From Lentzea indica (lineage in GTDB: Bacteria; Actinomycetota; Actinomycetes; Mycobacteriales; Pseudonocardiaceae), in assembly GCF_012184385.1 (NCBI RefSeq), contig NZ_VSRL01000083.1:1-32724 (forward strand): a DNA stretch of 32,724 nucleotides, given 5' to 3'. The stretch's first letter is position 1. Each line of letters begins with the position of its first letter. Below are positions 1-32,724 of this stretch, piece by piece. The notes under the pieces were generated by a model. It saw only the letters and a program-made list of their open reading frames with translations, was not told where the DNA came from and did no database searches. Both the position numbers and the translations under genes were made by a program.

Positions 1-1
1 C

Positions 2-700
2 GCCCGGCGCCGTGTCGTGCCGGTGCGCACCCTCGTCGCCGACCTGTGGGAGGACCCGCCGGACGGAGCGCTCGGCGCGGTCCAGACGTTCGTGGGGGCG
101 CTGCGCAAGCGCTCGAACCTGATCGTCCACCTCGGACTCCGTCGACGCTGCTGGTCACCGAGGGTGCCGGCTACGCGTTGCGCGCCGAGGACGTGGACGC
201 CTGGCGGTTCGAGGAGATGCTCGGCGGCGATCTCGCCGTCCTGGACAATGCGCTGGCGTTGTGGCGCGGTCCGGCCTACGCCGAGTTCGCCGGCGAGCAC
301 TGGGCACGGGCCGAGATCGACCGCCTGGAGGAGCTGCGGCTCGTTGCGGTCGAACGTCGCGCCGAAGCCGCGCTGGCCGCTGGACGTGCGGCCGGTGTCG
401 TCGCGGATCTGCGCGCTCACCTCGCCGAACACCCGTGGCGGGAGAAGGCGTGGAGCCTGCTCGCGCTGGCGCTGTACCGCGAAGGACGTCAGGGCGACGC
501 GCTGGAGGCGGTGCGGGCGGCACGCCGGGCTCTCGTCGAGAACCTCGGTGTCGATCCGGGTCCTGAGCTCCGCGCGCTGGAGTCGGACATCCTCACCCAG
601 TCCGCCCGCCTGATGCCTTCGCCCGAGTCGCCGCTGGTGGGCCGGTCGGCGGAACTGGCCGCCCTGGACACCGCCGTGCCGAGGGCGGGGGCTGGGGATC
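2..700 (+). CDS. AfsR/SARP-like regulator, DNA-binding and BTAD part (5' partial, frameshifted)
   Basis: This is the front of a large transcriptional activator whose start lies before the window. Reading frame 2 gives the end of an OmpR-like winged helix (LVADLWEDPPDGALGAVQTF). Near position 109 the protein continues in frame 1 with LVTEGAGYAL and then a full bacterial transcriptional activation (BTAD) domain of alpha-helical repeats (about 180-600, ending GVDPGPELRALE). A GG to G loss at about 109 explains the shift exactly. A second shift in a run of five G at about 686-690 joins this segment to the ATPase part at 707. Family knowledge: BTAD proteins bind direct repeats upstream of targets and often control secondary metabolism. 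The target is unknown here. The broken frame could be a sequence error or decay. Confidence 0.8.
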
Positions 701-706
701 GCGCTC

Positions 707-2761
707 GTGAGCGGCGAGGCGGGGGTGGGCAAGACGGCGCTCGCCGATGCGTTCAGCGAGGTGCTCGCCTCCCGCGGCTGGACGACCGTGTGGGCGCGTT
801 GCCCGGAGGACGCCCCGGTGGCATGGCCGTGGCAGCAGGTCGTGGAGGCGTTGGGGGAGAAGCTGGTCGCCTCCGATCGCTTCCACCTCCGCCGGGCCAT
901 CGTGTCCACTGTGGAGTCGGCGGCGCCGGTGCTGATCGTGCTGGACGACCTGCATCAGGCGGACGAGGAAACTATGGCGGTGCTGGCCGCGTTCACCACG
1001 ACCAGGCTCTCCGGTCGTGTGTTGATCGTCGCGACCACGCGCACGTCGGTGCCGTCGGAAGCGCTGGCCCGCGCGGAACCGGTCCGTGTCGAGCTCGGCG
1101 GTCTGGGGGAGGAGGCGGTCGCCGCGCTCGTGCGGCCGATCGGCGGTTCTCCCGACGTGCGGGTGATCTACGAGCGCAGCGGCGGCAATCCGTTCTACGT
1201 CAAGGAACTCGCCCGGCTGTTCGCGGCCGGTGGCGATCTCCGTTCCGTTCCGCCAGGCGTGCGGGACGTCATCCGGCATCGCCTGACCGCATTGCCCGCT
1301 GAGGCGCGCACAGTGTTGCAGCGGGCGTCGGTGCTAGGACGTGACGTCGAGGTGGACCTGCTCGCCGCGCTGGCGGGCGACGACGTGCTCGACGCGGTGG
1401 ATCTCGCGCTCGGGGCGGGTTTCCTCGTCGAGGTGGCACCCGGCCACGCCCGGTTCACGCACGCTTTGGTGCGCGACACGGTGTACGAGGACGTATCGCT
1501 GACCAGGCGTGCGCGTTGGCACGCCACCGTCGCATCGGCGCTCGAATCTCTGCGCCCCGATGACGTTCAGCTGCTCGCCCACCACTATGTCCTGGCAGGG
1601 ACGCGAAGTGCTGCCGCGGTCAGGGCGCTGGCAGCGGCCGCGGAGGCCACCCGCTCTCCACGTGACGCGGTGCGCCTGTGGCGAGCGGCGATCGCGGCCT
1701 CCGGCTCCACCAGGCTCGACCTCGTGACCGGGCTGGCCACGGCACTGGCCGTCAGCGGTGACCTCGCGGAGGCTCGTGCGCAGCGGTCCGTCGCGTTGCG
1801 AACGGCCGGTGACGCGCAGGAGATGGCGACCGTGATCGGTTCGTTCGACGTCCCCGGCATCTGGACCACGAACGACGACCCCACCCACTCCGCCGGGCTC
1901 GTCTCCGCGGCCGAACGCACACTGGCCGCGTTCCCCGGCCCCACCTCGACCCGTGCCCGCCTGCTCGCGACGATCGCGATGGAGGAGCGCGGTACCTGCA
2001 ATCGCCTGGCGGAAGCCACGGAGGCCGAGGCCATCGCCCGTGACCTCGGCGATCCCGCGCTGCTCGCGTTCGCGCTGAACGGCCGCTTCATGCACACGTT
2101 CCACCGCACCGGCCTCGCCCCGGAACGTGCGGCGATCGGCCGTGAACTGGTCGCGCTGGCCTCCGAGCACCACCTGGTGACCCACGAGGTGCTCGGCCAC
2201 CTCATCCTGGTCCAGGCTCATGCCGCACTGGCCGAGTTCGAGACCGCGGACCAGCACGTGGCCGCAGCAGATGACCTCGCGCAACGCCACGATCTGCCGT
2301 TGGTCGGGGTGTTCACGGACTGGTACGCCGCGTTGAAGCTGGCGGCGGCGGGACGCGTCGCGGAGGCCGACCGCGCGTACCGTGCCGCAGCCGCCCGCGT
2401 GCGGGGGACGGGCATGTGGGGCATGGAGCGCGGCCTGCTGCTGTTGGCCCTCCTGAGCCTGCACGGACCGTCCACAGTGGACCTGTCAGACGACTGGGGT
2501 CCCCACCTGGACTGGGTTCGCCCGCTGGTGCTGCCTCACGACGAAGCGCTGGCGGCCGCACGAGCGTTGCCGCCAGGGCCGGCGGACCTGCTCGCCGAGG
2601 TGCGGGCATGTCTGCTGGCCATGGCGGCGACGCGCTTGCGGGATCAGGAACTACGCGAACGTGCCCGCTCGTTGTTGCTTCCTGCGAGGGCCGAACTCGC
2701 CGGCGCGGGTACCGGCCTGTTCACGTTCGGCCCGGTCAGCCGTTATCTCGACGAACTGTGA
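707..2761 (+). CDS. AAA ATPase and helical-repeat part of the AfsR/SARP-like regulator
   Basis: This frame carries the nucleotide-binding half of the same regulator. The Walker A motif GEAGVGKT is encoded at 713-736, and a Walker B-like VLIVLDDLHQAD follows at about 929-964. A winged-helix-like and TPR-like alpha-helical region runs to the C-terminus at LFTFGPVSRYLDEL. There is no LuxR-type helix-turn-helix at the end, which agrees with DNA binding being in the N-terminal winged helix upstream. The GTG at 707 is probably not a genuine start: it lies within the conserved lead-in to Walker A (GLGIALVSGEAGVGKT), which reads upstream to 689 in this frame. Removing one G from the five-G run at 686-690 restores a single protein with the BTAD part. 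ATP-dependent control is inferred from the family. Confidence 0.85.
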   Translation: MSGEAGVGKTALADAFSEVLASRGWTTVWARCPEDAPVAWPWQQVVEALGEKLVASDRFHLRRAIVSTVESAAPVLIVLDDLHQADEETMAVLAAFTTTRLSGRVLIVATTRTSVPSEALARAEPVRVELGGLGEEAVAALVRPIGGSPDVRVIYERSGGNPFYVKELARLFAAGGDLRSVPPGVRDVIRHRLTALPAEARTVLQRASVLGRDVEVDLLAALAGDDVLDAVDLALGAGFLVEVAPGHARFTHALVRDTVYEDVSLTRRARWHATVASALESLRPDDVQLLAHHYVLAGTRSAAAVRALAAAAEATRSPRDAVRLWRAAIAASGSTRLDLVTGLATALAVSGDLAEARAQRSVALRTAGDAQEMATVIGSFDVPGIWTTNDDPTHSAGLVSAAERTLAAFPGPTSTRARLLATIAMEERGTCNRLAEATEAEAIARDLGDPALLAFALNGRFMHTFHRTGLAPERAAIGRELVALASEHHLVTHEVLGHLILVQAHAALAEFETADQHVAAADDLAQRHDLPLVGVFTDWYAALKLAAAGRVAEADRAYRAAAARVRGTGMWGMERGLLLLALLSLHGPSTVDLSDDWGPHLDWVRPLVLPHDEALAAARALPPGPADLLAEVRACLLAMAATRLRDQELRERARSLLLPARAELAGAGTGLFTFGPVSRYLDEL
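905..915. repeat. TCCACWGTGGA palindrome, copy 1
   Basis: TCCACTGTGGA inside the regulator gene, first of five copies of this 11-bp palindrome in the window. Confidence 0.7.
2471..2481. repeat. TCCACWGTGGA palindrome, copy 2
   Basis: TCCACAGTGGA inside the regulator gene; flanked by G and C, making a 13-bp inverted repeat. Confidence 0.7.
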
Positions 2762-2764
2762 CGG

Positions 2765-4201
2765 TCACAGCGGCAACCGGCGCAGCGCGGGTTTGAGGAC
2801 CTTCCCTGAACCGGTGCGCGGCAGCTCGTCCACCACCTCCACGTGCACCGGGATCTTGTACTTCGCAAGGCGCGGCAACAGGAACTCCCGCAGAGTCGTG
2901 GCGTCCACGGCAGCACCGGTCCGCGGTCGCACGAACGCACGACCAACCTCGCCCCACCGCGGGTCCGGCACCCCGACAACGGCGACCTCGGCCACGTCCG
3001 GATGGTCGGTGATCGCGTTCTCCACCTCGGCGGGATACACGTTCTCGCCACCCGAGATGAACATGTCCTTGAGCCGGTCGACGACGTACAGGTGACCGTC
3101 GTCGAGCCGCCCGATGTCGCCGGTGCGGAACCACCCGTCCTCGGTGAACGCGGCCGCTGTGGCGACCGGGTCGTTCCAGTAGCCGGGCGTGACGTTCGGC
3201 CCCTGCACCAGGATCTCGCCGGTTTCGGCCAGCCGGAGGTCGCCGAAGAACACCGGCGTCCCCGCCGAGCCCGCCTTGCGCACGCTGTCACCCGCCTCCA
3301 GGAAGGTGGCGCCGGGCGCGGTCTCGGTCAGGCCGTAGCCCTGGCAGAACACCAGCCCGCGGTCCTGGTAGGCGTGGATCACCGCATCCGGTACCGCCGC
3401 CCCGCCGCAGATCAGCACCCGCAGCGAGGACAGGTCGGCGGTGGGCCAGCGCGGCGACGCGGCCAGGTCGGCGTACATGGTGGACACACCGAACATCCAC
3501 GTCACGCGGTGTTGCTCGATCAACGCGACGCACTCGTCGACGTCCCAGCGCGAGGTGATCACGCTGCGCCCGCCCTTGATGAAGGTGGGCAGCAGCGTCT
3601 GGGTGAGCGCGGCGACGTGGAAGAGCGGGGCCGCGACCAGCGCGACGTCGTCGGTGGCGACGTCGATGCCGATCATCAGGTTGAACGTGTTCCACAGCAG
3701 GTTGGCGTGGCTGAGGACCGCGCCCTTGGGCCTGCCGGTGGTGCCGGAGGTGTAGAGGATCAGGGCGGGGTCGTCGACGGCGACCGGCACGTCGAGCAGT
3801 TCTGCCGAGCCGCCCGCGAGCCAGTCCTCGTGGTCGTCGAGACAGATGGCTCGCGGGTGTTCCGCGCGGTGTGACGGCGCGTGGATCAGCACATGTGCGC
3901 CGCTGTCGGCGAGCTGGTAGTTGATCTCCGCAGGGGTGAGGCGGAAGTTCAGCGGTACGAAGACGGCGCCGAGCTGGTGGGTGGCGAACATGGTCTCGGC
4001 GAACGACGGGTGGTTGGGGCCGAGGTAGGCGACCCGGTCACCGTGGCGCACCCCGAGCTCCTCCAACCGGCGCGCCAGCTTCGTCGTGCGGACGGCCAGC
4101 TCCTCGTACGTGGTGGAGACTCCGTTGCAGGTGAACGCTTCACGCTTCGGCGCCATGCGCGCGCGGCGGTGTGGCCAGCTGCCCAGTCCCGCGTTCCGCA
4201 T
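2765..4201 (-). CDS. Acyl-CoA synthetase (AMP-binding ligase, FadD-like)
   Basis: Predicted to activate a carboxylic acid to its CoA thioester through an acyl-AMP intermediate. The 478-residue protein has every class I adenylate-forming motif: the phosphate loop YTSGTTGRPKG (150-160), YGLTE (289-293), the TGD hinge region (360-362, in FRTGDIGRLDDG), DRLKDMFISGGENVYP, and the C-terminal PRTGSGK with the catalytic lysine at about 467. No signal peptide, so it is cytoplasmic. It is the last gene of the minus-strand operon and overlaps the transporter gene by 62 bases. The likely substrate is the acid imported by that transporter. With a MaoC hydratase, an SDR dehydrogenase and an amidohydrolase upstream, an aromatic propenoic or propionic acid is a reasonable inference, but the acid pocket cannot be read from sequence alone. 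Confidence 0.9.
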   Translation of the reverse strand: MRNAGLGSWPHRRARMAPKREAFTCNGVSTTYEELAVRTTKLARRLEELGVRHGDRVAYLGPNHPSFAETMFATHQLGAVFVPLNFRLTPAEINYQLADSGAHVLIHAPSHRAEHPRAICLDDHEDWLAGGSAELLDVPVAVDDPALILYTSGTTGRPKGAVLSHANLLWNTFNLMIGIDVATDDVALVAAPLFHVAALTQTLLPTFIKGGRSVITSRWDVDECVALIEQHRVTWMFGVSTMYADLAASPRWPTADLSSLRVLICGGAAVPDAVIHAYQDRGLVFCQGYGLTETAPGATFLEAGDSVRKAGSAGTPVFFGDLRLAETGEILVQGPNVTPGYWNDPVATAAAFTEDGWFRTGDIGRLDDGHLYVVDRLKDMFISGGENVYPAEVENAITDHPDVAEVAVVGVPDPRWGEVGRAFVRPRTGAAVDATTLREFLLPRLAKYKIPVHVEVVDELPRTGSGKVLKPALRRLPL

Positions 4202-5456
4202 TCCTGTCTCCTGTCAGGCTCGTGCGGCTGGTCTCCTGCAGTGCGACCGTGCAGACCACGGTGAGCAGGCAGAACGCCGCGAGGATGAACGGGATGGCCG
4301 CGGTGCCTGCCAGGCTCTGCACCTGCGCGAAGAGCAACGGGGCCAGGCCGGCGCCCAGGCCGGCGAGCTGATAGCCGAGCGAGGCGCCGGTGTAGCGGCT
4401 GCCGGTGCTGAACAGCTCGCTGTAGAGCGCGGCGAGCGGGCCGTACATCATGGGGTGGATCACGGCCTGGCCGAGCACCAGTGCGATGACGATGAAACCG
4501 TTGTCCACCAACGGGAACAGTGCGAACCCGAAGGCGGCCATCAGTACGGCGCCCGCGAGGACGACAGGCCTGCGGCCGAACCGGTCCGACGCCCCGGACC
4601 AGGCGATGATGCCGATCACCGCGAGCGCGGACGACAGGGTGAGCGCGTTGAGGATCGACTGCCTGCTGTTGCCCGCCTGGACTCCGTAGGCGAGCACGAA
4701 CGTCGTGAGCGTGGACTGTGCGACGAACGCCGAGAGGCCGACACCGACCGCGAGCAGCAACGTGCGCGGGTGGTTGCGCAGCACGTCGACCAACGGCGCG
4801 GAGGTGCGCTTCGCCTGAGCTTGGAACACGGGCGTTTCTTCGACCTTCATGCGCACGAACAGGCCGATGCCGAGCAGGACCACGCTCAGCAGGAACGGCA
4901 CCCGCCAGCCCCAGTCGAGGAACGCCCGCTCACCCACCAGTGCCGCGGTGCCGGTGAGCGCGGCGGTCGACAGCACCATGCCGCACGGCGCCCCCGCGTT
5001 GGTGAAGCTCGCCCACAGTCCGCGCCGTGAGGTGGCGTGCTCGGCGGACATGAGGACCGCACCACCCCACTCGCCGCCGACGGAGATGCCCTGCACCACC
5101 CGCAGCAGGATCAGACCGGCGGGAGCGAGCCAGCCGACCTGGCCGTAGGTGGGCAGCAGGCCGATCAGGAAGCTCGCCACACCCATCAGGCTCATGGTGA
5201 GCACGAGCATCTTCTTGCGCCCCAGCAGGTCGCCGTAGTGTCCGAAGAGGACACCGCCGAGCGGGCGGGCGAGGTAGCCGGTGGCGAACGTGCCGAAGCT
5301 CGCGATCGTGCCGACCAGCGGGTCGAGCGAGGAGAAGAAGACCTTGTTGAACACGACCGCGGAAGCGGTGGCGTAGAGCAGGAAGTCGTAGTATTCGATC
5401 ACGCTTCCGAGGAAGCTCGATGAGACCGCACGGCGTAACTGCGTTGTTGTCGCCAT
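4140..5456 (-). CDS. MFS transporter of the metabolite:H+ symporter (MHS) type
   Basis: Integral membrane importer of 438 residues with about twelve hydrophobic segments. The N-terminus EYYDFLLYAT, the RPLGG segment (64-68) and the loop motif GHYGDLLGRKK (72-82) are typical of the MHS group, which takes up organic acids, aromatic acids and compatible solutes with protons. Motif WGGAVLMSAEH and the GWRVPFLLS segment also fit. The ATG at 5454-5456 is preceded by a good GAGGTGA ribosome site placed over the end of the MaoC gene, 9 bases upstream. Position inside a CoA-dependent degradation operon suggests it imports the operon's substrate. The C-terminal 25 residues are hydrophilic and variable. 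Confidence 0.9.
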   Translation of the reverse strand: MATTTQLRRAVSSSFLGSVIEYYDFLLYATASAVVFNKVFFSSLDPLVGTIASFGTFATGYLARPLGGVLFGHYGDLLGRKKMLVLTMSLMGVASFLIGLLPTYGQVGWLAPAGLILLRVVQGISVGGEWGGAVLMSAEHATSRRGLWASFTNAGAPCGMVLSTAALTGTAALVGERAFLDWGWRVPFLLSVVLLGIGLFVRMKVEETPVFQAQAKRTSAPLVDVLRNHPRTLLLAVGVGLSAFVAQSTLTTFVLAYGVQAGNSRQSILNALTLSSALAVIGIIAWSGASDRFGRRPVVLAGAVLMAAFGFALFPLVDNGFIVIALVLGQAVIHPMMYGPLAALYSELFSTGSRYTGASLGYQLAGLGAGLAPLLFAQVQSLAGTAAIPFILAAFCLLTVVCTVALQETSRTSLTGDRNAERGTGQLATPPRAHGAEA

Positions 5457-5465
5457 GACTTCACC

Positions 5466-5924
5466 TCACGCGTAGTGACGGTAGACGGCGCGTGCGACGC
5501 ACGCGGGCTTGTCGGAACCTTCGATCTCGACCGTGAAGTCGACGGTGATCTGCACGCCGTTGCCCGCGACCTCGTCGACGGACGCGACCTTGCCCTGGAG
5601 GCGGATCTTGGCGCCGACCGGTACGGGGGCGGGGAACCGGACCTTCTCCAGCCCGTAGTTGATGCTCATCCGCACGCCCGAGACGTCGAGCAGCTCTCCC
5701 ATCAGCGGGATGAGCAGCGCCAGCGTGAGGTAGCCGTGTGCGATCGTCGTCTTGAACGGCCCGGCGGCGGCGCGTTCGGGGTCGACGTGGATCCACTGGT
5801 GGTCGTCGGTCGCGTCGGCGAACGTGTTGACGCGGCCCTGGTCGATCTGCAGCCAGTCGGTGTGGCCGAGATCGGCTCCTCCCAGGGCCTTTAGCTCTTC
5901 GAGTCCGTGCACGGCGGTGGTCAT
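5466..5924 (-). CDS. MaoC-family (R)-specific enoyl-CoA hydratase
   Basis: A single hot-dog domain protein of 152 residues. The hydratase 2 signature is visible as DATDDHQWIH, with the likely catalytic Asp41 and His46 followed by VDPERA. The fold continues through GPFKTTIAHGYLTLAL. It resembles NodN/Rv0130-like hydratases (family knowledge), which add water to trans-2-enoyl-CoA giving the (3R)-hydroxy product. Its ATG overlaps the stop of the amidohydrolase gene (ATGA), so translation is probably coupled. The neighbouring SDR looks like the dehydrogenase half of MFE-2, so the pair would act in sequence on the same (3R)-hydroxyacyl-CoA. The pairing is inference; the motif is direct. Confidence 0.88.
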   Translation of the reverse strand: MTTAVHGLEELKALGGADLGHTDWLQIDQGRVNTFADATDDHQWIHVDPERAAAGPFKTTIAHGYLTLALLIPLMGELLDVSGVRMSINYGLEKVRFPAPVPVGAKIRLQGKVASVDEVAGNGVQITVDFTVEIEGSDKPACVARAVYRHYA

Positions 5925-6812
5925 GCGTCCTCCTTGACGAGTCCGAGCAGCCGAGCGGCGTTGTGCTTGAGGATCTTGGGGCGGACCTCGGCCTTGATGT
6001 CGAGCTTCTCGAAGTCGGCGAGCCAGCGGTCCGGGGTGATCACCGGGTGGTCCGAGCCGAAGAGAACCTTGTCCTGCAGCACGGTGTTGGCGTAGCGCAC
6101 GAGCTGCGGCGGGAAGTACTTCGGCGACCAACCGGAGAGGTCGATGTACACGAACGGCTTGTGCGTGGCCACGGCGAGTGCCTCGTCCTGCCAGGGGAAC
6201 GAGGGATGCGCGAGCACGATCTTGAGGTGCGGGAAGTCGACAGCGACGTCGTCGACGAGCATCGGGTTGGAGTGCTTGAGCCTGATGCCACCGCCGCCGG
6301 GCACGCCGGCGCCGATCCCGGTCTGTCCACTGTGGAACAGCGCGGGCACGCCGAGCTCCTCGATCACCTCGTACAGCGGGTAGGCCATGCGGTCGTCGGG
6401 GGAGAAGTCCTGCAGGCTGGGGTGGAACTTGAAGCCGCGCACGCCGTGTTCCTCCACGAGCCTGCGCGCCTCCCGGGCCGCCGTACGGCCCTTCCACGGG
6501 TCGACGCTCGCGAACGGGATCAGCACGTCGGCGTGCTCGGCGCAGGACGCGGCGATCTCCTCGTTCGCCGATGCGCGGGTGCCCGGTGGCGTGCTCCGCG
6601 TCGACCGTGAAGATCACCGCGGCCATCTTCCGCTCGCGGTAGATCTGCGCGGTCTCGGCGATCGTCGGCTGCCGGTGGGCGGCCTTGAAGTACTTCGCGG
6701 ACGCCTCGATCAGCGCGGGGCTGAGCGAACTGTGGCCGTCGCCGGAGATCTCCGCGTGCGTGTGCACGTCGATGGCGACCAGGCCGTCCACATCCATTGT
6801 GGGCACGTTCAT
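5921..6812 (-). CDS. Amidohydrolase-2 family hydrolase, frameshifted; possible beta-ketoacyl-CoA hydrolase
   Basis: Metal-dependent TIM-barrel hydrolase of the COG2159 type. The start MNVPTMDVDG and the metal motif DVHTHAE (His17, His19) are in one frame. From about 6575 the protein continues in another frame with SANEEIAASC, FASVDPWKG, GFKFHPSLQDF, FHSGQTG, VLAHPSFPW and FGSDHPVI, which supply the remaining metal and catalytic His and Asp. Inserting GC into the alternating run at about 6575-6580 restores one protein of roughly 297 residues. Start ATG overlaps the SDR stop by four bases, and the stop overlaps the MaoC start. In hydroxycinnamate operons of Rhodococcus and Corynebacterium an amidohydrolase of this kind cleaves the beta-ketoacyl-CoA, removing acetyl-CoA. 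That role is inferred here from context. Decarboxylation or lactone hydrolysis are alternatives within the family. Confidence 0.82.
6326..6336. repeat. TCCACWGTGGA palindrome, copy 3
   Basis: TCCACTGTGGA inside the amidohydrolase gene. Confidence 0.7.
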
Positions 6813-7687
6813 GGCGCCACCGGAACCGGGATGCCGTACGTCTCGGCCTCGAACTCGTTCCACCGTTCAGCGATCGCGGGTGCGGTCCAGCCGCCGTCCG
6901 CGAACTGGACCTGCTTCTCGGCGGGGTGCGACCACAGTGCGAGCCGGTCGCCACCGATGCCGATCGCCTGCCCCGTCACGCCTTTCGCCGCGTCCGAGGC
7001 GAGGTGGACGATCAGCTCCGAGACGTCCTCCACGGTGCCGAGCCCTTCGTCCCGCCGCACCCAGGCGGGCAGTGGCGCCCCGGTCCGTTCGGACTCCTCG
7101 ATCAACGGCGCGAAGGCGGGAATCGTCTTGGTCATCTCGGTCGCGGCGACCGGGACGACCGCGTTGACGGCGATGTCCGACCGTGCGAGTTCCAGCGCCC
7201 ACGTCCGCGCCATCGCGGTGATCCCCGCCTTGGCCGCGGCGTAGTTGGTCTGCCCGAAGTTCCCGCGCTGCCCGGCCGGCGACGAGATCAGCACGAGGCT
7301 GCCGCCGGTTCCCTGCTCCCGCATCCGCACCGCGGCCGCGCGGGCGCACGTGAACGTGCCGCGCAGGTGCACGTTGATCACGGCGTCGAAGTCGTCGTCG
7401 CTCATCTTCCACAGCACGCGGTCGCGCAGAATGCCCGCGTTGGTGACCAGCACGTCGAGCCGTCCGAACTCCTCGACGGCGGTGTCCACCAGCCGCTGCG
7501 CGGTCTCGGCCGGCCCGACGGGCGCGATCACGGCCTTGCCGCCGATGAGGGCGGCGACCTCCTCCGCGACCTCGTCCACGTCGTTGACCACGACCTTGGC
7601 GCCGTTGCGGGCCAAGGCTTCCGCGTACGCACGCCCCAGTCCGCGGCCGGCGCCGGTGACGATCGCGACCTTTCCCGACAGCTTCAT
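6809..7687 (-). CDS. SDR-family 3-hydroxyacyl-CoA dehydrogenase-like oxidoreductase
   Basis: Short-chain dehydrogenase of 292 residues. The nucleotide-binding motif TGAGRGLG (11-18), NAG (83-85), Ser135/136, Tyr149 and Lys153 (YAAAK) are all present. The acidic residue after the second strand (VVVND) favours NAD. The length and C-terminal extension (GIGGDRLALWSHP and FADGGWTAPAIAERW) resemble the dehydrogenase domain of peroxisomal MFE-2 and Rv0148-like enzymes, which oxidise (3R)-hydroxyacyl-CoA. I chose the ATG at 7685-7687 because the conserved MKLSGKVAIVTG begins there and a purine-rich GGAGAGGA lies upstream. It is the first gene of the five-gene operon and is divergent from the PaaX regulator across 76 bases. 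Confidence 0.88.
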   Translation of the reverse strand: MKLSGKVAIVTGAGRGLGRAYAEALARNGAKVVVNDVDEVAEEVAALIGGKAVIAPVGPAETAQRLVDTAVEEFGRLDVLVTNAGILRDRVLWKMSDDDFDAVINVHLRGTFTCARAAAVRMREQGTGGSLVLISSPAGQRGNFGQTNYAAAKAGITAMARTWALELARSDIAVNAVVPVAATEMTKTIPAFAPLIEESERTGAPLPAWVRRDEGLGTVEDVSELIVHLASDAAKGVTGQAIGIGGDRLALWSHPAEKQVQFADGGWTAPAIAERWNEFEAETYGIPVPVAP

Positions 7688-7730
7688 CCGACGAGTTCCT
7701 CTCCGTTGGGGTCGTCGCCCAAAGTACGCC

Positions 7731-7756
7731 ACAATCGTGACGCTCGTCTAGATTCT
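7731..7756. promoter_or_regulatory. Candidate PaaX-type operator between the divergent SDR and PaaX genes
   Basis: The 76-base gap contains a symmetrical inverted repeat. The four blocks AATC, GACG, CGTC and GATT are each separated by exactly two bases (7733-7754), and an outer A/T pair (7731, 7756) extends the symmetry. All four blocks pair in the inverted sense. It covers the only convincing -10 box for the regulator gene and lies 44 bases or more upstream of the SDR start. This is the expected place for a repressor that controls itself and the catabolic operon. Binding is inferred. Confidence 0.6.
7749..7754 (+). promoter_or_regulatory. Possible -10 box for a leaderless PaaX-family mRNA
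   Basis: TAGATT fits the TANNNT pattern of actinobacterial -10 boxes and ends nine bases before the ATG at 7764. No ribosome-binding sequence precedes that ATG, so a transcript starting at or near the A of ATG is plausible. No clear -35 box is seen. Confidence 0.35.
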
Positions 7757-7763
7757 GCCCAAC

Positions 7764-8567
7764 ATGTATCGTGACAGCGTGACGCCGCAGTCCTTGATGC
7801 TGAACTTCCTCGGCCTGTACGTGCTGGGCCGCGACATCGCCGTGTACTCGGGCAGCGTGATCGACGTCTTCGGTCGCGTGGACGTCTCCGAGGAGGCGGT
7901 GCGCTCCACCCTGACCCGGATGACCTCCCGCGGCCTGCTCTCCAAGCACCGCAACGGCCGCAAGGTCTACTTCGGACTCACCCCGCGTGCGACCGACGTC
8001 CTGGAGGACGGTGGGCGCCGCATCTGGCAGCGCGGCGCCGTGAACAGGGACTGGGACGGCACCTGGACCCTGGTCGGCTTCTCCCTGCCGGAAGGCCGCC
8101 GCGGCGACCGCCACGACCTGCGCTCCCAGCTGCAGTGGGCAGGCTTCGGGCCCGTGCAGAACGGCCTGTGGATCGCCCCCGGCACCCGCGACGTCACCGA
8201 GATGGTCGCCGACCTCGGCCTCACCGAGAACGTCACCGTCTTCACCGCGCAGCACGCCAAGCCGACCGAGGCCGCGGACCTGGCCACGCGCGCGTTCGAC
8301 ACGGCCGCCATCGCCGCGCGCTACCAGGACTTCCTGGCCCGGTGGCGCGAGCCGCTCGACGCACTGCCCGACGACCTGGCCCGCCAGCTGGTGCTGCACG
8401 CGGACTGGCTCGACCTCGTGCGCCAGGACCCCCACCTGCCGGCCGAGCTGCTCGCAGGCGACTGGCCGGCCATCGAGGCGGAGCAGCTGTTCAGGACACT
8501 CGCCACGCGCTACGCCGAGACCGCGGCGCCGCTCGCGCTCGCCGCCATCGAGTCGATCGAGGTCTGA
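7764..8567 (+). CDS. PaaX-family transcriptional repressor
   Basis: Regulator of 267 residues with the PaaX layout: an N-terminal winged helix (LMLNFLGLYVLGRD, then SEEAVRSTLTRMTSRGLL, then HRNGRKVYFGLT), a central domain (DWDGTWTLVGFSLPEGRRGDRHDLRSQL, then GLWIAPG), and a C-terminal helical domain with DLVRQDPHLPAELL. Family knowledge: PaaX binds aryl-CoA thioesters, classically phenylacetyl-CoA, which release it from DNA. Here the ligand is probably a CoA thioester made by the ligase of the divergent operon. An alternative GTG start at 7779 would remove five residues. The 3' end is convergent with the TetR gene with a four-base gap and no terminator. Confidence 0.9.
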   Translation: MYRDSVTPQSLMLNFLGLYVLGRDIAVYSGSVIDVFGRVDVSEEAVRSTLTRMTSRGLLSKHRNGRKVYFGLTPRATDVLEDGGRRIWQRGAVNRDWDGTWTLVGFSLPEGRRGDRHDLRSQLQWAGFGPVQNGLWIAPGTRDVTEMVADLGLTENVTVFTAQHAKPTEAADLATRAFDTAAIAARYQDFLARWREPLDALPDDLARQLVLHADWLDLVRQDPHLPAELLAGDWPAIEAEQLFRTLATRYAETAAPLALAAIESIEV

Positions 8568-8571
8568 CCCG

Positions 8572-9189
8572 TCAGCTCGCTGAGGACACCAGGGCAGGTC
8601 CGATCCAGCGGCGGACCAGCTTCCGCAGTTCATCGTCGGTGAGCGCCGGTTCCGACGGATAGCGCAGGAACGACAGGAAGAGTCGCATCAGGATCTCGGC
8701 CAGCCCGGCGAAGTCCTCTTCGGTGGTGACACCGGCGGAAGCCCAGTCGACCGGTACGTTGCGGAGAATCCGCGCGCCCAGCGCGAGCCACTCGCGAGAC
8801 GTGACCGCGCCGGTGAAGAAGTCGCCTTCACCCGCCTGCAGAAGCAGGCTCAGGTAGGGCTCGTCGGGGACGGCCCTCACGCCGAACACCACGGACTCCA
8901 CGGCGACCTCGGCAGGGCTGCCGAACGACGTCAGGTGGCGTTCCATCCGCCCGGCGAACTCCTCGACACCGGCGATGGCGACGGCGCTCAGGATGTCGGC
9001 CAGCCGCGGGAAGTAGCGGTAGATGGTCTGCCGGGTCACTCCGGCCTCGGTCGCGACGTCGGAGAGACTGGTCTTGGCGAGCCCGGCACGATCGAGGCAC
9101 GCCGTTGCCGCGTCGACGATCCGGCGGCGTGCCTCGTCCTCGGTGCCGGGTGGGTTGCCCCTCCATCCGTGGTGCCCCATGAGCACCAT
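8572..9189 (-). CDS. TetR-family transcriptional regulator
   Basis: Protein of about 205 residues with a typical N-terminal helix-turn-helix: EARRRIVDAATACLDRAGL, then TSLSDVATEAGVTRQTIYRYF, followed by a ligand-binding helical domain without recognisable relatives. Three starts are possible: ATG 9189, GTG 9186 and ATG 9180. The GAGGA sequence overlapping the stop of the preceding membrane gene is best spaced for GTG 9186. The gene follows the AveC-like gene by six bases on the same strand, so it is probably the third gene of that operon and may repress it through the inverted repeat at 11710-11736. The effector is unknown. Confidence 0.88.
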   Translation of the reverse strand: MVLMGHHGWRGNPPGTEDEARRRIVDAATACLDRAGLAKTSLSDVATEAGVTRQTIYRYFPRLADILSAVAIAGVEEFAGRMERHLTSFGSPAEVAVESVVFGVRAVPDEPYLSLLLQAGEGDFFTGAVTSREWLALGARILRNVPVDWASAGVTTEEDFAGLAEILMRLFLSFLRYPSEPALTDDELRKLVRRWIGPALVSSAS

Positions 9190-9195
9190 CTTTCC

Positions 9196-10248
9196 TCAAA
9201 CGGAAGCGGGCACCGCGCGCCGCGCCCGGTGGAGCCGCATCAGCACCAGGCCGGCACCGACGAAGCAGGCGAGCGCGTACAGGCCGCTGCCGATCGGTGT
9301 GCCGTCAGCGGTGACGCCGTTCTCCGCGGCGAGGTACTGCGGCAGGGCGCTGATCCAGAACACCGCCATCACGCCGAGATAGCAGGCGGGGTAGAACCGG
9401 GCGAAGGCCGGCAACGGCTCGTCGGGAAGTCCTCGTGCCGACACGATGAGCCACGCGCCCGCGCCCCAGATCAGGGCCAGCTCGATCCCGAGCACCCAGG
9501 CCTGAGCGGTGATGTTGGTACCGAACAAGCTCGACGGGATCCCCGCGATCATCATCGTCAGCGGGGTCAGCGCCCCCGCGACCACCGCCCGCATCCTGCC
9601 CGGCAACCGCACGACCAGGTAGGTCATGGCACCCAGCGAGACGGAAGCGAACAACAGCGCGCTCTGCAACGGCACCGAACCCATCGCGGGTTGGTTGACG
9701 ATCTGGTTGTCCGGGTTCCACGCCCACCATTTCAGCTGCGGTCCAATGTGGTCGAACACCTCGTAGAACACCTGGCACACGAACGCGACGGCCACCGACC
9801 CGGCCAGCGCGCCGCGATCGCGGAAGATCCCGAGCGAGCGCACGACCTCGTAGGCGAGCTGGCTGATCATCGGGTAGAACGCCACGATGTAGAGGGGCAA
9901 CCGGTCCCACATGAACTGCACGGTGAACTGGTTGTGGGCGAAGATGAAGCCGTAGATGTCGTCGAGTCCGAACCACTCCGGGAAGTACAACGGAGGCTCG
10001 ATCACGAAGAGGTAGACCAGCGACGCCCACCACAGCGCCAGGTTGACCGGGTCGCCCGCGCGCCGTCGGCGAAGCGCGTGCATCAGGGCGAAAACGGCAC
10101 CACCGATGACGAGCACCTCGAGCACCGGCATCGTCCAGTGCGCGAGATCCCAGGGCGGCCGGACCGAGACCACGGGGGAGACGTCGTGGCAGTCGAACCC
10201 GAGACCACGGGCGACCGCCTCCGCCTCCATCCCGCACTCGGTGATCAT
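9196..10248 (-). CDS. Multi-spanning membrane protein, probably AveC-like spirocyclase family
   Basis: A 350-residue protein with about eight hydrophobic segments and conserved aromatic-rich loops such as EPPLYFPEWFG, FAHNQFTVQFMWDRLPLY, FYEVFDHIGP and KWWAWNPDN. No signal peptide or enzyme motif with a textbook pattern is visible. Overall length, topology and pairing with an FAD oxidoreductase resemble AveC-type proteins, which in avermectin synthesis act on the spiroketal. That family name is my recognition by eye and needs a profile search. Its ATG overlaps the stop of the FAD gene (ATGA). No polyketide synthase is in the window, so the substrate is not explained by neighbours. Confidence 0.6.
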   Translation of the reverse strand: MITECGMEAEAVARGLGFDCHDVSPVVSVRPPWDLAHWTMPVLEVLVIGGAVFALMHALRRRRAGDPVNLALWWASLVYLFVIEPPLYFPEWFGLDDIYGFIFAHNQFTVQFMWDRLPLYIVAFYPMISQLAYEVVRSLGIFRDRGALAGSVAVAFVCQVFYEVFDHIGPQLKWWAWNPDNQIVNQPAMGSVPLQSALLFASVSLGAMTYLVVRLPGRMRAVVAGALTPLTMMIAGIPSSLFGTNITAQAWVLGIELALIWGAGAWLIVSARGLPDEPLPAFARFYPACYLGVMAVFWISALPQYLAAENGVTADGTPIGSGLYALACFVGAGLVLMRLHRARRAVPASV

Positions 10249-11684
10249 CGCGCCGCCATCGTCGAGTAGTCCGTCGCCGGCGGCTCGGCCAGGGGATCGA
10301 ATCCGAACGGAACCCGTTGCCGTCCCAACGCTGTGCGGACCCGGTGACGAAGCAGTCCCGCGATCACGCGCGGGTTGGTCATCATGTCGCCCAGCGACTC
10401 GTCCAGGTTGAACACCTTCGCGAAGTGCTCGTCGATCACCGCGTCCTCCCGTGCGGCACCGACGATGAAGCTGAACGCCGGCCCCGACACCGCCGCGACG
10501 AGCCTCCGCCTCCACTCGGGCAGCTTCTCCGTGCCCTCCGCGCACTCGTAAGCCTGATCCCTGGCCATCGCCAGGCGCCACGGCACCGTCAGCAACTTCC
10601 GCTGTGCCGCGAGGAATCGCGACGAGAACTCCACGTCGACCCGCTCGGCGTCGGCGAGATGCCCGCGCAGCAACAGCGCCGAGCTCGCCGCGGAGCTGAT
10701 GCCCTGTCCGTAGAACGGGTTGAACGCGCAGATCGAGTCACCGACGAACGCCAAGCGCCGCGGCGGCGTCTTCCACCGGTCGTAGCGCCGCCACTTGTTC
10801 CCGGTGGACCGCGTCAGGTGCACCTCGGAGGTGGGCGTGCACCGGTCCATCGCCTCCGCGAACAACGGCGTCCGCACCCGCTTGGCCGACCCGGCGAACG
10901 CGTCGGCGGTGCGGGGCATCTCGAGCCCCCACGACCCCATGCAGGCGATCGCCCGGTTGCCCTCGATCGGGAAGAAGTTGACCAGGAACTCGTGCTCGGG
11001 CGGATGCTCGCCCTTGTGCAGGGTCGGCATGACCACGATGTGCCGCCACCACCACGACGGCGGCGGCTCGGCCGGGAGCTCGTACCAGCGCGAGGTGTAG
11101 GTGACCTTGGCGTCGAGCGTTCGCACCTCCGGCTCCGGCCAGCCCGCCGCCACCAGCCAGTTGCTGACAGGGGAGCCCCGCCCCATGGCGTCCACCACGA
11201 AGTCGGCCTCGACGTGCTCGTCCCCGGCGGAGACCCCGGCAACCTCGCCGCCGCGGCAGGTCAGCCCGCTCACGGAAACACCTTCGCGCACAACGACGTT
11301 GCCCAGCTTCCGCACCTGGTCGCGCAACACCCGCTCGATGAGGATCCGCGAGCTGTAGATCATCGTCATCGACGCCCGCTTGCGCGCCGACCACCCCTCG
11401 CCGTCGAGGTAGGCGGCGTCCATGGACGGCATCAGATGCAGTCCGCCCGCGGCGATGAGCTCGTCCTCGAAGCCGGGGAACAGCGCCCCGATCGCACGAC
11501 GTCCCGAGTTCAGCAGGAAGTGCGGGTGTTTGCTCTGCGGCACCCCGCGCCGGTGCTCGGCCTCCGCCGGAAGCTCGTCGCGTTCCAGCACCACCACTTC
11601 GTCGAAGTGCGGGGCGAGCGCGCCCGCGGCGCAGAGGCCGGCCGCACTGCCACCGAGAACGACCGCGGTCCTGCCGAGCCGCAT
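10245..11684 (-). CDS. FAD-dependent oxidoreductase/monooxygenase
   Basis: Flavoprotein of 479 residues. The N-terminal dinucleotide fold AVVLGGSAAGLCAAGAL is followed by an acidic strand end (VVVLERDELP), a central substrate-binding region, and the FAD ribityl motif FVGDSICAFNPFYGQGIS. A conserved AMGRGSP segment also fits the geranylgeranyl-reductase/halogenase/hydroxylase superfamily. The G-x-G-x-x-G motif is relaxed (GGSAAG). I prefer ATG 11684 because GGGGAG lies nine bases upstream. A TTG at 11693 is a weaker alternative. It is the first gene of the operon with the AveC-like and TetR genes and lies directly behind the promoter/operator at 11710-11736. The reaction (hydroxylation, epoxidation or dehydrogenation) cannot be decided. 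Confidence 0.85.
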   Translation of the reverse strand: MRLGRTAVVLGGSAAGLCAAGALAPHFDEVVVLERDELPAEAEHRRGVPQSKHPHFLLNSGRRAIGALFPGFEDELIAAGGLHLMPSMDAAYLDGEGWSARKRASMTMIYSSRILIERVLRDQVRKLGNVVVREGVSVSGLTCRGGEVAGVSAGDEHVEADFVVDAMGRGSPVSNWLVAAGWPEPEVRTLDAKVTYTSRWYELPAEPPPSWWWRHIVVMPTLHKGEHPPEHEFLVNFFPIEGNRAIACMGSWGLEMPRTADAFAGSAKRVRTPLFAEAMDRCTPTSEVHLTRSTGNKWRRYDRWKTPPRRLAFVGDSICAFNPFYGQGISSAASSALLLRGHLADAERVDVEFSSRFLAAQRKLLTVPWRLAMARDQAYECAEGTEKLPEWRRRLVAAVSGPAFSFIVGAAREDAVIDEHFAKVFNLDESLGDMMTNPRVIAGLLRHRVRTALGRQRVPFGFDPLAEPPATDYSTMAAR

Positions 11685-11709
11685 GCGGACCAACTCCCCG
11701 GTGAGTCAA

Positions 11710-11736
11710 TCATACAAAGTTCCCTTGAATGTATGA
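11710..11736 (-). promoter_or_regulatory. Promoter with overlapping inverted repeat upstream of the FAD/AveC-like/TetR operon
   Basis: TCATACA at 11710-11716 and TGTATGA at 11730-11736 form a perfect seven-base inverted repeat around 13 bases. Read on the minus strand, a TATGAT -10 box and a TTCATA -35 box with a 17-base spacer fall inside the two repeat arms. A repressor bound here would block RNA polymerase. The TetR protein encoded last in this operon is the obvious candidate. The HxlR protein next door is the alternative. Confidence 0.6.
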
Positions 11737-11781
11737 ATGACTGGTGCGGGTGTCAAGGAATCCATTGGCCGCGAACAGGTT

Positions 11782-12183
11782 TTACGCGATCACGTCAGCG
11801 CAGCTCATCGCCGCGTCAGGTGCGGTCTCGCCATGGGTACGCCGAAGGTGGGCCTCACCCCACACCCGGACTCCTTCGACGACGGGCAGGACGGTGGTCC
11901 CGTACGGAGTGAGCCGGTAGAGGACGGGCGCCGGGACCGGTCCGGTCTCGACGCGTTCGACGAGCCCGTCGGCCTCGAGCTCGCGCAGCTGCTCGGCCAG
12001 CACCTTGGGTGTGATCGGCGCACCCCGTCGGCGAAGCCCGGCGAAGTGGGACTCTCCGTGGGCGAGCCAGTACAACAGTGTCAGCTTCCACTTCCCGCCG
12101 ATCGCGGCGAACGCGGCGGCCATCGGGCAACCGGGCAGCGGGTTGGGGCGGGAGGGGTTACCCGCAGGTGCCTTCTTGTTCAT
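11782..12183 (-). CDS. HxlR-family winged-helix regulator
   Basis: A 133-residue MarR-like regulator. It has the family signature GCPMAAAFAAIGGKWKLTLLYWL, HFAGLRRRGAPITPKVLAEQLRELEADGLVER and YRLTPYGTTVLPVVE. Cys19 sits just before the first helix, where redox-sensing HxlR proteins carry their reactive cysteine (family knowledge). I chose ATG 12183 because a GGAG lies seven bases upstream. A longer start at 12213 would overlap the divergent gene's start codon and adds a poorly conserved extension. The divergent secreted-protein gene is the simplest regulatory target. Confidence 0.85.
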   Translation of the reverse strand: MNKKAPAGNPSRPNPLPGCPMAAAFAAIGGKWKLTLLYWLAHGESHFAGLRRRGAPITPKVLAEQLRELEADGLVERVETGPVPAPVLYRLTPYGTTVLPVVEGVRVWGEAHLRRTHGETAPDAAMSCADVIA

Positions 12184-12211
12184 GGTCGGGCTCCGCTCGG
12201 ATAGTCGAGCC

Positions 12212-12786
12212 ATGACGATGTCATGCAGACGAGTACTGGCCGCGGGCTTTTCGGCCTTCCTGATGCTGATCGCGACGGCGGTGTCGGGCGACGCCGCACC
12301 GTCTCCCGCGACCGTCGCCGACGGTCAGCGGGACTTCGACTGGGAGATCGGCAGCTGGCGCACCTCGGTGCGCGTGCTCGCCGACCCGTTGTCGGCGACC
12401 CCGGACGAGTGGCTCGAGTTCACGGGCACGAGCGTCGTTCGTCCTTTGATGGATCGGCGGGCGAACGTCGTCGAGCTCAAGGTCTCGGGGCCGAGCGCTC
12501 GCATCGACGGTCTCAACCTGCGGCTGTACGAGCCGCAGGCGCAGCGGTGGAGCCTGACCTTCGTGAACATGCGCGACGGTCTGCTCACTCCGGCCGTCTA
12601 CGGCGGCTTCCGCGACGGCGTGGGGGAGTTCTACGGCGACGACCAGCTCGGCGGCCGTCCGATCAAGGTGCGCTTCCTGATCTTCCGGCTGGGCCCGACA
12701 AAGCCAGGTTCGAGCAGGCGTTCTCCGACGACGGCGGCACGACGTGGGAAACGAACTGGATCGCCGTGGATCGGCGGGTGCCCTGA
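12212..12786 (+). CDS. Small secreted protein, function unknown, with one frameshift
   Basis: The product begins with a clear signal peptide (MTMSCRRVLAAGFSAFLMLIATAVSGDA), followed by a beta-rich domain with DFDWEIGSW, WLEFTGTSVVRPLMD, GLNLRLYEP, RWSLTFVNM and GEFYGD. The frame breaks at about 12694-12697. There, inserting one G after CCCG restores GPDKARFEQAF and SDDGGTTWETNW to the stop at 12784-12786, giving about 191 residues. The pattern resembles DUF1579-like lipocalin-type sheets by eye, but I do not assign a family. Translation may start at ATG 12212 or 12218. No ribosome site is evident, and a weak GATAGT box at 12200-12205 would place the transcript start at the ATG. It is divergent from the HxlR gene. 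Confidence 0.7.
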
Positions 12787-12837
12787 TTCCGCCGCGTTAA
12801 CACTGGCCGTGCAGCTGTCTCAACTGGTGGTTGACGG

Positions 12838-12866
12838 TTGACAGTCGAACCGGGGTGGATTACTCA
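12838..12866 (+). promoter_or_regulatory. Possible promoter of the Ser/Thr kinase gene
   Basis: A perfect TTGACA at 12838-12843 is followed after 17 bases by TACTCA, a poor -10 match. It is part of a short tandem TTGACGG/TTGACAG. It lies in the 137-base gap before the kinase gene, which has its own GAGGTGG ribosome site. Confidence 0.3.
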
Positions 12867-12923
12867 AGCACCTGAGGTGGGCGGGGCCACCTGACCAACA
12901 TCGTTGGGCAACTGAGGTGGCGA

Positions 12924-14114
12924 ATGACAGTGGAGTTACCGGAGATCCCCGGCTTCCGGTACGTCAGACCGCTCGGCAAGAACGTCCATCTGTACCGCGG
13001 TGGGGACGGCGAGGTGGCGGTGAAGCTGCTCGTCGACCCACCGCGCGCGGCCGAGATGAGGACGGTGCTCGGGCTCGGGCACCCCGGGATCGTCACCGTG
13101 CACCGCGCCGGCCGGACCCGCGCAGGACTGCTGTACGTGGTGATGAAGCACTACTCGAACGGTGACCTCGCCGCCCTGGCGCCGTTGCCGTTCGAGCGCG
13201 TGGTGGAGATCGGCATCGAGATCGCGGACGCGCTGCACGCCGCGCACCAGGCCGGCGTGGTGCACCGCGATGTCAAGCCGGCCAACATCCTGCTCGACGA
13301 GCACGGACACGTGTGCCTCACCGACTTCGGCGCGCTCGGCCGGGACCGGTTGCCCTGGACGGCGCCCGAGGTGATCACCAGCGGCTCCTACAGCGTGCGT
13401 GCCGACGTCTTCTCGCTCGGGGCGACGTTGTGGCACCTGCTCGTCGGGCACTCGCCGTTCGTGGTGCCACGCGGTAACAACACGCACGCCGCTCTGCAGC
13501 AACGCATCCTGCACGGCGGTCCGCACTCGACCGGCCGAGCACCGCAGTCGCTGGAAGTACTGCTGCACCAGGCGATGGCAGCCGACCCGGCCGCTCGTCC
13601 GGTGTCTGCAGAGGACTTCGCGCGACGGCTGCGGGGGATCCACCGCGAGACTGTGCCGGCGGCGTCCACTGTGGACGTGGTCGCCGTCCCGGCGGACCCG
13701 CTCCCGCGCAAGCGGACGCGCTGGCCGGTGTACGCCAGTGCCGCCGCGGTCGCCGCCGGTGTGATCGGCACCAGCGGTGTGCTGTTGCTGAAAGACGAGA
13801 CCCTGCCGAAGTCGGCAGAGGTGGTCCAGCCGCAGAGCGCGCCAGGCGGCCCGGACGCCCTGTCCGGCAAGGCGACCGTCAGCGTCACCCGCGTCAACTC
13901 CGAGACCCTCCGCTTTTCGTGGACCTACCCGTCACCGCTGGCCGGTGACACGTTCGCCTGGCGCACCAACGACGAACTGAAGACGGGCAAGGTCGAGACG
14001 CCTTCGGTCGAGCTCTATGCGCCGGGCGCGCTGTGCGTTCAGGTGCGGGTCGTGCGCGCCGACGGCAGCAACGCGAGTGATCAGAGTTGGTCGCAGGAGG
14101 GCTGCGGCACCTGA
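12924..14114 (+). CDS. Transmembrane Ser/Thr protein kinase (PknB-like) with an extracellular beta domain
   Basis: A 396-residue membrane kinase. The catalytic half has the ATP lysine in VAVK (Lys34), the catalytic loop HRDVKPAN (Asp116, Asn121), the metal motif DFG (134-136), the APE-like TAPEV and the DVFSLG helix. The glycine-rich loop near residues 16-28 is short and lacks the usual GxGxxG (RPLGKNVHLYRGGDG). The protein may therefore bind ATP atypically, though the other active residues are intact. A single membrane segment at about 268-289 follows basic residues. The outer part (about 315-396) looks like one fibronectin III-like sheet with two cysteines, not PASTA repeats. The two surface proteins downstream are on the same strand, the first 94 bases away. 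A shared signalling role is inferred. Confidence 0.9.
   Translation: MTVELPEIPGFRYVRPLGKNVHLYRGGDGEVAVKLLVDPPRAAEMRTVLGLGHPGIVTVHRAGRTRAGLLYVVMKHYSNGDLAALAPLPFERVVEIGIEIADALHAAHQAGVVHRDVKPANILLDEHGHVCLTDFGALGRDRLPWTAPEVITSGSYSVRADVFSLGATLWHLLVGHSPFVVPRGNNTHAALQQRILHGGPHSTGRAPQSLEVLLHQAMAADPAARPVSAEDFARRLRGIHRETVPAASTVDVVAVPADPLPRKRTRWPVYASAAAVAAGVIGTSGVLLLKDETLPKSAEVVQPQSAPGGPDALSGKATVSVTRVNSETLRFSWTYPSPLAGDTFAWRTNDELKTGKVETPSVELYAPGALCVQVRVVRADGSNASDQSWSQEGCGT
13665..13675. repeat. TCCACWGTGGA palindrome, copy 4
   Basis: TCCACTGTGGA inside the kinase gene, in the juxtamembrane linker; flanked by G and C. Confidence 0.7.
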
Positions 14115-14208
14115 CGTCCCAGCATCACGTTCCGGTAACGGGGTGCAACGGTGTCCGGCATCCCGGCCACCCCTGAGCAGCACGATCGGCTGCTTGGGGG
14201 TTCAAGCT

Positions 14209-15420
14209 GTGCGTAAACAGGTCATCGGCGTACTTGTCGCCGTGTTGGTGGGCGCGGGAACGCTCCCTGCGGCGGCGCAGGACGGCGCCGAGGTCGAGAT
14301 CTTCTGGGACCGCAACCGTGACGGCGTGCGGCAGGACGACGAACCGCCGTATCGCCATGCGGGGTTCAGGGTCACCCAGCCGAACACCCAGGGCTATCCG
14401 GCGTACACCGACGACCACGGTGTGGCCAGGCTCGAGCCCGGCAGGTGGACGGTGATCTTCGACGACGAGAGGTTGCTGGTCACCACGACCGCGAGCGCGG
14501 TGGTCGACCCCGCAGAGGAGGACAGGCGGAAACTGCTGATCGGGGTGCACGGCGCGTCGATCTGCGGGACCGCCTGGCTCGACGAGAACGCCGACGGGCA
14601 GCGGCAGGACGGTGAGCGCCTGATCGGTGGGCACGAGATCCACATGGCACAACCCGGGCTTGTCGGGGGCGAGCGCAACGTGGTCACGGCCGACGACGGT
14701 TCGTACTGCTTCCTGGACGTGCCCGTCGGCGACTACCAGCTGACGTCCGCCGACCGCATGGGCGTCGACAAAACGACGTGGGGCGTCGCCCACTGGCGGT
14801 CCGATGACGCGGACGGTGACCAGGTGTCGAAGTTCGACGTGTCGGACGGCAAGTCCAAGACGTGGCACGTCGACACCCCGGTCACCGAGATCCGCGGGTT
14901 CGACACGGCGTTCGTCAAGACCTACGACAGGGACGGCCAGGCCCTGGAGATCACCGTCGTCAACTCCGACGGGTCGATCCACCCCCGCGAACTGCGGGTC
15001 GGTGAGCGGATCAAGGTCATCGGCCGATATCGGGTGTCAGGCACCGCTTACGACAGCTACAACGCGTCTCTCTTCCTCCCCGAAGGCTTGAGGGTCGTGG
15101 GAACCGAGGGCACACCGTCGAAGGTCGAGGACAGGCGAGTCGACGCCGGGTTTCCCGAACGCCGTGCTCCTGAGCAGGAGGAGCAGATCATCGTGGTCGC
15201 GGAGGTCGAGAAGGCTTTCGAGCACAGCGAGATCAGCCTCAGCAGCCTCGGCACGGACGCGAACACCCAGAACGACCGTGTCGCGGTGAAGATCCGGGCA
15301 CTCGCGGTGGATCCTGCGCGACAGCCTGCGACCTGGCGGTGGGACCTGGTGCTCGGGCTCGTCGTTGCTCTGGTGCTGGTGACGGCGTTCGTGGTCTGGC
15401 GGCGGAAGGTCGTGAAGTGA
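14209..15420 (+). CDS. Membrane-anchored surface protein with SdrD-B-like repeats (first of two paralogs)
   Basis: A 403-residue secreted protein starting at GTG 14209, behind a GGGGG purine run. It has a signal peptide (to about residue 24, PAAAQ) and two consecutive SdrD-B/prealbumin-like modules. Each opens with a calcium-loop-like stretch: FWDRNRDGVRQDDEP (32-46) and WLDENADGQRQDGE (123-136). A third beta domain with ITVVNSDGSIHPRELRVGERI and FLPEGLRVVG follows, then a C-terminal membrane helix with a basic tail (about 378-403). Cys119 and Cys167 in the second module may pair. There is no sortase motif. It overlaps the second paralog by GTGA, so the two are coupled. Function is unknown; the build suggests an extracellular stalk or adhesin, perhaps related to the adjacent kinase. 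Confidence 0.8.
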   Translation: MRKQVIGVLVAVLVGAGTLPAAAQDGAEVEIFWDRNRDGVRQDDEPPYRHAGFRVTQPNTQGYPAYTDDHGVARLEPGRWTVIFDDERLLVTTTASAVVDPAEEDRRKLLIGVHGASICGTAWLDENADGQRQDGERLIGGHEIHMAQPGLVGGERNVVTADDGSYCFLDVPVGDYQLTSADRMGVDKTTWGVAHWRSDDADGDQVSKFDVSDGKSKTWHVDTPVTEIRGFDTAFVKTYDRDGQALEITVVNSDGSIHPRELRVGERIKVIGRYRVSGTAYDSYNASLFLPEGLRVVGTEGTPSKVEDRRVDAGFPERRAPEQEEQIIVVAEVEKAFEHSEISLSSLGTDANTQNDRVAVKIRALAVDPARQPATWRWDLVLGLVVALVLVTAFVVWRRKVVK

Positions 15421-16594
15421 GGGCGCTGCTACTGGCCGTGTTGGTCGTGATCACGTGCACGCCCGTCGCGTTCGCGCAGGAGGGTGCCCTGGTCACCGTC
15501 TTCTGGGACCGCGACGGCAACGGAGTCCGCGGCGAGGGTGAGCCCGCCTACAAGCGCCCGGAGATCGCGATCCGGGACGACGCGGGGTTCGACGCCGTGG
15601 TGCGCGGCGGGGAGGACGGCACGTACCGGCTTCCGCACGCCGGCCGGTGGCAGGTCAGCCACGACGAGGACCCGTTCGTCACCACCACGCCGACGGTCGT
15701 CCAGTCCGACGGCCAGGACGTCGTCTTCGGGATTCGTGGCGCTTCGATCTGCGGCACGGTGTGGCTGGACGCCAACACCGACGGCAAGGTCGACGAGGCC
15801 GAGAGCCGCATCGCGGGACACCGGATCGCCGTGGAGCACTACCAGTGGGCGGACCGGGAGGCGACGACGGCACCGGACGGCACCTACTGCCTGCAGGATC
15901 TCCCGTCGGGAGCGCTCACACTGCAGTCCGGCGATCGCGGCGGCATCGACGGGACCGCCTGGGGCTACACCGCGCCCGACAACCCCATCATCAAGACGTC
16001 GTCGAAGTTCGACTGGACGTCCGGCCGGACGCGGCCGGTCCTCATCGAGCCCGGTGCGGAGATCACCGGCTACGACTCGGCGTTCGTCCAGCCGAAGGGC
16101 ATGGACGTGACTGCGCGAAGGGTCAGGATCGACAACGTCCGGTACGACGGCGTCCACGTCGGGATCGGCTCGATGTCATCTGCGAACACGAGGTGATGGG
16201 CAACGTCCCCGAAATGCACAGGGCCACCCTCACTTTGCCGGAGGGCCTGAAGATCCTGGAGACCCGGATCATTCGCGATGTTCCGGCGAAGGTGGACGGC
16301 CAACGTGTGGTGCGGGACAACCCCACGCACCTCGCGCCGCACGAGAAGTCGAACCTGATCGCGCATGTCGAGGTGGAGCGGGCGTTCGCCGGCGAGGAGA
16401 TCACTTGCGAGGCCCTTCCGGGGCCTCTCGGCGACAGCACCGCAGAGAACAACGTGGCCAGGCTGGAAATCGGTGCGACCAGTGGGGTTGGGAGCGGCAC
16501 GACGCCCATCTGGGGCGGTGTCCTCGCGGTACTGCTCGCGGGCGGGGGACTCTTCGTGGTGTGGCGGCGCCGGCGTCGCGCGTCACACCGCTGA
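15417..16594 (+). CDS. Membrane-anchored surface protein with SdrD-B-like repeats (second paralog, frameshifted)
   Basis: A paralog of the preceding protein with the same order of parts. It has a signal peptide (MRALLLAVLVVITCTPVAFA from GTG 15417), FWDRDGNGVRGEGEP, WLDANTDGKVDEAE with its cysteine pair (ASICGTVW and TYCLQDLP), the third beta domain, and a C-terminal membrane helix ending WRRRRRASHR. The frame breaks at about 16161-16164. One extra G in GTCGGGAT restores VGDRLDVICEHEVMGN, which aligns with VGERIKVIGRY of the first paralog. That alignment shows where the reading frame should run. Unbroken it would be about 392 residues. It is convergent with the LacI gene with only three bases between the stops. 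Confidence 0.75.
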
Positions 16595-16597
16595 TCT

Positions 16598-17608
16598 TCA
16601 CGCCGTGGACTCGCGCACGACCAATCGGCACGGCTGCCGCACGACACCGGTCGCCGGCCTGCCGTCGATCGCCGCGAACAGGTGCGTCACGGCGGTCGTG
16701 CCGAGCTGCTGGAGGTTGAGGTCGATCGTGGTCAGCGGCGGTTTGCAGTCCGCGGCGAAGATCTCCCAGTTGTCGTACCCGACGATCGCGACGTCGTCGG
16801 GTACGCGCCGGCCGAGGCCGGTGAGCGCCTGGGTGACGCCGCTCGCGATCTGGTCGTTGCCGCAGAAGATCGCGTCGACCTCGGGTGCGGTGGCGATCAG
16901 CAGGCGGGCGGCGTGCCGTCCCCAGCGTTGCGACCATTCGCCGTGCAGCGGCTGACCTCCGGCGAGTCGCAGGTCGTGTTCGGCCAGGACGGTGTGCACG
17001 GTGGCGGCGCGGTCGCGGGCGGCGCGGTAGGACTGCGGGCCGGTGATGTGGGCGATGTGCTTGCGGCGCAACGCGATCAGGTGCTCGATCGCCAGCCTGG
17101 CGCCACCCTCGTCGTCGGAGACCAGGCAGAGGTCGGCGGGGTTGGTCGACCGGCAGTACACGTACACCGCGGGCACAGGGATGTCCGCGGTCAGTGACGC
17201 GCGGACGTCGTTGCTGTCGCCCACGACGATGAACCCGTCGACCTGGCGGGCCAGCAGCGTGCGGATGTGGTGGTTGCGGCGGATCGCGTCGCCACGCGTG
17301 TCGCACAGCAGCACCGACATCTCCTGGTTCGACAGCGCGTTCTCGGCGCCGAGCAGGATCGGGATGGCGAAGCGGCCGTCGAACTCGTCGGTGAGCAGGC
17401 CGATCGCACGGGTGCGGCCGGCCACGAGGCCCTGCGCCAGGATGTTGGGCTGGAACGACAGCTCGGCCGCCGCCCGCAGCACCCGTGCCCTGGTGGCCGC
17501 GGCGACCTCGCCGCGGTCGTTGATCGCCTTGGACGCGGTGGCGATCGACACGCCCGCCCGCTTCGCCACGTCCCCCAGTGTCACCGTTTCCGACCGCCGT
17601 CTGCCCAT
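16598..17608 (-). CDS. LacI-family transcriptional regulator of the glycosidase operon
   Basis: A 336-residue regulator. The N-terminal helix-turn-helix is VTLGDVAKRAGVSIATASKAINDRGEV, with a hinge helix ILAQGLVAGRTRAIGLL. A periplasmic-binding-protein-like sensor domain follows (SVLLCDTRGD, HITGPQSYRAARDR, DAIFCGNDQIASGV, VGYDNWEIF). ATG 17608 is preceded by GAAAGG six bases upstream. It is divergent from an eight-gene operon for sugar uptake and hydrolysis, and inverted repeats of LacI type sit on both sides of the 105-base gap. The inducer is presumably an imported mono- or oligosaccharide; L-arabinose or an arabino-oligosaccharide is the inference from the enzymes. Confidence 0.92.
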   Translation of the reverse strand: MGRRRSETVTLGDVAKRAGVSIATASKAINDRGEVAAATRARVLRAAAELSFQPNILAQGLVAGRTRAIGLLTDEFDGRFAIPILLGAENALSNQEMSVLLCDTRGDAIRRNHHIRTLLARQVDGFIVVGDSNDVRASLTADIPVPAVYVYCRSTNPADLCLVSDDEGGARLAIEHLIALRRKHIAHITGPQSYRAARDRAATVHTVLAEHDLRLAGGQPLHGEWSQRWGRHAARLLIATAPEVDAIFCGNDQIASGVTQALTGLGRRVPDDVAIVGYDNWEIFAADCKPPLTTIDLNLQQLGTTAVTHLFAAIDGRPATGVVRQPCRLVVRESTA

Positions 17609-17621
17609 CGAAAACCTTTCG
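17609..17621. promoter_or_regulatory. LacI-type operator candidate next to the regulator start
   Basis: CGAAA-ACC-TTTCG is an inverted repeat immediately upstream of the regulator's ATG. It overlaps the self-complementary CTTTCGAAAG (17615-17624) and the regulator's ribosome site. Binding here could limit the regulator's own expression. Confidence 0.5.
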
Positions 17622-17672
17622 AAAGCAATTCGACTGCACGTTCGACAATTCCTGCTCCTGATGGCGCATTGT

Positions 17673-17686
17673 CGAAATCGTTTTCG
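17673..17686. promoter_or_regulatory. LacI-type operator candidate upstream of the glycosidase operon
   Basis: CGAAATCGTTTTCG matches the GAAA-N-CG-N-TTTC pattern with a central CG common to LacI/CcpA-family sites. It lies 27 bases before the ATG of the first operon gene, where it would block transcription. It shares the CGAAA/TTTCG arms with the site at 17609-17621. Confidence 0.6.
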
Positions 17687-17713
17687 GGCTCCAGAGTGCG
17701 TTGTGTGGCACAG

Positions 17714-19591
17714 ATGCGCAACACCCAGTCGATCCGCGGCCCGGTGGTCCCGTCCCGCGGACCGCTGCGTCCACTTGGGACGGACGAGGTGCGCATCACC
17801 GGTGGCTTCTGGGCGAAACGGCAACAGGTCAACGGCGAGGCGACGCTCGGCCACGCGCTGGCGTGGATGGACGAGCTCGGCTGGACCGGCAATTTCACCA
17901 CCGTCGCGAACGGTGCCGGATCGCCGGTGCGGAAGGGCCGGGAGTTCTCCGACTCCGAGGTCTACAAAATCGTCGAGGCGATGTCGTGGGAACACGGCAG
18001 GTCCGCGAACGACGACCTCAACGCTCGGATCGATGCGCTCACGTCCACGTTCGCCGCGGCCCAGGCCGGCGACGGCTACCTCAGCACGGCGTTCGGCAGG
18101 GACTGGCAGCGGCCGCGCTACCACGACCTGGCCTGGGGCCACGAGCTCTACTGCGTCGGGCACCTGCTGCAGGCCGCGGTCGCCAGGACGAGGACAGCGG
18201 GCGACGGGCCGTTGCTGGACGTCGCCCGCCGCGCCGCCGACCACGTCTGCGAGGTCTTCGGGCCTGGCAGCACGGGCGTCTGCGGGCATCCGGAGATCGA
18301 GACCGCGCTGGTGGAACTCGCCCGGCTGACGGGGGAGCAGCGCTACCTGGACCAGGCGGCGCTGTTCGTCGACCGGCGTGGTCACCGCAGCCTGCCTGCG
18401 CACGAGTTCGGGTGGTCCTACTTCAGCGACGACGTCCCGGTGCGCAAAGCGACAGTCCTGCGCGGGCACGCGGTGCGTGCGCTGTACCTGGCGTGCGGTG
18501 CCGTGGACGTCGCGGTCGAGACCGGCGACGACGACCTGCTGGACGCGGTGGCGGCGCAGTTCGACCGGACGTGGGCGCGGCGCACGCACATCACCGGCGG
18601 CATGGGGTCACGGCACCAGGACGAGGCCTTCGGCGACGACTTCGTGTTGCCGGCGGACCGGGCGTACGCAGAGACGTGCGCCGGTGTGGCCACGGTGATG
18701 CTCGCGCAACGACTGCTGCTCGCCACCGGCGACAGCCGTTACGCCGGTATCACGGATCGCGTGCTGCACAACGTGATCGCGACGGCGATCGGCGACGACG
18801 GCCGGAGTTTCTTCTACGCCAACACGTTGCACCAGCGCACTCCGGCGCGGCCCAACGACGACGGCGAGCGGCTCGACGTCGGTGGCGGGCTGCGGGCGCC
18901 GTGGTTCGAGGTGTCGTGCTGCCTGCCCAACATCGCCCGGCTGCTGGCGAGCCTCTCGTCCTACCTCGTCACCGCCGACGACACAGGGCTGCGCCTGCAC
19001 CAGTACGCCGACTGCGACGTCGAGACCCGGCTCGCCGACGGACGCCCTGTTGGCATCGAGGTGCGCACGTCGTACCCGGAGGGAGGAGACGTGGCCGTGC
19101 GGGTGACCAGGAGCGGCGCGCCCTGGTCGATCACCTTGCGCGTCCCCGACTGGGCGACCGGGGCGGTGCTCGACGTGGATCACCAGCGCCACCCGGTCGC
19201 ACCAGGAGACGTCGTCCTGACCAGGGAGTGGGCCGTGGGCCAGGAGATCCGGCTGGAACTGCCGATGCGGCCGAGGTTCATCCGGCCGGACCCGCGCATC
19301 GACGCCGTGCGCGGTTGCGTCGCCGTCGAACGCGGGCCGCTCGTGTTGTGCGCTGAGTCGTTGGGAGAGAACGACCTCGACGCGCTGCGGGTCTGCACCG
19401 GGCACGATCCGGAGCAGACAGGTGACGGCGCGGTGGTGCGGGCGCGGTTCGACGCCGCGCTGGACTCCTCGTGGCCGTACGGCGAACCGTCGGCCAGACC
19501 CGGCACTCCCGTCCCGCTGCACCTCACGCCCTACCACCGCTGGGCCCGCCGTGGCCCGTCCACCATGCGGGTCTGGCTTCCCACTGCCTGA
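17714..19591 (+). CDS. Cytoplasmic DUF1680/GH127-like beta-L-arabinofuranosidase
   Basis: A 625-residue (alpha/alpha)6-barrel glycosidase without a signal peptide. Family landmarks are GGFWAKRQQ, HDLAWGHELYCVGHL, RRTHITGGMGSRHQDEAFG, the E-x-C motif ETC (Glu320, Cys322) and the vicinal cysteines in FEVSCCLPNIARLL (Cys402, Cys403). In the Bifidobacterium enzyme HypBA1 the equivalent Glu and three Cys bind zinc, and one Cys is the nucleophile. All are kept here. The protein ends with a beta-sandwich (ITLRVPDWATGA). ATG 17714 lacks a strong ribosome site; GTG 17696 is an alternative. As the first operon gene it would release L-arabinose from oligosaccharides brought in by the ABC importer encoded next. 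Other DUF1680 specificities, such as RG-II sugars, remain possible. Confidence 0.88.
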   Translation: MRNTQSIRGPVVPSRGPLRPLGTDEVRITGGFWAKRQQVNGEATLGHALAWMDELGWTGNFTTVANGAGSPVRKGREFSDSEVYKIVEAMSWEHGRSANDDLNARIDALTSTFAAAQAGDGYLSTAFGRDWQRPRYHDLAWGHELYCVGHLLQAAVARTRTAGDGPLLDVARRAADHVCEVFGPGSTGVCGHPEIETALVELARLTGEQRYLDQAALFVDRRGHRSLPAHEFGWSYFSDDVPVRKATVLRGHAVRALYLACGAVDVAVETGDDDLLDAVAAQFDRTWARRTHITGGMGSRHQDEAFGDDFVLPADRAYAETCAGVATVMLAQRLLLATGDSRYAGITDRVLHNVIATAIGDDGRSFFYANTLHQRTPARPNDDGERLDVGGGLRAPWFEVSCCLPNIARLLASLSSYLVTADDTGLRLHQYADCDVETRLADGRPVGIEVRTSYPEGGDVAVRVTRSGAPWSITLRVPDWATGAVLDVDHQRHPVAPGDVVLTREWAVGQEIRLELPMRPRFIRPDPRIDAVRGCVAVERGPLVLCAESLGENDLDALRVCTGHDPEQTGDGAVVRARFDAALDSSWPYGEPSARPGTPVPLHLTPYHRWARRGPSTMRVWLPTA

Positions 19592-19630
19592 CCACATCCT
19601 GCCTGGCCACCACGTCTCAAAGGAGAGACC

Positions 19631-20875
19631 GTGAAAGCGAAGCTCGCGGCAGTCGCGCTGCTGCTGGCCACCGCGGCGTGCGGTGCGGACGAACCCGGCG
19701 CCGCCGACGACGGCGCGACCCTCACTCTGTGGACCCGCGCGGCGACCGAGGCGGTGTCCAAGGCCTACGCCGACGCCTACAACGCCTCCCACCGCAACAA
19801 GATCGAGGTCACCGCGTACCCCAACGAGGAATACCCGGCGAAGCTCGCCTCGGCCGCGGGCGCGAAGTCGTTGCCGGACCTCTTCGCCTCGGACGTGGTG
19901 TTCGCACCGCAGTACGCAGCGCAGGGCCTGTGGGCCGACGTCTCCGACCAGTTCAAGTCCTTGCCGTTCAAGGACTCCGTAGCCCCCTCCCACGTCCGTG
20001 CGGGCACGTGGGAGGGCCGCAACTTCGCGGTGCCGCACACGATCGACTTGTCGGTGCTGCTGTACAACAAGGACCTCTACGTCAAGGCCGGTCTCGATCC
20101 CGAGAAACCGCCGCGCACGCTGCGCGAGTTCGCCGAGCACGCCCGCAAGATCGACCAGCTCGGCGGGGACGTCAACGGCACGTACTTCGGCGGGAACTGC
20201 GGCGGGTGCGTGGAGTTCACGCTGTGGCCGTCGGTGTGGGCCGCGGGCGGTGAGGTGCTGGAGGCCGACGGTCGCAGCGCACGGGTCGACTCCCGCGAGA
20301 TGGCCGAGGTGTTCGCCCTGTACCGCGACCTGTACGACCAGGGCGTCGCGTCGCCCGCGTCCAAGGGTGAGGCGGGCCCGACGTGGCTCGGCGCGTTGCA
20401 GGGCGGGAAGGTCGGCATCGCCCCTGGGCCGTCGGTGTGGCTCGACGCCATCGAGGCCAAGGGCGTCAAGACCGGCATAGCGCCGATCCCCGGGATCAAC
20501 GGCGGCGAGTCCACGTTCGTCGGCGGTGACGCGATCGGCATCGGCGCCACGAGCGGGAAGACCCAGCAGGCGTGGGACTTCCTGGCATGGACGATGTCGG
20601 ACGAGGCCCAGGTCGAGGTGATCGCGAAACGCAAGGGCGTGCCGGTCCGCACCGACCTCGCCGCCAACAAGCACTCCTCGGCCGATCCACGGCTCGTCAC
20701 GGTGAACGGGTTGGTGGCCAAGGGAAAGACGCCGTACGCCCGCAACTTCAACGCCACGTTCAACGACCCGCAGGGGCCGTGGCTGACCACCGTTCGCGGC
20801 GCGCTGTTCGGCGACGCCACCGCTTCGCTCATGGCGGGCAACGAGGCGATCACCAAGTCGCTGCGGCAGGAGTGA
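19631..20875 (+). CDS. Sugar ABC transporter substrate-binding lipoprotein
   Basis: A 414-residue extracytoplasmic binding protein of the MalE/UgpB type. The N-terminus MKAKLAAVALLLATAAC is a lipoprotein signal with Cys17 as the lipidation site. Typical segments are LTLWTRAATEAVSKAYADAYN, LPDLFASDVVFAPQYA, HTIDLSVLLYNKDLY and GKVGIAPGPSVWL. The GTG at 19631 has an AAGGAGAG ribosome site. It is followed by two permease genes. In this operon it most likely captures arabinose-containing oligosaccharides released outside the cell by the secreted enzymes encoded downstream; the ligand is inferred. Confidence 0.92.
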   Translation: MKAKLAAVALLLATAACGADEPGAADDGATLTLWTRAATEAVSKAYADAYNASHRNKIEVTAYPNEEYPAKLASAAGAKSLPDLFASDVVFAPQYAAQGLWADVSDQFKSLPFKDSVAPSHVRAGTWEGRNFAVPHTIDLSVLLYNKDLYVKAGLDPEKPPRTLREFAEHARKIDQLGGDVNGTYFGGNCGGCVEFTLWPSVWAAGGEVLEADGRSARVDSREMAEVFALYRDLYDQGVASPASKGEAGPTWLGALQGGKVGIAPGPSVWLDAIEAKGVKTGIAPIPGINGGESTFVGGDAIGIGATSGKTQQAWDFLAWTMSDEAQVEVIAKRKGVPVRTDLAANKHSSADPRLVTVNGLVAKGKTPYARNFNATFNDPQGPWLTTVRGALFGDATASLMAGNEAITKSLRQE

Positions 20876-20878
20876 GCC

Positions 20879-21700
20879 GTGCGCAGGCGAGCGGTGTCCG
20901 GAGCCCTCTACGCCACACCCGCGGCGGTGCTGGTGGGGCTGTTCTTCGTGGTTCCGCTGCTGCTCGTCGTCTGGATGTCGCTGCACCGCTGGCCGTTGCT
21001 CGGCAAACCGAGGTTCAACGCCCCGGACAACTACACCGCCGTCGCGGATCACGCGTTGCTGAGCTCGGCGGCCTGGTTCACCGTCAGGTACACGGTGCTG
21101 ATCACCCTGTTGCTGTTCGTCGTCGCGTTCGGGCTCGCGTTGCTGGTGCAGAACCGCAGGCCGGGGGTCGGGTTCTTCCGCACCGCGTTCTTCCTGCCGA
21201 TGGCGGTCGGGTTCGCCAGCGCCTCGCTGCTGTTCCTCGGCCTGTTGAGCGAGGAGATCGGCCCGGTTCCGCTGACCGGGGACAGCCCGGCGCTGGGATC
21301 GGCCGTGCTGCTGGTGCTGTGGCGGTTCGCGGGCTTCAACATGCTGATCCTGCTGACGGGTCTGCAGGCCATCCCCGTCGACGTCTACGAGGCCGCGCGG
21401 ATCGACGGCGCGACCCGCTGGCAGATGTTCCGGCGGATCACCGTGCCGTTGATGCGTCCGACGATCGCGCTGGTGCTCACGATGATGATCACCGGGTCAC
21501 TGCTCGCGTTCGACCAGTTCTGGATCCTCACCAGGGGAGGCCCTGACAACAGCACCACGTCGCTGGTGATGGTGATCTACCGGGAGGCGTTCGTCCGGCT
21601 GGACCTCGGGTCGGCGGCGGGGATCTCGGTGGTGTTGCTGGTGCTGCTGGCCGTGGTCAGCTCGGTCCAGCTCGCCGTCCTGCGCAGGCGGTCGGCATGA
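20879..21700 (+). CDS. Sugar ABC transporter permease, MalF type
   Basis: A 273-residue inner-membrane permease with six predicted spans. The EAA loop that contacts the ATPase reads YEAARIDGATRWQMFRRITVPLMRPT. It starts at GTG 20879, three bases after the binding-protein gene, and overlaps the second permease by four bases. It forms the channel together with that second permease. Confidence 0.92.
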   Translation: MRRRAVSGALYATPAAVLVGLFFVVPLLLVVWMSLHRWPLLGKPRFNAPDNYTAVADHALLSSAAWFTVRYTVLITLLLFVVAFGLALLVQNRRPGVGFFRTAFFLPMAVGFASASLLFLGLLSEEIGPVPLTGDSPALGSAVLLVLWRFAGFNMLILLTGLQAIPVDVYEAARIDGATRWQMFRRITVPLMRPTIALVLTMMITGSLLAFDQFWILTRGGPDNSTTSLVMVIYREAFVRLDLGSAAGISVVLLVLLAVVSSVQLAVLRRRSA

Positions 21701-22488
21701 GCAGATGGAGCTACTACGTCACCGGGACCGCGCTCGCGATCCTGTTCCTGTTCCCGCTGGTGTGGAGCGGATGGGCGTCGGTGCGCACGGACACCGGGTT
21801 CGGTGCGGAGAACTACGCGCGGCTCTTCAGCTCCGCCAACGGGATCCGTGCGGTGCACGTGCTCAACAGTCTCATCGTCAGCGCGCTGACCGTGACCGGC
21901 ACGCTGATCGTGGCGACGCTCGCGGGTTATGCGTTCGGCCGGTTCCGCTTTCCCGGCCGTGACGTGCTCTTCCTGCTGACGCTCGCGATCCTGATGGTCC
22001 CGTACGCCACGATCCTGATCGCGCTGTACGTGCTGCTCGGCTGGCTGGGGCTGCAGGACTCGCTGGTCGGCCTCAGCCTCGTGCTGATCGTCTTCCAGCT
22101 GCCGTTCTCGGTCTTCATGATGCGCAACAGCTTCGAGGCCGTGCCGATCGAACTGGAGGAGTCCGCGCGCGTCGACGGGTGCTCGAGCTTCGGCACGCTG
22201 GTGCGGATCATGCTGCCCGCCGTGCGGCCCGGTCTGGTCACCGTGGGGCTGTTCGCGTTTCTCACGTCGTGGAGCGAGTTCTTCGCCCCGTTGATCCTGC
22301 TCAACTCCACCGGCAAGTTCACCGCGATCCTGGCCGTGGTCAACATGCGCACCGCGAGCCACGGCTCGATCGACTACGCGGCGCTGGAGGCGGGCGTCGT
22401 GTTCATGGCGGTGCCCTGCCTGGTGCTCTTCGCGTTCATGCAACGCAGCTACGTCCGAGGGTTCACCTCGGGTGCCCTGAAAGGCTGA
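21697..22488 (+). CDS. Sugar ABC transporter permease, MalG type
   Basis: A 263-residue permease with six spans and the EAA loop LEESARVDGCSSFGTLVRIMLPAVRPG. Its ATG overlaps the stop of the first permease (ATGA). No ATP-binding subunit is encoded in this operon or anywhere in the window. Many actinomycete sugar importers share one ATPase (MsiK) encoded elsewhere, which is the probable partner. Confidence 0.92.
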   Translation: MSRWSYYVTGTALAILFLFPLVWSGWASVRTDTGFGAENYARLFSSANGIRAVHVLNSLIVSALTVTGTLIVATLAGYAFGRFRFPGRDVLFLLTLAILMVPYATILIALYVLLGWLGLQDSLVGLSLVLIVFQLPFSVFMMRNSFEAVPIELEESARVDGCSSFGTLVRIMLPAVRPGLVTVGLFAFLTSWSEFFAPLILLNSTGKFTAILAVVNMRTASHGSIDYAALEAGVVFMAVPCLVLFAFMQRSYVRGFTSGALKG

Positions 22489-22498
22489 GGAGGTCGGC

Positions 22499-23323
22499 AT
22501 GACCCGATTGTGGAAAGGATTCGTGGCCGCGCTTTTCGCGGCGGTGATGACGGCGAGCGTGGCGTCTCCGGCGAGAGCGGACCACGGATGGACACCGCCG
22601 GCGAACCTGGTGACCCCGCTGAACCAGGTGTGGCAGCACGTGGAGAGCACCTACGGGAACCTCTACGGCTTCCGCAACTACGGATGGGACCAGATCTTCA
22701 CCAACGGCGGCTACCTGAACTTCTGCGTGCGCTGGGACTCCCCGGCGTCGGTGACCGCGGCCCAGCGCGACGCGATCCACGCCCAGCTCGCCCGCCAGTA
22801 CAAGAAGTGGATGGACGCGATGGCGGGCCACAACCACTTCCCGTACGCGTCCGTGCCGATCAAGGTCGTCGGCTGGGCGGTGCGCGACCGCAACCAGTTG
22901 CAGTGGAACGACAACTCGGTCGACATCTACGTCAATGACATCCGCGAGAACGCGCCGCAGTGCTCGGAAGGCTGCGGAAGGTTCTTCAACCGCAACGGCA
23001 CCTATCCGCGTTGTCCAGGTGGCATCGCGCGGCACTACGACCAGTCGCTCTGGCTGACGGCGGGCTTCGGCGGCGGGCATGGCGGTGACTGGGGCCAGCG
23101 GATGGGCAGCGAGTACTTCATGGGCCAGCTCAACGCTTCCGATGTGACGATCCTGCTGCACGAGATAGGCCACACCTTCGGCCTGGACGACTTCTACGAC
23201 TGGACGCCCAGCGGAGTCGACAGGTTCATCATGAAGGCGGGCAGCTCCGCGGTGATCACCGAGTTCGACAGGTGGATGCTGCGCGACTTCTGGCGGCACC
23301 TGAAGAACCGTTACGGGTTCTAG
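22499..23323 (+). CDS. Secreted zinc metallopeptidase (HExxHxxGxxD type)
   Basis: A 274-residue secreted protein with a signal peptide (MTRLWKGFVAALFAAVMTASVASPARA). The zinc motif HEIGHTFGLDD gives His221, Glu222, His225 and Asp231 as ligands and catalytic residue. This is the HExxHxxGxxD form seen in snapalysin-like and related small metzincins. A methionine at 245 (FIMKAGS) fits the Met-turn. Other marked segments are NFCVRWDSP, RHYDQSLWLTAGFGGGHGGDWGQR and a C-terminal WMLRDFWRHLKNRYGF. Cysteines at CSEGCGRFF and RCPGG may form disulfides. A GAGGAGG ribosome site precedes ATG 22499. It lies between the importer and the secreted glycosidases in the same operon, so it probably acts on the same substrate, which argues for a glycoprotein. 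The peptide specificity is unknown. Confidence 0.82.
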   Translation: MTRLWKGFVAALFAAVMTASVASPARADHGWTPPANLVTPLNQVWQHVESTYGNLYGFRNYGWDQIFTNGGYLNFCVRWDSPASVTAAQRDAIHAQLARQYKKWMDAMAGHNHFPYASVPIKVVGWAVRDRNQLQWNDNSVDIYVNDIRENAPQCSEGCGRFFNRNGTYPRCPGGIARHYDQSLWLTAGFGGGHGGDWGQRMGSEYFMGQLNASDVTILLHEIGHTFGLDDFYDWTPSGVDRFIMKAGSSAVITEFDRWMLRDFWRHLKNRYGF

Positions 23324-23325
23324 TG

Positions 23326-25758
23326 ATGAACCTCCCTTCTCGACGCACTGTGTTGCGTGCGGGCGCGTTCGCCGCTGCGGCGGCGGCGCTGCCCGCACGC
23401 GCGCTCGCCGCGGCACGTCCCGACATCGGGGTGTCTGCCGAGCTGTTCCCGCTCGGTTCGGTGTCCCTGCTGCCCGGTCCGTTCCGCGACAACACCCTCC
23501 GCACCCACACCTACCTCAAGTTCCTCGACCCCGAACGCCTGCTGCACACGTTCCGGCTCAACGTCGGGCTGAACTCCACCGCCGTCCCTTGTGGAGGATG
23601 GGAGTCGCCCTCGACCGAACTGCGCGGGCACTCCACCGGGCACGTGCTCACAGCGCTGGCCCAGGCGTACGCGAGCACCGGCGACACCGCGTTCAGGACC
23701 AAGGGCGACCACCTCGTCGCCCAACTGGCGATCTGCCAGGACCGGGCCGCGACGGCGGGCTTCACCACCGGCTACCTCTCGGCGTTCCCGGAGAGCTTCA
23801 TCGCCAGAGTCGAGACCGGCCAGCAGGTGTGGGCGCCCTACTACACCCTGCACAAGATCCTCGCCGGGCTGCTGGACATGCACCTGCTGGCGGGCAACGC
23901 CCAGGCGCTCACCGTGCTGACCCGCATGGCGGCCTGGGCGGGGGCGCGCAACGGAAGGCTGACCTACGCCCAACGCCAGAGCATGCTGCGCACGGAGTTC
24001 GGCGGCATGAACGAGGTGCTCGCCAACCTCTACCAGCTCAGCGGCGACCAGGCGCACCTCACCACGGCCCAGTACTTCGACCACGCGGAGATCTTCGACC
24101 CGCTGGCGCAGAACCGCGACGCGTTGAACGGCTACCACGCCAACACGCAGATCCCGAAGGCGATCGGGGCGATCCGCGAGTACCACGCCACGGGCACGAC
24201 CAGGTACCGCGACATCGCCGGCAATTTCTGGGAGTTCGTCGTCGGCGCGCACAGCTATGCGATCGGTGGCAACTCGAACGGCGAGTACTTCAAGGCACCG
24301 GGCCGGATCGCGTCCGAACTGTCGGACAACACCTGCGAGTCCTGCAACTCCTACAACATGCTGAAGCTCACCGCGCAGTTGTTCCGCACCAACCCTGGTG
24401 ACGCGCGGTACTTCGACTTCTACGAGAAGACGCTCTACAACCATCTGCTGGGCGCCCAGAACCCGAACTCCAGCCACGGCCACCACAGCTACTACACGCC
24501 GTTGCGGCCCGGTGGCATCCGCACGTACAGCAACGACTACAACGACTTCACCTGCTGTCACGGCACCGGCATGGAGACCAACACCTGCCACACGGGCCGC
24601 ATCTACGCCCACTCCGGCACGGCGCTGTATGTCAACCTGTTCATCGCCTCAACTGTGAACTGGCGTGGTTTCACCGTGCGACAAGACACCTCGTTCCCGG
24701 AGACCGCGGCCACGAAGCTGACGATCACCGGCTCCGGTACGTTCGAGCTGCGTGTGCGCGTCCCCACTTGGGCCACGGGGGCGCAGATCCGCGTCAACGG
24801 AACACCGCAGGCGTCGGTCACGCCGGGTTCGTACGCCCGGATCAACCGAACCTGGTCGAGCGGTGACGTCGTGGAGATCAGTCTGCCGATGGCGTTGCAC
24901 CGCGAGTCCACACCGGACAACCGCGCGGTGCAGGCGGTCCGCCACGGGCCGATCGTGCTGGCCGGTGCGTACGGCACGAACAACCTGCAGTCGATGCCCG
25001 TGCTGCAACCGTCGTCCATTCAGCCCACCTCGACGCCGTTGCAGTACACGGCTTCCGCGAGCACCGGCCTGGTGACGTTGTTGCCGTTCTACAAGATCTA
25101 CGGGCAGCGCTACACCGTCTACTGGACCGTCGCCTCAGAGCCGCCACCGTTCATCGCCCATTATCCGTTCGACGGCAACGCGAACGACGCCACGGGCAAC
25201 GGCCTGACCGCCACGCTCGCGGGCGGTGCGGCGTGGACGACCGGCCGGAGCGGGGGAGCGGTCGACCTGTCCGGTTCCGGCGCGCACGTCGTGTTGCCCT
25301 CGGGGCTGCTCGCCGGCGCGATGGCGTTCACCGTGGCGACCTGGGTGCGGCTGGACACCGTGACGACCTGGTCGCGGGTGTTCGACTTCGGGTCCGGCAC
25401 GGGGGCCTACGCCTTCCTGACCCCGCGCAGTTCGGCGGGCGGCACCCGGTTCGCGATCACCACCAACGGTGCCGGCGCGGAGCAGCAGATCAACGCACCG
25501 GCGGCGCTTCCGCAGGGCGTGTGGACACACGTTGCCGTGACGCAGAACGGTGACCTCGGTGTCCTGTACGTCAACGGTCTTGAGGTCGCCCGCAACTCGG
25601 CACTCACGTTGCGGGCCGGCAGCACCACGCAGAACTGGATCGGCCGCTCCCAGTACGCGAACGACCCGAATCTCGACGGCGCCGTGGACTCCTTCCGGGT
25701 CTACGGCCGCGCCCTCACCGCCGCAGAGGTCGCGAACCTCCACTCCACCGGTACATAA
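23326..25758 (+). CDS. Tat-exported DUF1680 (GH127/GH146-like) glycosidase with a C-terminal LamG-like module
   Basis: An 810-residue exported enzyme. The N-terminus SRRTVLRAGAFAAAAAALPARALA is a twin-arginine signal. The barrel has LLHTFRLNVGL, GGWESPSTELRGHSTGHVLTAL, VWAPYYTLHKILAGLLD and GGMNEVLANLY. The zinc-site residues are all present: ESC (Glu338, Cys340) and TCCHGTGMETN (Cys410, Cys411). A beta-sandwich follows, and from about residue 608 a LamG/concanavalin-like module (HYPFDGNANDATGNG, then VATWVRL, then VDSFRVYGRALTAAEVANLH). Tat export suits a metal-loaded, pre-folded enzyme. I placed the start at ATG 23326, two bases after the protease stop, because the Tat signal begins there. 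It would trim terminal beta-L-arabinofuranose from polymers outside the cell. Confidence 0.9.
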   Translation: MNLPSRRTVLRAGAFAAAAAALPARALAAARPDIGVSAELFPLGSVSLLPGPFRDNTLRTHTYLKFLDPERLLHTFRLNVGLNSTAVPCGGWESPSTELRGHSTGHVLTALAQAYASTGDTAFRTKGDHLVAQLAICQDRAATAGFTTGYLSAFPESFIARVETGQQVWAPYYTLHKILAGLLDMHLLAGNAQALTVLTRMAAWAGARNGRLTYAQRQSMLRTEFGGMNEVLANLYQLSGDQAHLTTAQYFDHAEIFDPLAQNRDALNGYHANTQIPKAIGAIREYHATGTTRYRDIAGNFWEFVVGAHSYAIGGNSNGEYFKAPGRIASELSDNTCESCNSYNMLKLTAQLFRTNPGDARYFDFYEKTLYNHLLGAQNPNSSHGHHSYYTPLRPGGIRTYSNDYNDFTCCHGTGMETNTCHTGRIYAHSGTALYVNLFIASTVNWRGFTVRQDTSFPETAATKLTITGSGTFELRVRVPTWATGAQIRVNGTPQASVTPGSYARINRTWSSGDVVEISLPMALHRESTPDNRAVQAVRHGPIVLAGAYGTNNLQSMPVLQPSSIQPTSTPLQYTASASTGLVTLLPFYKIYGQRYTVYWTVASEPPPFIAHYPFDGNANDATGNGLTATLAGGAAWTTGRSGGAVDLSGSGAHVVLPSGLLAGAMAFTVATWVRLDTVTTWSRVFDFGSGTGAYAFLTPRSSAGGTRFAITTNGAGAEQQINAPAALPQGVWTHVAVTQNGDLGVLYVNGLEVARNSALTLRAGSTTQNWIGRSQYANDPNLDGAVDSFRVYGRALTAAEVANLHSTGT

Positions 25759-25767
25759 GGAGAATCG

Positions 25768-27168
25768 ATGCGCGCCACCCTGCTGGGCGCCGCAATCGCA
25801 CTCGTAGCGGGCGTGGCCGTGGCCATGCCCGCGAGCGCGGCGAACCCGATCATCACCTCGGTCTACACCGCCGACCCGGCGCCGCTGGTCGTCGGCAACA
25901 CCATGTACGTCTACGCCGGACGGGACGAAGCCGCGTCCGGCCAGCAGAACTTCCTCATGCGCGAGTGGCGCGTGCTGTCGTCGACCGACGCCGCCTCCTG
26001 GACCGACCACGGTGCCAAGGCGAACATCGGCACGTTCCGCTGGGTCGGCGCGGACGCCTGGGCCAGTGAGGTCGAGCCCCGCAACGGCAAGTACTACTGG
26101 TACACCTCGGTCAACGGCAACGGCCCCGGCTGGATGGACATAGGTGTGGCGGTGGGCGACAGCCCGCTCGGGCCGTTCGCCGACGCCAAGGGCGGCCCGC
26201 TCATCAGCGACAGCACGCCGAACTCGTCCGGGCTCAACATCGACCCGACGGTCTTCACCGACGACGACGGCCAGGCCTACCTGTACTGGGGCAGCTACTG
26301 GGGTGCGCGGGCGGCGAAGCTCAAGCCGAACATGATCGAACTGGACGGACCCGTCGTGACGCCTCAAGGCCTCGCGAACTTCTGGGAAGCGCCGTTCATG
26401 TTCAAGCGCAACGGCCTCTACTACATGATCTACGCGGCCAACGACACGAACGGCTGCGTCACGTCGTCGAGCTACGCCTGCCAGCGCTACGCCACCGCCA
26501 CCAGCCCGATGGGGCCGTGGACGCACCGCGGCGTGGTTCTCGGCCAGGTCTCGTCGACGACGAACCACGCGGGTGTCGTGCAGTTCAACGGCCAGTGGTA
26601 CATGGTCTACCACAACGCCCAGGCACCCGGCGGCGGCAACTTCCGCCGATCCGTGGCCGTGGACCTGTTGCACTTCAACGCAGACGGCACCATGCAGCGG
26701 GTAGTCCAGACGGTTGCCGGTCCGCCGCCGAATCCAGGTGGCAGTGGCAACGTCGCTTTGACCGCCACCGCGAGCACGTCGTACGTGTCGCCGTGGGAGA
26801 ACCTCGCCGCGGTCAACAACGGCGCTACACCAACGAGTTCGGCGGACCGCTCGAACCTCGTCTACGGCAACTGGCCGGAGCAGGGCACGCAGTGGCTCGA
26901 GTACACCTGGCCGTCCGCGAGATCGATCAACCGCACGGCCGTCTACTGGTTCGACGACGACCAGGGCATCGACCTGCCCGCCTCGTGCCGCTTGCAGTAC
27001 TGGACCGGCAGCGCCTACGCCGACCTGCCCGGCCAGTTCGCGACAGCGGCGAACACGTTCAACACCATCACGTTCCCCACCGTGTCCACGACCCGGTTGC
27101 GGTTGAACATCACCGCGAAGACCGGCCTCTCGACGGGAGTCCTGGAATGGCAAGCCTTCGCCGCCTGA
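25768..27168 (+). CDS. Secreted GH43-family glycosidase with a C-terminal beta-sandwich module
   Basis: A 466-residue secreted enzyme with a signal peptide to about residue 25 (ASAAN). The five-bladed propeller residues are recognisable: the base in TADPAPLV (Asp36), the pKa-modulating acid in NIDPTVFTDDDG (Asp159) and the proton donor in WEAPFMFKRNGLYYM (Glu207). From about residue 335 an F5/8-type-C-like carbohydrate-binding module begins (NVALTATASTSYVSPWENL to LEWQAFAA). AAGGAG lies upstream of ATG 25768. GH43 enzymes are mostly alpha-L-arabinofuranosidases, beta-xylosidases or arabinanases; operon context favours an arabinofuranosidase. Subfamily cannot be set by eye. The last 22 bases overlap the next gene. 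Confidence 0.9.
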   Translation: MRATLLGAAIALVAGVAVAMPASAANPIITSVYTADPAPLVVGNTMYVYAGRDEAASGQQNFLMREWRVLSSTDAASWTDHGAKANIGTFRWVGADAWASEVEPRNGKYYWYTSVNGNGPGWMDIGVAVGDSPLGPFADAKGGPLISDSTPNSSGLNIDPTVFTDDDGQAYLYWGSYWGARAAKLKPNMIELDGPVVTPQGLANFWEAPFMFKRNGLYYMIYAANDTNGCVTSSSYACQRYATATSPMGPWTHRGVVLGQVSSTTNHAGVVQFNGQWYMVYHNAQAPGGGNFRRSVAVDLLHFNADGTMQRVVQTVAGPPPNPGGSGNVALTATASTSYVSPWENLAAVNNGATPTSSADRSNLVYGNWPEQGTQWLEYTWPSARSINRTAVYWFDDDQGIDLPASCRLQYWTGSAYADLPGQFATAANTFNTITFPTVSTTRLRLNITAKTGLSTGVLEWQAFAA

Positions 27169-29954
27169 CGGCACCCGCGCTGGCCGTGGTGCTGGTCGCC
27201 GCCGGACTCGGTCCCGCGTCGGCCGCGCAGACCATCGGTTATCCGGCGTTCACCGGCCCGTCCATCCCCGCCCCTCCTGCGGGTTACAGCACCGGCAGCA
27301 CCATGCGTGCCATCTACGACGCGGAGAGCGCCGGTACCGACTTCTGGATGGACCGGCTGCTCGCTCGCCCTGGCAATGACCCGGCCGGCAACTTCCTGAT
27401 GACGCGCGGCCGCGGGTTGTTCATGTACACCCACAACCCCGGCGTGATCGGGTTCGGCGGCAGATCCGCCTACTGGGACGACATCAGCGGCCAGAACGCC
27501 TACTCGATCGCCGTGTCGCCCGGCTCGTTCACCGAGCAGGTGAGCAGCAGGGTGCAGAAACCGAGCCACTACCGGGGCGTCTTCACCAGCGGCTCGATCC
27601 GGGTCGAGATGACGAAGTTCATCACCCACAACAACGTGGCTGTGACGAACCTGGCGCTCGTGAACACCGGCGGCTCGCCGTCGACGCTGCAGCTGCGCGC
27701 CACCTCGCCGTACGCGACCACCGCGAGCGGGAGCGAGCTGACCGGCAGCCGGCCGGTGAAGAACAACCTCACCACGATCAGGCCGCGCCTGGCGGGTGAC
27801 GGCTTCAGCGTGGGCAACGGCGGCCTGGACCGCGCGATCACCGTGGGCGCCGGCCAGACCGTCACGACCAAGGTGGTCATGGGCTTCCCGACCACCGAGA
27901 TCCCGGAGTCGTCGACCGAGTACCAGTCGTACCGCGGCTACTCGCCTTCGACGGCGTTCGCCACCCACGTGCAGGCGTACAACCGTTGGTGGGCCGACAA
28001 CATCCCGTACATCGACGTGCCCGACGCCGCGATCAAGAAGAACATCTACTACCGGTGGTGGCTGATGCGCTTCAACCACCTCGACGTCGACATCCCCGGC
28101 CAGGACTACCAGTTCCCGACCTCGATCGAGGGCGTCACCGGCTACAACAACGCGATCGTGCTGACCCAGCCGATGCACATCGACGACCTCAAGTACCTGC
28201 GCGATCCCGTCTACTCCTACGGACCATGGCTCTCGATCGGCCAGACGTCGCGCGGCGGCCGTTTCATGGACAACCCCGGCGACCCGGAGAACTGGTCCAA
28301 CTCCTACACCCAGTACGTCTCCGAAGCCGCGTGGCGCAGCTACCAGGTCCACGGCGGCCAGCCCTCCATCGCGGCGCTGCTGGCCCGTTACGCGGAAGGC
28401 GATGCCAAGGGCCAACTGTCCTATTACGACACGAACAACAACGGTGTGATCGAGTACGACTGGGGTGCCCTCACCGGCAATGATGCCGACGCGGTGTCGT
28501 TCGACTGGCGTCCGGGCCGCCTCGACCGTGCGGAGACCGCCTACGTGTGGAGCGGAGCCGTTGCCGCTCAACAGGCCTACACGCTGGCCGGCAACACCGC
28601 GAAGGCCGCCGAGATGCAGGCGCTCGCCGACCGCATCCGTTCCGGCGTGATCAACACCTTGTGGAACCCGTCCCGGCAACTGCTCGAACACAAGCACGTC
28701 GCCACCAACGCGCACGTCCCGTGGAAGGAGATCAACAATTACTACCCGTTCTCGGTCGGCCTGATGCCGAACACCGACCAGTACAAGCAGGCGCTGCGAC
28801 TCTTCGCCCAGCCGTCCGAGTACCCGGTGTTCCCCTTCTACACCGCGAACCAGAAGGACAAGGCGGAGGCGGCCGCGGCCGGTCACCCCGGCTCCAACAA
28901 CTTCTCCACAATCAACTCGACCGTGCAGTTCCGCCTGTACTCGTCGGTGCTGCGCAACTACCCGAACCAGTGGATGACCGCGGAGGACTACAAGAAGCTG
29001 CTGTACTGGAACGCCTGGGCGCAGTACATCGGCGGCAACACCCAATGGCCCGACGCCAACGAGTTCTGGGCCGACTGGAACGGCAGCACGATCCAGTACC
29101 GCTCGTGGATCCACCACAACATCCTCGGCAGCAGCAACTGGACCGTCATCGAGGACGCCGCCGGCCTGCGTCCGCGTGCCGACGGCCTGATCGAGCTCTC
29201 ACCGATCAACATCGGCTGGTCGCACTTCGCCGTCAACAACGTGCGCCACCGCAACGCCGACCTGAGCGTCGTGTGGGACGACCCGTCCGACGGAGTGACC
29301 CGCTACAACGGCGTCCCGCAGGGATATTCGGTCTATCTCAACGGAACCCGCGCCTTCACCGTGGACCGGCTCACCCGCGTGCTCTACGACCCGGCCACCG
29401 GATCCGTCACCCTGCCGTCCGGCGGCTCCGTGGTGCACCAAACCTCTGTGCCCGGCGTGCGCGCGCCACGTGACGTCGTTCAGAACAGCGCCCGCGTGGT
29501 CGACGTGTTCGCCAAGGCAGGCGTCGACCTGACCTCCACCCGCCCGAACCTGGCCCAGGGCGCGTCGGCGTCCTACACGGCGCCCGGTACCTCGGTCGCC
29601 GCCGCGGTGGACGGCTTCCCGATCAACGAACCGATCTGGGGCACCGCCGGCTCACCCAACGCGACTGACTGGTACGAACTGAACTTCGGTCAGCAGCGCC
29701 CGGTCGGCGAGGTCCGGCTGTACTTCCGCGACGACCGCGCGGGCAACCGCTACCGGGCGCCGTCGTCGTACCAGGTCCAGTACTGGAACGGCAGCGGATG
29801 GGCCGACGTGGCAGGGCAGACCAGAACACCGGCCTCGCCTCGCGCCAACTACAACCTCGTCAAGTTCACCCCTGTGAGCACCCAACGGCTGCGGGTGCTC
29901 ATGACCCATGCCGGCGGGTTCCGCACCGGTCTCACGGAGATCAAGGCCCATTGA
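27147..29954 (+). CDS. Secreted MGH1-like (alpha/alpha)6-barrel glycosidase with an F5/8-type-C module
   Basis: A 935-residue secreted protein. ATG 27147 lies inside the end of the GH43 gene and has GGGAG seven bases upstream. The signal peptide is MASLRRLTAPALAVVLVAAG and on to ASA. After an N-terminal beta region, the catalytic barrel has KKNIYYRWWLMRFNH, QDYQFPTSIEGVTGYN, DPENWSNSYTQYVSEAAW, GVIEYDWG, INNYYPFSVGLMP and DANEFWADWNG. These resemble the mannosylglycerate-hydrolase-like/GH63 clan of helical barrels. From about residue 800 a galactose-binding-like F5/8 type C module follows (NLAQGASASYTA to GLTEIKAH). The substrate is unknown. By analogy with the Bifidobacterium hydroxyproline-arabinoside system, a role like the GH121 beta-L-arabinobiosidase is a possible inference only. 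Confidence 0.82.
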   Translation: MASLRRLTAPALAVVLVAAGLGPASAAQTIGYPAFTGPSIPAPPAGYSTGSTMRAIYDAESAGTDFWMDRLLARPGNDPAGNFLMTRGRGLFMYTHNPGVIGFGGRSAYWDDISGQNAYSIAVSPGSFTEQVSSRVQKPSHYRGVFTSGSIRVEMTKFITHNNVAVTNLALVNTGGSPSTLQLRATSPYATTASGSELTGSRPVKNNLTTIRPRLAGDGFSVGNGGLDRAITVGAGQTVTTKVVMGFPTTEIPESSTEYQSYRGYSPSTAFATHVQAYNRWWADNIPYIDVPDAAIKKNIYYRWWLMRFNHLDVDIPGQDYQFPTSIEGVTGYNNAIVLTQPMHIDDLKYLRDPVYSYGPWLSIGQTSRGGRFMDNPGDPENWSNSYTQYVSEAAWRSYQVHGGQPSIAALLARYAEGDAKGQLSYYDTNNNGVIEYDWGALTGNDADAVSFDWRPGRLDRAETAYVWSGAVAAQQAYTLAGNTAKAAEMQALADRIRSGVINTLWNPSRQLLEHKHVATNAHVPWKEINNYYPFSVGLMPNTDQYKQALRLFAQPSEYPVFPFYTANQKDKAEAAAAGHPGSNNFSTINSTVQFRLYSSVLRNYPNQWMTAEDYKKLLYWNAWAQYIGGNTQWPDANEFWADWNGSTIQYRSWIHHNILGSSNWTVIEDAAGLRPRADGLIELSPINIGWSHFAVNNVRHRNADLSVVWDDPSDGVTRYNGVPQGYSVYLNGTRAFTVDRLTRVLYDPATGSVTLPSGGSVVHQTSVPGVRAPRDVVQNSARVVDVFAKAGVDLTSTRPNLAQGASASYTAPGTSVAAAVDGFPINEPIWGTAGSPNATDWYELNFGQQRPVGEVRLYFRDDRAGNRYRAPSSYQVQYWNGSGWADVAGQTRTPASPRANYNLVKFTPVSTQRLRVLMTHAGGFRTGLTEIKAH

Positions 29955-29955
29955 C

Positions 29956-29999
29956 GTGATGGACGACAGTCGTCCTCGGATCGGCTGTCGTTACATCAC
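29956..29999 (+). terminator. Hairpin terminator after the glycosidase operon
   Basis: Directly after the last glycosidase stop, GTGATG and ACGACAG (29956-29969) pair with CTGTCGT and CATCAC (29985-29999). This gives 13 base pairs with a small asymmetric bulge and a 15-base loop. The following CCGTTT is only a weak T-run, as is common in GC-rich actinobacteria. Confidence 0.6.
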
Positions 30000-30111
30000 C
30001 CGTTTGGGGTGTCCATCGATTCGGCGAATGCCACGGAGACCTTCGACCCTAGCGACGCGCGCCATTCCCGGATCACGCTCATTTGTCGTCAATGCGTGAT
30101 GGGGAGGGACG

Positions 30112-31176
30112 ATGACGCCACCCACCGAACCCGGCGGCGAAGTGACCGGCAGCGGCCAGTTCCGCGTCGGCGCCGAACCGCGGACCGGCCTGATCAGGAC
30201 GCAGACCGAAGGCGTGAAGGCCGTCCAGTACACCATGGTCGACGGTGAGCCGATGGTCGAAGGCGACATCGTGCTCGACCTGGTGCAGGAAGGCGATGTC
30301 GAACCGGCGGGCGTGATCCTCCCTGGTCAGCAGTTTCGCTGGCCAGGTGGGCGGGTCCCCTTCGAGATCGACCCGAACCTGCCGGACCAGGCCCGCGTGC
30401 ACAACGCCGTCGCACACTGGGAACGCAACACCCGCATTCGGCTGGTCCCTCGCAACGCCACGAATCCCGATCACCGGAACTTCATTCGCTTTCGGCCGGG
30501 TGGTGGGTGCAGTTCTCCGATCGGCATGCGCGGAGACCAGCAGAACATCACGCTCGCGGCCGGCTGTGAGACCGGGGCGACGATTCATGAAATCGGGCAC
30601 AGCGTCGGCCTCTGGCACGAGCAGAGCCGAGAGGACCGCAACAATTTCGTGACGATCCACTGGACGAACATCCAGCAGCAGAATGCGCACAACTTCAACC
30701 AGCACATCACCGACGGCGATGACGTCGGCCCGTACGACTACCACTCGATCATGCACTATCCGCGCTGGGCGTTCGCGATCGACACCACCCGCGACACGAT
30801 CACGCCACGGCAGAACGTCGAGATCGGCCAGCGGGAGGGGCTCAGTCCCGGCGACTGCGCGGCGGTGCGGTTCATGTACCGCGGCCTGGAGCCCGCCGCG
30901 GTGTTCCGCGGTGTGCAGTTCACCGGATCGGTACCCGCGGGCGTGACCAAGCGCTGGTTCACCCACAGCTGGCCCGCGCACTGGTACGTGCTGTGGACGG
31001 TCGTGCCCACCGCGCCCGCCGTGGACGGCCCCGCCCAGATCGAGTGGACCGTGCAGGTCACCCGCCAGTCCGGTGGGTTGCTCAAGTACTTCCTCGCCAT
31101 CAGGAACCTGACCGGGGGACAGGTCGAGATCGAAGCCCGCTACGACGTGCTCGGCTGGTCGCCGGACGCACTCTGA
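30112..31176 (+). CDS. Astacin-like (M12A) metallopeptidase with a C-terminal accessory domain, no signal peptide
   Basis: A 354-residue protease. The propeptide-like region (AVQYTMVDGEPMVEGDIVLD) is followed by the mature start FRWPGGRVPFEID. The zinc motif is HEIGHSVGLWHEQSRED (His159, Glu160, His163, His169) and the Met-turn is SIMHYP with Met214 and Tyr216, all diagnostic of astacins. Cysteines 133, 152 and 249 may form disulfides. From about 267 to 348 a separate beta domain follows (GVQFTGSVPAG, RWFTHSWPAHW, IRNLTGGQVEIEARY). The same domain is encoded alone by the next gene. ATG 30112 has a GGGGAGGG ribosome site. No Sec or Tat signal is seen, so the protein is either cytoplasmic or exported by another route. 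The natural substrate is unknown. Confidence 0.9.
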   Translation: MTPPTEPGGEVTGSGQFRVGAEPRTGLIRTQTEGVKAVQYTMVDGEPMVEGDIVLDLVQEGDVEPAGVILPGQQFRWPGGRVPFEIDPNLPDQARVHNAVAHWERNTRIRLVPRNATNPDHRNFIRFRPGGGCSSPIGMRGDQQNITLAAGCETGATIHEIGHSVGLWHEQSREDRNNFVTIHWTNIQQQNAHNFNQHITDGDDVGPYDYHSIMHYPRWAFAIDTTRDTITPRQNVEIGQREGLSPGDCAAVRFMYRGLEPAAVFRGVQFTGSVPAGVTKRWFTHSWPAHWYVLWTVVPTAPAVDGPAQIEWTVQVTRQSGGLLKYFLAIRNLTGGQVEIEARYDVLGWSPDAL

Positions 31177-31188
31177 AGGGAGACCGGC

Positions 31189-31662
31189 ATGAGTGCCGAC
31201 CTCGACGGCGGAGCCGCACCCGCCTCGCTGAACGAGCTGATGGTCGTCGACACGCTCGCCGCACCGGCTCACGACGGTGGAGCCGCGCCGCTGAACGACG
31301 CCGACGTCGCCGAGACACCCGGCTCGGCGGAGGCGGCGGACCTGGCGGAGGCCGAGGACGCGGGGCGCCGCGCCCGGCCAGGAAGACTGAAGGGGGAGAT
31401 CCCGATGAGGCTTGGTGTGCAGTTCCGCGGACAGGTGCCGGGAGGAACGTCTCAGCGCTGGTTCACCCACAGCTGGCCGGAGAGCTGGCGGGTCGTGTGG
31501 ATGGTGGTGCCGACCTGGCCGATGGTCGACGGCGCCGCGCAGATCGAGTGGAAGGTGCAGGTCGACCGCCAGGCAGCCGGCTTGATCAAGTACTTCATCG
31601 AGGTCCGCAACCTCACCGGTGGCCCTGTCGACATCGAAGCCCGGTTCGCCGTGCTGAACTGA
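31189..31662 (+). CDS. Small protein repeating the astacin C-terminal domain, with an acidic Ala-rich N-terminus
   Basis: A 157-residue protein. Residues 1-72 are acidic and alanine-rich with a repeated DGGAAP motif (7-12 and 29-34), and look unstructured. Residues 76-156 form the same domain as the astacin C-terminus; about 55 of 81 positions are identical by eye, including RWFTHSWP and RNLTGG. Two starts are plausible. ATG 31189 has GAAGGGAG upstream. ATG 31405, exactly before the domain (MRLGVQF), has a strong AAGGGGGAG. Both products may be made. It lies 12 bases after the protease gene. It may bind the protease, or compete with its C-terminal domain for the same partner (inference). No named family is recognised. 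Confidence 0.78.
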   Translation: MSADLDGGAAPASLNELMVVDTLAAPAHDGGAAPLNDADVAETPGSAEAADLAEAEDAGRRARPGRLKGEIPMRLGVQFRGQVPGGTSQRWFTHSWPESWRVVWMVVPTWPMVDGAAQIEWKVQVDRQAAGLIKYFIEVRNLTGGPVDIEARFAVLN

Positions 31663-31666
31663 ACGG

Positions 31667-31987
31667 GTGCGCATCACCGGAGTCGTGCTGATCCCCGCGG
31701 GCACGCCCGCGTTCGGCCGGGCGGTCGTGCGGGTGCGCCTGCTCGACGTCTCGCTGGCCGACGCGCCCGCGGTCACGAAAGCCGAGTACAGCCGGGAGAT
31801 CTTCCGCGGTGACACCGGCGAGCAGCGCGTGCCGTTCCACCTCGATGTCCACGGTGTGCGAGAAGAGCTGAACGTCGCCGCCCACGTCGACCTGCACCGC
31901 GAGAACCGGGTCCGCCCCGGTGACCTGGTCAGCACGACCGCCGTACCGCCATCGCCCGGCATGGTCGTGCCGGTCGAGGTCGTGTAG
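31667..31987 (+). CDS. YbaY/YscW-like small beta protein
   Basis: A 106-residue protein from GTG 31667, four bases after the preceding stop, so probably co-translated. The pattern ITGVVLIPAGTPAFGRAVVRVRLLDVSLADAPAV, then a middle strand VPFHLDV, then VHVDL-like AAHVDLHRENRV, resembles the YscW/YbaY type III secretion pilotin-like fold. Unlike YbaY it has no lipoprotein signal. It shares an operon with the astacin-like protease and the domain-repeat protein, which suggests a chaperone or inhibitor role. That role is inferred; the family resemblance is by eye. Confidence 0.68.
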   Translation: MRITGVVLIPAGTPAFGRAVVRVRLLDVSLADAPAVTKAEYSREIFRGDTGEQRVPFHLDVHGVREELNVAAHVDLHRENRVRPGDLVSTTAVPPSPGMVVPVEVV

Positions 31988-31993
31988 CCGGGC

Positions 31994-32022
31994 CGCGGCG
32001 CTCCGCTCGGGTGCGCGCCGCG
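31994..32022. terminator. Possible bidirectional terminator hairpin
   Basis: CGCGGCGC (31994-32001) pairs perfectly with GCGCCGCG (32015-32022) around a 13-base loop. It lies between the convergent YbaY-like and cutinase genes. There is no T-run on either side, so termination strength is uncertain. Confidence 0.35.
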
Positions 32023-32035
32023 ACCCGTGCTCAGA

Positions 32036-32724
32036 TCACGAGTGCGGGCAGGTGTCCCGGTACTCCTCGATCAGGGTGCTGGGGCGCGGCGCCGGGCAGA
32101 GGAACTGCTCGTAGCGGGTGTCGTTGTCGATGAACCGCTTGAGCCAGGAGATGCTGTACTTCGCGATCGTCGTGTTGGCCGAGTTCGGCGCGAAGTGATT
32201 GGCGTTGTTGAGCTCCAGGTACGCCTTGTCCACTGTGGACGGTAGCGTCGTGTAGAACGGCTCGGAGTGCGACGCGACCGGCGCGACGGAGTCGTTCTCG
32301 GCACCGATCACCATCGTCGGCACCTGCACCGACGGCCAGCTCTTCGTGGTGTGCCACGGCGTCAGCGGGATCGCGGCCTGGAGCGCAGGGCGCTGGACGG
32401 CCGCGCGCAGGCTGCCGCCACCACCCATCGAGTGACCCATGACGCCCAACCGCGTGGCGTCGACCCGCGACCGCACGCTGCTCTGCTGGGTCAGGTGGTC
32501 CAAGGCCGCGAGCAGCTGGGTCGCGCGGCTGTCGGGCGGGTCCCAGGTCGAGAGAGTGTCGATCACGAACACCACGAAGCCCTGGGACGCGAGGCGCGGG
32601 CCCAGCCACGCGACGGCGGACTGCGTGCCGAGGAAACCGGGCGAGATGGCGACCGCGCCGAACGTGCCGGAAGCGGTGCTCGTCGGGTAGTAGATCGTGC
32701 CGCCGCCGAAGCCTGCGACCGGCG
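32036..32724 (-). CDS. Cutinase / polyester (PET-type) hydrolase, N-terminus outside the window
   Basis: The last 229 residues of a secreted alpha/beta hydrolase very like Thermobifida cutinases and Cut190. The sequence begins [15 protein letters not shown] and continues with [10 protein letters not shown] (oxyanion loop), GHSMGGGGS with the nucleophile serine (codon 32429-32431), TPWH, the acid in AENDSVAPV (codon 32291-32293) and the histidine in NNANHFAPN (codon 32195-32197). The C-terminal cysteines in FLCPAPR and DTCPHS match the conserved disulfide. The oxyanion-loop residue that is Tyr in known PET hydrolases is Phe here; Met after the serine and the Trp in TPWH are kept. Such enzymes cleave cutin and synthetic polyesters outside the cell. 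The signal peptide and start lie past 32724. Confidence 0.93.
32229..32239. repeat. TCCACWGTGGA palindrome, copy 5
   Basis: TCCACTGTGGA inside the cutinase gene; flanked by G and C. Confidence 0.7.

Follow-up and report, generated by a model that had tools for sequence, protein, structure and literature searches.

A LacI-controlled operon of Lentzea indica predicted to act on extensin arabinosides encodes a conserved metallopeptidase-like protein

The soil actinomycete Lentzea indica carries a LacI-controlled operon that probably serves to strip, import and digest extensin arabinosides, with a secreted metallopeptidase-like protein (MP) that would cut the glycoprotein backbone. The new element relative to known systems is MP, a small secreted metallopeptidase-like protein that is recurrently linked to arabinosidase genes and shares operators with them. 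The operon lies in a stretch of 32,724 nucleotides, which is referred to as the window (assembly GCF_012184385.1, contig NZ_VSRL01000083.1, positions 1 to 32,724).

Extensins are rigid, cross-linked wall proteins, and their arabinosides are held to protect them. If our reading is true, a single inducible operon, in which every arabinose bond has its candidate enzyme and a dedicated peptidase is added, would offer a testable route of extensin turnover in soil. It would also supply enzymes for the analysis of plant glycoproteins and give a function to a peptidase-like family that falls below every curated cut-off in the libraries searched.

Gene content and organization

The operon comprises eight plus-strand genes (17714-29954) and is preceded by a divergent lacI gene. 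The initial annotation had described a LacI gene, eight linked genes, an operator pair and a terminal hairpin, all of which are present; its range, 17609-29999, covers the eight genes and the hairpin, whereas the body of lacI lies just outside, at 16598-17608 on the minus strand. The features are as follows:

16598-17608, minus strand: LacI-family regulator, 336 aa (Pfam LacI, Peripla_BP_3 and Peripla_BP_1 above cut-off; orthologues at related loci, likewise divergent and ahead of the operon)
17608-17622, unstranded: operator candidate O1, TCGAAA-N3-TTTCGA, immediately next to the start codon of lacI (inverted repeat; conservation)
17673-17686, unstranded: operator candidate O2, CGAAA-N4-TTTCG, upstream of the GH127 gene (conservation)
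17714-19591, plus strand: GH127 beta-L-arabinofuranosidase-like protein, candidate for the HypBA1 role (Pfam GH127 catalytic, M and C domains above cut-off; active-site alignment)
19631-20875, plus strand: extracellular solute-binding (lipo)protein (Pfam SBP_bac_8 and SBP_bac_1; lipobox by eye)
20879-21700, plus strand: ABC sugar permease A (Pfam BPD_transp_1)
21697-22488, plus strand: ABC sugar permease B (Pfam BPD_transp_1)
22499-23323, plus strand: MP, secreted metallopeptidase-like protein (HEIGHTFGLDD motif; TIGR03296 below cut-off)
23326-25758, plus strand: GH146-like beta-L-arabinofuranosidase with C-terminal Laminin_G_3 (LamG) domain (Pfam; PDB 5opj; zinc-cysteine motif)
25768-27168, plus strand: secreted GH43 with C-terminal discoidin-like region (Pfam GH43 above cut-off; F5/8 and DUF7402 below cut-off; PDB 3qed)
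27147-29954, plus strand: secreted GH121 beta-L-arabinobiosidase homologue, candidate for the HypBA2 role, with F5/8 type C module (NCBIfam HypBA2; PDB 6m5a)
29956-29999, plus strand: terminal hairpin (folding energy against shuffles)

The hairpin lies 3' of the last stop codon, where a 61-nt stretch folds with -29.6 kcal/mol (z -4.08; none of 200 shuffles as stable). A consensus terminator scan, which requires a T-run that is absent after this hairpin, missed it, and the consensus promoter scan of the locus returned no promoter.

Glycoside hydrolases and transport

The closest structural relatives of several of the enzymes raise the question of whether the true substrate could be RG-I arabinan side chains or RG-II instead of hydroxyproline-rich glycoproteins (HRGPs), a reading that we consider improbable. 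The GH127 protein, which has no signal peptide by eye, aligns with HypBA1 at H142, Y145, H194, R273, E322, E338, C340, C417 and C418, which form the zinc-cysteine site and sugar contacts; E320, C322, C402 and C403 occupy the zinc-cysteine site of the window protein. Its nearest match is 6ex6 (311 bits), which we take to be the RG-II aceric acid hydrolase BT1003 and which is in line with an RG-II substrate, followed by the aceric-acid-hydrolase model (308.8 bits, cut-off 950) and HypBA1 (249.7 bits); by these scores, the protein could be either an arabinofuranosidase or an aceric acid hydrolase. The GH43 protein is closest to 3qed (E 3.6e-79), presumably an arabinan-specific arabinofuranosidase and thus a point in favour of arabinan, with xylosidases next; by analogy, it may fill the HypAA slot. 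The GH146-like protein has a twin-arginine signal (by eye) and the C-terminal LamG domain (Pfam), retains the zinc-cysteine motif (E338, C340, C410, C411) and has its best PDB match in 5opj with 342.7 bits, compared with 62.1-72 bits for 4qjy, 5mqo and 6ex6. The 5opj structure is that of BT0349, described as an enzyme of an RG-I locus, which again fits the pectic reading; the same source assigns the HRGP enzymes XeHypBA1 and Bll4HypBA1, which act on Araf-Hyp, to GH146 (PMC10850190).

The GH121 protein points the other way. By sequence, the last gene product is a GH121 beta-L-arabinobiosidase homologue, which would release beta-Ara2 from Ara3-Hyp. It scores 816.6 bits against the NCBIfam HypBA2 model (E 4.6e-245), which does not reach the equivalog cut-off of 3200 set for full-length proteins, and matches PDB 6m5a with E 7.3e-191. 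All three catalytic acids are kept, with E328, D446 and E639 corresponding to HypBA2 E383, D515 and E713 (with the shift of 31 in chain numbering derived manually). The label "MGH1-like glycosidase" given in the initial annotation is therefore replaced by GH121. According to PMC6085000, the GH121 enzymes studied are active on Ara3-Hyp only, which argues against a pectic substrate. Because GH121 is part of the set, Hyp-linked arabinosides, as found on extensins, are the best candidate substrate; RG-II and arabinan, named initially as the main alternatives, become less likely and are retained as a rival. A local match of the GH121 protein to 5mqr, a GH142 structure (PMC7263609), is weak (E 7.1e-18), and in the Pfam and NCBIfam searches none of the eight proteins was called as a polysaccharide lyase or as a member of GH137 or GH142. 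In addition, a peptidase-like gene would suit a glycoprotein.

Degradation of D-arabinan in mycobacterial walls, which involves GH183, GH172 and GH116 systems, was also considered and rejected, as these families are absent from the Pfam and NCBIfam matches of the eight proteins and LacI. Elsewhere in the genome are a gene for L-arabinose isomerase and one for a MalK-type ATPase with no permease gene beside it.

The metallopeptidase-like protein

Metzincins are recognized by HExxHxxGxxH/D and a downstream methionine. In MP, the motif HEIGHTFGLDD provides H221, E222, H225 and D231, followed by M245, and HExxHxxGxxD with the downstream methionine is invariant in alignments of 17, 26 and 47 sequences (alignment A2 covers 25 of the 80 named loci with MP relatives, and A3 covers 46, with L113 excluded for a stop in the stretch). 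From this motif and the genomic context, we infer that MP is a secreted zinc-peptidase-like protein with peptidase activity on a substrate of this pathway. The protein passed no Pfam or NCBIfam cut-off. It resembles M6-type and reprolysin-type metallopeptidases weakly and over the active-site stretch, with no match above a curated cut-off: the TIGR03296 M6 domain reached E 2.9e-4 with MP itself, and Reprolysin_5 at best 3.1e-4 in one relative. It seems to belong to none of the families that the searched libraries contain.

That MP is not a peptidase at all, and instead has a different catalysis or is a binding protein with a zincin-like motif, seems very unlikely to us. Such a protein would agree with the lack of any Pfam or NCBIfam cut-off passed and with PDB searches by sequence and by profile, which gave no match. 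The invariant motif and methionine speak against it, as does the first structure model, whose 50 listed matches belong without exception to the metzincins, at weak scores (lowest E 0.019). For the second structure model, the matches were spread over different folds, with ADAMTS4 the best at E 0.43; this model is not metzincin-like, gave no confirmation of the fold and worsened the comparison.

Some MP relatives carry added modules. An N-terminal, cellulose-binding CBM2 exceeded the Pfam cut-off in 6 of 7 and 3 of 10 relatives scanned, and a discoidin-like region was detected at 27 of the 80 loci with a home-made HMM built from four sequences. Among six discoidin-like relatives compared with Pfam, four matched F5/8 and one DUF7402 only, all below cut-off, and one matched nothing; L033, which is not among the 80 loci, passed one F5/8 cut-off. 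The window MP has no CBM and no evident glycan-recognition module.

Conservation in other genomes

Gene calls at related loci were made with a home-made codon-usage caller trained on the window genes, and the counts admit GH127 matches down to about 40% and GH43 matches down to about 36% identity. All eight genes are found together at 18 of the 80 named MP loci, and the cluster is therefore conserved; a chance neighbourhood is ruled out. A GH121 homologue lies within about 10 kb of MP at 38 loci, on the same strand in 35 of these. At two Herpetosiphon loci (L072 and L082, without gene calls), tblastn found MP alone.

Across 298 genomes of the order, GH121 (above 500 bits) occurs in 21 and MP in 17, of which 13 also have GH121 (p 2.4e-14, kinship ignored); MP is absent from 8 of the 21 GH121 genomes. 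A sample of 396 genomes from the phylum, with too few cases for statistics, contains MP in one genome, the window's own, and GH121 in three, two of them without MP.

This distribution bears on whether MP could be a general peptidase for plant walls or nutrition that responds to the same inducer as an HRGP arabinoside operon but has other targets, which we regard as rather unlikely. No GH127, GH146 or GH121 gene is within reach of MP at 35 of the 80 loci, 12 of which have CBM2 (home-made HMM), and the plain architecture of the window MP would also suit a general peptidase. On the other hand, MP is located inside the operon at the 18 complete loci, and two different operators tie it to arabinosidase genes.

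Regulator and operators

The proposed operator pair is backed by conservation upstream of LacI orthologues: CGAAA-N4-TTTCG is present in 24 and CGAAA-N3-TTTCG in 17 of 26 upstream regions, window included. The 80 named MP loci contain 49 CGAAA-N4-TTTCG sites, compared with none for the reversed pattern and 0-2 in simulations. For most of them (44 of 49), a family gene follows within 400 bp. The gene that follows is MP in 23 cases, Actinoplanes among them, and some of these loci have no linked arabinosidase. Among the 35 MP loci without nearby GH127, GH146 or GH121, six have the site within 700 bp upstream of MP and 29 lack an operator near it. In Nonomuraea and relatives, a second palindrome, TTAGCGCTAA, takes the same role, preceding GH43 in five loci and MP in three. 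In the whole genome, the 10-base operator core has four matches, as has the reversed control; the other three adjoin genes that do not belong to the arabinoside set, and one of these sites precedes an oxidoreductase-like and a binding-protein-like gene.

Membership of MP in the arabinosidase regulon is well supported, and the shared operators support a regulon that attacks both the glycan and the backbone of cell-wall glycoproteins. They also make the assignment of MP directly testable. Of the "protease added" in the initial annotation, the extra peptidase-like gene stands, conserved and apparently co-regulated; its protease function is read from motif and context.

Proposed pathway

In the pathway that we propose, LacI would repress the operon via two CGAAA/TTTCG operators until a ligand, presumably derived from arabinose, frees it, the negative sign of control being likewise presumed. 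Secreted GH43 would take terminal alpha-L-Araf off Ara4-Hyp, by analogy with HypAA. Secreted GH121, assigned by family and catalytic residues, would then free beta-Ara2 from Ara3-Hyp, and secreted GH146, assigned by family, may act like XeHypBA1 and Bll4HypBA1 and cleave off the Araf that remains on Hyp. The binding protein and permeases would import beta-Ara2 with an ATPase encoded elsewhere, and cytoplasmic GH127 would convert it to L-arabinose for use via the arabinose-catabolic genes present elsewhere in the genome. Secreted MP would cut the glycoprotein backbone, either after deglycosylation or as a glycopeptidase.

More tentatively, MP may found a family of its own among secreted zinc peptidases, specialized on arabinosylated HRGPs, possibly glycopeptidases that recognize Hyp-arabinosides, some of them tethered to cellulose by CBM2 and controlled by at least two LacI-type operators in extensin regulons of soil actinomycetes, for which extensin would be a source of both sugar and amino acids.

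Comparison with known systems

The operon is supported as an actinomycete counterpart of the Bifidobacterium beta-L-arabinofuranoside system, with importer and LacI control. As described in PMC7263609 and PMC5928203, the HypAA-HypBA2-HypBA1 cluster of Bifidobacterium longum has in common with it an extracellular GH121, a GH43, a cytoplasmic GH127, an ABC importer and a LacI-family regulator, BauR1 (BL0426; PMC5928203), which we liken to the window LacI by role only. The suggestion that the two use different enzyme families was dropped once the MGH1-like protein proved to be GH121: HypBA1 belongs to GH127 and HypBA2 to GH121, and GH43 is present too. The window GH121 is shorter (935 aa compared with 1943 aa), with no FIVAR-membrane anchor seen, and the operon adds a secreted GH146 and the metallopeptidase-like gene.

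The secreted set of GH146 (XeHypBA1), GH121 (XeHypBA2) and GH43 (XeHypAA) is shared with Xanthomonas euvesicatoria, where it acts on Ara4-Hyp and is described as being under HrpX control in an organism that does not use L-arabinose (PMC6085000). A pairing of glycosidases with a peptidase has already been suggested there, as a putative prolyl oligopeptidase gene adjoins xehypAA and was proposed to act on HRGPs (PMC6085000). That gene differs in kind and reportedly carries a frameshift, whereas the gene in the window is intact, encodes a metzincin-type motif and is conserved in many genomes. Svx of Pectobacterium atrosepticum, a secreted metallopeptidase for which cleavage of extensin has been both proposed and demonstrated (PMC13164431, PMC9266454), is described as a gluzincin with HEXXH-X22-E (class HEXXH-X(8,28)-E) and an acyltransferase-like domain. 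MP appears to differ from Svx, as so described, in its HExxHxxGxxD motif and in a Pfam profile without an acyltransferase-like domain.

Operon organization and enzyme assignment

The window corresponds to contig C616, one of 634 in a 9.97-Mb draft assembly. Gene calls and profile searches over it recovered all parts named in the initial annotation, which had described a LacI-controlled operon resembling a complete system for beta-L-arabinofuranosides. Its observations stand with corrections, and its interpretation is borne out in part.

16598-17608, leftward (-), LacI regulator
17714-29954, rightward (+), eight operon genes separated by short gaps or overlapping: GH127, binding protein, permeases A and B, MP (the small metallopeptidase-like protein), GH146, GH43 and GH121
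29956-29999, 3' of the last operon gene, stable hairpin found by folding

Read by eye, MP, GH43 and GH121 carry Sec-like signals, GH146 a twin-arginine signal and the binding protein a lipoprotein-like signal; GH127 has no signal peptide. The operon genes are intact. Elsewhere in the window, a regulator with an AAA_16 domain (1-2761, +) and, by eye, an amidohydrolase-like gene (5466-6863, -) each seem split over two frames, which may reflect sequencing error in the 634-contig draft. At 14017-16594 (+), two secreted-looking proteins with SdrD B-like domains lie in tandem; the second apparently ends at 16196, with its likely C-terminal part in another frame to 16594, and this break appears to be a frameshift or an assembly error.

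The first enzyme belongs to GH127 (Pfam), and the zinc-cysteine and sugar-contact residues of HypBA1 from Bifidobacterium longum are matched in the alignment. It scores 311 bits against 6ex6, 306 against 4qjy, 249.7 against HypBA1 and 308.8 against an aceric acid hydrolase model (cut-off 950); on these sequence scores, a putative arabinofuranosidase and an aceric acid hydrolase are not told apart. The exported DUF1680 enzyme is closest to 5opj (342.7 bits), far above its GH127-type matches. We take 5opj to be the GH146 structure BT0349, which agrees with excerpts of PMC10850190. Another PF07944 gene of this genome (G000:C21:11207-12376) encodes a protein 52% identical to the window GH146 across 487 residues.

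The gene annotated as an MGH1-like glycosidase is present, and its product is reassigned to GH121: it matches the NCBIfam HypBA2 model with 816.6 bits (below the full-length cut-off of 3200) and, in a PDB sequence search, 6m5a with E 7.3e-191, and all three essential GH121 acids are retained in the alignment. In the same type of search, GH43 is closest to 3qed, followed by xylosidases.

According to excerpts of the respective papers, HypBA2 and its Xanthomonas counterpart XeHypBA2 release beta-Ara2 from Ara3-Hyp only (PMC6085000), and the GH146 enzymes XeHypBA1 and Bll4HypBA1 target Araf attached to Hyp (PMC10850190). From these GH121 and GH146 specificities and the presence of a GH43, one candidate can therefore be named per Ara4-Hyp bond; the operon would thus comprise a putative enzyme for every bond of this glycan, an importer and a predicted intracellular GH127. 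The importer has no ATPase of its own, and a MalK-type ATPase encoded elsewhere in the genome (L157), with no permease in the adjoining stretch inspected, could be its partner. A single L-arabinose isomerase gene was found in the genome, and the genes around it look, by eye, kinase-like and epimerase-like.

A metzincin-like protein conserved with the glycosidases

MP (274 aa; gene at 22499-23323, +) contains HEIGHTFGLDD and a downstream Met, both invariant across alignments of 17, 26 and 47 sequences. It passed no Pfam or NCBIfam cut-off, and a PDB sequence search returned no matches. Two AlphaFold2 models were obtained (mean pLDDT 72.5 and 74.6); the 50 matches listed for the first were all metzincins, although weak (best E 0.019), and those for the second were mixed (best E 0.43). 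The first model suggests a metzincin fold; the second did not bear it out.

A scan of named genomes yielded 297 MP relatives, and the neighbourhoods of the best 80 were analyzed. A home-made HMM applied to their MP open frames, three of which are cut, found CBM2 in 15, a discoidin-like module in 27 and neither in 35; the window MP has neither. CBM2 exceeds the Pfam cut-off in 6/7 relatives of one set and 3/10 of another, whereas the discoidin-like module mostly falls below it. Cellulose binding fits with MP relatives acting on plant wall material. A second CBM2 protein with a weak reprolysin/M6 match directly adjoins MP at L029 (10562-11641), and L113 holds a tandem pair of MP copies, one stretch containing a stop codon. 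Two Herpetosiphon loci outside Actinomycetota (L072, L082) encode relatives about 70% identical, L072 with CBM2 above the Pfam cut-off; tblastn with the other operon proteins found none besides MP there.

Within about 10 kb of MP, some loci stopping at contig edges, these best 80 of 297 contain a GH121 homologue in 38, GH146 in 27, LacI (>=45% identity) in 32, and GH43 in 38 and GH127 in 32, the last two counts taking in matches near 40% identity. At least one of GH127, GH146 and GH121 is present in 45/80, and the complete eight-gene set in 18/80. MP shares the strand of GH121 in 35 of the 38 GH121-bearing loci; the two are direct neighbours in 5 and otherwise two, three, four and six gene steps apart in 5, 25, 1 and 2. 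A shorter module, MP-(GH146)-GH43-GH121, recurs, for example in Actinoplanes and Plantactinospora. By organism names from the scan, the loci spread over what we take to be Pseudonocardiaceae, Micromonosporaceae and Streptosporangiaceae.

Of 298 genomes from the order, 17 encode MP. GH121, with two candidates per genome scored in full, has matches in 29, exceeding 500 bits in 21 and 1000 bits in 14. MP accompanies 13 of the former and 12 of the latter (Fisher p 2.4e-14 and 6.7e-16, uncorrected for relatedness). Four genomes (G219, G070, G201, G275) have MP without GH121 above 500 bits, and eight have GH121 without MP.

Shared operators

The palindrome CGAAA-N4-TTTCG lies upstream of LacI in 24/26 regions. 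It occurs 49 times in the 80 loci (1,516,446 bases), compared with 0.28 expected by base composition, none for the reversed pattern and 0-2 in ten Markov simulations. Forty-four sites lie upstream of a family gene at a distance of no more than 400 bp; in 23 cases that gene is MP. Of the other five, one is within an over-long GH127 call (L050) and two stand before a distantly related LacI-like gene (L066, 10796; L070, 11670). This second regulator gene (32% identity) has MP on one side and the LacI orthologue on the other, and the site before it hints at cross-control among the regulators.

Where no GH127, GH146 or GH121 is nearby (35 loci), the site still occurs within 700 bp upstream of MP in six, against a chance expectation of about 0.005 (arithmetic from the base-composition estimate). 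The 29 unlinked loci without a site near MP count against shared control, as does a scan of the window's own genome, in which the 10-base operator core is not commoner than its control. Loci from Herbidospora, Nonomuraea and Streptosporangium carry a second palindrome, TTAGCGCTAA, with eight occurrences among the 80 loci, upstream of GH43 in five cases and of MP in three; five Markov simulations gave 0, 0, 1, 0 and 0, and the reversed pattern none. Thus, two different operators tie MP to GH43-GH121.

Proposed function and relation to known systems

Taken together, these data make it probable that this is an operon for hydroxyproline-rich glycoproteins (HRGPs) with MP as a member of its regulon, which would strip, import and digest Hyp-arabinosides and cut the protein. 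That MP is an HRGP-specialised peptidase we propose tentatively, as a possibility somewhat short of an even chance.

Searched by titles and abstract openings, the literature yielded no operon of this kind with a metallopeptidase, and earlier publication is possible. Excerpts of PMC6085000 mention HypBA2/HypAA homologues in Streptosporangium, Actinosynnema and Micromonospora. They also state that proteases are expected to degrade HRGPs once deglycosylated, and that a putative prolyl oligopeptidase gene adjoining xehypAA in Xanthomonas carries a frameshift. Svx, according to excerpts of PMC13164431, is a gluzincin that cleaves extensin and requires a domain recognising extensin arabinans. The idea that glycosidases and a peptidase work together on extensin is thus already established in print; what is new here is a conserved, co-regulated metzincin-like gene in actinomycetes.
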